From Oceanospirillaceae bacterium ASP10-02a (GTDB taxonomy: Bacteria; Pseudomonadota; Gammaproteobacteria; Pseudomonadales; Balneatricaceae), in contig CAJIZL010000021.1 in NCBI GenBank assembly GCA_905182035.1, positions 1 to 58,804 on the forward strand: a DNA stretch of 58,804 nt, written 5' to 3'. The notes under the pieces are model-generated. The model worked only from the letters and a program-made list of their open reading frames with translations. It did not search any database and was not told where the DNA came from. Positions within the stretch are counted from its first letter, which is position 1. The number at the start of each line of letters is the position of its first letter. Positions 1-58,804 of this stretch are shown piece after piece. Made by a program: the position numbers and the translations under genes.

Positions 1-834
1 CTTAAAGCTCAAGAGAGTGTCAAAAAACTTAAAATTGAGCAACAACGAAGTATAGAGACTAGCCGCATTGAAAATGAGGAGAAGACTCAGACTAGAGAAA
101 TTGAAAAGCGCAAAACTTTGCAGATAGAAGAGCATGATCGAGATCTAGTAGTCACCGAAAAATTGGTGCTGGTGTTAAAAGCTAATGAACTTAAAGAGCA
201 AGCCAGAGCACAAACAGAAATGGCATAAGAGCAAGTAGGATCAGCACGCGAAATTGAAATTGCCCAACGTAAAAAAGCGTTACACCTTATCCGAGCAGAA
301 CAAGAAGGAGAGAGTGAAGCTATTCAAATTACTACCGTCGCTAAAGCAGAAAAAGAAGCCTCCCAAGAACGCGAGCAGGCAGAAAAATTCACATCCTTGG
401 CAACTCAATTGCGCTATGAAGTCGATGCTGCGGGTAAGTTACTCCTTAATGACGCTGAAAATCAACGCAGTGACGCTAGTCGTCAGAGTGATCTGAAAAT
501 GCGTATAGCAGAAAATCTGGAGTCTATTATTCGTGAAGCTGTTAGACCCATGGAAAACATTGATGGCATTAAAATATATGAAGTCAATGGCTTGCCTGGT
601 ATTGGTGGTGGCCAAGGTGACTTCAATGCTGGTTCTGGCGGCTCGGGTGGTAATGGTACGGGTGGGAACTTGTCTGACTCTGTCGTGAATTCGGCCCTAA
701 GGTATCGTGCACAAGTACCATTTGTCGATAATTTGCTTAATGAAATAGGCATGTCGTCGAGCGAAATCGGTAATATCAAAAATATTCTAGGCGATTACAA
801 CAAGGCGCCAGATGCTTCTGATAAATCAAGCTAA
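1..834 (+). pseudogene. Flotillin-family protein, 3' part, interrupted by an in-frame stop
   Basis: Frame 1 is open from the first base and reads as a Glu/Lys/Arg-rich coiled coil. It hits TAA at 226-228, then continues in the same frame as flotillin-type coiled coil to TAA at 832-834. The second part has the usual flotillin C-terminus: a segment around RYEVDAAGK, then IREAVRPMENIDGIKIYEV, a Gly/Ser-rich linker (about 600-670) and SALRYRAQVPFVDNLL. Flotillins are membrane-anchored SPFH proteins that form microdomain scaffolds. The SPFH half lies outside the window. No shift of frame is needed to join the parts, so a single nonsense change (or base-call error) explains the break. A TTG at 397 could restart a 145-residue tail, but without a clear ribosome site. 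Family identity is confident; loss of function is inferred. Confidence 0.75.
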
Positions 835-890
835 TGCGCTGGTAACGAAGATGGTTAACTTACACGTAGCTAAACAATGGGATGGGCACT

Positions 891-2774
891 ATGTCTGAAT
901 ATTCTATTTGGATATTTATTTGTTTCTTTACCTATTGGGCGTACTGCTTCTTTTGGGGCTTGAGATCTGCTCGTAGAACACGATCTGCAGAAGATTATTT
1001 TCTTGCGAACCGAACTCTTTCTCCATGGGTGTTCGCTATTGCTAGCACTGGTATAGCGTATGGAGGATGGGCTTTTTACGTCTATCCAACACTGGTGTCC
1101 CGCGATGGTTTGGCATTTGCCAATACTTCATTTTATGCGGTTGTTGCATGTGTTGGTGGCATGTTCTTGCTCAAACGCCAATGGTTATTGGGGCGCAAAT
1201 TTGGATATTTTACCAGTGCCGAACTATTGAGTAATTATTTTGGTGGCGATCTAATTCGTTACATAAACGTAATTATTGCTCTGCTTTTTGGCATTCCGTT
1301 CGTTGCAATGTTAATGGGTGCATCAGGTTCTCTTGTGAGCCATCTTACGGACGATATGGTTTCACGGACAACTGCGATGTGGTACTTAACTGCAATCGTG
1401 CTTCTTTATAGCGTCATGGGAGGCCTGCAAGCGGTAATGAAAGTAGCCGTTGTGCAAACGGTATTGCTATGTATTGGTTTGGTGTTACTAGGATTATTGG
1501 CTCTTGATCAAATGGGAGGTTTTGATTTATTAAATCAAGGTTTAGCCAACCTTATTGGTACGGAACACAGCTATTTAGGCACGACTTCGGGTATGGGAGG
1601 TGGAAATTACGATGGTTATCTAGCCTTGCCAGGTGTCATTCAATGGACCAGTGGTATAGGTTTTGAAGTACCTATTGGGGGGCCATGGACAGCCATCATG
1701 GGACTTACTTTTCTTCTTTCTGTCATCGGCATTCAAGCCTCTCCGGCATTTACTATGCTGGTATTTTCTAGCCATTCTGTGCGTGGTTTTGCACTTCACC
1801 AAACGTGGGGAAGTGCATGTTTGATAGGATTTTTACTGTTATTTTTTGGCACCATTATTGGGCTTAGTGGCCACTTATTAGAGGCGACAAAAAACTTACA
1901 TCATAGCCAAACAATCTCCGAAATAATTTTACTAACGACCGAGCAAATGCCTTGGCTAGCTGGCCTATTAACGGTCTGCTTAGTAGCTGCATTGCAGGCC
2001 ACAGGGGCAGGCTTTTTATCCACTACAGGTAATATATTAAGCCGAGACATCTATCTGGCAAAACTAAACCCAAAGGCAACAGATAAACAACAAATAAAAG
2101 TCGCTCGAATAGCGACCCTAATTGTGTTTTTAGCAGCCATGTTATTGGCATCTTGGTCTATGGAAGCTGTGCTTGTGTTTAGCAGTTTGGCCTTGGCGGC
2201 AAGCTTGCAACTATGGCCCGCATTATTAGCCGCAACCTGGTTGCCTCGATGGAATAGACAGGCGGTTATTAGTGGTTTAGTTCTGGGGTTAATTGCAGTC
2301 GTCTTGACAGAGCCATTAGGCCAAAAGTTAGCGGTGGGTTCCTTGCCATGGGGTGCTTGGCCATGGACTGTTCACTCTGGAGCATGGGGATTATTCTTTA
2401 ACATTAGTACATGTTTACTTGTTTCATTGCTTAGCAGTGAAGATACCCAAAAAGATCATCGCCAAAAGTTCCACAATTATTTAATCAGTCAAGATGCACC
2501 CCTAGGAAACGATCGATGGGAAAAGCCCTTAGCCGGTGTATTTATTATAGCGTGGCTATTTTTTGCGGTGGGTCCAGGCTCTGTGTTGGGTAACTTCGCT
2601 TTTGGCGCGCCAGATGCAGGGTTTGAGAATTGGACATTTGGAATGCCTTCATTGTGGGCGTGGCAAGTTATTTGGTGGGCCCTAGGGGTAGGTATGATTT
2701 GGTTTTTAGCGAATAAGTTAAGGCTCTCTAGCCACACAGAAATGGAGACACCTGATTCACTTGAACTTACATAA
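891..2774 (+). CDS. Sodium:solute symporter (SSS family)
   Basis: A protein of about 627 residues with some 13-14 hydrophobic segments, typical of the sodium:solute symporter family that couples Na+ entry to uptake of sugars, amino acids, acetate or similar solutes. Family marks are the N-terminal RSARRTRSAEDYFLANRTL loop and the central helix with GAGFLSTTGNILSRDIY. An earlier in-frame ATG exists at 882, but the purine-rich GGGATGGG before 891 and the usual family N-terminus favour 891. It lies 49 bases before the dimethylformamidase large-subunit gene on the same strand and is probably co-transcribed. This suggests it imports the amide substrate or a related compound. The substrate cannot be read from the sequence. 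Confidence 0.8.
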   Translation: MSEYSIWIFICFFTYWAYCFFWGLRSARRTRSAEDYFLANRTLSPWVFAIASTGIAYGGWAFYVYPTLVSRDGLAFANTSFYAVVACVGGMFLLKRQWLLGRKFGYFTSAELLSNYFGGDLIRYINVIIALLFGIPFVAMLMGASGSLVSHLTDDMVSRTTAMWYLTAIVLLYSVMGGLQAVMKVAVVQTVLLCIGLVLLGLLALDQMGGFDLLNQGLANLIGTEHSYLGTTSGMGGGNYDGYLALPGVIQWTSGIGFEVPIGGPWTAIMGLTFLLSVIGIQASPAFTMLVFSSHSVRGFALHQTWGSACLIGFLLLFFGTIIGLSGHLLEATKNLHHSQTISEIILLTTEQMPWLAGLLTVCLVAALQATGAGFLSTTGNILSRDIYLAKLNPKATDKQQIKVARIATLIVFLAAMLLASWSMEAVLVFSSLALAASLQLWPALLAATWLPRWNRQAVISGLVLGLIAVVLTEPLGQKLAVGSLPWGAWPWTVHSGAWGLFFNISTCLLVSLLSSEDTQKDHRQKFHNYLISQDAPLGNDRWEKPLAGVFIIAWLFFAVGPGSVLGNFAFGAPDAGFENWTFGMPSLWAWQVIWWALGVGMIWFLANKLRLSSHTEMETPDSLELT

Positions 2775-2823
2775 TTTAGTTAACTCCTGAACTTAATATC
2801 AAAATAAAACGCGTGAGGAAAAT

Positions 2824-5181
2824 ATGTTAAAAATTACTGGTTATAGCGACAAATACTCTATCTGCCCAGGTGACGACATCAAGTTTTACATTAATTCTGA
2901 ATATGATGAGGTGTATGACTCTCAAATTGTTCGCCTAATTCATGGCGACACTAATCCAGAAGGTCCGGGTTACAAGGAAGAAGAAATTGGTGCTTTATGT
3001 AATAAAAGCTATACAGGCAGAAATCAGCGCATTCATGGAGGATCATACATTGTCGTGCCACAAGATGACCGTTTGAATGTAGAAAGCTTTACTGTACAGT
3101 GCTATATATTTCCGACCACCCCAGATAAAGGCCGCCAAGGTATCATAACTAAGTGGGTTGAAACCACTGGCAGTGGTTATGGTTTATTTATTAATGAAGC
3201 GGGTTGTCTGGCTGCAGAAATAGGCGATGGCAGTGGCATGGTGACTCGCCTGTCAAGTGACAAAGTCCTTTTGCGTAAGGTCTGGTATTTAGCAGCTTTA
3301 AGCTATGATGCACGTACCGGTCGTGTGACCTTGTACCAAGAACCTGTGGTCACCGCAACTAATGGTGGCTTAGGTCAAGCAATATTGAATCCTTCAGAAG
3401 ATACAACCGCTACGGTTGAGTCTAATAGTAGCGTGCGCCCAGCAATTAACGATGCTCCTTTACTTATGGGAGCAAGTACCCTTATAGAACGCTGTGGACG
3501 CAGTATTTTTGGTGCACACTTCAAAGAAGCAACCTCACCAGTTGACTTACCTGAGCAAGCTAACTTATATAATGGCAAAATTGATCGCCCTAGACTATGC
3601 AGTAAAGCCTTGTCAAAAGCCGAGATTGAATCCTTGGCGCGGGGTTTCCAAACCTGTGCAGCAGAGCTAAGACACTATGTCGTTGGTGCGTGGGACTTTC
3701 ATGCTAACATTACCAATAACATTGCTTCCACTTACATAATAGATGTCTCTACCTCGCGTCTGAATGGTCATATTATTAATATGCCTTGTAGAGGCATGAC
3801 TGGTTTCAACTGGACGGGAGACGAGATTGTTTATCATCATAAGCCTGAAGAATATGGAGCCATTCACTTCCATGATGACGACATTGATGATGCCCGTTGG
3901 GATGTTGATTTTACCTACACCGTACCGGATAACCTAAAGAGTGGCATTTATGCAGCTCGTTTGCGGATTGGGGGTGTTGATTCCCCAGAGACAGAGGACT
4001 ACGTGCCCTTTGTTGTGCGGCCACCCAAAGGCAAGACGACGTCTAAATTGGCATTTATTTTGCCTACTAATAGCTATATGGCTTACTCCAACGATAACTT
4101 AGCAACCAACTGTGTGGTGGCCGAACTATTAGCCGGAAAAGTGCCTGTAATGACTGCCTCAGATTTGTATCTAAACGAGCACCGTGAGTATGGTCTCTCC
4201 ACATATTCACTACATTCAGATGGCAGTGGTGTGGCCTATTCATCTCGATTACGACCGATTTTGAACATGCGGCCTAAATACCGGCATTGGTTATCGCCTT
4301 CATTGTGGCAGCTCAATGGAGACCTTCATTTGGTCGATTGGCTAGAAGAAAAGAACTTTGATTTTGATATTCATACAGATGAAGACTTGCATCGAGAAGG
4401 CGTAGGTTTACTCAATAAGTATCAGACTGTGCTGACCGGGAGCCACCCTGAATACACCTCGGAAAAAATGTTCGCAGCCTATGAACAATATCAGCAAGAT
4501 GGAGGTCGCTGGCTGTACCTCGGTGCCAATGGCTTTTACTGGTGTAGTGAATATCATCCAGATAATAGTAATATTATCGAAGTTCGTAAGGGTGAAGCTG
4601 GGACCCGAGCATGGACAGCCAACCCTGGGGAGTATAACAATGCCTTCGATGGAAAGTATGGCGGCATGTGGCGTGCCAGAGGCCGTATCCCAAGTAAATT
4701 ATGTGGTTTAACCTTTACAGCTTACGGATTTGATGTGTCTTCTTACTATGTTCGTGACAAAGACAGTGAGAGGCCTGAAACAGCCTGGATAATGGATGGG
4801 GTTGGCAATGGTGAACGTATAGGTGACTTTGGGCTAGTGGGTGGTGGAGCCGCAGGTCTGGAGTTGGATCGCTATGACCTAGAATTTGGTACGCCCCATG
4901 AGGCCTATCTACTAGCTCACTCTGAGGCCCACACTAACTTGATGCTCCAAGTTAATGAAGAAATTCATTTCTCAGTTCGAGGATATCACGGCAGTGGTAC
5001 TGAGAATCCAATGGTGAGGGCGGACATGATTTATTACAAAACACCCAATAATGGTGCCTTGTTTGCTCCAGGATCATTATCTTGGTGTGGCAGTTTGTCC
5101 CACAATAACTATAACAATAATGTTTCAAAAATTACGGAAAATGCGATTCGTGGATTTTTGAAAGATGAAGAGTTGCCTTAG
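2824..5181 (+). CDS. N,N-dimethylformamidase large (beta) subunit
   Basis: 785 residues, close to the large chain of Paracoccus/Alcaligenes dimethylformamidase (about 760). Those enzymes hydrolyse N,N-dimethylformamide to dimethylamine and formate as an alpha2-beta2 unit. Residues about 60-290 look like a LamG/concanavalin-type beta-sandwich; the rest is the catalytic domain. The Paracoccus enzyme binds mononuclear iron through two tyrosines and one glutamate. Spacing suggests the equivalents here are Tyr421 (in NSYMAYSND), Tyr461 (in STYSLHSDGSG) and Glu543 (in GSHPEY), with His541 beside the last. This mapping is from memory and needs an alignment. GAGGAAA before the ATG is a good ribosome site. 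Gene order is large subunit first, followed by two small-subunit genes, whereas described dmfA1A2 loci have the small subunit first. Related marine enzymes could act on other N-formyl or N-alkyl amides. Confidence 0.82.
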   Translation: MLKITGYSDKYSICPGDDIKFYINSEYDEVYDSQIVRLIHGDTNPEGPGYKEEEIGALCNKSYTGRNQRIHGGSYIVVPQDDRLNVESFTVQCYIFPTTPDKGRQGIITKWVETTGSGYGLFINEAGCLAAEIGDGSGMVTRLSSDKVLLRKVWYLAALSYDARTGRVTLYQEPVVTATNGGLGQAILNPSEDTTATVESNSSVRPAINDAPLLMGASTLIERCGRSIFGAHFKEATSPVDLPEQANLYNGKIDRPRLCSKALSKAEIESLARGFQTCAAELRHYVVGAWDFHANITNNIASTYIIDVSTSRLNGHIINMPCRGMTGFNWTGDEIVYHHKPEEYGAIHFHDDDIDDARWDVDFTYTVPDNLKSGIYAARLRIGGVDSPETEDYVPFVVRPPKGKTTSKLAFILPTNSYMAYSNDNLATNCVVAELLAGKVPVMTASDLYLNEHREYGLSTYSLHSDGSGVAYSSRLRPILNMRPKYRHWLSPSLWQLNGDLHLVDWLEEKNFDFDIHTDEDLHREGVGLLNKYQTVLTGSHPEYTSEKMFAAYEQYQQDGGRWLYLGANGFYWCSEYHPDNSNIIEVRKGEAGTRAWTANPGEYNNAFDGKYGGMWRARGRIPSKLCGLTFTAYGFDVSSYYVRDKDSERPETAWIMDGVGNGERIGDFGLVGGGAAGLELDRYDLEFGTPHEAYLLAHSEAHTNLMLQVNEEIHFSVRGYHGSGTENPMVRADMIYYKTPNNGALFAPGSLSWCGSLSHNNYNNNVSKITENAIRGFLKDEELP

Positions 5182-5203
5182 ATCAAATAGTAGGAGAAAG
5201 ATT

Positions 5204-5572
5204 ATGAATATGTCAGATTCAAACAATATGATTGAACCTCCAGTGGGTAAAGCAATGTTGGGCACCAGTAATATTGAGCCCAATGCACTGGAAAAACAAC
5301 TAATCAATAGTTTAGATGAAGATAAGGTCGATGACCTGTCCAAGTGTTTATTCACCCTTAACAACCGACGCTACGGACCCATAGCGGGGGCCTATGTTGT
5401 TGTCTGCACTGAGGCAGGTGAGCAATGGTGTGTTGGGCAGTTAAATGCAGACCGAGCTAAACCCGTTATTTTGTTTGAGAATAAAGTGTTTTCAAACCCA
5501 GAGGATGCTCAAATAGAAGCACAAAATCTAAAATTGCGGCGTGGCGAATCTACGCCTTGCCGCAACCATTAA
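5204..5572 (+). CDS. N,N-dimethylformamidase small (alpha) subunit, copy 1
   Basis: 122 residues, near the roughly 130-residue light chain of dimethylformamidase. The start is taken at 5204 because TAGGAGAAAG lies just before it; the frame is open from 5165, inside the large-subunit gene. The conserved-looking half is residues about 50-110: GPIAGAYVVVC, a WCVGQL strand, then a KPVILFENKVFSNPEDA helix entry. The same pattern recurs in the next gene. It follows the large-subunit stop by 22 bases and ends 31 bases before the next start, so the three genes form one operon. Assignment rests on size, context and family resemblance. Confidence 0.65.
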   Translation: MNMSDSNNMIEPPVGKAMLGTSNIEPNALEKQLINSLDEDKVDDLSKCLFTLNNRRYGPIAGAYVVVCTEAGEQWCVGQLNADRAKPVILFENKVFSNPEDAQIEAQNLKLRRGESTPCRNH

Positions 5573-5603
5573 CCAGACTATTAGTACAGCCAGAGGAATT
5601 TCT

Positions 5604-6011
5604 ATGTTAAATCAACCAAAGGGTGTTGCCGCCAATGAGTCCTATGAGGGCGCAGATGATCATATGACGCGAACTTATGTTATGCCTTTGTTGTTCGATG
5701 ACCAAACTCGAAGACGCTTAATTGCTGAGCATAAGGCAAGCCCAGTAGGTAATGCTCCCACGGCGAACAAACAAGCTGTTGAACACAGCCATGATTTGCG
5801 CACCGTGCTAGATAAAATGCGTCGACACCCTATGGCGGGTAAATATGTGACCGTATGTGTGCGGATGTTCGCAGAATACAAAATCGGTCGTGTTACGGGT
5901 GTGAGAGGGGAGCCAGTAGAAATGTTTGATGGCGTTTTTTCTTCTGAAGAAGCCTGTGAACATGCTATTTTTTTGATGCGTATTAATGATTTGATGCGCA
6001 AATATGGTTGA
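5604..6011 (+). CDS. N,N-dimethylformamidase small-subunit paralogue, copy 2
   Basis: 135 residues from the ATG at 5604, which has AGAGGAA eight bases upstream. The open frame reaches back to 5541 over the end of copy 1, but without a ribosome site. The C-terminal half repeats the layout of copy 1: MAGKYVTVCVR, then YKIGRVTG, then EPVEMFDGVFSSEEACEHA. This marks the two proteins as diverged paralogues. The N-terminal half (RTYVMPLLFDDQTRRRLIAEH) has no match in copy 1. Light chains of characterised dimethylformamidases are a single gene product, so a second one is unusual. It could give a mixed alpha-alpha'-beta2 enzyme, an alternative light chain for another substrate, or a regulatory form. 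Confidence 0.6.
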   Translation: MLNQPKGVAANESYEGADDHMTRTYVMPLLFDDQTRRRLIAEHKASPVGNAPTANKQAVEHSHDLRTVLDKMRRHPMAGKYVTVCVRMFAEYKIGRVTGVRGEPVEMFDGVFSSEEACEHAIFLMRINDLMRKYG

Positions 6012-6444
6012 CATATCTAAGCCGGAAAATGGGTAACTAAGCTTCTGACCAATAGCTTGTTGGTATGAGTAGTCGCAGGGTTCATGTTATGAAAAGCCAT
6101 AAACGTAGCTTTTTATTAATGTTGCAAACTCAGGTAATTGGTTTAACGGTCAGTTTAAAGTTAAAAATATACTGCCTAAACTAAGACCTACAAATAGCTC
6201 TGTTACGCTTTTTTGGTGGGGGCTTACGCGTATTTAATCACGGGTAGTTTTTTAGATGTGCTTTCAAAATTGACCTAAAAGATTTTACCAGGGTGAAAAG
6301 AAGTATTAGGCACAATGGGTAAGAGGTTTAAGAGCCCTTAGGCACCAATGAAATCTACAGCTAACTCAATCGGACCTCACCAATCGATGACGGCATAGAA
6401 TGACAAAGGTTTCTGCCTCAAAATAATAAAGGGAATCTAGCATT
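6012..6444 (+). other. Intergenic region with no recognised gene
   Basis: 433 bases between the dimethylformamidase operon and the alcohol dehydrogenase gene. The only ATG-started frames are very short (for example 31 codons from about 6088) and lack homology or ribosome sites. No strong hairpin with a T-run was seen. The end holds AAGGGAAT, the ribosome site for the next gene. Confidence 0.5.
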
Positions 6445-7593
6445 ATGCAAATATCACACTTTAAGTCTGCTCATAAAATCATTACTGGTTATGGTGCTGT
6501 ATCTCAAATAAAGGAGCAGATAACCCATTTAGGCATCAGTCAACCTTTTATTATTACCGATCAGGGCGTCGTTCAATCGGGCACACTTAAAACGGTAACT
6601 AAGTTCCTTTCAGATTTTAAATTCGGTATTTACGATAAGGTAAAGCCTGAACCTGAACCTGATGTTGTGCTTGATTGTAGACACCAATTTAGTTCGGGTG
6701 ATTATGACGGTATTATTGCCGTAGGCGGCGGCAGTGTGATTGATATTGCAAAGTGTGTTGCTGTCTATGATGAAAAACTAGGGCCACTGGAAAATTTATT
6801 TGGTGAAAATACTATTACTGCTCGATCTATTCCTTTAATAGCCCTACCAACCACTGCGGGTACAGGGTCAGAGGTTACCAACATTGCCATACTGTCTGAC
6901 ACTAGCGCTCAAGTAAAAAAGGGCATTGTGAGTGACTTTTTACTTCCAGACATTGCCATAATTGCCCCCGAAATGACCATTTACTGCCCACCCTCTGTCA
7001 CGGCTGCCAGTGGTGTAGATGCATTAGTGCATGCGATAGAAGCCTATTTATCTAATTTTTCCAGTCCTATTACAGATGCCTTAGCCATAAAAGCTATGGA
7101 GCTAATTTCTCTGGCTTTACCTAAGGCCTACTGTAAACCAGATAACATGCAAGCGCGCGAGGATATGTCCACTGGCAGTTTATTGGCGGGTATGGCCTTT
7201 GGTAATGCCGGCGTTGGCGCCGTTCATGCGCTTGCTTACCCTCTTGGAGGGCGCTTCCATATTTCCCATGGCGTGAGTAATGCGCTATTGCTACCCCATG
7301 TAATGGAGTACAACAAAGTAGCTTGCCTCGAAAAATTTACCCCCATTGCGAAGGCTTTTGGCTTGCCTATAGAGCAAAAGTCTCATCAATATTCAGCAGA
7401 CTGTGTCATTGAATTTCTGCACCAGTTATGCCATGACGTTAATATACCCAGATCATTGCAAAAGCTCGACATTCCTCAGGACGCAATTCCAGAACTCGCC
7501 CGTGAAGCTATAAAAGTAGAACGTTTGTTGCGCAATAATCCGCGCAAGTTAACATTAGTAGAGATTGAATCTATCTACCAAGCGGCTTATTAA
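6445..7593 (+). CDS. Iron-containing alcohol dehydrogenase (FucO/AdhB/BlcB-like)
   Basis: 382 residues, the usual length for group III Fe-dependent alcohol dehydrogenases, which interconvert alcohols and aldehydes with NAD(P). The nucleotide motif GGGSVID is at 94-100. The four metal ligands appear as Asp192, His196 (GVDALVH), His261 and His275, with the spacing known from FucO (D196, H200, H263, H277). AGGGAAT precedes the ATG. It is followed 135 bases later by a lactonase-like gene. In Agrobacterium the pair BlcB (attL, this family) and BlcC (attM lactonase) converts gamma-butyrolactone through 4-hydroxybutyrate to succinate semialdehyde, so a 4-hydroxybutyrate dehydrogenase role is a reasonable guess. 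A formaldehyde or methanol role is also possible given the one-carbon setting. Confidence 0.85.
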   Translation: MQISHFKSAHKIITGYGAVSQIKEQITHLGISQPFIITDQGVVQSGTLKTVTKFLSDFKFGIYDKVKPEPEPDVVLDCRHQFSSGDYDGIIAVGGGSVIDIAKCVAVYDEKLGPLENLFGENTITARSIPLIALPTTAGTGSEVTNIAILSDTSAQVKKGIVSDFLLPDIAIIAPEMTIYCPPSVTAASGVDALVHAIEAYLSNFSSPITDALAIKAMELISLALPKAYCKPDNMQAREDMSTGSLLAGMAFGNAGVGAVHALAYPLGGRFHISHGVSNALLLPHVMEYNKVACLEKFTPIAKAFGLPIEQKSHQYSADCVIEFLHQLCHDVNIPRSLQKLDIPQDAIPELAREAIKVERLLRNNPRKLTLVEIESIYQAAY

Positions 7594-7728
7594 AGGACCT
7601 TTTAAAACAGTTAAAAAGTCCCTTTAACAGGTGTCAATGCTCTGCTTGGGTTAAGCCTGAGCAGGTCTGCAAGTTAATGTTGTCACGCTTAATAATGTGG
7701 CAAATAAGGTTAATAAGGAGAGTATATT

Positions 7729-8490
7729 TTGAGCGTAAAGTTGTATGCAATGACGTGTGGTTGGTTATCTTCGGACTTGGACATGATGCTTGCAGGTAAG
7801 GTAGGAAAAATTCATTTTCCTGTACCCGCCTACTTAATTGACCATCCTCGAGGACTTGTCTTGTTCGATACTGGTTTGCACCCACAGTGCCAGCATGATG
7901 TGCGAGGACGCATTGGATTTTTGGCCGATTTTTTTCAAGTACATTTTCGAACGGGTGAGGATATACGCTCTCGATTGGAAGCGCTGGATGTAGATGCTGA
8001 TAAAATAAGATATGTGGTCAACTCTCATCTGCACTTTGATCATACAGGTGGCAATGTAATGGTACCCAACGCCAAAATCATTATTCAAAAACGAGAGTGG
8101 GAAGCGGGCCATACGCCAGAGTTTATTAAAGAGAACGGCTATATTCTGAAGGATTACGACCATGGTCACCTCATTCAAAAAGTTAATGGCGAGCACGACT
8201 TGTTTGGAGATGGGAGAATCGTAACCATTCCAACCTTTGGCCATACTCCTGGGCATCAGTCGTTAAAAGTTCGGCTGGATTCGGGTGATGTTGTGCTATC
8301 AGCTGATGCTTGTTATCTGAAAGAAACTCTGACCAATCTGCACTTGCCTCGCTTAGTACATAATCGTGGTGAAATGCTCAATTCCATTTTGTTGTTACGA
8401 AAACTGCAAAGGGCGGGTGCAAAAATAATATATGGCCACGATCCAGCATTTTGGGCCACATTACCCCAAGCACCTGAGTGCGTTGTATAG
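7729..8490 (+). CDS. Metallo-beta-lactamase-fold lactonase (AttM/BlcC/AiiB-like)
   Basis: 253 residues. The zinc motif HLHFDH is at 100-105, with His172 in FGHTPGH, Asp193 in LSADACY and His237 in YGHDP. This is the full dinuclear-zinc ligand set of the lactonase branch of the superfamily (gamma-butyrolactone and N-acyl homoserine lactone hydrolases). No signal peptide is seen, so it is probably cytoplasmic. The start is TTG, supported by ATAAGGAG eight bases upstream; no ATG gives a better ribosome site. It follows the iron alcohol dehydrogenase, matching the blcB-blcC pairing. The substrate may be gamma-butyrolactone, a homoserine lactone or another ester, which the sequence does not decide. 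Confidence 0.78.
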   Translation: MSVKLYAMTCGWLSSDLDMMLAGKVGKIHFPVPAYLIDHPRGLVLFDTGLHPQCQHDVRGRIGFLADFFQVHFRTGEDIRSRLEALDVDADKIRYVVNSHLHFDHTGGNVMVPNAKIIIQKREWEAGHTPEFIKENGYILKDYDHGHLIQKVNGEHDLFGDGRIVTIPTFGHTPGHQSLKVRLDSGDVVLSADACYLKETLTNLHLPRLVHNRGEMLNSILLLRKLQRAGAKIIYGHDPAFWATLPQAPECVV

Positions 8491-8637
8491 TTTTATTAGA
8501 CATAAAGGCATTGCTTGGTCTATCAGGGTTGGATTAGTCCCTTAAATACTCTAAAAGGATAGCTTTACGGCAGATCAAGCTGTGCATAAAAAAGCTGACT
8601 TGACGCCACCTATTGTCTATCTTATCCCCACCTTTCA

Positions 8638-9111
8638 CTAAACATACCCTAAAGGGAGTGCTGTGCTATCAAGTACTTTGCGCATCACAAAAGCTGATTT
8701 GACACCACTGACGCCTTTAATTTTAGTGATTTTTCCTAATAAAATGTCGTGGTATCGATCCATGTCGGGCACCACAACTTTGAGTTGATAATCAGCTTCG
8801 TGACCCGTAATCAAATAACACTCCATCACTTCAGGAAGCTGCGCTACGGCTTGCTCAAATTCTGCAAACCGTTCAGGGATGTGTTTGTCCATGACGATGT
8901 GCAGTAGGGCAGTTAGATTGAGGTTAACCGCTCGGTCATTAACTCGCACAACTCGATCACGAATAACACCACTTTCTTCCAAGTGCTTAACGCGCCGAGA
9001 GCATGGGGCTGCCGTGAGGCCAACGTGTTCAGCTAACTCTTGATTGGACAGGCTGCCGTCATCTTGCAGGTGGCGTAATATATTGAGGTCGTAACGGTCT
9101 AAGGTAGTCAT
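8638..9111 (-). CDS. Lrp/AsnC-family transcriptional regulator
   Basis: 157 residues with a winged helix-turn-helix at about 5-60 (LSNQELAEHVGLTAAPCSRRVKHLEE, split here across the turn) and an AsnC/RAM ligand-binding domain at about 65-145 with the GHEADYQLKV strand. Members respond to amino acids and act as dimers or octamers. It is divergent from leuA across a 156-base AT-rich region holding several inverted repeats, so it probably controls itself and leuA. It is a local paralogue-type Lrp rather than global Lrp, judging by context only. Confidence 0.9.
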   Translation of the reverse strand: MTTLDRYDLNILRHLQDDGSLSNQELAEHVGLTAAPCSRRVKHLEESGVIRDRVVRVNDRAVNLNLTALLHIVMDKHIPERFAEFEQAVAQLPEVMECYLITGHEADYQLKVVVPDMDRYHDILLGKITKIKGVSGVKSAFVMRKVLDSTALPLGYV

Positions 9112-9132
9112 TGTATTTACTTCAGTCGTTTA

Positions 9133-9235
9133 TTAGCAATTAAATTGCGATATATTCTAATTATAATATTAATTATTGCTAAATTTGTCAATATTACGCT
9201 AAATTAAATGTGATATTGCGCTAACTTAGCGATAA
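9133..9235. promoter_or_regulatory. Cluster of inverted repeats between the Lrp-type gene and leuA (probable operators)
   Basis: Two perfect 13-base palindromes, GCAATT-A-AATTGC at 9136-9148 and CGCTAA-C-TTAGCG at 9219-9231, flank further half-sites. TTAGCAAT at 9133-9140 is repeated inverted as ATTGCTAA at 9175-9182, and GCTAA recurs at 9198 and 9220. Several phased AT-rich dyads between a divergent Lrp-family gene and its neighbour are the usual Lrp operator layout. The sequence pattern is seen directly; protein binding is inferred. Confidence 0.6.
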
Positions 9236-9267
9236 ACTAATTAAAATAAGTTAATTTGAGTGTCGCT

Positions 9268-10956
9268 ATGTTTGATCACACCTTTAACCACCTTAAATAC
9301 CAGCCATTTCAGGTCACACCTTTACCTGATCGGACATGGCCTAGTAAATCCCTTACCAAAGCACCTATGTGGTGTAGTGTGGATTTACGCGATGGTAATC
9401 AGGCTTTGGTTAACCCCATGAACGGACAACAAAAACTGAGAATGTTTGAATTGTTGGTAAAACTTGGATTTAAACAAATAGAGGTGGGTTTTCCATCGGC
9501 GTCAGCCCCAGATTTTGATTTTGTACGGATGTTGATCGAGCAAGAAAGGGTGCCAAATGATGTGACACTGCAAGTGCTTACTCCAGCTCGAGAAGAATTG
9601 ATCAAAAAAACTTATGAGGCACTAGATGGCGTTAAGCAAGCCATAGTGCACGTTTACAATTCCACCTCTAAAGTGCAGCGCGAGCAAGTGTTTGGATTGC
9701 CAGAAGAGGGTATTAAAGCCATCGCAGTGCAAGGTGCTAAATGGGTGCAGCAGTACGCTAATAACTACCCACAGACGCAATGGAGTTTTGAATACTCACC
9801 AGAAAGCTTTACTGGTACTGAAATGGACTATGCGGTGGAGGTTTGTGATGCCGTGATTGAGCAATGGTTGCCTAACAATGGCCGCGAGCTAATTATTAAT
9901 TTACCCTCCACGGTAGAGCTGTCCACGCCTAATTTATTTGCTGATCAAGTGGAGTATTTCTGCCGCCATTTGCAGCATCGTCAACAGGTAACAATTAGTC
10001 TTCATACCCACAATGACCGAGGGTGTGCTGTTGCTGCAGCTGAGTTAGGACTATTGGCGGGTGCAGACCGTGTTGAAGGTACGCTTATGGGCAATGGTGA
10101 ACGTACAGGTAATATGGACGTAATTACCATGGCCATGAACTTGTACTCGCAGGGCATTGATCCAACATTGGATATAAGCAATGTATTGGAAATTATTGAA
10201 GTGGTTGAGAGCTGTACCGAAATTGCTGTATCTCCACGCCATCCTTGGGCTGGTGAGCTGGTATACACCGCATTTTCTGGCAGCCATCAAGATGCTATTC
10301 GTAAGTCTGTGGCGTTTCATAAACAACACAAGAAATCTCACTGGGATGTGGCATATTTGCCTATAGATCCGCGGGACATTGGTCGCGAGTATGAAGCTGT
10401 AGTGCGCATTAATAGTCAAAGTGGTAAGGGTGGTGTGGCTTTAGTGCTAGAGCGAGATTACGGTATTGAATTACCAAAGTGGATGCATCCTGCCGTAAGC
10501 GGTGTGGTACAAAAAGCAACGGAGGCATCTGGATTGGAAGTGTCTTCGGAGCAAATTAAAACCTTGTACCAAAATAATTTTGTAGAGGTGGCTGCACCAT
10601 GGCAGTTACATGATTATGGCATACAGGCCCATGGGCAAGAAATTCGGGCAAGTTTTAAGGTGGGGCAAACCTTATTGTCTGGCCAAGGTGCAGGTGCCAT
10701 AGAAGCATTAAGTGATGCGTTAAGTGTGCATTATGGGTGTGGCTTAGAAGTGACTCAATTTGATCAGCATGCATTAACCAGTGGCACCAATGCGCAAGCA
10801 TTGGCGTGTATGGAAGTGCAGGTAAATGGTGTTGTGTTGCATGGTGTAGCTCAGGCGGAAGATACCACCGCTGTTGCATTGCAAGCGATGCTTACAGCTT
10901 TTAGCCACAGCGAGGCTGCAGAGCTAGGAGCTATTCGTTCCAAATCCTATGCTTAA
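9268..10956 (+). CDS. leuA: 2-isopropylmalate synthase
   Basis: About 562 residues, the length of the LeuA2 type found in Pseudomonas and Streptomyces. It condenses acetyl-CoA with 2-ketoisovalerate in the first committed step of leucine synthesis. The HMGL-like TIM barrel shows the metal/acid motif VDLRDGNQAL near residue 40 and HTHNDRGCAVAAAELG with GNGERTGN later. The C-terminal LeuA allosteric domain follows (residues about 420-560). The start is set at ATG 9268; an in-frame TTG at 9256 adds four residues without a better ribosome site. It stands alone, apart from leuBCD, and faces the Lrp-type regulator. Confidence 0.92.
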   Translation: MFDHTFNHLKYQPFQVTPLPDRTWPSKSLTKAPMWCSVDLRDGNQALVNPMNGQQKLRMFELLVKLGFKQIEVGFPSASAPDFDFVRMLIEQERVPNDVTLQVLTPAREELIKKTYEALDGVKQAIVHVYNSTSKVQREQVFGLPEEGIKAIAVQGAKWVQQYANNYPQTQWSFEYSPESFTGTEMDYAVEVCDAVIEQWLPNNGRELIINLPSTVELSTPNLFADQVEYFCRHLQHRQQVTISLHTHNDRGCAVAAAELGLLAGADRVEGTLMGNGERTGNMDVITMAMNLYSQGIDPTLDISNVLEIIEVVESCTEIAVSPRHPWAGELVYTAFSGSHQDAIRKSVAFHKQHKKSHWDVAYLPIDPRDIGREYEAVVRINSQSGKGGVALVLERDYGIELPKWMHPAVSGVVQKATEASGLEVSSEQIKTLYQNNFVEVAAPWQLHDYGIQAHGQEIRASFKVGQTLLSGQGAGAIEALSDALSVHYGCGLEVTQFDQHALTSGTNAQALACMEVQVNGVVLHGVAQAEDTTAVALQAMLTAFSHSEAAELGAIRSKSYA

Positions 10957-10976
10957 GTTTGCCTATTATAGGTTGA

Positions 10977-12248
10977 TTAATCTTTATATTTTTTGGCCTT
11001 TTTGGCTTTGGCTTTGTCGGCCTTAGCCTTGGCTGCTTTTGATACCTTTGGCTTTTTGGCCTTGGCCTTTTTCAATAGGCTGGGCTCTTCCTTCTTGGGA
11101 GAGAATCCTGGGAATACTTGGCGGCTAATGCTGTTGCCAATATAGCGTTCAATACGGCCTAAGTTAGGCCATTCCATGGCGTCTACAATAGACCAAACAC
11201 TGCCTTCTGCGCCATCACGGCCCGTTCGACCCGCACGGTGAACATAACTGTCGGCTTTCTCTGGCATGTGCACGTTAATAACGTGGCTTAGGCCAGGTAG
11301 ATCTACTCCACGAGCCATAACGTCGGTAGCCACCATTACTTTGGTACGGCCACGGCGCATATCCTTAATTTGCTGGTTGCGATCACTTTGGCGTAGGTCA
11401 CCATGCAAACCTGTGCACTGAATGCCCAGAGTACGAATGATTTTAAGCCACGTGTCCACCTGTTTGCGACTGTTTACAAACACAATGGCTTGCTTTACTT
11501 CGGGTAGTCGGAGCAAGGCTTTAAGTAGGTGTTCTTTGTGTTGTTCGTTATCTGCCTGGTAGACAGATTGAGTGATTTTTTTAGCCACGTGGCGTGGTGC
11601 TTCTACGGCCACTTGCACGGCGTTCTCTGAAAGAAGGTCATGGGCAAAGGCTTGTACCTTGTCGCCTTCTAAGGTGGCAGAGAACATCGACGTTTGACGT
11701 TCAGTTGGTAACATGTCTGAGATTTGGTGGATAGCTTGAATAAAACCTAAATCTAACATGCGATCCGCTTCGTCTATCACTAAAACAGTCACTAGAGATA
11801 AATCTAGCGCCATGTGTTCTTCAATTTCTAACAAGCGGCCTGGGGTAGCGACAAGCACGTCAATGGTTTCAGCCACCATGGCTTTTTGCATGCCAAATGG
11901 TACGCCACCGACGATGAGGCAGCTCTTTAAATGGTTATGGGCTACTAGCTGCTCAATTTGATCGTAGGTCTGGCGGGCAAGCTCACGGGTAGGACTAAGA
12001 ATAAGCACCTTTGGGGTGCCGGCTTCTTGCCTTGGTATGTCTAAAATATGTTGCAAGGCAGGCAACACGAAAGCGAGAGTTTTACCTGTGCCAGTAGGAG
12101 CAGAGGCCAACACGTCAGTGCCTTCCAGCAGAGGAGGAATGGCTTGTGTTTGAATAGCCGTGGGCTGGGTAAATTCATGCTCCGCAAGGGCATGAAGTAG
12201 TTCTTGATCCAGCTGTAAATCAACAAAAGACACGGTGGCATAACTCAA
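10977..12248 (-). CDS. srmB: DEAD-box RNA helicase, SrmB-like
   Basis: 423 residues with the full DEAD-box set in order: Q-motif PTAIQTQAIPP, APTGTGKT, PTRELA, TPGR, DEAD, SAT, then in domain 2 FVNSRKQVD, ATDVMARGVDLP and HRAGRTGR. The N-terminus (FVDLQLDQELLHAL) resembles E. coli SrmB, which helps assemble the 50S ribosomal subunit. The tail from about residue 385 is an Ala/Lys low-complexity stretch typical of RNA-binding tails. It ends 20 bases from leuA in convergent orientation. RhlE is the nearest alternative assignment. Confidence 0.82.
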   Translation of the reverse strand: MSYATVSFVDLQLDQELLHALAEHEFTQPTAIQTQAIPPLLEGTDVLASAPTGTGKTLAFVLPALQHILDIPRQEAGTPKVLILSPTRELARQTYDQIEQLVAHNHLKSCLIVGGVPFGMQKAMVAETIDVLVATPGRLLEIEEHMALDLSLVTVLVIDEADRMLDLGFIQAIHQISDMLPTERQTSMFSATLEGDKVQAFAHDLLSENAVQVAVEAPRHVAKKITQSVYQADNEQHKEHLLKALLRLPEVKQAIVFVNSRKQVDTWLKIIRTLGIQCTGLHGDLRQSDRNQQIKDMRRGRTKVMVATDVMARGVDLPGLSHVINVHMPEKADSYVHRAGRTGRDGAEGSVWSIVDAMEWPNLGRIERYIGNSISRQVFPGFSPKKEEPSLLKKAKAKKPKVSKAAKAKADKAKAKKAKKYKD

Positions 12249-12287
12249 TAAATAATCGAGGCCGTAGGATACCGTATTTTGCCAACA

Positions 12288-12447
12288 ATAGATTCAGCAA
12301 TATGTGCTCGTCATTGAGCATCTGCTACCCTTTCAGAGCGATGGTCTTGCGATAGGTGTTATAAATTGTTTAATAGATTCAGCGACATGTCCTCATTATT
12401 GAGTAAATGTTAACCTTACCGAGTAATGGTCTTGTGATAGGTGCTTT
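12288..12447 (+). repeat. Diverged direct tandem repeat, two copies, 85-base period
   Basis: Copy 1 begins at 12288 and copy 2 at 12373, both with ATAGATTCAGC. They align without gaps over about 74 bases with roughly 17 differences by eye, and share ATGGTCTTG, GATAGGTG and ATTGAG. Copy 1 has a small stem TGCTC-GTCATT-GAGCA; copy 2 keeps a shorter form (CTC-ATTATT-GAG). The repeat ends inside the candidate promoter of the formate dehydrogenase operon. Confidence 0.7.
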
Positions 12448-12461
12448 ACAGGTACTATAGT
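12432..12461 (+). promoter_or_regulatory. Candidate sigma70 promoter of the formate dehydrogenase operon
   Basis: TTGTGA at 12432-12437, an 18-base spacer and TATAGT at 12456-12461 match four and five of the six consensus bases. The site lies about 155 bases before the first start codon. Prediction by eye only. Confidence 0.35.
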
Positions 12462-12616
12462 GTCGCCATGGTGTCGTTTTCAGATATGCGGTAATTTCCA
12501 GCACTGTGATACTAGCTCGGTTAAAAATAATGGTATCCTAGCGCGTGTTATAACAGCGTATTTGTGAGGCAGATTTCCTCATAGGGCCTTGAACTTAAGT
12601 CAAAACAGAGAACAAC

Positions 12617-14380
12617 ATGTCTGCTGATTCTAACAAAGACAATGTGGTGCGTTTGCACCCAGGCGCTGGCCGCAATAAATCTCGTATCCACCTTCGTGGG
12701 CGTCAAGTTAATCTAGATACGTTAGCCCAATTACGTGAGTTGATCGGTGATCAACCCATTAAGCGTGACATGCTAATTGAATACTTGCACTTAATTCAAG
12801 ATAACTACGGTTACCTGTCCGCAGCACACCTCGCCGCTTTAGCCCACGAGATGAATATCCCAATGGCTGAAGTGTATGAGTGTGCCACTTTTTATGCACA
12901 TTTTGATATTGTTAAAGAAGGTGAATTGCCACCTGCAGCAGTTACCGTGCGCGTATGCGATAGCTTAAGCTGTCAGCTTGCAGGTGCGCAGCAACTTAAA
13001 TCTGCCTTGGAAGCTGGTACAGATCCTTCACAAGTACGCATTCTTAGTGCCCCGTGTATGGGCCGTTGTGACACTGCTCCTGTCGCAGAAGTTGGTCACC
13101 ATCATGTAGACCACGCCGATGCTGCTAAAATTGTCGCCACCATAAAAGCAGAACACTTTCACCCAGACATCCCAGACTATATTGCCTATGATGCGTATGT
13201 AGCAGATGGTGGTTACGCTTTGTTGAAAAAGTGCCTAGCTGGCGATTACAGCTGGGAAGACATTCAAAAAGTATTGGCTGATGCTAACCTTAAAGGGTTA
13301 GGTGGTGCAGGTTTCCCAACTCATATGAAGTGGAAGTTTGTACGCCAAGAGCCTAAGCCACGTTACCTTGCCATTAACGGTGACGAAGGCGAACCTGGTA
13401 CATTTAAAGACCGGTTGTATTTAGAGACTGACCCCCACCGCTTTATTGAAGGTGCGTTGATCAGTGCTTGGGCTGTAGAGGCTGAAGCTGCATATATCTA
13501 CATGCGTGATGAATACCCAGCCGCCCTCAAAATTTTGCAGGTAGAAATTGCCAAAGTAGAAGCTGCAGGCCTAGCGCCTGCTGGTGGCATTCACTTACGG
13601 CGTGGTGCTGGTGCTTACATTTGTGGTGAAGAATCGGCCATGATCGAATCTATAGAAGGCAAGCCGGGCCTGCCTCGTCATCGCCCTCCTTTTGTGGCTC
13701 AGGTGGGTTTGTTTAATCGCCCTACATTGGTTAATAACATTGAAACAGTGTTCTGGATCCGCACATTAATGGACAAGGGAGCGGAATGGTTCTCTAGTCA
13801 AGGCCGTAATGGCTCACAAGGATTGCGTAGCTACTCGGTTTCAGGCCGTGTTAAAAACCCAGGTGTTAAATTAGCACCAGCGGGCATTACTATGCAGGAA
13901 TTAATGGATGAGTACTGTGGCGGTATGATTGATGGTCATGCCTTCAAAGGTTACCTTCCAGGTGGCGCGTCAGGCGGTATATTGCCAGCAGGTATGGCAG
14001 ACATTCCATTAGATTTCGGTACTCTTCAGCCGTACGGTTGTTTTATAGGTTCTGCTGCCGTAGTGGTATTATCTGATCATGACAACATGCGTGATGTGGT
14101 AGTGAACTTGCTTAAGTTCTTTGAAGACGAAAGCTGTGGTCAATGCACACCTTGTCGCGTAGGCACAGAAAAAATGGTGAAGTTGCTGCAGCGCCCTGAT
14201 TGGGACCAAGCCTTAATGGCTGAGCTGGGCCAAGCCATGTGCGATGCTTCAATTTGTGGTTTAGGCCAAGCAGCCTCTAACCCGATCACCACCGTATTTA
14301 AATATTTTGACGCTGATTTGATTGCTACGGATCTGTCTGCCAGTGCTAAAAAAGTACCAAGTGTGGGAGACATAATATGA
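12617..14380 (+). CDS. NAD-dependent formate dehydrogenase beta subunit (NuoE-NuoF fusion)
   Basis: 587 residues. The first part (about 30-165) is a NuoE-like thioredoxin-fold [2Fe-2S] domain with ligands in CDSLSC and CMGRC. The second is NuoF-like, with the FMN/NAD region around GLGGAGFPTHMKWKF and GDEGEPGTFKDR, then the [4Fe-4S] motif SCGQCTPCRVG near the end with the fourth cysteine in ICGLGQ. The fused layout is that of the beta subunit of Methylobacterium FDH1. It passes electrons from formate oxidation to NAD in the cytoplasm. Its stop overlaps the alpha-subunit start as ATGA, indicating translational coupling. Confidence 0.93.
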   Translation: MSADSNKDNVVRLHPGAGRNKSRIHLRGRQVNLDTLAQLRELIGDQPIKRDMLIEYLHLIQDNYGYLSAAHLAALAHEMNIPMAEVYECATFYAHFDIVKEGELPPAAVTVRVCDSLSCQLAGAQQLKSALEAGTDPSQVRILSAPCMGRCDTAPVAEVGHHHVDHADAAKIVATIKAEHFHPDIPDYIAYDAYVADGGYALLKKCLAGDYSWEDIQKVLADANLKGLGGAGFPTHMKWKFVRQEPKPRYLAINGDEGEPGTFKDRLYLETDPHRFIEGALISAWAVEAEAAYIYMRDEYPAALKILQVEIAKVEAAGLAPAGGIHLRRGAGAYICGEESAMIESIEGKPGLPRHRPPFVAQVGLFNRPTLVNNIETVFWIRTLMDKGAEWFSSQGRNGSQGLRSYSVSGRVKNPGVKLAPAGITMQELMDEYCGGMIDGHAFKGYLPGGASGGILPAGMADIPLDFGTLQPYGCFIGSAAVVVLSDHDNMRDVVVNLLKFFEDESCGQCTPCRVGTEKMVKLLQRPDWDQALMAELGQAMCDASICGLGQAASNPITTVFKYFDADLIATDLSASAKKVPSVGDII

Positions 14381-17142
14381 GTCAAGATATCATCAATTTC
14401 ACCCTCGATGGTGAGAAAGTAACGGCTAAAGCGGGCGAGAGCATTTGGCAAGTTGCTAAGCGTATGGGCGAAACTATTCCTCACCTATGTTACAAGCCAG
14501 AGCCTGGCTACCGTGCAGACGGCAACTGCCGCGTCTGTATGGTAGAAATTGAAGGCGAGCGTGTATTGGCGCCTTCTTGCTTGCGCTCACCTACTGAAGG
14601 CATGGTCGTTTCCAGTGCTACATCAGACCGTGCTCAAGTTTCTCGTAAAATGGTGTTGGAGTTATTAGCCACCGACCAGCCAGAACGCGAAGAGTCACCA
14701 GACAAGAGCTCACATTTTTGGGCTATGGCCGATTTGTTGGCCGTAGACGCTACTGAAGCTCGTTTTGACGAAACTATAAAGCCTTGTGCAGACAATAGCA
14801 GTAAGGCGATGCGTGTTAACCTACAATCTTGTATTAACTGTAATTTGTGTGTTGTTGCTTGCCGCGAAGTTCAAGTGAACGACGTTATTGGCATGGCTAA
14901 CCGAGGTTCAGATTCTAAGGTTGTATTCGACTTTGACGACCCTATGGGCGATTCTACCTGCGTCAACTGTGGAGAATGTGTTCAGGCTTGTCCTACGGGT
15001 GCCTTGATGCCTGCTTCTGTAACTAGCGAAGAAGGCAAGGGCGACAGTGCAGACTACGACCGAAAAGTAGACAGCGTATGCCAGTATTGTGGTGTAGGTT
15101 GCCAGCTAACGTACCATGTTAAAGATGAACGTATTGTTTACGTTGATGGCCGCGACGGCCCAGCGAACCAAAGCCGCTTGTGTGTTAAGGGCCGTTTTGG
15201 TTCTGACTATATTCACCATGGCGACCGTTTAACTAAGCCATTGATTCGCCTTGAAGGCGCACGCAAAGGCATTCATAACGACTTTGATCCAGCTAAGCCT
15301 TTAACTCACTTTCGAGAGGCGAGTTGGGATGAAGCATTGGATTTTGCAGCTAATGGCTTGAGCAAAATCCGTGATAGCCAAGGCAAAAAAGCCCTTGCAG
15401 GTTTTGGAAGTGCCAAAGGTTCTAACGAAGAAGCTTACTTGTTCCAAAAGCTGGTGCGTACAGGTTTTGGTAGTAACAACGTAGACCACTGTACTCGTTT
15501 ATGCCATGCCTCATCGGTAATGGCATTGTTGGAAGGTCTGGGTTCTGGTGCAGTATCTGCATCCTTCATGCAGGCCAAAAACGCTGACGTTGTTGTGATT
15601 ACTGGCGCTAATCCCTCTAGTAACCACCCCGTTGCTGCAACCTTCTTTAAGCAAGCTGCAAAGAATGGTACCAAGATTATCGTTCTAGATCCGCGTGGTC
15701 TGGCAATGAAGACATACGCCAGTCACATGATTCAGTTTAAGCCAGGTAGCGATGTCAGCTTCTGGAATGCCATCATGAATGTCATCGTTACAGAAGAGCT
15801 ATACAACCAAAAGTACATCGATTCTATGACCACTGGTTTCGAGATGGTGAAAGAACACGTTAAGCACTATACCCCTGAGGCCATGTCACCAATTTGTGGC
15901 GTAGATGCAGAGCTAATTCGCGAAGTTGCACGTTTATATGCCACTGCTAACAACTCCATGATCTTCTGGGGTATGGGTGTATCACAACACATTCACGGTA
16001 CTGACAACTGCCGCGCTATGATTTCTGTGGCGTTGATGACAGGTCAAATTGGTCGTGAAGGTACTGGCTTACACCCACTGCGTGGTCAGAACAACGTACA
16101 AGGTGCATCGGATGCAGGTCTTATCCCGATGATGTACCCAGACTACAAGCCCGTTGACTCGGGTAACGTTAAAGCCATGTTTGAAGACCTATGGGGCACT
16201 GAACTTTCTGATGAGCCAGGCCTTACTGTGGTAGAAACCATGAATGCTGTTCATGATGGTTCAGTAACAGGTATGTATGTGGAAGGTGAAAACCCAGCCA
16301 TGTCTGATCCAGACTTACACCACGCCCGTGCGGCCTTGGCTAAGCTTGAGCATTTAGTTGTGCAAGACTTGTATGTGACAGAAACAGCGATGTATGCCGA
16401 TGTTGTTCTGCCTGCTTCAGCATGGCCAGAGAAAGATGGCACAGCGTCTAACACCAACCGTACTGTGCAGATGGGTCGCCAAGCAGTGAATCCACCTGGA
16501 GATGCACGTCAGGATTGGTGGATTATCCAAGAATTGGCTAACCGTATGGGCTTAAAGTGGACTTACACCCATCCAAAAGATGTGTTTGCAGAAATGAAGC
16601 AAGCCATGCCAAGTTTGAATAACTTGACTTGGGAGCGCCTAGAAAGCGAACACTCAGTAACATACCCTTGTCCTGCTGAGGATCATCCGGGCAGTGACAT
16701 CGTGTTTATCGATAGCTTCCCTATTGAAGGTGGTCGCGGTAAATTTGTTGCTGCAGACATCGTAGAGCCTGATGAACGTCCAGATGATGAGTACCCAGTC
16801 ATCCTTACTACTGGCCGTCAGCTAGAACATTGGCACACTGGCTCCATGACCCGTCGTGCATCTGTTTTGGATGCTCTTGAGCCAGAAGCTGTAGCTACTT
16901 TGAGCCGTGAAGAATTAACCAAAATTGGTGCCAAGGCTGGCGATATGATCCGTGTCTCTACTCGTCGTGGTAGCATAGATATAATGGCTCGTGAAGACGC
17001 TGATGTACCAGCTGGCGTGATCTTTATTCCATTCTGCTACGTAGAAGCTTCTGCCAATATGCTCACTAACGCAGCGCTTGATCCAGTGGGTAAGATCCCT
17101 GAATTTAAGTTCTGTGCTTCGCGTATTGAGCGCGTTGGCTAA
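14377..17142 (+). CDS. NAD-dependent formate dehydrogenase alpha (catalytic) subunit
   Basis: 921 residues. In order: a [2Fe-2S] ferredoxin domain (CYKPEPGYRADGNCRVC, near residues 40-75), NuoG-type iron-sulfur region, two [4Fe-4S] motifs (CINCNLCVVAC and CVNCGECVQAC), the molybdopterin-enzyme [4Fe-4S] motif CQYCGVGC, the bis-MGD body and the C-terminal MGD-binding domain. The metal-ligand position is Cys376, not selenocysteine, followed by His377 (CTRLCHASS). It oxidises formate to CO2. Whether the metal is Mo or W cannot be told. fdhD, mobA and mobB-moeA nearby fit the cofactor need. A rho-independent terminator follows 50 bases after the stop. Confidence 0.95.
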   Translation: MSQDIINFTLDGEKVTAKAGESIWQVAKRMGETIPHLCYKPEPGYRADGNCRVCMVEIEGERVLAPSCLRSPTEGMVVSSATSDRAQVSRKMVLELLATDQPEREESPDKSSHFWAMADLLAVDATEARFDETIKPCADNSSKAMRVNLQSCINCNLCVVACREVQVNDVIGMANRGSDSKVVFDFDDPMGDSTCVNCGECVQACPTGALMPASVTSEEGKGDSADYDRKVDSVCQYCGVGCQLTYHVKDERIVYVDGRDGPANQSRLCVKGRFGSDYIHHGDRLTKPLIRLEGARKGIHNDFDPAKPLTHFREASWDEALDFAANGLSKIRDSQGKKALAGFGSAKGSNEEAYLFQKLVRTGFGSNNVDHCTRLCHASSVMALLEGLGSGAVSASFMQAKNADVVVITGANPSSNHPVAATFFKQAAKNGTKIIVLDPRGLAMKTYASHMIQFKPGSDVSFWNAIMNVIVTEELYNQKYIDSMTTGFEMVKEHVKHYTPEAMSPICGVDAELIREVARLYATANNSMIFWGMGVSQHIHGTDNCRAMISVALMTGQIGREGTGLHPLRGQNNVQGASDAGLIPMMYPDYKPVDSGNVKAMFEDLWGTELSDEPGLTVVETMNAVHDGSVTGMYVEGENPAMSDPDLHHARAALAKLEHLVVQDLYVTETAMYADVVLPASAWPEKDGTASNTNRTVQMGRQAVNPPGDARQDWWIIQELANRMGLKWTYTHPKDVFAEMKQAMPSLNNLTWERLESEHSVTYPCPAEDHPGSDIVFIDSFPIEGGRGKFVAADIVEPDERPDDEYPVILTTGRQLEHWHTGSMTRRASVLDALEPEAVATLSREELTKIGAKAGDMIRVSTRRGSIDIMAREDADVPAGVIFIPFCYVEASANMLTNAALDPVGKIPEFKFCASRIERVG

Positions 17143-17191
17143 GTTGCTTTAAGCCTGTCAGATCTTAGGTCTTATGGGTTTTAACAATGCC

Positions 17192-17220
17192 AAAAAGGTC
17201 AGCTTATGCTGGCCTTTTTT
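17192..17220 (+). terminator. Rho-independent terminator after the formate dehydrogenase alpha gene
   Basis: Stem AAAAAGGTCAGC / GCTGGCCTTTTTT with a TTAT loop and a T-run; one G-T wobble. Its sequence is nearly the same as the terminator after the sarcosine oxidase-type operon (27811-27838). Confidence 0.85.
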
Positions 17221-17268
17221 ATGCATTCATGCACAATACACCATTAGCTAATTATCTTAGTCTTCAAT

Positions 17269-17742
17269 ATGCCAATTTGGGTTGACGCCGACGCCTGCCC
17301 AGGCGTCATTAAAGAGATCTTATTTCGTGCTGCAGAGCGCACGCAAACTGTTACGACCTTGGTAGCCAACCAATATATTGTCACGCCACCTTCTAAAGTC
17401 ATCAGTATGGTGCAGGTGGGTTCTGGTTTTGATGTGGCTGATAACGAAATTGTTAAACGTGTGGTTGCCGGTGATCTGGTGATTACCTCAGACATTCCTT
17501 TAGCTGCAGAAGTAGTAGAGAAGGGCGCTCAAGCCCTTAGCCCTCGTGGCGAATCTTATACCAAAGAAACCATACGTCAGCGCTTAAATATGCGTGATTT
17601 TATGGAGACACTGCGTAACAGTGGCGTGCAAACGGGTGGACCTGCGGCCATGAATCATGCAGATCGACAGACCTTTGCTAATCAACTAGATCGGTGGATC
17701 TCAAAGCAGACTAAAACTCAAGCTCCGGAGACCGTTCTATGA
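17269..17742 (+). CDS. yaiI: YaiI/YqxD (UPF0178) family protein
   Basis: 157 residues, the family's usual size, beginning with the hallmark [34 protein letters not shown] and the later [14 protein letters not shown] are also typical. The fold is PIN-like, with acidic residues (Asp6, Asp8) likely binding metal. Its function is not established. The stop overlaps the fdhD start as ATGA, so it is translated with fdhD. Confidence 0.88.
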
Positions 17743-18647
17743 AGATTGCAGACCTTTCAGGTTATCTCATTTATCCCAATCCAGATGATACTAGCCTCAC
17801 TAGCCATGTGACTGGTCGTGACCACACAGGTACGGAGGTTGAGGTAGACGTGGTTACTGAACGAGGCCTTACGGTTTATCTCAACAAGCAAGAAATTGTG
17901 ACTTTGATGACTTTGGGTGATCATCCAGAATATTTGGCCTTAGGCTTTTTGCTCAATCAAAACATGTTGCGCGCTGACGACGTAGTTACTGGCATTGATT
18001 ATGATGAAGATCTAGAAGTAGCGATTGTTCGCACCCAGCGGGAAACCAACTACGAAGACAAGTTAAAGAAGAAGGTCCGTACGTCTGGCTGTGCCCAAGG
18101 CACTGTGTTTGGCGATATTATGGAAAAGTTTGATACCATTAAACTTGCCGAAGAAGCGCGTCTTCATACCAGCTGGTTGTATCAATTATCCCGCCAAATC
18201 AACACCACGCCCAGCATTTATCAAAAGGCGGGAGCCATCCATGGCTGTGTCTTATGTCACCAAGCACAGCCATTGGTTTATATGGAAGATGTAGGTCGCC
18301 ACAATGCCATCGATAAGATAGCTGGCTACATGTTTAAGCATAACATTAGCCCCGAAGATAAGTGTTTTTACACCACTGGTCGCCTTACGTCTGAGATGGT
18401 GATTAAAACTGTTCAAATGCGTATTCCTATACTTGTTTCCCGTTCTGGCTTTACCGCTTGGGGTGTAGATTTAGCCCGTAAGGCAGGGTTAACCCTTATA
18501 GGCAGAGCTAAAGGCCGAAAATTTGTTGCCTTGGCAGGTTATGAACGATTAATTTACGATGTGGATGCCAGCCAAATAGAAGATGAACCGCCACATAAGT
18601 CAAAAGGTGCAGGTCGCAAAAAGGAAGGACGCACAAATGCAGATTAA
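17739..18647 (+). CDS. fdhD: Formate dehydrogenase accessory sulfurtransferase FdhD (variant cysteine pattern)
   Basis: 302 residues. FdhD carries sulfur from IscS to the molybdenum cofactor of formate dehydrogenase. Family marks are RTSGCAQG (Cys118), [16 protein letters not shown], and [18 protein letters not shown] with [13 protein letters not shown]. The well-studied E. coli protein has a CxxC in its first motif (Cys121/Cys124). Here only Cys118 is present there, and a CVLC pair (Cys170, Cys173) appears about 50 residues later, where the family usually has small residues before EDVGRHNA. The N-terminal 60 residues are also longer than usual. It overlaps yaiI upstream by four bases and mobA downstream by 11. 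Confidence 0.9.
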
Positions 18648-19263
18648 ACCTGGTCAAGTTGTTGGTGTCATTCTGGCAGGTGGACTAGCACGGCGTATGG
18701 GCGGTGGTGATAAGTCTATGCTCAAATTAGGCGGCCGGCGAATCTTGGATTATGTGATTGAATCCGCTCAAAACCAGTTACAAACAGTCATTATTAATGC
18801 CAACGGTGATCCACAACGTTTTGCTGAATTTAACTTACCCGTACAGGCCGATATAGTGCCAGATTTTGCTGGCCCTTTAGCCGGTGTGGTGTCTGCTATG
18901 GCTTGGGTTAAACAAAACCAGCCTAGTATCACGCACATTATTACTTTAGCCGCGGATACACCATTTTTCCCAGCTGATTACGTCACACGAATGCTAGAAT
19001 TGATGCAACTAAAAGGTCAGCGTCTCGCTTGTGCTAGCTACCAAGGTCGCACTCAACCAGTGTTTGGCTTGTGGCCGGTAGACTTGTTTGATGATCTTTA
19101 CAAAGCTTTGGTGGAAGATGATATACGTAAAGTAGATCGTTTTACTGCGCCTTACGGTGTTGCAGATGTGGCGTTTGATGAATTAACTCACAATCCATTT
19201 TTCAACGTCAATAAACCAGAAGATATTGCCATAGGTGAGCAACAACTGGCCCAACAAAGGTAA
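18637..19263 (+). CDS. mobA: Molybdenum cofactor guanylyltransferase MobA
   Basis: 208 residues (E. coli MobA has 194). It joins GMP to molybdopterin to form the MGD cofactor used by bis-MGD formate dehydrogenases. The nucleotidyltransferase signature GVILAGGLARRMGGGDKSML is at the N-terminus, with later PDFAGPLAG, AADTPFFP and a C-terminal FFNVNKPEDI. The start is taken at 18637 because AAGGAAGGA lies about 10 bases upstream. The frame is open from 18583, but that would lengthen the overlap with fdhD and lies outside the family fold. Confidence 0.92.
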   Translation: MQIKPGQVVGVILAGGLARRMGGGDKSMLKLGGRRILDYVIESAQNQLQTVIINANGDPQRFAEFNLPVQADIVPDFAGPLAGVVSAMAWVKQNQPSITHIITLAADTPFFPADYVTRMLELMQLKGQRLACASYQGRTQPVFGLWPVDLFDDLYKALVEDDIRKVDRFTAPYGVADVAFDELTHNPFFNVNKPEDIAIGEQQLAQQR

Positions 19264-19390
19264 TGTAGATGGCGGTATTTTTATTGATGGTGAAACTGCA
19301 GGTCGTATTGGTGATTCTATCGTGGTGACACAAAATGGCTGTGAATACCTCACGCAATACCCACGTCGGTTGCTTGTGACCAAGAGCTAA
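19235..19390 (+). pseudogene. Remnant of an M24-type peptidase C-terminus
   Basis: In the frame starting after a stop at 19232, about 51 codons read to TAA at 19388-19390. The segment GRIGDSIVVTQNGCEYLT then QYPRRLLV resembles the C-terminal strand region of M24 metallopeptidases (Xaa-Pro peptidase/creatinase fold), which end with the pattern GD-x-VVVT-x-G-x-E-x-LT. No start codon or catalytic part precedes it; mobA occupies the upstream DNA in another frame. Its stop overlaps the next ATG as TAATG, as if an intact peptidase gene was once translationally coupled to the nitrilase gene. Recognition is by pattern only. Confidence 0.5.
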
Positions 19391-20211
19391 TGGCCGATAC
19401 CAATCTTATAGTTGCAGTAGCTCAAGTTGATGCTAGTAGAGAGGCAGGGGATGCGCGTATTCAATGGCTAGACGAACAGTTACAGCTTGCAAAAGCACAA
19501 GCTGTGGAGCTGTTGGTTTTGCCAGAACTCTTTGTCAGTGGTTATAACGCGGGGTCGTTAATAGAGAAGTTGGCAGAAACTACTGATGGCGTAACTGCAA
19601 AAGCCATAACGATGTTGGCAAAAAAGTATCACATTGCCATTCACTATGGTTTTGCCGAGCGTGATGGAGTAAAGCTATACAATGCAGCTCAATGTATAGG
19701 CCCAAAAGGTAACGTGCTGGGTCAATATCGGAAGCGGTTATTGCCCCCTGGTTTTGAAGCCACATACTTTACTAAGGGCAATGGCATTGGCTTGTTTAGG
19801 TGGCGTGGTTTCAACATTGGCATGCTAATTTGTTATGACGCAGAATTCCCAGAGCTTTCACGCCAGCTAGCTTTAGCCGGTGCAGATATCATTCTGGTGC
19901 CTACAGCGCTGGGTAGTCAGTGGGGTTGGGTAGCACAACAAATGATGCCTACACGGGGTTATGAGAACGGTGTTTATTTTGTATACGCAAACTATTGTGG
20001 CGAAGAGAATGGCATGGCTTTTTTGGGTGAGAGTTTTATTGGTTGTCCCATAGGACGACAGCAGCAAGACGAGCAAGACTTAGCTCGTGCAGGTTCTGAT
20101 GAAGCGTTAATTGTTGCTACAATCAAGCTTGAACGCGTCAAATTAGCTCAAGCCCGCTTGCCATACCTGACGGACTGTCGGCATGTTATAAAAGCTGGAG
20201 GTTTGATTTGA
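19390..20211 (+). CDS. Nitrilase-superfamily carbon-nitrogen hydrolase
   Basis: 273 residues with the Glu-Lys-Cys triad of the superfamily: LPELF (Glu near 47), [11 protein letters not shown] (Lys near 117) and ICYDAEFPE (Cys near 151). These enzymes hydrolyse amides or nitriles to acid and ammonia/amine. It is closest in layout to the aliphatic amidase/omega-amidase branches, but the substrate is unknown. Near genes for formate and amide metabolism, a formamide or other amide substrate is possible. The start ATG overlaps the stop of the preceding peptidase remnant, and the stop overlaps the TTG start of ynfA. Confidence 0.85.
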
Positions 20212-20537
20212 TTTTAAAAACAACAGGCCTTTTTGTCTTAACTGCACTAGCCGAAATTGTGGGTTGCTTCCTACCCTATCTTTGGTTGCGCAAGGACGGA
20301 CCTAGCTGGCTATTAATTCCTGCTGTGATCAGTTTGGGCTTATTTGTTTGGCTGTTAACTCTGCACCCGGCTGCAAGTGGCAGAGTGTATGCCGCCTATG
20401 GTGGTGTTTATGTGGCAACGGCACTGGTTTGGCTAAGAGTTGTTGATGATATAAAGCCAACCGCCTTGGATTGGCTGGGAGCAGGTGTGGTGCTGCTAGG
20501 AATGTCTATTATTGTATTTGGTTGGCGCAACGGATAA
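20208..20537 (+). CDS. ynfA: YnfA (UPF0060) family small membrane protein
   Basis: 109 residues, four predicted membrane segments, with the family's usual [18 protein letters not shown] start and [19 protein letters not shown] loop. It resembles small multidrug resistance proteins in size and fold, but its role is not settled. The start is TTG, overlapping the nitrilase stop as TTGA. It is the last gene of the run that begins with yaiI. Confidence 0.9.
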
Positions 20538-20560
20538 ATACTAGCAGAACGCCTTATCGG

Positions 20561-22387
20561 CTATGCATCACCAATACCAAAACTTGCAAAGGGTATAAAA
20601 TCCACCAAACTACCCTCTGGTAAACTGCTTGTAGCTTCATCAATTTCCACTAATCCATCTGCACGGGTCATGGATGTGAGAATACCAGAGCCATGGGAAG
20701 CGCTGCGTTTAAGTAATATTTCACCGTTGCTTTGCACGGCTTGATAAACCCGCAACCATTCTCTTCGGCCCACTTTCTTTTTGACATCAAAACCCAGTTT
20801 TTGAAAATACGACTTAGGCCGTTGCCAACCACCGCCACCGATTGCTCTAATGAGTGGTTGGCCAAACATAAGCGTACACACATTAGCGGCTACTGGGTTG
20901 CCAGGCAAACCTAAGAAAAAGGCACTACCAACTTTACCAAAGGCGAGAGGGCGACCAGGTTTAATGGCCACGCGCCAGCCGTGAACTTCGCCAATATCTC
21001 TTAATACGGTAGCCACATGATCATGGCTGCCAGTGGAGGCGCCGCCAGAGGTAATAATCAATTGATGATTTTGACTAGCAGCACTTAGAGCATTACCAAC
21101 TGTGTGGTAATCGTCGGCCAAAATACCAAGGTCCGTCACTTCGCAATGCAAGCTTTTAAGTAGTGCTTTAAGTAAGTGGCGATTAACATCATATATGCCA
21201 TCTTCTGGCAGTTCTTCGCCCAACTCGTAGACTTCGTTACCTGTAGAAAAGAGAGCCACTTTAACTTTGTTGTAAACCTTAAGTTGGGCGTGACCTGTGG
21301 CTGCAGCAAGGCCAATGTCTTGGGGACGTATTTGCTGGCCTTTACTTATGATGATTGTGCCAGCCTTAACGTCTTCACCTTGGGGTCGCCAGTTAGCGTT
21401 TGCCTTACAATCACTTGGGAAGGTAGCGCTAGCGTTGGTAATGGAGACATCTTCTTGCATAACCACCGTATTGGCGCCAGCAGGCATTCTAGCCCCCGTC
21501 AGTACTCGAATACAGTGGCCACTTGCCAAAGAAAGTTTGGCGCTGCCGCCGGCGTTGGCTTCTGCCGCCATTATTGGCAAGCTTAAATCCTTGGCGCTGG
21601 TTAAATCATCATAGTTAAAGGCATAACCATCTACGGCAACATTATTAAACAGGGGACTGTCGTATGAAGTGGTTACATCTTCAGCTAAACGGCGGTTAAT
21701 ACAGTCGCCAATGGCCAGCGTTACAGAGAAAACTTGGGTCGAAACAGCTTCTTGCATACGTTGCCATACGGTAGATGCAGGCAATAACTGTTGATCTGGG
21801 CTGTAGCAATCGTTGCTGACTTTGGGAGACTTAGCCGATTTAGCCACAAGTCCTGTATGTTGTAATACAAAATCGGCCACTTGTTGAATGTTGTTTATAT
21901 CTAATTGGGGCAAGTTAATGGTCAAGTCGTCTTTATCCGTTGCCACGGCCACGATATTAGGCATTTGATCTGCTAAAAAACCGTCTTTGTTAAGGTTACG
22001 CACCACTTCTAATTTAGGGTGGTTAGCTCCCTTATAACCTTCCACGATCACTAAATCGCAGGGTTCAAATAAGTGTAATAACTGCTCTAGCTTAGGCGTA
22101 TCTTGTTCACGGTATTCATGCATTAGCGCCCAGCGTTGTTCCGTGGCCAATAGGGTCTCTGTCGCGCCCGCAGTGCGGTGTCGGTAGCTGTCGCGCCCCG
22201 GCTCGTCAATGTCCACCTTATGGTGGGCATGTTTAACAGACGACACTTTATAACCCATTAGCGTAAGCTGGCTAATGAGCCGCTCTACGAGGGTGGTTTT
22301 GCCGTTATTTTTCCATCCGACAACGCCGAAAACTTGCATGCTGTTATTACCTAAAGTGCTGCCCAATATGGGGTGATTGTACTGCAT
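20561..22387 (-). CDS. MobB-MoeA fusion protein (molybdenum cofactor synthesis)
   Basis: 608 residues joining two enzymes. Residues about 17-175 are MobB: P-loop GWKNNGKTTL, SSVKHAHHKVDIDEPGRDSYRH and VEGYKG, a GTP-binding partner of MobA. Residues about 200-605 are MoeA, which inserts molybdate into adenylylated molybdopterin: NVAVDGYAF, RVLTGARMPAGANTVVMQE, STGNEV, ITSGGASTGSHD and GLPGNPVA. An inner ATG at 22339 (MQVFGVVGW) begins the MobB fold directly and is an equally good start. It is convergent with ynfA and close to the formate dehydrogenase and mobA genes it would serve. Confidence 0.92.
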   Translation of the reverse strand: MQYNHPILGSTLGNNSMQVFGVVGWKNNGKTTLVERLISQLTLMGYKVSSVKHAHHKVDIDEPGRDSYRHRTAGATETLLATEQRWALMHEYREQDTPKLEQLLHLFEPCDLVIVEGYKGANHPKLEVVRNLNKDGFLADQMPNIVAVATDKDDLTINLPQLDINNIQQVADFVLQHTGLVAKSAKSPKVSNDCYSPDQQLLPASTVWQRMQEAVSTQVFSVTLAIGDCINRRLAEDVTTSYDSPLFNNVAVDGYAFNYDDLTSAKDLSLPIMAAEANAGGSAKLSLASGHCIRVLTGARMPAGANTVVMQEDVSITNASATFPSDCKANANWRPQGEDVKAGTIIISKGQQIRPQDIGLAAATGHAQLKVYNKVKVALFSTGNEVYELGEELPEDGIYDVNRHLLKALLKSLHCEVTDLGILADDYHTVGNALSAASQNHQLIITSGGASTGSHDHVATVLRDIGEVHGWRVAIKPGRPLAFGKVGSAFFLGLPGNPVAANVCTLMFGQPLIRAIGGGGWQRPKSYFQKLGFDVKKKVGRREWLRVYQAVQSNGEILLKRSASHGSGILTSMTRADGLVEIDEATSSLPEGSLVDFIPFASFGIGDA

Positions 22388-22574
22388 TTTTAGCCTTATG
22401 TGGCTTGGCCTATGTCATATCTCTTGTATTAGGTATGGGGATTAGATCGAGGTTTTATCTGCATACTTCTATTTGGGTCGCAATTGAATAAGAGCCTAGG
22501 GCTGGCTTTTAGCAAAATACTGTAGCGAATATCAGACTCACGCAGCATTGCACCGAACACAAGCGGATGACCCA

Positions 22575-23825
22575 ATGAAAAAGTATTCAGGCTTTAGCCT
22601 TTTTAAGCATTCCCTTAGCCATCACGAAAACTGGCAGGCCGCATGGCGCAGCCCACAGCCTAAAAAACAATACGATGTCATTATTGTTGGTGGTGGTGGC
22701 CATGGTTTGGCTACGGCCTACTACTTGGCGAAAGTACATGGTATTACCAATGTTGCAGTGTTGGAAAAAGGCTACTTAGGTGGCGGTAATACGGCACGTA
22801 ACACTACTATTGTGCGCTCTAACTACCTGTGGGATGAAGCCTCTAAACTGTACGATCACTCCTTAGACCTGTGGAAAGACTTAAGCCAAGATTTGAACTA
22901 CAACGTAATGTTCAGTCAGCGTGGTGTTTTGAACTTAGGGCACAACCTACAAGATATGCGAGACATCGAACGCCGTGTTAACGCTAACCGTTTGAACGGT
23001 ATTGATGGCGTGGTTTTAAATACTGCAGAAGTTAAAGAAATCGTGCCGGTCATTAACGATTCTCAAGACATCCGTTACCCAGTTTTGGGTGCTTCTTGGC
23101 AAGCCACCGGTGGCGTTGCTCGACACGACGCTGTGGCATGGGGTTTTGCTCGTGGTGCCGACAGCTTTGGTGTTGATCTTATCCAACAATGTGAAGTGAC
23201 AGATATCGTTACGGAAGAAGGCGCCATAGTAGGTGTACAAACCACGCAAGGCTTTATTGGTGCTAACAAAGTGGCTTGTGTTACTGCTGGTAATTCAGGA
23301 GTGATGGCAGCGATGGTCGGCCTGCGTCTACCTATAGAATCTCGTCCACTACAAGCGCTAGTATCGGAGCCAGTTAAGCCCATTATTGATACCGTAGTTA
23401 TGTCTAATGCGGTACATGCCTATGTGAGCCAATCTGACAAAGGTGACTTGGTTATTGGCGCGGGTACAGACTCTTATAATGGTTACGGCCAACGCGGTAG
23501 TTTCCATGTTGTAGAGCATACCTTGTCTGCTATCTGTGAGTTATTTCCGATGTTCAGCCGTGTACGTATGAACCGTGCTTGGGGTGGTGTGGTAGATACC
23601 TGCCCAGATGCCTGTCCTATCGTATCCAAAACCAGCATTAAAGGCTTGTACTTCAATTGCGGTTGGGGCACAGGTGGCTTTAAGGCGACGCCTGGTTCTG
23701 GTCATGTGTTTGCCCACACCTTAGCTCACGATGAAGCCCATCCGTTGGCTGCCCCCTTCAGTTTGGACCGCTTCAATACTGGCCACTTAATCGACGAGCA
23801 CGGCGCTGCCGGCGTTGCTCACTAA
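22575..23825 (+). CDS. soxB: Heterotetrameric sarcosine oxidase-type beta subunit
   Basis: 416 residues from ATG 22575, which gives the canonical N-terminus [20 protein letters not shown]; an ATG at 22548 has no better ribosome site. The DAO-type FAD fold has [18 protein letters not shown] and the flavin site [16 protein letters not shown]; the histidine after it binds FMN covalently in known enzymes. It oxidises the N-methyl group of sarcosine to formaldehyde or 5,10-methylene-tetrahydrofolate and glycine. First gene of soxBDAG. N-methylglutamate dehydrogenase (MgdABCD) is a homologous complex, and gmaS-mgsABC elsewhere in this window keeps that option open. Confidence 0.92.
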
Positions 23826-23850
23826 TTCTTGATAATAAGGAGACTCATAC

Positions 23851-24180
23851 ATGCATCATATTTACTGCCCTTATTGTGAAGAAACTCGTGAAGAAGAAGA
23901 ATATTCCTACACTGGTGAAGCACATATTGAACGCCCAAAAGACCCAGCATCCATTACAGATGAAGCTTGGGGCGATTATCTTTTCTTCCGCTCTAACCCC
24001 CGTGGTATCCACCACGAAATGTGGTTTCACGCTGCGGGCTGCCGTCGTTACTTTAATGCGACACGGGACACGCATAGCTACCAAATTCATGAGACTTATA
24101 AGATGGGCGAACTGCCAACGATCACTGCGAAAACCATCGCCGCAGACACCTTAGCAGCTCAGCAAGGAGATGCCTCATGA
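23851..24180 (+). CDS. soxD: Sarcosine oxidase-type delta subunit
   Basis: 109 residues with the zinc-binding start CPYCEETREEEEY and the conserved SNPRGIHHEMWFHAAGCRRYF. The delta chain binds zinc in known structures and holds the complex together. It is slightly long for the family (usually about 90-100). AATAAGGAGA gives a strong ribosome site. Its stop overlaps the alpha-subunit start as ATGA. Confidence 0.92.
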   Translation: MHHIYCPYCEETREEEEYSYTGEAHIERPKDPASITDEAWGDYLFFRSNPRGIHHEMWFHAAGCRRYFNATRDTHSYQIHETYKMGELPTITAKTIAADTLAAQQGDAS

Positions 24181-27176
24181 GCCAAGTTAATCGCTTAGCA
24201 ACGGGTGGCCGAATTGATCGTGCCAAACCAATGAGCTTTACATTTAATGGTAAAACCTACCAAGGGTTTGACGGTGACACCTTAGCTTCTGCCATGTTGG
24301 CAAACGGCGTAGGTATTGTAGGCCGTAGCTTTAAATATAGCCGCGCACGTGGCATTTTAGGCCACGGTGCTGAAGAACCCAATGCCTTGATGCAGTTGCA
24401 CAAAGGCAATGCAACGGTTCCTAACCCAAGGGCAACACAAGTTGAGTTGTTCGATGGATTAACTGCTACCAGCACTAACGGTTGGCCTAATGCTGAATTC
24501 GACATCATGCAATGGGTTGGTATAATTGGTGGCAAACTAATGCCTCCTGGTTTTTACTACAAGACCTTTATGGCGCCACAAAAAATGTGGATGACCTACG
24601 AAAAATTTATTCGCAAAGCTGCAGGTTTTGGTAAGTTATCCCTTGAGCCAGATCCAGATACCTACGACAAACTCAATGTTCATTGTGACGTGATGGTGGT
24701 GGGTGCAGGCCCAGCAGGTTTAGCGGCCGCATTAGAAGCTGGCCGTAGCGGTAAGCGCGTCATCATTGTTGATGAGCAAAATGAGTTCGGTGGCACTTTA
24801 TTAGGCAGCAAGCAAACCGTAGATGGTGTGGATGCTGCTGCTTGGGCCGAGCAAGCCACTAGCGAGCTAGCTGGTATGGCTAACGTAACAGCAATGCCAC
24901 GCACCACTGCGTTTGGTTACTACGACCACAACTTCCTGTGTGCACTAGAGCGACGTACCGATCACATTGGGCCTGTTGCCTTAGCTGGTACACGCCAGCG
25001 TGTTCACCGTATTCGTGCCCATCAGGTGGTATTAGCCACTGGTGCTATCGAACGACCGTTAGTCTTCGGTAATAACGATCTACCTGGCATAATGCTGGCT
25101 AACTCTGTGTCTACGTATATTAACCGTTATGCCGTAGTGCCAGGCCAACGTTGTGTAGTGATGACTACTAATGATTCTGGTTACCAAACTGCCTTAGACA
25201 TCCAGTCTGCAGGTCGAACCGTTGTGGCTGTAGTCGATTCACGGCATGCACCAGATGGGCGTCTTGTTGAAGCCGCTAAAGTTGCTGGCATTCAAGTGAT
25301 GGCAGGCCATGGTGTGATTGAAGCTCAAGGTGGTAAAAAAGTCACTGGTGCTATTGTGGCTCCGTTAGATGAAGCTGGCGACAAAGTAACTGGCGCAGGC
25401 AAAACCCTGAGCTGTGATTTAATTGCTGTTGCTGGTGGTTGGAGCCCTGTGGTTCACTTAAGCTGCCACACTGGTAGCCGCCCAGTATGGCAAGAAGACG
25501 TTGCAGGTTTTGTACCTGGCCCTACTATTCAAAACCAACACCTAGCGGGTGCTGTTGCTGGCGAGTATGGTTTATCACAAGCATTAAATGCGGGCATTCA
25601 AGCCGGTGCCACTGCTGCTGGCACAGAATGTGCCCAAGTATTTAATTGTGGTGATGAGTCTGAAGGCGCCGCACAAGCCCTTTACTTAGTGCCTCACACT
25701 AAGCCTATTAGCCGTGCCCCTAAACAGTTTGTTGATTTCCAAAATGACGTCACTGCTGCTGGTATCGAACTGGCTGCCCGTGAAGGTTTCCAATCTATTG
25801 AACATGTGAAACGTTATACGGCCATGGGCTTTGGTACTGACCAAGGTAAAACAGGTAACGTTAACGGTATGGCTATTGTGGCTAAGGCCTTAAATAAGTC
25901 GATTGCTGAAACAGGCACTACCATCTTCCGTCCTGCATACACGCCAGTCACCTTTGGTGCTATAGGCGGCCGTGACATTGGTGTGTTGCTAGACCCAGCG
26001 CGTCACACAGCCATGCATCCATGGCATGTCGCTAATGGTGCAGAGTTTGAAAATGTGGGTCAATGGAAGCGCCCTTGGTACTTCCCGCAGGCAGGGGAAA
26101 CCATGCAGCAAACCCTTAACCGGGAATGTTTGGCGGTACGCAACAGTGTAGGTATGTTAGATGCCTCTACCTTAGGCAAGATTGACATCCAAGGTAAGGA
26201 TGCCCGTGAATTCCTTAACCGTGTTTACACCAACGCTTGGACTAAGTTAGCCCCAGGTAAGTGTCGTTACGGCTTAATGCTTAAAGAAGACGGCATGATC
26301 TTTGACGATGGTGTAACCGCGTGTTTAAGTGACCACCACTTCTTGATGACCACCACCTCTGGTGGTGCAGCTGCGGTATTGGCTTGGTTAGAATTATGGC
26401 ATCAAACTGAATGGCCAGAACTAGACGTGTACTTCACGTCGGTAACAGATCAATGGGCCACCTGTTCATTTGCTGGGCCAAATTCCCGTAAAGTGCTTGA
26501 GAAGCTATGTACTGATGTAGATCTTTCTGCCGAAGCAATGAAGTTTATGGATTACCGAGAAGGCACTGTTGCTGGTATTAAGTCACGTATCTTCCGTATT
26601 TCCTTTACAGGTGAATTGTCTTTTGAGGTGAACGTGCCGGCAGACCAAGGTCATTACATGTGGCAAAAGCTCATGGAAGCTGGTGAAGAGTTTGGCATTA
26701 CGCCTTATGGCACCGAATCTATGCACGTATTGCGGGCAGAGAAAGGCTTCATTATTGCTGGCCAAGACACAGATGGTTCTATGACGCCTTATGATTGCTT
26801 GATGGGCTGGGCCGTTGGTAAAACTAAAACCTTCAGCTTCTTGGGCGAGCGTTCATTTACTCGTCCAGACACAGCTCGTGCAGACCGTAAGCAGTTGGTG
26901 GGTTTAAAACCTAAAGATCCGACAGTAGTGATCCCAGAAGGCTCACAAATTGTTATGGACCCTAACCAGCCTATCCCAATGGATATGATGGGCCACGTTA
27001 CTTCTAGCTACTGGAGTGAATGTTTAGGTCACGGCATTGCCATGGGTACTGTTAAAGGTGGATTAGCGCGCATGGGCGAAACGGTATACTGCCCGCTTGC
27101 CGACGGCCGCGTATTGGCAGCTGAGATTTGCAGCCCAGTGTTCTATGATCCAAAAGGAGATCACCACCATGACTAG
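24177..27176 (+). CDS. soxA: Sarcosine oxidase-type alpha subunit
   Basis: 999 residues, full length. In order: an N-terminal ferredoxin-like domain (FTFNGKTYQGFDGDTLASAM), an NAD/FAD domain (VVGAGPAGLAAALEAGRSG, near 175-195), and a C-terminal aminomethyltransferase/GcvT-like domain from about 620 that binds tetrahydrofolate and takes the one-carbon unit. The GcvT part is intact, so the one-carbon unit can go to the folate pool. It overlaps soxD by four bases and soxG by eight. Confidence 0.94.
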   Translation: MSQVNRLATGGRIDRAKPMSFTFNGKTYQGFDGDTLASAMLANGVGIVGRSFKYSRARGILGHGAEEPNALMQLHKGNATVPNPRATQVELFDGLTATSTNGWPNAEFDIMQWVGIIGGKLMPPGFYYKTFMAPQKMWMTYEKFIRKAAGFGKLSLEPDPDTYDKLNVHCDVMVVGAGPAGLAAALEAGRSGKRVIIVDEQNEFGGTLLGSKQTVDGVDAAAWAEQATSELAGMANVTAMPRTTAFGYYDHNFLCALERRTDHIGPVALAGTRQRVHRIRAHQVVLATGAIERPLVFGNNDLPGIMLANSVSTYINRYAVVPGQRCVVMTTNDSGYQTALDIQSAGRTVVAVVDSRHAPDGRLVEAAKVAGIQVMAGHGVIEAQGGKKVTGAIVAPLDEAGDKVTGAGKTLSCDLIAVAGGWSPVVHLSCHTGSRPVWQEDVAGFVPGPTIQNQHLAGAVAGEYGLSQALNAGIQAGATAAGTECAQVFNCGDESEGAAQALYLVPHTKPISRAPKQFVDFQNDVTAAGIELAAREGFQSIEHVKRYTAMGFGTDQGKTGNVNGMAIVAKALNKSIAETGTTIFRPAYTPVTFGAIGGRDIGVLLDPARHTAMHPWHVANGAEFENVGQWKRPWYFPQAGETMQQTLNRECLAVRNSVGMLDASTLGKIDIQGKDAREFLNRVYTNAWTKLAPGKCRYGLMLKEDGMIFDDGVTACLSDHHFLMTTTSGGAAAVLAWLELWHQTEWPELDVYFTSVTDQWATCSFAGPNSRKVLEKLCTDVDLSAEAMKFMDYREGTVAGIKSRIFRISFTGELSFEVNVPADQGHYMWQKLMEAGEEFGITPYGTESMHVLRAEKGFIIAGQDTDGSMTPYDCLMGWAVGKTKTFSFLGERSFTRPDTARADRKQLVGLKPKDPTVVIPEGSQIVMDPNQPIPMDMMGHVTSSYWSECLGHGIAMGTVKGGLARMGETVYCPLADGRVLAAEICSPVFYDPKGDHHHD

Positions 27177-27792
27177 TGTATCAACCAATTTCTCAGCAGG
27201 GGATATGATGGAATCACCATTGCACCACCACGTAGCCCACACTAACCATAGTGATGCCGGTATAGTGATGAAAGAGGACAAGTTTCGTGGTCATCTGAAT
27301 CTACGTGGCAACCCTGAAGACACGGCGTTTACTTCTGCTGTTGAGTCTGTGTTAGGTGTTGCATTGCCAATCACAGCTAACACCAGCGTGCGTAGCGGCG
27401 ATACTGTGGCTTATTGGCTGTGCCCTAACGAATGGTTATTAATTGTTGCTAGTGGCACACAAGGGCAGGTTGAAGCTGACTTGCGCCTAGCCGTTGCTAA
27501 TAAAGGAGCCGACCAGCACATTGCTATTACCGATATAAGTAGTGGCCAAACCTTGGTTAATTTGTCGGGCTCTGGTGTAGCTGAATTGCTGCAAAAGTCT
27601 ACCGTGTACGATTGCCACGTATCCAACTTCCCAGTAGGTAAGGTAGTACAAACCACCTTTGCTAAAACAGGCACTACTATGTGTAAGCTAGAAGATGGTT
27701 CTATGGATCTTGTGATCCGCCGTAGTTTCTCTGATTACTTCTTTCTTTGGCTACAAGATGCCAGTGAAGAGTATGGTTTACAGATAGCCTAG
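27169..27792 (+). CDS. soxG: Sarcosine oxidase-type gamma subunit
   Basis: 207 residues from ATG 27169, supported by AAAGGAG a few bases upstream inside the soxA end; the frame is open from 27097 but that part is a shadow of soxA. It has a GcvT-like fold with RGNPEDTAF, WLCPNEWLLI and a C-terminal DLVIRRSFSDYFFLWLQDA. Last gene of the operon, followed by a terminator. Confidence 0.92.
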   Translation: MTSVSTNFSAGDMMESPLHHHVAHTNHSDAGIVMKEDKFRGHLNLRGNPEDTAFTSAVESVLGVALPITANTSVRSGDTVAYWLCPNEWLLIVASGTQGQVEADLRLAVANKGADQHIAITDISSGQTLVNLSGSGVAELLQKSTVYDCHVSNFPVGKVVQTTFAKTGTTMCKLEDGSMDLVIRRSFSDYFFLWLQDASEEYGLQIA

Positions 27793-27810
27793 GCTTCTTG
27801 GTAAAATATT

Positions 27811-27838
27811 AAAGGCCAGCTCATGCTGGCCTTTTTTT
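27811..27838 (+). terminator. Rho-independent terminator of the sarcosine oxidase-type operon
   Basis: AAAGGCCAGC-TCAT-GCTGGCCTTTTTTT: a 10-base-pair stem, four-base loop and T-run, 18 bases after soxG. It differs at only two positions from the terminator at 17192-17220 within the shared core. Confidence 0.9.
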
Positions 27839-27990
27839 ACAGGGTTGGAAGTTAAGACATAAACACCTACACTATTCAAAGCGTTAACAGTGGTGCCTGT
27901 AGCAAAAAAATAATCAAAAGAACCACTCTCTAAGAATTATCATGAGACCAGGTGGCCTCATAAATAGATTGTTATGCACAAGAGGCGTAC

Positions 27991-28440
27991 ATGAAAATAG
28001 TTGTATCTGAATTATCTTTGCAAGACAGAGTTGAGTGGGAAGTACTTTATTATGGCTATGCAGAATTTTATAAAGTGCCCATGAATCAAGAAATACTCGA
28101 TACTGTGTGGTCGTGGATTTTTGATAAAAATAATGCGTTTTATGCCCTCGTTGCTAAAGATGATGCAGGGCGGTATTTGGGTTTGATGCATTATAGAGCC
28201 ATGCCATCGCCACTTAGAGGAAAGCTAGTTGGTTTTCTTGATGACCTCTTTATTAAGCCAGAATTCCGTGGTAACGGCATTGTAGATGCGTTGTATGAAG
28301 CACTCAAGCGTTCTGCTTTGGATGAAGGCTGGCCGTTTATGCGGTGGATTACGGCCGAAAATAATTATAGAGGGCGTGGTGTTTACGACAAGTTATCAGA
28401 CAAAACGCAATGGGTTACTTACCAAATGCCAGTAGAGTAA
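27991..28440 (+). CDS. GNAT-family N-acetyltransferase
   Basis: 149 residues. The acetyl-CoA-binding motif reads LFIKPEFRGNGIVDALYEAL (residues about 88-107), with a following MRWITAENNYRGRGVYDKLS typical of small GNAT enzymes that acetylate amines. Single gene, no recognised partner. The acceptor is unknown. Confidence 0.85.
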   Translation: MKIVVSELSLQDRVEWEVLYYGYAEFYKVPMNQEILDTVWSWIFDKNNAFYALVAKDDAGRYLGLMHYRAMPSPLRGKLVGFLDDLFIKPEFRGNGIVDALYEALKRSALDEGWPFMRWITAENNYRGRGVYDKLSDKTQWVTYQMPVE

Positions 28441-28601
28441 AAGATGGAGCGTTTTAGGTACATTGGCAATTCTATTCCCGACATTGAGTTCTGCAATGTA
28501 TTGTGAGTGTTATCTAGGGTAACTATGGGACAGGTACGCTAGAAGTAGGTAAAATAGCCCCCCAAAGATTACCAAGTAACCCCATGCACTGGAAGCTTTA
28601 G

Positions 28602-30203
28602 ATGATACGCATCAGCAATCTACAATTACCACTTGACCATAACGATCAGGCGTTAAACCTAGCCATTTTGGCGCGTTTGTCGATTCAAGCTGATGATTTG
28701 TTGGGCTATGTAGTCCATCGCCGAGGTTACGATGCCCGTAAGAAAAGCAACATTGTACTGATCTATACCCTAGACGTGAATACCAATCAAAATGAACGGC
28801 TGCTGGCCACATTTGCTGATGATCAACTGATCAAAATTAGCCCTGACATGAGCTATAAGTTTGTTGCAAAAGCACGGGCTAATGTACAGCAGCGGCCCCT
28901 GGTAATCGGGTTTGGCCCTTGTGGTTTGTTGGCAGGCTTAGTGTTAGCACAGATGGGGTATAAACCTATCATTCTGGAGCGCGGTGCAGCAGTTCGTCAG
29001 CGCACTAAAGACACGTTTGGCTTTTGGCGTAAAAAGATTCTTAACACCGAATCCAATGTGCAGTTTGGTGAGGGTGGCGCAGGCACGTTTTCTGATGGTA
29101 AGTTATACACTCAAGTTAAAGACCCCAATCATTACAGCCGCAAAGTGCTGGCTGAATTTGTATCAGCAGGTGCCCCAGAAGAAATATTATTTGTTAGCAA
29201 ACCCCATATTGGTACCTTTAGGTTGGTGTCGATGGTGGAAAAAATGCGCGCTCAAATTGTTGAATTAGGTGGTCAGATTCGGTTTGATGCACGGGTGGAT
29301 GAAGTGCATATAAACGATGGTCAGATTAATGGCGTAACCTTAGCAGGTGGTGAAGTAATTCATTCTAATCATGTTGCCTTAGCCATAGGGCACAGTGCTA
29401 GAGACACCTTCAAGATGTTATTTGATAAGAACGTGTATATAGAAGCTAAACCTTTTTCCATTGGATTTCGTATTGAACACCCTCAATCTGCCATAGATGA
29501 AGCTCGCTTTGGCAAGAATGCTGGCAATGAAATTTTGGGTGCAGCGGACTACAAGTTGGTACATCACTGTGATAATGGCCGTTCTGTCTATAGTTTTTGT
29601 ATGTGTCCAGGAGGCACTGTGGTGGCTGCAGCTTCTGAACCCCATCAAGTAGTGACCAACGGTATGAGTCAGTATTCCCGTGCTGAACGTAACGCCAATA
29701 GCGCCATTGTGGTGGGTATTGACCCATCTGATTACCCTGGTGATGCTTTAGCGGGTATTGAGCTGCAGCGTCAGTTGGAGCGTAATGCTTACCAACTTGG
29801 CGGCGAAAACTATGATGCGCCAGCTCAAAAAGTGGGTGATTTTCTGAAAGGTAAATCATCAGAAAAATTAGGCAGTGTGGAACCTTCTTATAAGCCTGGC
29901 ATCAAACTTACAGATTTGTCTGGCGCCCTGCCAGATTTTTGTATCGAGGCTATTCGTGAAGCTATTCCAGTGTTTAATCGTAAAGTAAAAGGTTTTGCTT
30001 TAGCTGATGCGTTACTTACAGGGGTTGAAACACGTACTTCAGCACCTATTTGCATAAAGCGAGGAAAAGATATGCAAAGCATCAACACCACTGGCCTATA
30101 TCCAGCTGGCGAAGGTGCTGGGTATGCGGGGGGTATTATGTCTGCTGCTATTGACGGTATCAAGATAGCCGAAGCCATGGCCCTTAGTATGAACCAATCC
30201 TGA
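28602..30203 (+). CDS. FAD-dependent oxidoreductase, COG2509 type
   Basis: 533 residues. An N-terminal region of about 90 residues precedes the dinucleotide motif VIGFGPCGLLAGLVLA near 100-115. Other family marks are FGEGGAGTFSDGKLYT, FSIGFRIEHPQSAID, YSFCMCPGGTVVAA and a C-terminal GLYPAGEGAGYAGGIMSAA. Members are widespread and mostly uncharacterised dehydrogenases. No operon partners. The function is unknown beyond a flavin redox role. Confidence 0.85.
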   Translation: MIRISNLQLPLDHNDQALNLAILARLSIQADDLLGYVVHRRGYDARKKSNIVLIYTLDVNTNQNERLLATFADDQLIKISPDMSYKFVAKARANVQQRPLVIGFGPCGLLAGLVLAQMGYKPIILERGAAVRQRTKDTFGFWRKKILNTESNVQFGEGGAGTFSDGKLYTQVKDPNHYSRKVLAEFVSAGAPEEILFVSKPHIGTFRLVSMVEKMRAQIVELGGQIRFDARVDEVHINDGQINGVTLAGGEVIHSNHVALAIGHSARDTFKMLFDKNVYIEAKPFSIGFRIEHPQSAIDEARFGKNAGNEILGAADYKLVHHCDNGRSVYSFCMCPGGTVVAAASEPHQVVTNGMSQYSRAERNANSAIVVGIDPSDYPGDALAGIELQRQLERNAYQLGGENYDAPAQKVGDFLKGKSSEKLGSVEPSYKPGIKLTDLSGALPDFCIEAIREAIPVFNRKVKGFALADALLTGVETRTSAPICIKRGKDMQSINTTGLYPAGEGAGYAGGIMSAAIDGIKIAEAMALSMNQS

Positions 30204-30247
30204 CTCATGAGTAACGTGAGAAATATATCTAACTTAAGAGTAAAGCA

Positions 30248-30667
30248 ATGCTAGCAACCTATTCATTTACCATCTGGGGTCTTTGGCTCATTTCAATGAC
30301 AGTTTTTATTCAATATAACGTGGCTGCTATTGCCCATCGTACACAAAGGCATTATGTGCCGGGTATAGTTGACGATAAACTGAGTCATGAGTCGTTCGTG
30401 TTCCGCAGCCACCGTACATTTTTAAACTCTCACGAAAATTTACTGATGATATTTGGCCCAGCTCTTCTGGGCATGTTGGTTGGTATGGATGCTTATTGGT
30501 TAGGTATGTTGGTTTGGGTTTACGCTATTGCCCGCATTTTACACATGGCATTGTATTATGTGACGAAGACGGCAAACAACCCTAGCCCTCGGAGTTATTT
30601 TTATATGGTGGGCTCGATGGCTAACTTGGTGTTATTTGTCATGCTTGGCCTGCACCTGACTGCCTAA
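30248..30667 (+). CDS. MAPEG-type small integral membrane protein
   Basis: 139 residues with four hydrophobic segments. RSHRTFLNSHENLLMIFGPALLG and the later ARILHMALYYV match the MAPEG (membrane-associated eicosanoid/glutathione metabolism) family. Bacterial members have no agreed role. Confidence 0.75.
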   Translation: MLATYSFTIWGLWLISMTVFIQYNVAAIAHRTQRHYVPGIVDDKLSHESFVFRSHRTFLNSHENLLMIFGPALLGMLVGMDAYWLGMLVWVYAIARILHMALYYVTKTANNPSPRSYFYMVGSMANLVLFVMLGLHLTA

Positions 30668-30775
30668 TAAATGGCCATAAATTCAATCACTTGGTACGAC
30701 TGTTATGACTGCAATGGTTTAGTATTAATTATAATTTTTTGTCCTAGGCTTTGTAGCCACTGGATGCAGTAAGGC

Positions 30776-31960
30776 TTACAAAAAGAGGCGCTCATAGGTC
30801 CAAAAAAGACCGATCAGCGATATTAGAGTGGAGACAGGGATAACCACCCACTGGCGATAACGCTGTTGATTTTTGAGTAACCAAAAGACGGACAAGAAGG
30901 ACACAGCAATAACTGATAATTGTCCTGCTTCCACACCAACATTAAAAAATACTAAAGCCGTAACAAAATCTGATTCAGGTAGCCCAAGTCCTGATAAGAC
31001 ACCAGCAAAGCCCATGCCATGCAATAAGCCAAACAAAAAGACAATGACCACGCGCCTTGCTTTAAGCTCTTTAACAAATATATTCTCAATACCAACAATG
31101 ACAATAGATAAGGCAATAAGTGGCTCAACGACACTTGGTGAGAGGCTAATAACACCATAAATAGTTAAACCTAAGGTAATGCTGTGAGCCAGTGTAAATG
31201 CTGTAACTTGCAACAATAAAGGGCGAAGTCGCACACTGAGTAAAAATAGCCCCAACACAAATAGAATATGATCTATTCCCTTTGGCACTATGTGCTCAAA
31301 ACCTAAAACGGAATATTCAGCAGCCACTTGAGTAAACGGCTTGGGGACATAAGCTTCGTTTAATTCAAATTGAGGGCTCGTTGCACCTTTGGTTAGCCAA
31401 TGAGATGTTTTCTCGTTTGGCGTTTTATCATAGTAAAAGTGCGCGATATTGTTCCCAAAATTTTCTGGGTAATGCCAAGTAACATGTTGATTAACAGACT
31501 GATCAATTTGCTGATGAGTACTGGGAATGAATGCCAATAAATAAAGGTCGGATAAGCGTGATTTATCTAAGTTACCAATGTCGGGAATGTCGAGTTTAAC
31601 AAACGATAAATCACTCTTAACCGAATCAAACGCCAAGTCAAACTGAGATATAATTGATTGAGCAACAAATTCAAATTCATTACTTAACTGCTCTGAAGAC
31701 ATCGCTCTTAACTGGTTGTAACGCTCGGCTTGTGGTGAATCATCAGTATCATCATGGTTTGAATCAATGCCCGCAATAAGGCTTTCTAAGTTTGTTTGAA
31801 CGTGTACCTTTACTGAACCATTTTGGGTAAACTCTAAGTTCACTATCGCAGGGCGCAATTGATGCGCCTCAGCACTTTGTGTTAACGGTAATAGGCTTAA
31901 CATCAATAACACTGATTGAAAAAAAACCATGAAATCATTTACCTTTTTATTTTTCAGCAT
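30776..31960 (-). CDS. HupE/UreJ-family membrane protein with secreted N-terminal domain
   Basis: About 394 residues from the ATG at 31960, which adds a Lys-rich n-region to a signal peptide ending QSAEA-HQ. An inner ATG at 31930 also gives a workable signal peptide. Residues about 30-230 look extracytoplasmic; the C-terminal part has about six membrane segments and the HupE mark GFEHIVPKGIDHILFVLGLF (His-rich), then LFGLLHGMGFAGVL. HupE/UreJ proteins are linked to nickel or cobalt uptake. The DNA is visibly more AT-rich than the flanks. Its 5' end overlaps the divergent DUF4198-like gene. Confidence 0.8.
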   Translation of the reverse strand: MLKNKKVNDFMVFFQSVLLMLSLLPLTQSAEAHQLRPAIVNLEFTQNGSVKVHVQTNLESLIAGIDSNHDDTDDSPQAERYNQLRAMSSEQLSNEFEFVAQSIISQFDLAFDSVKSDLSFVKLDIPDIGNLDKSRLSDLYLLAFIPSTHQQIDQSVNQHVTWHYPENFGNNIAHFYYDKTPNEKTSHWLTKGATSPQFELNEAYVPKPFTQVAAEYSVLGFEHIVPKGIDHILFVLGLFLLSVRLRPLLLQVTAFTLAHSITLGLTIYGVISLSPSVVEPLIALSIVIVGIENIFVKELKARRVVIVFLFGLLHGMGFAGVLSGLGLPESDFVTALVFFNVGVEAGQLSVIAVSFLSVFWLLKNQQRYRQWVVIPVSTLISLIGLFWTYERLFL

Positions 31961-32723
31961 CCTTCTGACCATTAGCACGACCATTCGTGCCCACGAATTT
32001 TGGTTAGAAGCGTCATCATTCTATCAAGAAATCGATCGCACGACAGAAATTACGCTTAATGTGGGTCAACAAATGGATGGTCAATTACTGCCTAATATTC
32101 CTGCTTGGTACCGTCATTTTGACGTCATTACAGGTGACGGACTAAAGCCTGTTGACGGTGAATTAGGACGTGATCCGGCGGGGTACTTAAACATTAAAAC
32201 TCCCGGGATTTATGCTATTGGCTATGAAAGCACAAAAAAGTCAGTTGATTTAGAGCCAGAAAAATTCACAACGTACTTACAAAAAGAAGGCTTAGAAAAA
32301 ATCATAAACCGCCGTAATGAACTCAATGAAAGCAACAAAAATGGATTGGAAATTTATTACCGTAACGTTAAGGCATTGATTAAAGTAGGTGATAAAACCG
32401 AATTTAATTTTTATAACTATGATTTTAATTACCCGCTTAATATAAACCCGTTGCAAAACCCTTATGAGCTTACTGAAGGTGATGAGTTACGAGTCCAACT
32501 TACCTTTAAACAAAAGCCAGCTGCGAATTTATTGCTCCATGCGAAAATAAAAAACAAACTCGATTTTGAATTTAGCATTCGTACTGATGCACAGGGTTAT
32601 GCCACTGTCCCTCTACAGTATAAGGGTGTTTGGTTGCTTCACACGGTTGAAATGATACGGTCTGAGCAACAAGGCATTGATTGGGAAAGCTATTGGGGAA
32701 GCGTAACTTTTGAAATTAGATAA
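31929..32723 (+). CDS. DUF4198-like secreted protein, probable metal-uptake partner
   Basis: 264 residues with a signal peptide (MKSFTFLFFSILLTISTTIRA, cut before HEFWLEAS). The mature start HEFWLEAS and the C-terminal SYWGSVTFEI are typical of DUF4198 proteins, which often accompany nickel/cobalt or TonB-linked metal uptake genes. The ATG at 31929 is the only possible start, as a TGA lies in frame 10 bases upstream. No ribosome site is visible. AT-rich like its neighbour (15 G/C in the 60 bases from 32401). Confidence 0.75.
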   Translation: MKSFTFLFFSILLTISTTIRAHEFWLEASSFYQEIDRTTEITLNVGQQMDGQLLPNIPAWYRHFDVITGDGLKPVDGELGRDPAGYLNIKTPGIYAIGYESTKKSVDLEPEKFTTYLQKEGLEKIINRRNELNESNKNGLEIYYRNVKALIKVGDKTEFNFYNYDFNYPLNINPLQNPYELTEGDELRVQLTFKQKPAANLLLHAKIKNKLDFEFSIRTDAQGYATVPLQYKGVWLLHTVEMIRSEQQGIDWESYWGSVTFEIR

Positions 32724-32802
32724 TATTGAGTGTTTATTGGAGAACAGTAGCCATTGCTTCACTTTTTAAATAATTGATAGCAACCAAGATTGACTAACGC
32801 TT

Positions 32803-33543
32803 TTATAGAGGCTTAGGATGACTTATGGCCTGGCGGTAGAAATTGACAACCCATTGGAAGAGTAGTTTGGTGTCAGGCTTACCAACGCTGTTAGCCATGC
32901 CTTGTGCTCGAATGGCAGGGCGATTATCAAAACTTTCTCTAGCAAGCACGCCCTCAACAATTTGTGTATTAAATTCAGGGTGGCCTTGGATACTTAACAT
33001 GTGGTTATTGTATTGCACCATGTAGTTGGGGCAAAAATCACTGCTGGCAAGTACCTCAGAGCCTTCGGGTAGTTGCACAACTTGATCTTGGTGAAACGCC
33101 ATCACATCAATACCTTTGGCCCTAGGTTGCATATATTGTTTAGCAGCCACCACGCTATTGTGAGAAATGCCTATCCCCCAACCCTTGTTGCTTCGTTCTA
33201 CCTTGCCTCCCAATGCTTGTGCCATAAGTTGATGGCCAAAACATATACCAAATGTAGGTTTTTTGGCGGTCTGAAGTTGTTCAATAAAGCCACTGAGTTG
33301 GTGAACCCAGTCAATGTCTTCGTAGGCGCCGGCAGGACTGCCGTTTATCAACCATACATCGCATTGATCAACTGTATTGGGCAGCTCGCCCTTATAGGCA
33401 TTAAAATCGGTAAATCGAATATTGCTGTCTATGGCCAGAAACTCTTTTTGAAAAATGGCTGAGTAGTTGAGGCCGCCCACTTGCTTAAGGATAGGTTCAA
33501 AGGTGTCGCAAAGTAAAAGGCCAATATGCAATGGTTGGCTCAT
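32803..33543 (-). CDS. Class I glutamine amidotransferase-like protein
   Basis: 246 residues. The nucleophile elbow is FGICFGHQLMAQALGG (Cys near 100), and the His-Glu pair is in SIQGHPEF. The GMP synthase/YfeJ-like subgroup acts on varied gamma-glutamyl substrates. The full triad is present, so it is probably active. It stands alone. With a gamma-glutamylmethylamide pathway in the window, a gamma-glutamyl amide substrate is conceivable but not shown. Confidence 0.85.
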   Translation of the reverse strand: MSQPLHIGLLLCDTFEPILKQVGGLNYSAIFQKEFLAIDSNIRFTDFNAYKGELPNTVDQCDVWLINGSPAGAYEDIDWVHQLSGFIEQLQTAKKPTFGICFGHQLMAQALGGKVERSNKGWGIGISHNSVVAAKQYMQPRAKGIDVMAFHQDQVVQLPEGSEVLASSDFCPNYMVQYNNHMLSIQGHPEFNTQIVEGVLARESFDNRPAIRAQGMANSVGKPDTKLLFQWVVNFYRQAISHPKPL

Positions 33544-33850
33544 GGTGTTGATATCCTAAACTAAAGGCAAAAAAAGGCTCCCTAGTAGTTGAGGCGCCCT
33601 ACGACGTTTCCAGTAAGCCACCAGCCACTATTAAGTGGAAGTAGTGGCGTTACTAGCAAACCCTTATTCTATAGGGGTTAGCACTCTCAAAGTAGTAACT
33701 AACTCGTTACAAACTTCTCTACAGATTCCATTCCTACGTTAGAGTTACAAGCTCTGTTACAAACAAACTCGACTATTACGTTTCATTAAAGCGGAGCATT
33801 TTCGCAAAAATCACAGGTCGAGACATATCTATGGCCCTGAGAGGGGCTGG
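33544..33850 (+). other. Intergenic region, no gene recognised
   Basis: 307 bases between the amidotransferase start and the end of the ABC importer operon. It holds the amidotransferase promoter region and three GTTACAA-type words near 33706, 33747 and 33757. No open frame or clear terminator was seen. Confidence 0.45.
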
Positions 33851-35065
33851 TTAGCCCGGGGTCATCCCACGCAACCGCTCTGAGCGCCGACGCAGCAATT
33901 CAAGCGTCGTCAATAACGCAACGGAAATGCAGACAAGGATCGTCGCCACCGCCAGAATAGTCGGACTGATCTGTTCACGCAGACCTATAAACATCTGCCA
34001 TGGAAGTGTCTTCTGACTGGCGGAACCAATGAACATCACGACGACAACCTCGTCAAAAGACGTTATGAAGGCGAAGAGACCACCGGAAACAACTCCCGGA
34101 AAGATCAAAGGCATCTGGACGCGAAAAAACGTGGTTACTGGGTTTGCACCCATATTGGCTGCTGCACGGGTCAGCGAGGTGTCAAAACCCACGAGCGTTG
34201 CTGTCACGGTGATAATGACAAACGGGATCCCCAAAACAGCATGCGCCAACACAACTTTGACGTACCCAACAAAATTCTTATCAAGCCCCAAGGTATTTTC
34301 CATGAAGTTACCCATGGTAGAGTAAAAGAAAAACATGCCAGTCGCCGAAATAATCAGCGGCACTATCATAGGTGAAATCAAAATCGCCATAATTGCTCGT
34401 TTGGCTGGCACATGGCTTTGACTGAGCCCGATTGCCGCAAGCGTTCCTAGAGAGACAGATATAACCGTCGCAATCGGCGCAATGATCAGTGAGTTCCAGA
34501 ACGAACGTTGCCACTCATCGTTATTGAAGAAATCCTGATAGTGCTTGAGAGAATAGCCAGCGGGATCAAATCGCAACATTTCAGGGGTAAAGGTAAAGTA
34601 ATTCTGCGCGTTGAAAGACAGGGGCATCACAACGAGAATGGGCGTGATCAAAAATATAAAGATCAGGCCGCAGATCACCCTAAAGCTGTAGTGCCACAGG
34701 ACCTGATTAGAGGTCAAATAAGAGTGCAATTTGACGCGGTAACCACCTTCATAAATCCAATAGAAAAACCATCCAAAAAACCACCCAATCAACGCTCCAC
34801 AAAAGCTCCCAACTAGGCCTAAAAAGAAAAAACCTAAGGCGGCCAAAAGGGTGGGTAAAAGTAAACGCACAGCCTTCGGTCTAAAATATTCGGTTACAGC
34901 AATTCCATAGGCGAATATTACAGAGACCACTGAACCGAAAATAACCCCAATCAGAGCAGATCCGAATGCTGGTCCTACAAATAAACCAATAAAGGCCCCC
35001 ATCAGTCCCATTACTGGCAACACAAAAGACAAAGGACGCCGTGACACCTGAGAAAACATATCCAT
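33851..35065 (-). CDS. ABC transporter permease, PotC-like, with extra N-terminal membrane region
   Basis: 404 residues against about 265 for E. coli PotC. The last 265 or so are the canonical permease: membrane segments and the coupling helix ANMGANPVTTFFRVQMPLIFPG. The first 120 residues are an added Gly-rich hydrophobic region with about four membrane segments (GLMGAFIGLFVGPAFGSALIG, split in two helices), ending before the usual first helix. Last gene of the importer operon, four bases after the PotB-like gene. Substrate class is spermidine/putrescine-like or another cationic amine, by homology. Confidence 0.85.
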   Translation of the reverse strand: MDMFSQVSRRPLSFVLPVMGLMGAFIGLFVGPAFGSALIGVIFGSVVSVIFAYGIAVTEYFRPKAVRLLLPTLLAALGFFFLGLVGSFCGALIGWFFGWFFYWIYEGGYRVKLHSYLTSNQVLWHYSFRVICGLIFIFLITPILVVMPLSFNAQNYFTFTPEMLRFDPAGYSLKHYQDFFNNDEWQRSFWNSLIIAPIATVISVSLGTLAAIGLSQSHVPAKRAIMAILISPMIVPLIISATGMFFFYSTMGNFMENTLGLDKNFVGYVKVVLAHAVLGIPFVIITVTATLVGFDTSLTRAAANMGANPVTTFFRVQMPLIFPGVVSGGLFAFITSFDEVVVVMFIGSASQKTLPWQMFIGLREQISPTILAVATILVCISVALLTTLELLRRRSERLRGMTPG

Positions 35066-35069
35066 GTTC

Positions 35070-36344
35070 TTAGCCCCCCAACTTTACGTTGTCGATCCCG
35101 ACAACTTTGTCATAAGCCCAGTAGAGTATTAACACCACCGCAAGTAAAATTGCTCCAAGAGCTGCAGCTAATCCCCAATTCATTGATTGGAAAATATGGT
35201 AGGCTATTCGATTAGAAATAAAGACGCCTTTGTTGCCACCAACAATTTCTGGAGTAATATAGTAGCCGATCGACAGTATGAAAACTAAGATAGATCCAGC
35301 TCCAATACCGGGCACCGATTGCGGAAAGTAAACTCGCCAAAACGCAGTCCAATTGGTTGCGCCAAGAGATTTTGCCGCCTGCAGATAGGTTGGCTGTATC
35401 GTCTGCATTACTGAATACATCGGCAGGATCATAAACGGCAACAAAATATGCGTCATTGCAATGATCGTACCAAACTGATTATTGATCATCACCAAACGGC
35501 CAGATTCTTCAATCATCCCTAGCGCAACGAAAATATCATTGATGACCCCTTGCTGCTGCAGCATGACTTTCCATGCTGAGGTTCTTACCAGTAAAGAGGT
35601 CCAGAATGGTAATAGGACGAGAATCATCAACAAGTTGGATTGGCTTCTGGGCAGATTGGCAAGCAACCACGCCACCGGATACCCCAACAAAATACAGGCC
35701 ACCGTTATTAGCAGAGACATAATCAGCGTACGTTGAAACAGTTTAATTAAAATCTGCCTATTTTCAGGCTGCATTTCTGGGCCGTTCTGAGTCTTACGCA
35801 TGTCCACCGCATTAAGAAAATACCCAGCGGTATATCGCGAGCTGTGGGTTTTAAGTGTTTGCCATATCTCAACTTCGCCCCAGCCTTTGTGCGCTGCTAT
35901 CAGTTTTTCTTTGAACGGCGCGTCAGTCTCAAGATCCCATTTCTTCGCCTGTCGCGCAGTTTTCTTGAAGAGTGAGGCGCTGCCAGATTTTTCATAATTT
36001 AACCGCAGGCCAACCCTTGTGTGACTTTTGTTTTTGGCTGCGCGCTGAAGATCGCCAGCAAAAGCCGCATAAATAGTTTCATCCGGTAATTCGCCCGACT
36101 TCCCATCCCAAGTCGCTAGAGCGACCACAGTTTCTGGTAATATTTCCACTACAATGTTGTTTTCGACCGATCGAAAGAGCATAGATCCTATCGGAAAAAG
36201 AAACGTAATTAAAACAAAGATAAGAAGTGGCGATATCAGGAGCAGCGCACGGATTTTTTGCCGCCTTAACGCTGTGGCTAAACTACGCTTAAGGGGTTGT
36301 CCATCTGCGGTCAACATAGCACCGTTTTCGTTAGTATTACTCAT
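35070..36344 (-). CDS. ABC transporter permease, PotB-like, with large periplasmic insertion
   Basis: 424 residues. After the first membrane helix (LLISPLLIFVLITFLFPIG) comes a hydrophilic insert of about 150 residues before the second helix. E. coli PotB, at about 275 residues, lacks this. The C-terminal part has the EAA-type coupling loop AKSLGATNWTAFWRVYFPQSVPG. This extended form is familiar from alphaproteobacterial amine importers. It pairs with the PotC-like permease and follows twin terminators that separate it from the binding-protein gene. Confidence 0.87.
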   Translation of the reverse strand: MSNTNENGAMLTADGQPLKRSLATALRRQKIRALLLISPLLIFVLITFLFPIGSMLFRSVENNIVVEILPETVVALATWDGKSGELPDETIYAAFAGDLQRAAKNKSHTRVGLRLNYEKSGSASLFKKTARQAKKWDLETDAPFKEKLIAAHKGWGEVEIWQTLKTHSSRYTAGYFLNAVDMRKTQNGPEMQPENRQILIKLFQRTLIMSLLITVACILLGYPVAWLLANLPRSQSNLLMILVLLPFWTSLLVRTSAWKVMLQQQGVINDIFVALGMIEESGRLVMINNQFGTIIAMTHILLPFMILPMYSVMQTIQPTYLQAAKSLGATNWTAFWRVYFPQSVPGIGAGSILVFILSIGYYITPEIVGGNKGVFISNRIAYHIFQSMNWGLAAALGAILLAVVLILYWAYDKVVGIDNVKLGG

Positions 36345-36390
36345 GTCGTTCCCATAGCCAGCTCAGCATCTCAAAGGTACAAGCTAATTT

Positions 36391-36477
36391 AAAATAGAAA
36401 AGGGCCAACCTAGGCCCTTTTCTATTTTACATTGTCTTATTTAAAAAAAAGGGCCAACCAAGGCCCTTTTGTATTTT
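36391..36477 (-). terminator. Two tandem near-identical hairpins between binding-protein and permease genes
   Basis: The first (36391-36429) is a long near-perfect palindrome with AAAAGGGCC / GGCCCTTTT arms around AACCTA. The second (36443-36477) repeats AAAAGGGCC-AACCAA-GGCCCTTTT. Both have A-runs on one side and T-runs on the other, so they can work in either direction. Lying after the binding-protein stop and before the permease start, they probably reduce permease transcription relative to the binding protein. Confidence 0.8.
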
Positions 36478-36485
36478 ACGTTATC

Positions 36486-37586
36486 TTATTTTGCAAGCCA
36501 AGCTTGAAACTTACCTTCGATATCGTCCTTATAATCTGCCCAGAAAGCATAGTTCATGAGGAACGTATTTTTCGAGTTGGCAGGGTCAGTAGGCATGTGA
36601 GGTGCCATATCGATACCCAACTCCGCATGCTTATCAACTAAAGCGGCTGATGACGCGCGGGTTGGTCCATAGCTAATCCATTTGGATTGGTCAGCAAGGC
36701 GCTGAGTGTCCGTTGCAAACTTCACATAGTCCAGAGCTCGTGCTTCACGCTCAGGGCTTAGACCGGTAGGAATAATCCAGCCGTCAAGGTCATAAATCTG
36801 ACCGTCCCAAAGCATTGAAACAGGTTGCTTGTCTTCTTCGATCAAGGCGAACAAACGGCCATTAAAAGTTGAGCCCATGACGACTTCGCCATCGGCTAAC
36901 AATTGTGGCGTATCAGCACCTGCAGACCACCAGATCACATCGTCTTTGATGGTATCTAGTTTTGCAAGAGCTTGGTCCTGACCAGCTTCTGTTTCCAGTG
37001 TTGGATAGATATCTGCTTTGGCAACGCCATCACACAGAAGGGCCCATTCCATGTTGGAAAGAGCACCTTTTTTCAATGAGCGTTTGCCAGGATAAGTTTC
37101 TGTATCAAAGATCGCGCAGATGCTTGTTGGAGGCGTACTGCCAACCATATCGTTGCGGAAGCCCACAGTATAAGAGTAAACAATCTGCGGAATAAAGCAT
37201 GGCGAAACAATAAAAGAACCAAAATCTACTGACGCAGGAGTTCCATCTGGTGCATCGGCTAGCATAGAATCGTGATCGATTTCCATTGCAAGACCTTCGT
37301 CGCAAAGCTGCATCGCAGGACCAGCTTCAACGTCGACAACATCCCAAGTTAGGTTACCCGCTTCTTTCATAGCACGCAATTTTGCGACAGCTGTACCTGC
37401 ACTCTCATCATTAATGATAGTGACGCCAGTCATTGCCGAATAGGGCTCATGGTATGCTTTTAGTTGTGATTTAGAATAGGCGCCGCCCCATGACACGATG
37501 GTCATTTCCTCGTGCGACCCTGCAAGTGCTAATCCAGCGGGTAGCGATAGCGCCACTGTCACTAGAACAGTTTTTGTGAATTTCAT
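36486..37586 (-). CDS. ABC transporter substrate-binding protein, PotD-like
   Basis: 366 residues with a signal peptide ending GLALA-GSHEE. The mature protein begins MTIVSWGGAYSKSQLKAY, a usual start for the PotD/PotF branch of periplasmic binding proteins. DDVIWWSAGADTPQLLADGEV and SMLWDGQIYDLDGWIIP line the expected ligand cleft. Ligand cannot be named; polyamines or related amines are the family norm. GGGAGAA on the coding strand precedes the ATG. Confidence 0.87.
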   Translation of the reverse strand: MKFTKTVLVTVALSLPAGLALAGSHEEMTIVSWGGAYSKSQLKAYHEPYSAMTGVTIINDESAGTAVAKLRAMKEAGNLTWDVVDVEAGPAMQLCDEGLAMEIDHDSMLADAPDGTPASVDFGSFIVSPCFIPQIVYSYTVGFRNDMVGSTPPTSICAIFDTETYPGKRSLKKGALSNMEWALLCDGVAKADIYPTLETEAGQDQALAKLDTIKDDVIWWSAGADTPQLLADGEVVMGSTFNGRLFALIEEDKQPVSMLWDGQIYDLDGWIIPTGLSPEREARALDYVKFATDTQRLADQSKWISYGPTRASSAALVDKHAELGIDMAPHMPTDPANSKNTFLMNYAFWADYKDDIEGKFQAWLAK

Positions 37587-37701
37587 TACATTCTCCCGAA
37601 GTAGCCCGTTTTATTTTTAGGATAGGATCTGCGTTACGGGCAGAACAAAAGATCCACATGTAAGAGACGTCCCTAATGGGACGCACTCAATCATTCAAGT
37701 C

Positions 37702-38805
37702 TCAGGCGTCTAGAGCCCGACAATCCGACGGCAACCAGCCGATGTCAATATGGGAACCAGGTTCCAGCCGAACCTGATCCGGCGCGTTGCGGGTCTTTAC
37801 AATAAAATTGTCATTACCAGCTACCCGCAGGCGAGTACGGAACATATCACCCATATAGATGAATTCGAGTACCTCTGCACTGAGCGTATGCGCACCGGGC
37901 TGAAAGCGTTCTTTGTTAAACTCGACCCGTTCAGGCCGGATTGACACCCGAGTGCGCTCACCAGCTTTGGTGACATTGACAGGGTTGCAATCGATCAATT
38001 TTCCGTCGTTCAATTGAACCAGAGCAACACCGCTAGAAATTTCTTTCACCACGCCTTCCAACGTGTTGTTCTCGCCTATAAACTGCGCCACAAAACTGTT
38101 TTGCGGAGATTCATATAATTCTGCAGGCGGGGCCAATTGCTGGATCCGCCCATCGTTAAATACCGCAACCCGGTCTGACATGGTCAGCGCCTCGGTCTGG
38201 TCATGTGTCACATAGACCACCGTAATCCCAAGATTTTCGGCAATCCGCTTAATTTCGAACTGCATATGTTCGCGTAACTGCTTATCCAGCGCTCCTAAAG
38301 GCTCATCCATCAACACCAATTCAGCCTCAAATACAAGCGCACGCGCAAGTGCTACACGCTGTTGCTGACCGCCAGATAACTGGGCTGGTCTGCGGCCCCC
38401 AAACTCACCCATTTGCACCATTTCAAGCGCCCGCTTTACTTTGGCCTCGCGATCAGCTTTGCCAATTTTTCGCACCTCAAGCGGAAACGCGAGATTCTCA
38501 GCCACAGTCATATGGGGGAACAGCGCATAATTCTGAAACACCATCCCGATTCCACGCTTATGCGGCGGAATATTATTGATCGAGATTCCGTCCAGCATTA
38601 TGTCACCGTGGGTCGCCGTCTCAAAACCGGCCAGCATCATCAGACAGGTGGTTTTCCCCGACCCAGAGGGTCCCAACATAGTCAGAAACTCGCCTCTTGG
38701 CATTGACAGGTTTAAGTCTTTCACTACCAACGACAACCCATCGTAACTTTTCTGTACGCGATCAAATTTTACGAAAGCATCGGTTTCACTCGTCTTGCTT
38801 GTCAA
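37702..38805 (-). CDS. ABC transporter ATPase, PotA-like
   Basis: 367 residues. Walker A GPSGSGKTTCLMMLAG, Q-loop QNYALFPHMTV, signature LSGGQQQRVALARAL, Walker B LVLMDEPLGALD and switch His in VYVTHDQTEALTMSD are all present. The C-terminal TOBE domain (RVSIRPERV) is typical of PotA/MalK-type ATPases. First gene of the importer operon, transcribed ahead of the binding protein and the two permeases. Confidence 0.93.
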   Translation of the reverse strand: MTSKTSETDAFVKFDRVQKSYDGLSLVVKDLNLSMPRGEFLTMLGPSGSGKTTCLMMLAGFETATHGDIMLDGISINNIPPHKRGIGMVFQNYALFPHMTVAENLAFPLEVRKIGKADREAKVKRALEMVQMGEFGGRRPAQLSGGQQQRVALARALVFEAELVLMDEPLGALDKQLREHMQFEIKRIAENLGITVVYVTHDQTEALTMSDRVAVFNDGRIQQLAPPAELYESPQNSFVAQFIGENNTLEGVVKEISSGVALVQLNDGKLIDCNPVNVTKAGERTRVSIRPERVEFNKERFQPGAHTLSAEVLEFIYMGDMFRTRLRVAGNDNFIVKTRNAPDQVRLEPGSHIDIGWLPSDCRALDA

Positions 38806-39157
38806 AAACTAACACCTTATTTTTTATGTCGCCGTTGAATTTAACCGCCACGATTGCTTGCAAAACATGATGCTTTATTTTTTATCCAAAAGCAAATGCT
38901 AGCGCCAACAATGACGGCCCTATACGACAAGTCTGCGATGGAATTGCCAAAGGACGAGAATGGGTTACAACGCGCAGGAACCATAGCCCAGCGCATTTTG
39001 AATGCCCCTATACTGTCCAAACTTCACCAGCGTAGCTATTTCCAGCTACGGCTTGATTAAGGTCGGTAGTCTAGGCCTCCTTTTAAATTGTTTAAATGTT
39101 AAGTTAATTACATTAACTTAACTAAAAGGTTAACTAACTATACAAGTCGACACTAAT
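38806..39157 (+). other. Intergenic region upstream of the ABC importer, no convincing gene
   Basis: 352 bases. A 68-codon frame (38854-39060, +) has no recognisable domain and no ribosome site, and is not called. The region must hold the importer promoter, and it includes an AT-rich palindrome near the end. Confidence 0.45.
39098..39122. promoter_or_regulatory. AT-rich palindrome, possible operator
   Basis: GTTAAGTTAAT-TAC-ATTAACTTAAC: two perfect 11-base arms with a three-base centre, 36 bases beyond the stop of the short-chain dehydrogenase gene. It has no GC-rich stem or T-run, so it is more like a protein-binding site than a terminator. Confidence 0.4.
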
Positions 39158-39937
39158 TTAGTAAGTGGCCAAGCTGTGAGTGTCACCGTCGACTGTCAGA
39201 CTTTGGCCGGATATTTTTGCACCTAAATCAGAAAAGCTAAATAAAATCATATTAGCTATGTCTTCGGCGTCTACAAATGTCGTCATGGAGGTATTTTGTA
39301 CGTTATCTTGGCGCACCTTATGTAAACTCTCACCAGTAGCTTTGGCAATACTACTGATGACGCGGTCCATACGCTCTCCGTTTACTGAACCTGGACAAAT
39401 ACAATTAACCCGTACATTAAATGGGCCAAGTTCCATGGCCATGGTTTTGCTTAACCCAACAATGGCCCACTTTGCGCTAGCATAGGGGCTACGCATAGGG
39501 TAACCATAAAGCCCTGCGGTGGAAGATAAGTTCATAATAGCGCCACCGTGTTTCTTGATTAGTGGGATGGCGTGTTTTGAGACATAAAAGGTAGCATGCA
39601 AGTTAACATCAAAGGTGGCTTTCCATGCTTCAATGTCTAGGGTTTCAATAGGTCCTGCTGGTCCTGAAACACCAGCGTTATTCACCAAAAAATCTAGTTC
39701 TCCAGAAAAATCCTGTTGTAATTGGGCAAACATGGCGTCTACCTCATCTGGTTTTGCAACATTGGTTATACTAGTGAGTAGCAGAGGGTAGTGTTGTTTA
39801 AAATCAGCCAATGCCTGGGCATCAATATCGCACACGTGTACCTGCGCTCCAGCATTCATCAAAGCAATTGCTGTAGCTTTGCCTATACCTGTAGCACCTG
39901 CTGTAATCAACACTTTCTTATTTGTAATACCTTCCAT
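39158..39937 (-). CDS. Short-chain dehydrogenase/reductase (SDR)
   Basis: 259 residues, classical SDR: cofactor motif TAGATGIGKATAIALM near the N-terminus, Asp in CDID (favouring NAD(H)), NNAGVSGP, catalytic Ser in LSSTAGL, and YASAK (Tyr-x-x-x-Lys) followed by the PGSVNGERMD loop. It oxidises an alcohol or reduces a ketone of unknown structure. It is divergent from the aldehyde dehydrogenase gene, with which it may act in sequence. Confidence 0.88.
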   Translation of the reverse strand: MEGITNKKVLITAGATGIGKATAIALMNAGAQVHVCDIDAQALADFKQHYPLLLTSITNVAKPDEVDAMFAQLQQDFSGELDFLVNNAGVSGPAGPIETLDIEAWKATFDVNLHATFYVSKHAIPLIKKHGGAIMNLSSTAGLYGYPMRSPYASAKWAIVGLSKTMAMELGPFNVRVNCICPGSVNGERMDRVISSIAKATGESLHKVRQDNVQNTSMTTFVDAEDIANMILFSFSDLGAKISGQSLTVDGDTHSLATY

Positions 39938-40079
39938 ATATGCACTCCAATGTTGCTAATGGGTTTGATAGTGAACGAGGTTAAATCGGTGAGCTTGTAT
40001 ATATCCGCAGTAAATTTGTCTGTTTTTGATAAGAAATCAGACGCTTGGTACCGATACACTGCCTGACACCTGTCCAATT

Positions 40080-41519
40080 ATGAGCATTTATATGACTAAG
40101 CTAAACTTCTATATTAACGGTAACTGGTGTGAGCCTTTGACCAGCACACAGCTTTTAGACGTAATTAATCCCGCCACAGAGGCAACTTTTGCTGAGGTGT
40201 GCCTTGCTAATGCCGACGATGCAGAGGCTGCGATCAATGCCGCAGCCAATGCCTTTGAAACGTGGAGCCAGACTTCCTTGCAGCAGCGAATACTCAAGGT
40301 AGAAGTATTTTTAGCTGCCTACCAGAAACACTATGAATCTATGGCTAAGGCTATTACTGAAGAAATGGGTGCACCAGCTTCTATGTCCTACGACATTCAA
40401 ACAGAGACTGGCGTAGGTCACACACAAGCCCATTTGGAATATGCTAGGACTAATTTATTGGACGAGCCCATTGGTGAATATGGTCAGCTATTCAAAGAGC
40501 CCATTGGGGTTTGTGTACTGATTACTCCCTGGAATTGGCCTATTAACCAAATTATTTGCAAAGTCATCCCGGCCTTATTAGCTGGCTGTACCATGGTGCT
40601 TAAGCCGAGTGAATTAACGCCTATATCTGCACAACTATTTGCCGAGTGTATCCACGAAGCGGGCATTCCAGAGGGGGTGTTTAATATGATACATGGCACT
40701 GGTGCGGGAATAGGTGACTATATGACTAGTCATCCATTAGTCGATATGGTGTCTTTCACTGGATCTACTAGGGCGGGTGTTGAAATTGCCAAGTCCGCTG
40801 CTGCAAGCGTTAAGCGCGTAAGCCAAGAACTAGGTGGTAAGTCTGCCAATATTATCTTTGCTGATGCCGACCTGAGTGCTCAAGTAGAATTAGGTGTGCA
40901 GGCCTGCATGCTTAACAGTGGCCAGAGTTGTGATGCTCCGACGCGCATGTTGGTGGAGGCCAGCGTATATGATCAAGTTGCAGCGCTGGCTTTAGCTACA
41001 GTAGAAACGATAACCTTAGGAAACCCGCAACAGCAAGGTGACCACTTGGGTCCAGTTATATCACAACCCCATTGGCATAAAGTGCAAGGTTTAATCCAAG
41101 TGGGCATAGATGAGGGAGCCACTTTGTTAACTGGCGGCGTGGGTAAACCCCAAGGTTTTGAGCAAGGTTATTACGTTAAACCGACGCTGTTTGGCGATGT
41201 GAATAACGCTATGGCTATTGCCCAAGAAGAAGTTTTTGGCCCAGTATTAGTATTGATTCCTTTTGCTGATGAGGCAGAAGCGATCAGCATCGCTAATGAC
41301 AGCCCATACGGTTTAGGAGCCTATGTGTCTACCCAAGACATGGATAAAGCTCATCGTGTGGCTCGGCAATTGAGAGCCGGCACAGTACACATTAACATGG
41401 CCGATTTGGAATACTGCATGCCTTTTGGTGGTTACAAACAATCAGGTAATGGGCGTGAATACGCAGGTTTTGGACTCCACGAATTTCAGGAAATAAAAGC
41501 CATTGCGGGCTACCGCTAA
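40080..41519 (+). CDS. NAD(P)-dependent aldehyde dehydrogenase
   Basis: 479 residues from ATG 40080 (an ATG at 40092 gives 475). The ALDH fold shows TPWNWPINQI, the oxyanion Asn region, FTGSTRAG, QELGGKSANI (general base Glu) and the nucleophile Cys284 in GQSCDAP. It lies between the divergent SDR gene and a 3-hydroxyisobutyrate dehydrogenase-like gene that follows after 18 bases. Substrate unknown; a small branched or amino-aldehyde is possible. The first methionine of the frame (40026) lacks a ribosome site and is not used. Confidence 0.9.
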   Translation: MSIYMTKLNFYINGNWCEPLTSTQLLDVINPATEATFAEVCLANADDAEAAINAAANAFETWSQTSLQQRILKVEVFLAAYQKHYESMAKAITEEMGAPASMSYDIQTETGVGHTQAHLEYARTNLLDEPIGEYGQLFKEPIGVCVLITPWNWPINQIICKVIPALLAGCTMVLKPSELTPISAQLFAECIHEAGIPEGVFNMIHGTGAGIGDYMTSHPLVDMVSFTGSTRAGVEIAKSAAASVKRVSQELGGKSANIIFADADLSAQVELGVQACMLNSGQSCDAPTRMLVEASVYDQVAALALATVETITLGNPQQQGDHLGPVISQPHWHKVQGLIQVGIDEGATLLTGGVGKPQGFEQGYYVKPTLFGDVNNAMAIAQEEVFGPVLVLIPFADEAEAISIANDSPYGLGAYVSTQDMDKAHRVARQLRAGTVHINMADLEYCMPFGGYKQSGNGREYAGFGLHEFQEIKAIAGYR

Positions 41520-41537
41520 GCCACTAGGAATAATGAA

Positions 41538-42512
41538 ATGAAAATAGGTTTTATAGGGCTAGGTAATGTAGGTAGTAAGTTAGCAGGTAGTTTATTGCGT
41601 AATGGTTATGAGGTCATAGTCCGAGACCTGAACGATGATTTTGTGGCCGATTTTGCAGTGCGTGGAGCCCACACTGCCGATTCTCCAAAACAGCTTGCCC
41701 AAGCTAGCGACATCATTATTACGTGTTTGCCGTCTCCAGACGCCTGCTCTGCAGTGATGGAAGGAACGGAGGCTGAAGAAGGGGTCATTGCAGGTTTGTC
41801 TGCTGGTAAAATATGGCTGGAAATGTCTACCACAGACGAGAGCGAGATACGGCGTATTGGCGAACTGGTAAAGGCTGCAGGCGCAGAACCTGTAGACTGT
41901 CCGGTGTCTGGCGGTTGTCACCGTGCTGACACAGGTAATATTTCTATTTTTGCAGGCTGCAGTCGGGCGGCATTTGAGCGAGTCTTACCTGTGCTTACCA
42001 CCTTGGGTCGAAGAGTATTACACACTGGGGAGCTAGGTACGGCATCAAAATTAAAGGTGGTCACCAACTATCTAGCAACGGCGCACCTAGTGGCATTAGG
42101 GGAGGCTTTAACGGCCTGTAAGGTCATGGGTTTGGACATGAATGTGAGTTACGAAGCTATCAAAGCCTCCTCTGGCACCTCCTTTGTTCACGAAACAGAA
42201 TCTCAAGTGATTCTTAATGGCTCGCGAGACATTAACTTTACCGTTGACCTAGTCCTTAAAGACGTTGGCCTCTTCAATACCTTGACTCAAAGGGAAGGTA
42301 TGAAGTTAGATTTGGCACCGTTATTGGTTGATATTTTTAGCCAAGCGCAAGCTGAATGGGGACCTCGAGAAAAGTCTCCCAATATTATCCGGCGTTATGA
42401 AGAACCCATGGGCGTTAAAGTGTTAGGCCATGGTTTTCCAGCCGATATCCTTGATGATGAGCCAGAAGAAACTGGCCATGAGCTGATGGTGCTAGGCCGA
42501 CAAGATGGTTAG
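41538..42512 (+). CDS. NAD(P)-dependent beta-hydroxyacid dehydrogenase (3-hydroxyisobutyrate dehydrogenase family)
   Basis: 324 residues, slightly longer than the usual 290-300 because of a C-terminal extension after the SQAQAEWG segment. Cofactor motif GFIGLGNVGSKLAGSLL; substrate loop DCPVSGGCHRADTGNISIFAG; catalytic Lys in SKLKVVTNYL. Members oxidise beta-hydroxyacids such as 3-hydroxyisobutyrate, tartronate semialdehyde (reduction) or sulfolactaldehyde (reduction). It forms a two-gene unit with the aldehyde dehydrogenase. Confidence 0.88.
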   Translation: MKIGFIGLGNVGSKLAGSLLRNGYEVIVRDLNDDFVADFAVRGAHTADSPKQLAQASDIIITCLPSPDACSAVMEGTEAEEGVIAGLSAGKIWLEMSTTDESEIRRIGELVKAAGAEPVDCPVSGGCHRADTGNISIFAGCSRAAFERVLPVLTTLGRRVLHTGELGTASKLKVVTNYLATAHLVALGEALTACKVMGLDMNVSYEAIKASSGTSFVHETESQVILNGSRDINFTVDLVLKDVGLFNTLTQREGMKLDLAPLLVDIFSQAQAEWGPREKSPNIIRRYEEPMGVKVLGHGFPADILDDEPEETGHELMVLGRQDG

Positions 42513-42533
42513 TCTAGTCCAGCAGTACTTAAC

Positions 42534-45092
42534 TCAAGTTTTGCGCAAGGCACGGTTAGTTTTAGCCGTTGCCAAAGCTTGGGTGGGATCATCTGGCCAG
42601 GGGTGCCTTGGGTAGCGCCCCTTCATTTCTTTTTTAATCTCTGTGTAACTGGTAGTCCAAAAATGGGCTAAGTCTTGAGTGACTTGTAAAACGTGCCCGC
42701 CAGGTGATAACAAATGCACTTGTAAGGCGGTGCCGTAACCGATACTGGGGGCCTCTTGCATGCCAAAGAGCTCTTGTAACTTAACAGCCAATACAGGAGG
42801 GTGCTGACTATAATCAATAGTGTGAGCGTTACCCGAAGGTACGGTGAAACGAGCGGGGGCTAACTGCTCTAGTTGGCTGGGTAAGGGCCAAGGTAAAAGG
42901 TTGGACAATATTTGTTTTAAATTCAACCGTTTTAGGTCCTTAAGGTGAGTGGTTTTATCTAAAAAGGGCCCAAGCCAATCCCCTAAGGTGTCGGTTAACC
43001 TTTGTGGCGATACATCAGGCCATGGGTTGGGTGCTCCAGCGCTACTAGGGTAGCTTTGGTGCAATAACTGTACCTTGGCTTGCCAGTTGAGGGTGTCTTT
43101 ATCCCAGTTCAATGGCGATAATTTTAATTGCGTTACATAAAGGCAAGTTGCATCAATTAGAGCTTGAGGCTCCACCTTGGTGATGCGTTGGGTATTAACT
43201 TGAAGTTGCCCTACTTGCGTATGCCGTTCTGCAATGAGGCGATCATGTTGCTCATGCCAGAATATGTCGGTTTGTTCTTGTGTCAGGTGCTTTAAAGGTC
43301 CCGAAAAAAAACTAGATGGTAACTCTACCGCCAGACAAAGGCGTTGTGCATTGTCGCCTGTTTTACGCTCAAAACCGATAGTGCTGGCTACTGCTAGCCA
43401 TGGTGAGCCACCGGTTGATTGCTGGCATGTCACCCGTTTACCGTTAGCGAGTTTGTATTGTTTTGGGTCTGACGTTTGTTGCGCAATACGTTCTGGCCAA
43501 GCATGGGCAACTAAAATAGCGGCTAATTGGCTGGGGTTGTAGTGGTGGCTAATAGGTGGCGTAGGATCTTGAGGCATCTGGTTAAACAACCGATTAGCTT
43601 GTTTGGTGAGTCGTTGGCGTATGCTCATTAGGTTGGATAGGGTAGGTTGATTACTATTGAGCCAATTCACCCGCAGCATCAAATCATAATCAGAGTCTGG
43701 GTGTGCTGATAACGGATCTTTTTCACTGAGGAGCGCTACCAACTGGCAACCTAAGAACAAGGTGTTGTAGCCTTGTGCGGTGACCAATAAATGACCTAAG
43801 CGGGGGGATAAAGGCAACTGGCTAACCCTTTCCCCATGGGGAGTGATGACAAAACCCTGGGCTAAGGGTGTCAAGGCCCCAAGCGCCACTAGAAGTTGTT
43901 CGGCCTTTTGCCATGGACCTTGTGGCGGTTGGTCCATCCATTGCATTTGTCTAGGATCAGAACAACCGAAGGCGTACAACTGTAGGCATAAATTAGTTAA
44001 ATCAGTTTGTTTTATTTCTACCGTAGCATGAGGAGCAAGGCCTTGGTGCTCTGTGTCACTCCATAAGCGATAACACGTCCCGGCACTTAGGCGTCCTGCA
44101 CGGCCAGCACGTTGTGTGGCTTGCGCACGGGACACCTTTACCGTCTTCAGGCGGCTTAGGCCAGTACGTGTGTCATACGCCATTTGGCGTGATAAACCTA
44201 GGTCAATGACGCATTCTATACCTTCAATGGTGAGACTAGTTTCAGCAATATTAGTGGCTAGAACAATCTTTCGTTTGCCCTTAGCTGCTGGGCTAATGGC
44301 CTGTTGTTGCTGTTCCATGGATAACTCTCCATAGAGAGGGAAGAGTTCAATTTGAGACGAACAAAGGTTAGCGAGTTGGTCTTGAGCCCGATGGATTTCT
44401 CCGCGGCCAGGTAAAAATACCAGCAAACTGCCTTGATGGTTGGTTAGAGCTTGGGCTACGGTGTCATAGAGGACGCTATAAACCTGCCCACGGCTTGGAG
44501 CAGAGCACACTTGATGTGTAGTGACCGGAAACTGGCGACCTTCGCTGATCACAATGGGCGCATTATCGAGCAACTGGCTAACGCTTTGAGCGTCCATAGT
44601 AGCGGACATGATGATAAGCTTTAGGGGGTTGTCATCGCGCAGCAGTTCGCGGCCCTGCAGGCACATGGCTAAGCTTAAATCACCGTCTAAGCTACGTTCG
44701 TGAAATTCGTCAAAGATCACAGCACCAATGCCTTCAAGGCTTGGGTCTTGTTGTAACATACGCAGTAAAACCCCGTGTGTAATGACCTCAATACGGGTAT
44801 GGGCGCTCACTTTAGTGTCCAAGCGCATGCGATAACCTACGGTGTGGCCGCAGGTTTGCTCGAGGCTTTGGGCTAAGAAGTGTGCGGTGGCAAGGGTGGC
44901 AATGCGGCGCGGTTCAATCAATAATATTTTTTGCTGGCCTAACCATGGAGCTTTGAGTATTGCTAGGGGTACACGGGTGGTTTTGCCGGCACCAGGAGGT
45001 GCAATAAGCACCACTTCATGGTGTTTCTCTAGTGCCTCACACAGCTTCGGAAGCACCTCATTAATCGGCAATGAGGTGGGCGCTGGAGGCAT
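42534..45092 (-). CDS. hrpB: ATP-dependent helicase HrpB
   Basis: 852 residues, usual for HrpB (about 810-850). DEAH/DExH-type helicase: APPGAGKTTRVPLAIL near residue 35-50, EPRRIATLATAHFLA, DEFHERSLDGDL, SATMDAQSV, NIAETSLTIEGIECVIDLG and QRAGRAGRLSAGTCYRLW, followed by the HrpB-specific C-terminal domain. Role not well defined (RNA helicase-like). It starts just beside the Lrp-domain gene on the same strand. Confidence 0.94.
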   Translation of the reverse strand: MPPAPTSLPINEVLPKLCEALEKHHEVVLIAPPGAGKTTRVPLAILKAPWLGQQKILLIEPRRIATLATAHFLAQSLEQTCGHTVGYRMRLDTKVSAHTRIEVITHGVLLRMLQQDPSLEGIGAVIFDEFHERSLDGDLSLAMCLQGRELLRDDNPLKLIIMSATMDAQSVSQLLDNAPIVISEGRQFPVTTHQVCSAPSRGQVYSVLYDTVAQALTNHQGSLLVFLPGRGEIHRAQDQLANLCSSQIELFPLYGELSMEQQQQAISPAAKGKRKIVLATNIAETSLTIEGIECVIDLGLSRQMAYDTRTGLSRLKTVKVSRAQATQRAGRAGRLSAGTCYRLWSDTEHQGLAPHATVEIKQTDLTNLCLQLYAFGCSDPRQMQWMDQPPQGPWQKAEQLLVALGALTPLAQGFVITPHGERVSQLPLSPRLGHLLVTAQGYNTLFLGCQLVALLSEKDPLSAHPDSDYDLMLRVNWLNSNQPTLSNLMSIRQRLTKQANRLFNQMPQDPTPPISHHYNPSQLAAILVAHAWPERIAQQTSDPKQYKLANGKRVTCQQSTGGSPWLAVASTIGFERKTGDNAQRLCLAVELPSSFFSGPLKHLTQEQTDIFWHEQHDRLIAERHTQVGQLQVNTQRITKVEPQALIDATCLYVTQLKLSPLNWDKDTLNWQAKVQLLHQSYPSSAGAPNPWPDVSPQRLTDTLGDWLGPFLDKTTHLKDLKRLNLKQILSNLLPWPLPSQLEQLAPARFTVPSGNAHTIDYSQHPPVLAVKLQELFGMQEAPSIGYGTALQVHLLSPGGHVLQVTQDLAHFWTTSYTEIKKEMKGRYPRHPWPDDPTQALATAKTNRALRKT

Positions 45093-45094
45093 AA

Positions 45095-45331
45095 TTAGAA
45101 GGCTTTAAACGTGAGGGTCGTCAGGGACCGAGAAATGCCTTCTATGGTTAACAGGTGGTCATTAATAAACTTGCCTACATCTTCCTCTGAGGGGATGTAT
45201 AGCTTCATTAATAAGTCATAATCGCCACTGGTCGAATACAGTTCAGAGGCAATTTCGCGTTCATAGATTGCATCAGCTACCGCGTAGGTTTTACCGGGGT
45301 TGCAACGAATTTGAACAAATACACAGGTCAT
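45095..45331 (-). CDS. Stand-alone Lrp/AsnC ligand-binding (RAM) domain protein
   Basis: 78 residues covering only the RAM/AsnC ligand-binding fold: CVFVQIRCNPGKTYAVADAI, a central SGDYDLLMKLYIP, and a C-terminal TIEGISRSLTTLTF. There is no helix-turn-helix, and the upstream region does not encode one. Single-domain RAM proteins of this size are known and may bind amino acids or modulate full Lrp proteins. Immediately upstream of hrpB (two bases), so probably one transcript. Confidence 0.8.
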   Translation of the reverse strand: MTCVFVQIRCNPGKTYAVADAIYEREIASELYSTSGDYDLLMKLYIPSEEDVGKFINDHLLTIEGISRSLTTLTFKAF

Positions 45332-45858
45332 AGTATTTCCTAAATAAACCGAAATTGAATCCAGCCCAAGACCCCATGCCAGACTCTAGTGCTGCTGGTA
45401 CATGAGCGCGGCTATAGATATGGCTAGCAGGTGCTTTGGGTATTTTACACCAGTTGCACAAGCAGGTGAGTTGATTAGTGGTTTACTTTAAAGAAAGATA
45501 TCTTTTGGCGCAACTTATTCGCTTGGTTATTAAATGACTCGTTGGCGTGCCCGGAGTCCTCCAGCCTGACAGTTTCTTTGCTATGGGTGGCGCTAAAACC
45601 CTATATTCCGGAAGCCTTTGATCCATACTGCTGGCTTTCAGCGAGATCAATCTTGTTTGAAACCACGGCACATGTTTTCAAAACAGTAATTAGTCTAAGA
45701 TGTGGGTATGAAGAATATCGCTGTCAAAATCTGTCTAGTGGTTATGGCACGGTTTGGTGTTGTTAGTGCTGGGACAAGCCTAGTTTTGATCTCGCTGAAT
45801 AACGTAAAGCTCAAGTACTTTAGCCAAAATTCCAAATATAAATAGGATTATTAGACCT
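45332..45858 (+). other. Long intergenic region, nothing recognised
   Basis: 527 bases between the divergent RAM-domain and Rieske oxygenase genes. Short open frames on both strands (for example 45542-45766 + and 45483-45671 -) show no known domain, no ribosome site and no conserved motif. It probably holds two promoters and perhaps an unrecognised small RNA or gene relic. Confidence 0.45.
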
Positions 45859-47031
45859 ATGAATGTCAAACTGATTGCCAAATCACCTAATAAAATCGTA
45901 CAGACAGCTGAGTTTTTAGATGTATTGTCAAAATGTATTGCAAGCCCTGATAAGGCTTATAGTCTGCCCCCCGCCTGTTACTCTGATCAATCAGTTTTCG
46001 AAACAGAAATTGAAACAATTTTTCACGGTTCTTGGATTAGTGTAGGACGTGCAGATCGCCTCCCAAAGTCCGGAGACTATAGAACCTTGGATATAGCCAA
46101 GTCTCCAACTATCATAGTCCGAGATAAGCAGGGGAAGTTACGAGCCTTTGCCAATAGCTGTCGTCATCGTGGCGCTAGACTTTTGGACGGCGAAGGTACT
46201 TGCCGAGTAATTAGATGCCCATTTCACAGCTGGACCTATCAGTTAGACGGCAGTTTAATGGGAGCGAGCAAAATGGAGCTCACGAAAAACTTCGAAAAAT
46301 CTGATCATGGGCTCATAGAGTTTGAAATCGCAGAACGACTTGGATTTGCTTTCGTCTGTATGAGCGATGAGCCAGAGGATATTGACTCACGTCTTGGGGA
46401 TTTTGAGCAGTTACACAAGTCTTGGCATCTTGCCTCTTTTACTACTACCCGACAGAGAAAATTTAAAGTCAATTGTAACTGGAAGGGCTTTCTCGATGTT
46501 TTCAATGAGCACTACCATCTGCAATTTGTCCACCCCAATACAATTTCCAACGTTTATGAAACGCCCCACGCTGCCGATGAGACAAGTGGATCTTACGCCA
46601 GCCAATATGGGGAGACTTCGGGTACCGGTGGTTTACTGGAAGGTCAGGAAGAATATGGCTTGCCCCTAATACCTAATCTTGAAAAGAAGCTAGAAAATGG
46701 TGTCCGTTATACTTGGGTTTTTCCAAATATGGCCTTCGCCATAGGAGCAGATGCGTTATGGATATATGAGACCTATCCGTTGGGACCCGACCGCTGTGAG
46801 GTACATCAAACTGTGTGTTTTCCTCCTGAAACGATTGAACTGGCGGATTTTGAAGAACGAGTCAAATACTACTACCACAGAATGGACGCAGCAATACAAG
46901 AAGATATACCCGCATTGGAAAATCAACAAAAGGGTCTGTCATCAGTGTTTGCACGCCCAGGAAGATTCTCTGCACACCTGGAAGCAAATGTAGCGGCGTT
47001 CGCAAAATGGTACGCAGAAGAGTTGTTGTAA
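45859..47031 (+). CDS. Rieske [2Fe-2S] oxygenase, large subunit (CntA/GbcA-like group)
   Basis: 390 residues. The Rieske site is Cys101-x-His103 and Cys120-x2-His123 within SCRHRGARLL and RCPFHSW. The mononuclear iron site is in NEHYHLQFVH, with His220 and His225. The residue that links the two centres is Glu217 where aromatic dioxygenases have Asp; Glu is described at this place in carnitine monooxygenase CntA. This points to the branch acting on methylated amines (carnitine, glycine betaine, choline, stachydrine) rather than aromatics. No ferredoxin reductase partner is in the window. It is upstream of gmaS-mgsABC on the same strand, separated by 307 bases, and could be an N-demethylase feeding that pathway. 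Substrate is not determined. Confidence 0.85.
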   Translation: MNVKLIAKSPNKIVQTAEFLDVLSKCIASPDKAYSLPPACYSDQSVFETEIETIFHGSWISVGRADRLPKSGDYRTLDIAKSPTIIVRDKQGKLRAFANSCRHRGARLLDGEGTCRVIRCPFHSWTYQLDGSLMGASKMELTKNFEKSDHGLIEFEIAERLGFAFVCMSDEPEDIDSRLGDFEQLHKSWHLASFTTTRQRKFKVNCNWKGFLDVFNEHYHLQFVHPNTISNVYETPHAADETSGSYASQYGETSGTGGLLEGQEEYGLPLIPNLEKKLENGVRYTWVFPNMAFAIGADALWIYETYPLGPDRCEVHQTVCFPPETIELADFEERVKYYYHRMDAAIQEDIPALENQQKGLSSVFARPGRFSAHLEANVAAFAKWYAEELL

Positions 47032-47338
47032 CACCCTCTCGACAAACGCAGGCTAGCAGTAGATCAATTGATCAGTGTGCAAAACTATACGGGTATAGAA
47101 GTGGCTCGGACGCGGACTCTCTTTAGAGTCAACAACTGACTTTCGTGGTTATTTGATGCGGTAGGAGATTTTTACTATTCCTCTCGGTCTGATATAGAGT
47201 GAAATAACAAATTCTAACCAAGAAATATATCTGATACTCTAATAAATTATTCTTAACAAGAACATTTTATTCGTTTTGTTAATATTAACTGCTATACTAA
47301 CCTGTAGGCACTAAAACAATAACCGTAAGGAAAACCTA
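47032..47338 (+). other. Leader/promoter region of the gmaS-mgsABC operon
   Basis: 307 bases, AT-rich towards the gene, without an open frame of note. It separates the Rieske gene from gmaS and carries a likely promoter (separate entry). GTAAGGAAAA at about 47325-47334 is the ribosome site of gmaS. Confidence 0.55.
47290..47298 (+). promoter_or_regulatory. Candidate extended -10 promoter of gmaS
   Basis: TGCTATACT (TG at 47290-47291, TATACT at 47293-47298) fits the extended -10 form TGnTATAAT with one mismatch. The -35 region is weak, as is common for extended -10 promoters. It lies 40 bases before the gmaS start. Confidence 0.4.
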
Positions 47339-48670
47339 ATGATCACTACTGCTGAAAAGTTTTTATCTGACAATAAAATTAACTTTGTTCTAGCTCAGTT
47401 TGTCGATATTCATGGCGTTGCAAAAACTAAATCAGTGCCATCTGCAAATCTAGCTGATGTTGTAACCAATGGTGCAGGATTTGCAGGATTTGCGATCAAC
47501 GGATTGGGAATGGAACCTCATGGGCCAGATTTTATGGCTAGAGGAGACTTAGACACCCTTTCCATTGTGCCCTGGCAGCCAGGGTACGCGCGCATAGTTT
47601 GTGATGGTTATGTCAACGATCAGCCTTATGCATATGACAGCAGGGTTGTGTTAAAAAGACAGGTTGAAATGTTACGTCAGAGACAATGGACTTTAAACAC
47701 AGGCCTAGAACCAGAATTTTCCTTGTTTTCCCGCACTGATGATCAAAGCGTTACTCTGGTGGATAAATCTGACACATTGGACAAACCTTGTTACGACTAT
47801 AAGGGTTTGTCCCGTTCAAGAAAGTATTTAGAAACCTTAGTGGGTGCGTTACAGGAGGTCGATTTTGATGTCTATCAAATCGACCATGAAGACGCCAACG
47901 GTCAGTTTGAAATAAACTACACTTATAGCGACGCTTTGACCTCTGCAGACCGTTTTACATTTGTGCGCATGGCCGCTGGAGAAATTGCCCATGACATGGA
48001 TATGGTCTGCTCTTTCATGCCCAAGCCAATTGCAGATCGTGCCGGTAATGGCATGCACTTTCACCTATCCATCACAGACCCCCAAGGTAACAACCTATTC
48101 TGTGATGAAAATGACCCTAGTGGTATGGGTTTATCTACTATGGCGTATCACTTTATGGCAGGCCTGTTACATCATGCCAAAGCACTGTGTGCATTATCGG
48201 CACCCACCGTGAATTCATATAAACGGCTAGTGGTAGGAGGCTCTGCATCTGGAGCAACCTGGGCGCCTGCGTACATTTGTTATGGCGACAACAATCGTTC
48301 TGCCATGGTTCGCATCGTTTATGGGCGCTTAGAGTATCGTCTACCAGACTCTTCATGCAATCCGTATTTAGTTCATGCCGCCATCATTGCAGCAGGTTTG
48401 GATGGCATTGACCGTAAGCTAGACCCAGGTGCCGCCCAAAATATTAATCTATACAGTTTATCCAGCGAACAACGTATTGCGGCAGGAATCGATTTGCTAC
48501 CTCAAAATTTAGGTGAGGCGGTCGACGCCCTAGAGGCAGACACCCAGCTTATTGGATTAATAGGTGAGGAAATTTGCGGCGAATTTATTAAACTTAAACG
48601 TGATGAATGGATAGAGTATTGCCGCTACGTGACGGAGTGGGAGCGTAAGCGTTATCTTGAATTATTTTAA
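47339..48670 (+). CDS. gmaS: Gamma-glutamylmethylamide synthetase (glutamine synthetase family)
   Basis: 443 residues, glutamine synthetase fold of the GlnA-III type. It joins methylamine to glutamate using ATP to make gamma-glutamylmethylamide, the first step of the N-methylglutamate pathway. Marks: [30 protein letters not shown] (metal Glu), [38 protein letters not shown] and the later [16 protein letters not shown]-type Arg loop. The HEDANGQFE motif and the mgsABC genes that follow directly separate it from true glutamine synthetase. First gene of a four-gene operon. Confidence 0.92.
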
Positions 48671-48712
48671 GCCGTAAAAAACCTTCACCACCCAACAAAA
48701 AGGAACTCACCT

Positions 48713-49618
48713 ATGTGCGGAATTGTAGGCCTCTATTTAAAAAATCACGCTTTAGAAAATCAAATCGGCAGCATGTTTGCACCGATGCTGGAGGCTATGA
48801 CGGGCCGGGGCCCAGATAGTGCAGGTTTTGCCATATACGGCGATGAGGTGCCTAAAGGGTCAACCAAACTCACCTTGTATCACCAAGATCTTACCTATGA
48901 CTGGGATGCATTGGCCCACCGTGCTCAAGCCCAGCTCGCGGTGCCGATTGAGTTTTTCCGCAATCATCACGCAGCGGTGTTTAAGATTGCTACGGATGCT
49001 CAAACGGCCAGTGAGTATTTCTTAACCCATGCGCCAGAGTTAATCCTCTTAAGTGCAGGTCAATCCATTGAAATTCTCAAAGCCGTTGGCCTGCCTACAG
49101 AGATTAGCTCAGAGTTTAATTTATCTGGCATGAAAGGTAGCCACATTATTGGCCACACTCGTATGGCAACTGAATCAGCAGTAACCCTAGAAGGTTCACA
49201 CCCATTTTCAACGGGTCAAGACTTATGCCTGGTCCACAACGGTTCTTTTTCTAATCATAACCGCCTGCGCACTGAGCTTGCTTATCATGGTTACCATATG
49301 AAAACAGAAAACGATACCGAAGTGGCCGCAGGTTATCTTACCTGGCGCATGGACCAAGGAGATACACTTAAACAGTCCTTAGAGCATGCTCTTCAGGACC
49401 TCGATGGTTTCTATACCTTAGCCATAGGTACCCACGATGGTTTTGCGGTAATTCGGGATCCTATAGCCTGCAAACCAGCGGTGTTAGCGGAGACCGATGA
49501 TTATGTCGCTATGGCTTCTGAATACCAAGCATTAACCAGCTTACCAAACATAGATCAAGCCCGCATCTGGGAGCCAGAACCAGCAACCATATACTCGTGG
49601 CAGCGCGACAGTCACTAA
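48713..49618 (+). CDS. mgsA: N-methylglutamate synthase subunit A (class II glutamine amidotransferase domain)
   Basis: 301 residues with an N-terminal nucleophile cysteine right after the initiator Met (MCGIVGLYLK), and RGPDSAGFAIYG, GHTRMATES and VHNGSFSNHNRLR of class II amidotransferases. With MgsB and MgsC it is a split glutamate-synthase-like enzyme that moves the methylamine group of gamma-glutamylmethylamide to give N-methylglutamate. AAAAAGGAACT precedes the start. Confidence 0.92.
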   Translation: MCGIVGLYLKNHALENQIGSMFAPMLEAMTGRGPDSAGFAIYGDEVPKGSTKLTLYHQDLTYDWDALAHRAQAQLAVPIEFFRNHHAAVFKIATDAQTASEYFLTHAPELILLSAGQSIEILKAVGLPTEISSEFNLSGMKGSHIIGHTRMATESAVTLEGSHPFSTGQDLCLVHNGSFSNHNRLRTELAYHGYHMKTENDTEVAAGYLTWRMDQGDTLKQSLEHALQDLDGFYTLAIGTHDGFAVIRDPIACKPAVLAETDDYVAMASEYQALTSLPNIDQARIWEPEPATIYSWQRDSH

Positions 49619-49652
49619 CCCACATAAAATAGTTAGTTCTATTGGAGATAAC

Positions 49653-50330
49653 ATGCAATCAATTAACTTAGCAGAACATACAGTGCGAGAGCTTAATCAG
49701 CTTTTACACGACCAATCTAAAGACTTAGTAGAAGATCAATGGGAAATTAGTGAAACCAGTGGCCAGCACAATATTGCCTGCGGTCTCAATCAAAAACTTA
49801 ATGTCGGCATCAAAGGCCACGTGGGCTACTTTTGTGCTGGTATGAATCAACATGCCCATGTCACCGTGCATGGTAATGCCGGCCAGGGTGTGGCAGAAAA
49901 TATGATGTCCGGTACAGTGCATGTAAAAGGAGATGCCTCTTCTGCGGCGGGTGCTACTTCTCATGGTGGCCTGCTAGTGATTGATGGCAACACCGGTGCA
50001 CGTTGTGGTATTTCAATGAAGGGTAGCGACATAGTAGTCAAAGGCAATGTAGGCCACATGAGCTGTTTTATGGCCCAGGCCGGAACCTTAGTTGTCTGTG
50101 GCGATGCAGGCGAAGCCTTAGGAGACTCGCTCTACGAAACGGTTATATTTGTTAAGGGTAAAGTGCAGTCTTTAGGGGCCGATTGTGTCGAAAAATCAGT
50201 CACAGATAAGCACTTCAAACAACTTAAAAAACTATTGGATCGCGCAGGTTCTGAGGAAGATCCTACCCACTTCAAACGCTACGGCTCCGCACGCCAGCTA
50301 TATAACTTTAAAGTTGACAACGCTTATTAG
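49653..50330 (+). CDS. mgsB: N-methylglutamate synthase subunit B (GXGXG domain)
   Basis: 225 residues that fold as the GXGXG beta-helix of the glutamate synthase C-terminus, with repeated turns such as GHVGYFCAGMNQHAHVTVHG, GNAGQGVAENMMSG and GDAGEALGDSLYE. It has no catalytic residues of its own and is expected to be structural in MgsABC. TTGGAGAT lies before the ATG. Confidence 0.9.
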   Translation: MQSINLAEHTVRELNQLLHDQSKDLVEDQWEISETSGQHNIACGLNQKLNVGIKGHVGYFCAGMNQHAHVTVHGNAGQGVAENMMSGTVHVKGDASSAAGATSHGGLLVIDGNTGARCGISMKGSDIVVKGNVGHMSCFMAQAGTLVVCGDAGEALGDSLYETVIFVKGKVQSLGADCVEKSVTDKHFKQLKKLLDRAGSEEDPTHFKRYGSARQLYNFKVDNAY

Positions 50331-50341
50331 GAATCAGACCC

Positions 50342-51667
50342 ATGAACAACAATGACACCCAAGACAATCTACGCGAATCTGCTACGTTTGACCGAGTCAC
50401 CATGGCGGAGATTCGTCGAGCAGCAGAAACTGGTATTTATGACATCCGTGGTTTTGGGGCTAAACGCAAACTACCTCATTTTGACGACCTACTGTTTCTA
50501 GGAGCTAGCATGTCACGCTACCCACTAGAAGGGTATCGTGAAGCCTGTGAAACTAAAGTTGTTTTAGGCACGCGATTTGCTAAAAAACCGATCATTATTG
50601 ACACTCCCGTAACCATTGCTGGTATGAGTTTCGGCGCTTTGTCCGCCAATGCTAAAGAGGCGTTAGGCCGTGGGGCTTCTGCGGTAGGAACCTCAACCAC
50701 CACTGGTGATGGCGGTATGACACCAGAAGAACGCGGGCAGTCCGACAAACTAGTTTATCAGTACTTACCCTCGCGTTATGGCATGAACCCAGATGATCTG
50801 CGTAAAGCCGATGCCATCGAGATAGTGCTGGGGCAGGGCGCCAAGCCAGGTGGCGGTGGCATGCTCCTAGGTCAAAAAATAACCGACCGCGTAGCAGGTA
50901 TGCGCACACTACCTAAAGGAGTAGATCAACGTTCTGCTTGTCGCCACCCCGATTGGACTGGACCAGATGATCTGGCCATAAAAATTCAAGAGCTGAGGGA
51001 GATTACCGACTGGCAAGTCCCCATTTATATCAAAATAGGCGCAACACGGACCTACTATGACGTTAAACTCGCAGTCAAAGCTGGGGCTGATGTCGTGGTT
51101 GTAGACGGCATGCAAGGCGGCACAGCGGCAACCCAAGAAGTTTTCATCGAACACGTTGGCATACCCACCTTGGCAGCGATTCCACAAGCAGTGCAGGCCT
51201 TACAAGACATGGGTATGCATCGCAAAGTTCAGCTTATTGTCTCTGGTGGCATTCGCAATGGCGCAGACGTAGCAAAATGTATGGCCTTAGGAGCTGATGC
51301 GGTTGCGATTGGCACTGCGGCCCTTGTGGCCTTAGGCTGTAACGACCCCAAATATGATGAAGAGTTTAAACAGTTAGGTTCTGCTGCAGGCTTCTATGAT
51401 GACTACCATGAAGGCAAAGACCCGGCTGGTATATCCACTCAAGATCCAATCCTTGCTCAACGCCTAAACCCTGTTGATGGTGGGCGTAAGTTAGCCAATT
51501 ATATCCGCGTTCTCACCTTAGAAGCACAAACCATTGCACGCGCCTGTGGCAAGAGCAACCTAAATAACTTAGAACCTGAAGACATGGTGGCTTTAACCTT
51601 GGAATCTGCTGCCATGGCCAAAGTTCCCCTTGCAGGCACCAGTTGGATTCCAGGGCAGTCATTTTAA
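50342..51667 (+). CDS. mgsC: N-methylglutamate synthase subunit C (FMN-binding glutamate synthase domain)
   Basis: 441 residues matching the central FMN domain of glutamate synthase: GMSFGALSANAKEALGRGA, STTTGDGGMTPEER, GQGAKPGGGGMLLG, VVVDGMQGGTAATQE and VSGGIRNGADVAKCMALGA. It performs the reductive transfer half of N-methylglutamate synthesis. Last gene of gmaS-mgsABC. No mgdABCD gene follows here, but a homologous sarcosine oxidase-type operon is at 22575-27792. Confidence 0.92.
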   Translation: MNNNDTQDNLRESATFDRVTMAEIRRAAETGIYDIRGFGAKRKLPHFDDLLFLGASMSRYPLEGYREACETKVVLGTRFAKKPIIIDTPVTIAGMSFGALSANAKEALGRGASAVGTSTTTGDGGMTPEERGQSDKLVYQYLPSRYGMNPDDLRKADAIEIVLGQGAKPGGGGMLLGQKITDRVAGMRTLPKGVDQRSACRHPDWTGPDDLAIKIQELREITDWQVPIYIKIGATRTYYDVKLAVKAGADVVVVDGMQGGTAATQEVFIEHVGIPTLAAIPQAVQALQDMGMHRKVQLIVSGGIRNGADVAKCMALGADAVAIGTAALVALGCNDPKYDEEFKQLGSAAGFYDDYHEGKDPAGISTQDPILAQRLNPVDGGRKLANYIRVLTLEAQTIARACGKSNLNNLEPEDMVALTLESAAMAKVPLAGTSWIPGQSF

Positions 51668-51846
51668 CTGTGTAAAGAACGCTCCTGATTAAGGCCTCAA
51701 TAATTTGTGATAAAAGGCAAGATTACATTCAACTTAGCTCTGCTAAGTAATTTATTAAAAGGGGTATGTCATAAATTACAATTTGAGTGCATTGACGATA
51801 ATTCTCAAGCAGCTCTATTAGGTTTTTTTGAGCCTCTAGGGGCTCA

Positions 51847-52428
51847 TTAATGACCACTATAATTAATGAATGATAACAACTTTACGGGCACGCTGTGGAG
51901 TTGTTCTGGCCCATGGGGAATGTTACCTTCAAAGGTTAAACTATCTCCCACCTCTAGGCGATATATATGATTGCCATGGCGGTAGGTAAGAGAGCCTTCG
52001 AGTATGTATACAAACTCCTCTCCTGGATGGGAGAATGATGGAAACACCTCTGCAAGATCATCCATGGTTACCAGAAATGGTTCAAAATTGCGCGTACCGC
52101 CGCGCTGATAATTCAGCAGGCGATACTCATGGCCCTTATCTGTACCTCGCCTTACAACCTCTAAACCTTCTCCAGACTTGGTAAAATGAGCATCGCCATC
52201 AACACGATTATAATTGGTCAATAATTGTGAAATAGGCATGCCAATAGCGTCACATAAGCGATTAAGTGAGTCTAAGCTGGGTGAGACTTGTGCATTTTCA
52301 ATTTTACTGATCATGCCCTGACTAATGCCAGACATTTGGCACACATCAACGATTTTTAAATCCGCCGCCTTGCGTGCTGATTTAATGGTAAGGCCGATAA
52401 ACTCGTCTAAGCCAAATTTTTTATTCAT
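51847..52428 (-). CDS. XRE-family regulator with C-terminal cupin domain
   Basis: 193 residues: helix-turn-helix at about 10-65 (IVDVCQMSGISQGMISKIEN) and a cupin sensor domain at about 105-190 with HPGEEFVYILEGSL and GDSLTFEGNIPHGPEQ. This layout is common in regulators of amine, polyamine or nitrogen catabolism. It converges on mgsC and is divergent from the M20 amidohydrolase gene, either of which it could control. Confidence 0.88.
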   Translation of the reverse strand: MNKKFGLDEFIGLTIKSARKAADLKIVDVCQMSGISQGMISKIENAQVSPSLDSLNRLCDAIGMPISQLLTNYNRVDGDAHFTKSGEGLEVVRRGTDKGHEYRLLNYQRGGTRNFEPFLVTMDDLAEVFPSFSHPGEEFVYILEGSLTYRHGNHIYRLEVGDSLTFEGNIPHGPEQLHSVPVKLLSFINYSGH

Positions 52429-52694
52429 AACTATGCATCTCTAGCCTAGTATTGGCAACGATGTAAATTGAGTAACCGCAGTCTACCCTATGTTCAACCT
52501 AAAACAACATTTAGCCTAGAGCTTATGCTCAAGCCGTTTGGTGAATCCATTCTTCTACATCGTTATTGGCTTGGCGGTTTTGGTCTACTATTGACTAGCC
52601 CTCCAATTACGCTATGCTGCCAGTGGCAGTTGATAGAGGCGCAGCTGACAACTAAAACCTTAATTTAGGTCAAGTAAAAATTTGAGGCACATCT

Positions 52695-53900
52695 ATGACA
52701 CTGCTTGCTCCAATCGTTGCAGAAGCTGAAACTTTTAAAGCCATCCGGCGCGATATTCATGCTCACCCTGAATTGAGTTACACGGAACACCGTACGGCAA
52801 AAATCGTCATTGACCAGCTCACCGCCATGGGTATAGAGGTACATCAAGGTATTGGTGTCACTGGTGTTGTAGGGGTGATCAAAGGTCTTAAAACAGGCGC
52901 AGGTATTGCCCTTAGGGCAGACATGGACGCCTTACCGTTACAAGAACGTAATCAATTTGACCATGTGAGCCAGTATGCTGGCAAAATGCATGCCTGTGGC
53001 CATGATGGGCACACAGCAACGTTGCTTTGTGCTGCAGGCTACCTAGCAAAACATCGTGATTTTTCTGGCACGATCTATTTGATTTTCCAGCCAGCTGAAG
53101 AAGGTGGTGCAGGTGCTAAAGCCATGATGGACGATGGCCTGTTTGAGCGCTTTTCGATCGATGAAATTTATGGTTACCACAATTGGCCTGGTTACTCACA
53201 AGGCTCTGTGGGCATAGTAGCAGGACCCATGATGGCTTCGGCCAGCGAGTTTAAAATTAAAGTGGTGGGTAAGGGTGCTCACGCCGCCATGCCTCAACTG
53301 GGTGCAGACCCTTTATTGGTGGCCTGTCAGCTGGTGCAAGGGTTGCAATCTATAGTGACTCGTAATATTAATCCGCTAGAATCTGTGGTGTTGTCTGTTA
53401 CCAAGATTCACTGTGGCGATGCCACTAACATCATTGCCGATGATTGTATGATCCAAGGGACGGTGCGCTGTTTCTCTGAGGAGGTCTTGCAAGCTGTTGA
53501 AAAACGCATGGCAAAAATCTCGCAAGACTTGTGCGCAGCTTTTGATTGTGAGGGCCAGTTTGTTTTTGAAAGGGCTTACCCTGCTACCATTAACCATGTG
53601 GCTCAAGCGCAATACATGCGAGAGGTTGCAGAAGATTTGTTGGGCCAAGATCAGGTGGTCGATTTTACCCCAACCATGGGTTCCGAGGACTTTAGTTTCT
53701 TTTTACAAGAAAAACCAGGCTGTTATTTTGCTTTAGGTAATGGTGACGGTGGTCACCGTGATCAAGGGCATGGTATGGGGCCGTGTACCTTACATAACCC
53801 AAATTATGATTTTAACGATGCCTTAATTCCTATTGGCGCGACCCTTTGGGTAAGGTTAGTTGAAGCTCGTTTAGGCAAGGGAGGCATTGTTTGTGAATAA
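52695..53900 (+). CDS. M20-family amidohydrolase (hippurate hydrolase/N-acyl-amino-acid hydrolase type)
   Basis: 401 residues. Start motif RRDIHAHPELSYTEHRTAKIV; metal ligands in MHACGHDGHTATLL (Cys/His), the base-and-ligand pair in FQPAEEGGAGA, His in YGYHNWPG, and C-terminal MGSEDFSFFLQ. These enzymes remove acyl groups from amino acids or related amides. No signal peptide, so cytoplasmic. Substrate unknown. Probably under the divergent XRE-cupin regulator. Confidence 0.92.
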   Translation: MTLLAPIVAEAETFKAIRRDIHAHPELSYTEHRTAKIVIDQLTAMGIEVHQGIGVTGVVGVIKGLKTGAGIALRADMDALPLQERNQFDHVSQYAGKMHACGHDGHTATLLCAAGYLAKHRDFSGTIYLIFQPAEEGGAGAKAMMDDGLFERFSIDEIYGYHNWPGYSQGSVGIVAGPMMASASEFKIKVVGKGAHAAMPQLGADPLLVACQLVQGLQSIVTRNINPLESVVLSVTKIHCGDATNIIADDCMIQGTVRCFSEEVLQAVEKRMAKISQDLCAAFDCEGQFVFERAYPATINHVAQAQYMREVAEDLLGQDQVVDFTPTMGSEDFSFFLQEKPGCYFALGNGDGGHRDQGHGMGPCTLHNPNYDFNDALIPIGATLWVRLVEARLGKGGIVCE

Positions 53901-53942
53901 AGTGATGGTATAAATTTTACACTTAGTGTAATATTTTTCATT

Positions 53943-54935
53943 ATGAATTCTAAACACCCAAAGCAACAGGTTGATGCAGAGCAGTTAGATCTTGCTACAC
54001 GAGCGGCCTGGCTATCGTTTATAGGGGGCTATACGCAAGGTGAGGTAGCTAAGCGCTTAGCTGTATCACCTGTTAAAGCTCATCGGCTCATTCAACTTGC
54101 TCAACAACAGGGTATGGTAAAAATCTTCATCGAAGGTGAGCCTGCTCGCTGCGTAGCGTTGGAAGAGCAACTGGCGAAAAAGTTCAGCCTGCGCTCGTGT
54201 TTAATTGCTCCTTCAGACCATATAAATGCAGACGATAATGAGGCCAATTTTAATGAAGTTGGCGCTGGTGCTGCACGTTTTTTCTATAATATCCTCAACC
54301 AATTACCGCAATCTTCTTGTGTGGGCATTGGTAAAGGTCGCTCGCTTTCAGCGTTGGCAGAAAAACTACCCAAAATAAATCGTGCAGATCTTACGTTTGC
54401 TTCTGTTTCTGGTAGTTTTACCCGTAAATTTTCAGCCAACCGACTTGACGTAGTGCAGCAGTTTGTGGAGCGCACTGGGGGTGAAGGTTATTTTATGCCT
54501 GTGCCCTACCTAGCCCGTGATGACGAAGAGCATGAAATGTTGATGGCTCAAGCCAGTGTGCAATTTAGTTTAAATTTGGCGCGCAATGCCAATTTGTACG
54601 CTGTAGGTATTGGTGGACTCAAAACCAATCACTACCTACATAGTGTAGGTTTAGTCACAGATAATGATTTGGAAGAACTTCGATCAGCAGGGGCCGTGTG
54701 TGACTTGATAGGTAGTTTCTACGACATAATGGGCAAGCTTGTAGATCACCCACTCAACGGCCATGGTTTGGGCATTAACGCTGCAGAAATGGCTGGTAAG
54801 CGTGTGGTGGCTGTGGCTGGTGGCTTAGGTAAGGAACTGGCCTTGCTTGGAGCATTGCGCTCTGGTTTAGTCACAGACTTGGTAATGGGTGAAGTGACTG
54901 CTGAAAAATTAGTTTCCTTGATGGAGTTTAAGTAA
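53943..54935 (+). CDS. SorC/DeoR-type sugar-binding transcriptional regulator
   Basis: 330 residues with an N-terminal helix-turn-helix (GYTQGEVAKRLAVSPVKAHRLIQLA) and a C-terminal sugar-phosphate-binding domain (GIGKGRSLSALAEKLP, AVGIGGLKTN, VVAVAGGLGKELALLGALRSG). It stops one base before the deoC start. This position, and the family's liking for deoxyribose or phospho-sugars, suggest it controls the deoC-aldehyde dehydrogenase genes. Confidence 0.92.
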   Translation: MNSKHPKQQVDAEQLDLATRAAWLSFIGGYTQGEVAKRLAVSPVKAHRLIQLAQQQGMVKIFIEGEPARCVALEEQLAKKFSLRSCLIAPSDHINADDNEANFNEVGAGAARFFYNILNQLPQSSCVGIGKGRSLSALAEKLPKINRADLTFASVSGSFTRKFSANRLDVVQQFVERTGGEGYFMPVPYLARDDEEHEMLMAQASVQFSLNLARNANLYAVGIGGLKTNHYLHSVGLVTDNDLEELRSAGAVCDLIGSFYDIMGKLVDHPLNGHGLGINAAEMAGKRVVAVAGGLGKELALLGALRSGLVTDLVMGEVTAEKLVSLMEFK

Positions 54936-55997
54936 ATGGCAACACAAGTGCCTACACAGACACCTGGACAAGTACCTATCAGTTTGGTTAGACCCGCTGA
55001 TCAGTCCATTGGTGCGGGAGATGCTCGCCATGCAGTCGAGCATGGTGGTCTATTGCGCAATCCTGGCATGGCGTTAGATTTACAACAGCTTGATAAAATT
55101 AGGGTTAATAAAAGTGCTATTGAGCGACGTTGTGCAGGTTACGGCGCCCGCCGCAGTATCAAAAAGCAACAGCAGGCGGCTTGGTTACTTAAGGCCATTA
55201 GCTTAATAGACCTTACAACACTGTCGGGTGACGATACACAAGACCGTGTTAAGCGTTTGTGCAGCAAGGCAAAAAAACCTGTTGGTACGGATTTACAGCG
55301 GCGTTTAGGTATTGAGTCACTAAATCTATCTACTGCTGCCGTTTGTGTGTACCACGAAATGCTTGGTGCGGCGTTCTCAAGTCTTGAAGGTACTGGTATT
55401 CACTTAGCCGCCGTTTCCACTGGATTCCCTGCTGGTCTGTCTCCATTGCCGCTACGCATTGCCGAAATCGAATACTCTGTAGCTGCTGGAGCTGATGAAA
55501 TTGATATTGTTATTAGTCGTAGGCATGTTTTAGAAGGCAATTGGCAATCCTTGTACGATGAAGTTAAAGCCTTCCGCAAGGCGTGTGGTTCAGCCCATTT
55601 AAAAACTATTTTAGCGACTGGAGAGTTAGGTAATCTGGCCAACGTTGCCAAAGCATCAATGGTTTGTATGATGGCTGGGGCAGATTTTATTAAAACCTCT
55701 ACTGGTAAAGAGACTGAAAATGCCACTTTGCCGGTCAGTTTGGTGATGGTGCGAATGATCCGAGAATATTACCAGCTCACGGGTTTTTATATTGGTTTTA
55801 AGCCTGCAGGTGGCGTGAGTGATAGTAAAACAGCATTGCTCTACATGACCATGATGCAAGAAGAGTTGGGTCGTCGTTGGTTAGAAGCAGATTTGTTTCG
55901 TTTTGGTGCCTCAAGCTTGCTGGGAGATATAGAACGCCAGCTAGATCATTATGACAGTGGCTACTACTCAACAGCTTATCGACACGCTTTGGCGTAA
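54936..55997 (+). CDS. deoC: Deoxyribose-phosphate aldolase, eukaryotic-type long form
   Basis: 353 residues, far longer than E. coli DeoC (259) and close to human DERA (318). An added N-terminus of about 40 residues precedes IERRCAGYGARRSIKKQQ and LIDLTTLSGDDTQDRVKRLC, which match the human-type enzyme. Schiff-base Lys in DFIKTSTGKETENAT and second Lys in IGFKPAGGVSDSKT are intact. It splits 2-deoxyribose 5-phosphate to acetaldehyde and glyceraldehyde 3-phosphate. The start directly abuts the regulator stop. The next gene would oxidise the aldehyde. Confidence 0.92.
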   Translation: MATQVPTQTPGQVPISLVRPADQSIGAGDARHAVEHGGLLRNPGMALDLQQLDKIRVNKSAIERRCAGYGARRSIKKQQQAAWLLKAISLIDLTTLSGDDTQDRVKRLCSKAKKPVGTDLQRRLGIESLNLSTAAVCVYHEMLGAAFSSLEGTGIHLAAVSTGFPAGLSPLPLRIAEIEYSVAAGADEIDIVISRRHVLEGNWQSLYDEVKAFRKACGSAHLKTILATGELGNLANVAKASMVCMMAGADFIKTSTGKETENATLPVSLVMVRMIREYYQLTGFYIGFKPAGGVSDSKTALLYMTMMQEELGRRWLEADLFRFGASSLLGDIERQLDHYDSGYYSTAYRHALA

Positions 55998-56018
55998 ATC
56001 AGGCATAGGATTTTTACC

Positions 56019-58409
56019 ATGACAAAGACGACATTAGCGCAAGATTTTCAACAGCTTAATTACAGCCAGGCCCTAGAAAGTGATAAGGAAGCGCAGGCGT
56101 GGTTGGAGCAAAATGAGCGTCGCTTTGGCCACTACATTGATGGCGCTTTTGTTGGTCAGGCAGATGCTACCCTAGTTGACGTTTATAACCCCGCCACCTC
56201 AGAGGTGTTGGCGCAGATCGAGGTAGCAACCAGCAAACAAATAGATTTAGCTATCGCTAGTGCTCGTAAAGCCCAACCAAGCTGGTGGGCCTTGGGAGGA
56301 CTTGGTCGTGCAAAAATACTTTATGCGTTGGCACGTAATTTACAAAAGTATGCTCGCTTAGCAGCTGTTTTAGAAACTATGGACAATGGTAAGCCTATCC
56401 GAGAAAGTAGAGATGCGGATATTCCTCTTGCTATTCGTCATTTTTATCACCACGCTGGCTGGGCAAAATTACAAGCTCAAGAGTTTCCAAACCATGGCCC
56501 AGTGGGCGTAGCCGCGCAGATTATTCCTTGGAATTTCCCTTTATTGATGTTGTCATGGAAGGTAGCTCCTGCCATCGCTATGGGTAATACCATTGTTATT
56601 AAACCTGCTGAACAAACGCCCTTAACGGCAATGTTGTTTGCCCAGCTTTGCCATGATTCCGGTGTGCCTAATGGTGTGGTGAATATTATTAACGGTGCTG
56701 GCGAAACAGGTGCAACCCTTGCTGCCCATCAAGGTGTAGACAAGGTTGCCTTTACTGGGTCTACGGCTGTGGGCCGAGCAATTCGTCTAGCTACAGCTGG
56801 CCAAGGTAAAAAGTTAACCTTGGAATTGGGTGGCAAGTCGGCCTTTATTGTTTTTGAAGATGCTGATTTAGATGCTGCTGTTGAAGGCTTGGTAGACTCG
56901 ATTTGGTTTAACCAAGGCGAGGTTTGCTGTGCTGGCTCGCGATTGCTGGTACAAGCACCAGTAGCGCAGGAGTTACACGCCAAACTAAAACAGCGTATGC
57001 AGCAGTTGCGCACAGGCTCGCCACTGGACAAATCTATAGATGTGGGTAGTTTAGTGAGCCAGCAGCAATTTAATCGAGTGAGCCAGTTGGTGACCCAAGG
57101 TTTGCAAGCTGGTGGTGAGCTATTTCAAGCGCATGCTCAAGACGCGACACAAAACTATTACCCTCCCACTTTGGTAACGGATGTTGATGCTAGTCATCCG
57201 CTGGTGCAAGAAGAAATATTTGGTCCTGTACTGGTCTCTATGACCTTCCGCACACAAGCCGAGGCTTTGGCTTTGGCGAACAATAGCCGCTATGGTTTAG
57301 CAGCTAGTGTTTGGAGTGAAAATATCAATCGTGCCATGGATGTGGCACCTAAAATCAAAGCCGGCGTGGTCTGGATAAACAACCACAATCAATTTGACGC
57401 ATCCTGCGGTTTTGGTGGTGTTAAGGAATCTGGTTTTGGGCGAGAGGGTGGCAAAGAAGGTTTATACGAATACTTAGCACCCACTGGACTAACAGCGCTG
57501 GATACGGCCACTGCACCAGCCTTTACCGCTAATGCATCTGCGCAATCAATGCTTAATGCCTCAGCCATTGACCGTACATTAAAGTTCTATGTGGCTGGCA
57601 AACAGGTAAGGCCAGACTCGGGCCATAGCCAAGCCTGTTACAACAAGGATGGTAGTGTAGCCGCTATGGTTGGTATCGGCGGTCGTAAGGATATCCGTAA
57701 TGCAGTATCGGGTGCATTAAAGGCGTCTTCGTGGACGCAGCAAACGGCCCATGGGCGTGCCCAGGTGATTTACTTTTTAGCAGAAAATCTATCACAACGA
57801 GAAAGTGAGTGGCTTGAACGATTACAAAAGGTCTGTGGCTATAGTCAAAGCCAAGCTCAGGCGGAGTTTGATGGGGCGATTTCCTGTCTCTTTACCTACG
57901 CTGCATGGGCAGACAAATACGATGGTGCGGTGCACAATGCGCCGTATCGTGGAGTCACCTTAGCTTTGCCTGAAGCTGTGGGAGTTATAGGATTAATTAC
58001 CCCTACGAATCAACCGCTTATTTCCACCATTGCAATTATGGCACCGGCCATTGCCATGGGGAATAGGGTGGTATTGATAGCGAGTGAAAGTTACCCAAGT
58101 ATTGCGCTAGAACTAGTGCAGGTGCTGGAAACTTCTGATATCCCTGCTGGTGTTGTTAATATAGTGGCTGGCCCAAAAGCGGACCTTGCCAACCACTTAG
58201 CAGGTCATGGCGAAGTTGATGCCATGTGGTGTTGGGCGGATGCCAGTATTAACAAACACGCTGAGCAGGCCAGTGTTACAGATTTAAAACGCATGTGGAC
58301 TCATTTGGAAACGGACCGAGATTGGCTTGATCCGCAACAGAGTGAAGGTTTGGAGTTTTTACACCAAGCTACACAAGTGAAAAATATTTGGACGCCATAC
58401 GGCGACTAA
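56019..58409 (+). CDS. Two-domain aldehyde dehydrogenase family protein
   Basis: 796 residues. Residues about 30-500 are a full ALDH: IPWNFPLLML, FTGSTAVGRAI, LELGGKSAFIV and the nucleophile pair Cys303-Cys304 in GEVCCAGSRLL. Residues about 530-796 are a second, partial ALDH-like domain (PTNQPLISTIAIMAPAIAMGN, SDIPAGVVNIVAG) that lacks the C-terminal catalytic half and its cysteine. This architecture is known next to long-form deoC and probably oxidises the acetaldehyde the aldolase makes. The two genes are 21 bases apart. Confidence 0.92.
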   Translation: MTKTTLAQDFQQLNYSQALESDKEAQAWLEQNERRFGHYIDGAFVGQADATLVDVYNPATSEVLAQIEVATSKQIDLAIASARKAQPSWWALGGLGRAKILYALARNLQKYARLAAVLETMDNGKPIRESRDADIPLAIRHFYHHAGWAKLQAQEFPNHGPVGVAAQIIPWNFPLLMLSWKVAPAIAMGNTIVIKPAEQTPLTAMLFAQLCHDSGVPNGVVNIINGAGETGATLAAHQGVDKVAFTGSTAVGRAIRLATAGQGKKLTLELGGKSAFIVFEDADLDAAVEGLVDSIWFNQGEVCCAGSRLLVQAPVAQELHAKLKQRMQQLRTGSPLDKSIDVGSLVSQQQFNRVSQLVTQGLQAGGELFQAHAQDATQNYYPPTLVTDVDASHPLVQEEIFGPVLVSMTFRTQAEALALANNSRYGLAASVWSENINRAMDVAPKIKAGVVWINNHNQFDASCGFGGVKESGFGREGGKEGLYEYLAPTGLTALDTATAPAFTANASAQSMLNASAIDRTLKFYVAGKQVRPDSGHSQACYNKDGSVAAMVGIGGRKDIRNAVSGALKASSWTQQTAHGRAQVIYFLAENLSQRESEWLERLQKVCGYSQSQAQAEFDGAISCLFTYAAWADKYDGAVHNAPYRGVTLALPEAVGVIGLITPTNQPLISTIAIMAPAIAMGNRVVLIASESYPSIALELVQVLETSDIPAGVVNIVAGPKADLANHLAGHGEVDAMWCWADASINKHAEQASVTDLKRMWTHLETDRDWLDPQQSEGLEFLHQATQVKNIWTPYGD

Positions 58410-58423
58410 TTAAAAAGAAGAAA

Positions 58424-58435
58424 CGGCTTAAGCCG
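58424..58435. other. Short palindrome after the aldehyde dehydrogenase gene
   Basis: CGGCTTAAGCCG, a perfect 12-base palindrome in the 51-base gap before the BMP-protein gene. Without a T-run it is not a convincing terminator; it may lower read-through or be chance. Confidence 0.3.
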
Positions 58436-58460
58436 ATTTAAGTAAACCCAGGAGAATGTA

Positions 58461-58790
58461 ATGAAGTTAAATAAAATCACCATGGCGATCGTGGCTGGCG
58501 CAGTTGCATTAACTGCAACCGTTGCCCAAGCAGACGTTAAACCAGCTGTTGTATATGACAAAGCCGGTAAGTTCGACAAGTCATTCAACGAAGCTGTTTT
58601 TAACGGCGTTAAACGTTTTACTGCTGATACAGGTATTAGTGTTCGTGAAGTAGAGCCAACTAACGAAGCCCAAGTTGAGCAAGGCCTTAAAAAGCTTGCT
58701 AAGCGTGGCAACAGCCCCATTGTTGCTGTAGGTTTCTCTTCAGCTAACGCTGTAAGTGCTGCAGCTCAGGCATACCCAGATACCAAGTTC
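58461..58790 (+). CDS. BMP-family ABC transporter substrate-binding protein (partial, cut by contig end)
   Basis: 110 residues of a periplasmic binding protein: signal peptide MKLNKITMAIVAGAVALTA plus TVAQA, then KPAVVYDKAGKFDKSFNEAV and KRGNSPIVAVGFSSANAVSAAA. Start at ATG 58461 with a CAGGAGAA ribosome site. BMP/Med-family proteins bind nucleosides and sit in nucleoside ABC importers, which fits the upstream deoxyribose aldolase genes. Translation beyond 58790 is adapter, not gene. Confidence 0.88.
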
Positions 58791-58804
58791 AGATCGGAAG
58801 AGCG
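58791..58804 (+). other. Sequencing adapter at the contig end
   Basis: The final 14 bases AGATCGGAAGAGCG equal the start of the Illumina TruSeq adapter. They interrupt the BMP gene after a normal coding run. This is artefact, not genome. Confidence 0.93.

What the first reader, a model, noticed from the sequence alone, without database searches (positions are those of the whole stretch)
45859..47031. Rieske oxygenase beside gmaS as a candidate dimethylamine or other N-demethylase
The amidase would yield dimethylamine, while gmaS-mgsABC uses methylamine; the linking demethylation is not otherwise encoded here. This oxygenase has the bridging Glu (Glu217) of the carnitine/betaine-type branch and sits directly before gmaS. 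It could supply methylamine by oxidative N-demethylation or C-N cleavage of a methylated amine.
Basis: partly seen in the sequence, partly recalled or inferred. Interest (0 to 1): 0.7.

Follow-up and report, generated by a model that had tools for sequence, protein, structure and literature searches.

The report
Marine betaine-type Rieske oxygenase beside gmaS
A real but unstudied oxygenase of marine bacteria, probably acting on a nitrogen-methylated natural product rather than on dimethylamine, sits next to methylamine-use genes in this genome in an arrangement that none of its compared relatives share.

Summary
The gene is real: 45859-47031 (+) encodes a 390-aa Rieske oxygenase with all metal ligands and bridging Glu217. 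It belongs to a supported clade of 33 sequences (41-65% identical to it) apart from GbcA and YeaW; nearest solved structures are CntA and stachydrine demethylase. Adjacency to gmaS is not conserved: 0 of 32 other clade loci have gmaS or mgs nearby, and two congeners carry gmaS-mgsABC-XRE (86-96% identical) without this oxygenase. Recurrent neighbours differ: a luciferase-like monooxygenase (LLM1) with aldehyde dehydrogenase, a PhnZ/TmpB-like HD protein, carnitine-type genes. At least one of six such partners lies in 20 of 32 clade loci and 0 of 32 other Rieske loci. In seven loci the oxygenase is directly beside LLM1. This genome carries LLM1 on another contig; no orthologue of either was found in 114 relatives. 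In three Roseovarius genomes the LLM operon, lacking the oxygenase there, runs into mgsABC-gmaS. Best reading: an oxygenase for a quaternary N-methyl betaine whose breakdown may end in methylamine; substrate unknown. Dimethylamine is unsupported, though no complete dmm system was found. The window's mgd-like genes score as sarcosine oxidase. Moderate interest.

The parts
45859..47031 (+). Rieske non-haem iron oxygenase alpha subunit (390 aa), the finding
   Evidence: ORF; Pfam Rieske and Ring_hydroxyl_A; clade tree; model pLDDT 89.1; Foldseek best CntA 6zgp E 4.8e-34
47032..47338 (+). 307-bp gap between the oxygenase and gmaS, with a perfect 12-bp palindrome GTTAATATTAAC at 47278-47289
   Evidence: palindrome (3 matches with up to 2 mismatches, 3.63 expected); DNA similarity to congeners begins at 47339 or 47350, after this gap
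47339..48670 (+). gmaS-type glutamine synthetase (type III)
   Evidence: TIGR03105 643.2 bits, cut-off 469.6; followed by mgsABC here and in congeners
48713..51667 (+). mgsA (48713-49618), mgsB (49653-50330), mgsC (50342-51667), N-methylglutamate synthase-like subunits
   Evidence: mgsC 96% identical in G010 and G012. The mgs names are by family likeness and gene order
51847..52428 (-). XRE/cupin-type regulator (weak PuuR match, 47 bits, below cut-off), part of the gmaS-mgsABC block kept in two congeners
   Evidence: 94-95% identical in congeners
41538..42512 (+). beta-hydroxyacid dehydrogenase family protein (HIBD-type); homologues at 61-63% lie after the oxygenase in five of six SAR324-type loci
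33851..38805 (-). ABC transporter genes (binding protein SBP_bac_8; other names by reading); ATPase 43-45% identical to that of clusters L013, L016, L156, L160, L163 (weak link)
22548..27176 (+). Heterotetrameric sarcosine oxidase subunits SoxB (22548-23825) and SoxA (24177-27176), by score not N-methylglutamate dehydrogenase
   Evidence: SoxB 710 and SoxA 1462 bits, above cut-offs; gmaS-adjacent homologues in G019 score 497 and 838, below
2824..5181 (+).
   Evidence: PF20254 319.6 bits

Best explanation
The protein is the oxygenase component of a Rieske oxygenase of the quaternary-ammonium (group V) kind, in a clade with no characterised member that I know of. Likely mechanism: an electron donor reduces the Rieske cluster, the electron passes across the subunit interface through Glu217 to the iron held by His220/His225/Asp349, and O2 oxidises a quaternary N-methyl betaine held by an aromatic pocket (Phe215 in the place of CntA Tyr203). 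The product (a demethylated or hydroxylated, C-N cleaved compound) goes to a flavin-dependent luciferase-like monooxygenase (LLM1), an aldehyde dehydrogenase and hydrolases; in this genome these are on contig C5, beside carnitine-type genes. In some bacteria the released N-methyl group ends as methylamine for GmaS/Mgs. Shown: protein family, ligands, clade, gene linkage, co-occurrence, unshared gmaS adjacency. Inferred: quaternary substrate, reaction, electron donor, end product. Adjacency to gmaS here is most likely incidental, and dimethylamine is probably not the substrate.
For: Closest solved structures are CntA (E 4.8e-34) and then stachydrine demethylase by structure; CntA is also first by sequence. 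Aromatic at the CntA Tyr203 position: Phe in 33 of 33 clade members; Y203F of CntA is active (PMC7948474). LLM1/HD/BKACE/carnitine-dehydrogenase-like/HIBD/acyl-CoA dehydrogenase: at least one near 20 of 32 clade loci and 0 of 32 other Rieske loci. Oxygenase directly beside LLM1 in 7 loci, in five of them between ALDH and LLM1. LLM1 at 62% identity or more in 18 of 31 clade genomes searched, own genome included. Orthologues of the oxygenase and of LLM1 were not found in 114 relatives (best there 36% and 46%) and both are here, on different contigs. Own C5 cluster has LLM1 (81%), ALDH (67%), RidA (57%), hydrolase (47%), BKACE-like (61%), ECH (64%). The ALDH-LLM1-AAsyn-ABH-ThDP-CMD operon contains the oxygenase in L022 and continues into XRE-mgsABC-gmaS in L165, L168, L169. 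gmaS block without this oxygenase in G010 and G012.
Against: Group V membership is not proven: tree forks between the clade, GbcA and YeaW are weak, and Phe at that position and the bridging Glu are also common in other Rieske oxygenases (33 and 37 of 41). Most CntA pocket residues differ (Tyr295 is Gln317, Asn270 is Ala292, Phe319 is Ala345) and the CntA cysteine pair is absent (0 of 33). 13 of 31 clade genomes lack an LLM1 orthologue, including that of the nearest relative of the oxygenase (G115, 36% only) and all five SAR324-type genomes. Linkage there is to HD or PhyH genes instead, so substrates may differ within the clade. Several LLM1 operons lack the oxygenase. Partners and thresholds were chosen after seeing the clade loci. 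No CntB/GbcB-type reductase was found by two family searches.
Confidence: 0.5

Rival explanations
1. It is a dimethylamine (or other small methylamine) N-demethylase that links the dimethylformamidase to gmaS-mgsABC.
For: Directly upstream of gmaS on the same strand; DMFA2-like amidase in the window; no complete dmm found.
Against: gmaS/mgs near 0 of 32 clade loci; two congeners have the gmaS block without it; CntA did not accept three non-quaternary analogues (PMC7948474); recurrent partners are betaine-type. Known dimethylamine monooxygenases are not Rieske enzymes (recalled).
Confidence: 0.07
2. It is a glycine betaine (or dimethylglycine) demethylase: carnitine and phosphonate modules (carnitine-dehydrogenase-like and BKACE; PhyH-HD/TmpB-like) make glycine betaine, this enzyme demethylates it, and the sarcosine oxidase in the window finishes the job.
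For: Carnitine-type genes and TmpB/PhnZ-like HD genes near clade members (likeness of the own HD protein to PhnZ and TmpB); sarcosine oxidase in the window; carnitine-dehydrogenase-like and BKACE-like proteins in the own genome, both below their NCBIfam cut-offs.
Against: GbcA model score 190.5 bits against a cut-off of 670, while four GbcA proteins of relatives pass it and lie in another starred clade; Phe215, not the Asn of demethylating group Vb; no GbcB-type reductase found.
Confidence: 0.2
3. It hydroxylates an N-methylated ring (trigonelline- or homarine-like pyridinium betaine) before the luciferase-like enzyme opens the ring.
For: LLM1 + flavin reductase + ALDH + alpha/beta hydrolase + RidA resembles ring-opening sets such as Tgn and Rut (recalled); Mgd is cited as taking part in homarine catabolism (PMC13390433, passage); invariant aromatics Y284 and W301 and near-invariant W286 and Y303.
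Against: LLM1 operons without the oxygenase at that place exist (L165, L168, L169, L174, plasmids L209 and L210). The homarine paper is not held, so its operon could not be compared. LLM1's best PDB match is only 80.8 bits.
Confidence: 0.13
4. The clade has diverged and different members have different substrates; the copy here, apart from its partners, has no conserved role.
For: Several neighbourhood types; LLM1-linked and HD-linked members are scattered over the clade (4 and 5 changes of label on the tree).
Against: Catalytic positions and several aromatic positions are invariant across the clade; the genome keeps the LLM1 cluster and a PhyH-HD pair.
Confidence: 0.1

Closest known systems
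Carnitine monooxygenase CntA/YeaW (group Va)
   Same: Fold (TM 0.80 by query length to 6zgp_G), metal ligands, bridging Glu, aromatic at the Tyr203 position, Tyr315 kept as Tyr338
   Different: About 27% identity to CntA, 29% to YeaW; separate clade from YeaW; Tyr295, Asn270, Phe319 and the cysteine pair are changed; no CntB-type reductase found
Glycine betaine monooxygenase GbcA (group Vb)
   Same: Rieske oxygenase with bridging Glu; 29-30% identity
   Different: 190.5 bits against cut-off 670; Phe instead of Asn at the 203 position; no cysteine pair; separate starred clade
Stachydrine demethylase Stc2 (3vca, 4qup)
   Same: Fold, next best after CntA in Foldseek (3vca E 3.9e-31, 24% identity)
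   Different: Sequence match confined to the N-terminal part in phmmer (residues 33-240); Stc2 belongs to the Asn group by the paper
TmpA/TmpB and PhnY/PhnZ phosphonate oxygenases
   Same: An HD protein like that of the own genome, which matches PhnZ and TmpB weakly, lies near 9 of 32 clade loci; own genome has a PhyH-HD pair
   Different: They are neighbours, not relatives; in this genome on another contig
Dimethylamine monooxygenase DmmDABC
   Same: Proposed function only
   Different: Not homologous to a Rieske oxygenase (recalled); in the own genome only a lone HODM-like protein was seen

Membership tests
Rieske oxygenase alpha subunit | CXH...CXXH cluster ligands and 2-His-1-Asp iron site | tested here: met
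   C101,H103,C120,H123,H220,H225,D349 in 33 of 33; Pfam both domains
Group V quaternary-ammonium Rieske oxygenases | Bridging Glu | tested here: met
   E217 in 33 of 33, but also in 37 of 41 others, so not diagnostic
Group V quaternary-ammonium Rieske oxygenases | Phylogenetic placement with CntA, GbcA, Stc2 | tested here: inconclusive
   Own starred clade; deep forks weak (59/53); Foldseek nearest are CntA and Stc2. CntA and Stc2 themselves were not in the tree, YeaW and GbcA were
Group Va (CntA-like) | Tyr or Phe at CntA position 203 | tested here: met
   Phe215 in 33 of 33; also Phe in 33 of 41 others
Group Va (CntA-like) | Cys-X-X-Cys next to the iron site (some group V only) | tested here: not met
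   Position 206 Tyr (31) or His (2) and 209 Leu (33) in 33; PMC10952381 passages
CntA carnitine monooxygenase | Carnitine pocket Tyr225, Asn270, Tyr295, Phe319 | tested here: not met
   His237, Ala292, Gln317, Ala345 in the window protein, counted by hand on the phmmer alignment; position 317 over the clade: Gln 31, Met 2
GbcA glycine betaine monooxygenase | NCBIfam NF058607 cut-off 670 bits | tested here: not met
   190.5 bits
Dimethylamine monooxygenase (Dmm) | dmmDABC gene set | tested here: not met
   Protein is a Rieske oxygenase; PF22290 not found in the genome
gmaS-mgsABC operon member | Conserved neighbour of gmaS | tested here: not met
   0 of 32 clade loci; not beside the gmaS block of G010 and G012
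N-methylglutamate pathway in the window | MgdABCD present | tested here: inconclusive
   Candidate at 22548-27176 is SoxB and SoxA by score; the rest of the genome was not searched for Mgd
Quaternary-ammonium oxygenase | Turnover of a quaternary amine | not testable with these tools
   Needs enzyme assay

The most novel reading that the evidence does not exclude
The oxygenase clade is the entry enzyme of an undescribed aerobic route in which a Rieske oxygenase and a luciferase-like flavin monooxygenase, side by side in the seven loci where they are neighbours, take apart an N-methyl betaine, with ALDH, AA_synth (PF06684), alpha/beta-hydrolase and a ThDP enzyme, and hand the nitrogen as methylamine to MgsABC-GmaS.
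Probability: 0.22. Interest if true: 0.62.

Novelty: new variant of a known kind. Interest (0 to 1): 0.38.

Why it matters
N-methylated betaines are abundant in marine plankton and few of their bacterial degradation enzymes are known (recalled). An oxygenase clade found in Roseovarius and other roseobacters, SAR116, SAR324, a Thioglobus and other Gammaproteobacteria, tied in part to a defined operon, gives a testable substrate search in cultured strains. It also shows that adjacency to gmaS in one genome can mislead, and that sox genes can be mistaken for mgd genes.

Tried and rejected
Dimethylamine reading: rejected as main reading for lack of synteny. GbcA: rejected on score and tree. Carnitine monooxygenase: rejected on pocket and tree. 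Reading the window's sox/mgd-like genes as the N-methylglutamate dehydrogenase: rejected on scores. Promoter or terminator evidence between oxygenase and gmaS: over 45050-52700, 11 promoter-like sites against 13.6 expected and 3 terminator-like against 7.6, so nothing to use; the palindrome before gmaS is not enriched when mismatches are allowed. Plasmid search: 946 records match, none at 60% identity or more.

Papers. Searches: 'homarine' with 'Rieske' (1 paper), 'Rieske', 'gmaS', 'demethylase' (1), 'homarine' with 'N-methylglutam' (2), 'homarine' since 2023 (34, 30 listed), trigonelline/luciferase-like/tgnA, two of three (3), SPO0826 (1), N-methylpicolin/operon/marine bacteria, two of three (540, 5 listed), Rieske/carnitine monooxygenase/glycine betaine/stachydrine, three of four (16, 10 listed). 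None of the listed titles and abstract starts describes this clade, but most subscription papers are not held. Seen as passages: PMC13390433, PMC12093977, PMC2954203 (which links PF06684 to branched-chain amino-acid transport genes and does not mention luciferase-like or Rieske genes), PMC10952381, PMC7948474 (section 6 whole). The homarine paper of Ferrer-Gonzalez et al. 2026 was seen only as a reference.

Co-occurrence counts compare different taxa and are not corrected for relatedness. Only 17 of 32 clade loci have full flanks of about 10 kb. L008/L010 are near copies; L031 and L036 carry identical copies from one assembly. One clade genome (L025) was not held.

Full report
Observation. ORF 45859-47031 (+) encodes 390 aa with both Rieske oxygenase domains over the Pfam cut-offs. 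Cluster ligands C101, H103, C120, H123, iron ligands H220, H225, D349 and bridging E217 are present in all 33 clade members aligned. The AlphaFold model, from an alignment of 23 sequences (the window and 22 of the 32 clade loci), has mean pLDDT 89.1, with low confidence at residues 1-9 and 220-228, the latter at the iron site. Foldseek ranks CntA chains first (6zgp_G, E 4.8e-34, TM 0.80 by query), then stachydrine demethylase 3vca (3.9e-31) and 3n0q (4.2e-31); phmmer also puts CntA first (135 bits).

Clade. The search for related loci gave 64 relatives. Of these, 32 (L005-L036) are 41-65% identical to the window protein, and the other 32 are 23-38%. A maximum-likelihood tree of 70 rows (12 of the distant rows were left out before building) puts the window protein and the 32 loci in one starred clade (99/91; 97/99 without L034), with L005 as sister (100/99). 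It is apart from five GbcA rows and from YeaW; the deep forks are weak. The GbcA model NF058607 gives the window protein 190.5 bits against a cut-off of 670. Four of the five GbcA rows were scanned and give 725-781 bits; the fifth, L077, was labelled by its near-identity to L073 on the tree. The bridging Glu is also in 37 of 41 other Rieske oxygenases, so it does not mark a branch.

Pocket. From two papers on CntA (passages, one whole section): Tyr203 makes the cation-pi contact, Y203F stays active, group Vb demethylases have Asn there, and three non-quaternary gamma-butyrobetaine analogues were not substrates. The window has Phe215 there (33 of 33 in the clade, but also 33 of 41 others). CntA Tyr295, Asn270 and Phe319 correspond to Gln317, Ala292 and Ala345, and Tyr315 to Tyr338, counted by hand on the phmmer alignment. 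The cysteine pair is absent. This fits a quaternary or aromatic-cation substrate that is not carnitine; it does not prove it.

gmaS adjacency. No gmaS, mgsA, mgsB or mgsC was found in any of the 32 clade loci (17 have full flanks). mgsC occurs in 23 of 115 genomes of the relatives set (own included) at E 1e-120, 20 of them at 77% identity or more. Two congeners, G010 and G012, carry gmaS-mgsABC-XRE at 86-96% protein identity. DNA similarity to the window starts at 47339 or 47350, at or just after the gmaS start, and no homologue of this oxygenase was found in the stretches fetched (a small Rieske-ferredoxin-like ORF, by my reading, lies at 4223-4570 of L205). The flanks are an argC-like gene on one side and chloride-channel-like and hemL-like genes on the other (names read from the translations). 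In 114 other relatives the best matches to the oxygenase are 26-36% identical, in 11 genomes. So the adjacency was seen in this genome only. By contrast gmaS-like genes as such are common in clade genomes (27 of 31, own included, at E 1e-60; the others are 33-43% identical to this one), and 20 of the 31 have one next to an mgs gene at 50% identity or more, G143 on a short match.

What travels with the clade. By threshold counts, clade loci against other Rieske loci: LLM1 8 of 32 against 0 of 32; ALDH 6 against 0; HD 9 against 0; BKACE 5 against 0; ECH 6 against 0; HIBD 5 against 0; any of six chosen partners 20 against 0. The partners and thresholds were picked after seeing the clade loci, so this shows specificity and is not an unbiased test. 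The oxygenase lies directly beside LLM1 in L006, L012, L021, L022, L025, L026 and L030, and between ALDH and LLM1 in five of these (L012, L021, L022, L025, L026). The own genome has this set on contig C5 without the oxygenase: LLM1 (81% to L030), a second LLM, hydrolase (47%), RidA (57%), ALDH (67%), CMD, BKACE-like (61%), a carnitine-dehydrogenase-like protein (320 bits, cut-off 414) and ECH (64%). LLM1 at 62% or more is in 18 of 31 clade genomes (own included); 6 more have only 36-44% matches and 7 have none at E 1e-40, among them all five SAR324-type genomes. In the relatives set only the own genome has it; two others reach 45-46% at E 1e-90.

Two LLM arrangements. Type 1 (own genome, L156, L159-L163, and annotated plasmids L209 of Aminobacter sp. 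SR38 and L210 of Parasedimentitalea marina) joins ALDH-LLM1 to ECH (annotated carnitinyl-CoA dehydratase in L210), a 3-hydroxyacyl-CoA dehydrogenase, a DJ-1/PfpI-AraC type regulator, BKACE, an ABC transporter, acyl-CoA dehydrogenase and a CoA ligase; not every locus has every gene. Type 2 has a divergent LysR gene and ALDH-LLM1-AAsyn-ABH-ThDP enzyme-CMD, with an unassigned ORF before CMD in some. In L022 the oxygenase sits inside this operon, between ALDH and LLM1; L025 and L026 have ALDH-oxygenase-LLM1-AAsyn-ABH. In L165, L168 and L169 the same operon without it continues into XRE-mgsABC-gmaS, with an OpuAC betaine-type binding protein nearby in L165 (ThDP enzyme, CMD and LysR were identified by Pfam in L169 and carried over by BLAST). 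The genomes of L165, L168 and L169 carry the oxygenase elsewhere, by the way they were chosen. This is the one indirect link between the oxygenase and methylamine use.

HD link. The own HD protein matches PhnZ and TmpB weakly (31.4 and 26.0 bits). The own genome has a PhyH-HD pair on contig C1 (HD 47% to that of L005). Of six SAR324-type loci, L011, L014 and L015 have HD-PhyH-oxygenase, L031 and L036 PhyH-oxygenase with broken HD-like frames before it, L033 neither; five of six have HIBD after it.

The dimethylformamidase-like large subunit is supported. DmmA-like N domain: no match in the genome (the same search matched 2 of 14 control genomes). One HODM-like protein stands on contig C16 without dmm-like neighbours in the 10.8 kb read, which stop at the contig end. 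The genome is 89.5% complete, so absence is provisional. The soxB and soxA genes at 22548-27176 pass the sarcosine oxidase cut-offs, whereas homologues beside gmaS in G019 do not, so no N-methylglutamate dehydrogenase was recognised in the window. Electron donor: the only PF00175 protein lies among nqr-like genes (the NqrF name is my reading of the translations). A rubredoxin/rubredoxin-reductase fusion lies beside a second Rieske oxygenase on contig C2 and is a candidate donor.

Verdict. Observation confirmed, interpretation partly supported. The oxygenase is most likely a betaine-type enzyme working with the LLM1/ALDH module. Dimethylamine is unlikely, and the gmaS neighbour is probably incidental. 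Substrate and product remain unknown.

Noticed in passing
window 22548-27176: Cluster easily read as mgd genes scores as genuine sarcosine oxidase SoxB and SoxA; no NMG dehydrogenase was recognised in the window.
   Followed up: partly
L070 5590-10671 (contig C2): Second Rieske oxygenase with LysR, ALDH and a rubredoxin/rubredoxin-reductase fusion; Tyr at the CntA 203 position; no NCBIfam family at E 1e-60.
   Followed up: partly
L165, L168, L169: Roseovarius operon LysR | ALDH-LLM-AA_synth-ABH-ThDP enzyme-CMD running into XRE-mgsABC-gmaS: a possible new methylamine-releasing pathway.
   Followed up: partly
L209, L210: Carnitine-type island with an LLM, RidA, hydrolase and AA_synth module shared by plasmids of a soil Aminobacter and a deep-sea roseobacter.
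   Followed up: no
L093 5692-7108 (contig C1): PhyH-type 2OG oxygenase and PhnZ/TmpB-like HD protein as an overlapping pair, like PhnY-PhnZ.
   Followed up: partly
window 47278-47289: Perfect palindrome GTTAATATTAAC shortly before gmaS, outside the DNA shared with congeners.
   Followed up: partly
window 45098-45331: 78-aa stand-alone Lrp/AsnC ligand-binding domain on the minus strand upstream of the oxygenase.
   Followed up: no
L069 6029-6946 (contig C16): Lone HODM-like protein without other dmm genes in the stretch read.
   Followed up: partly
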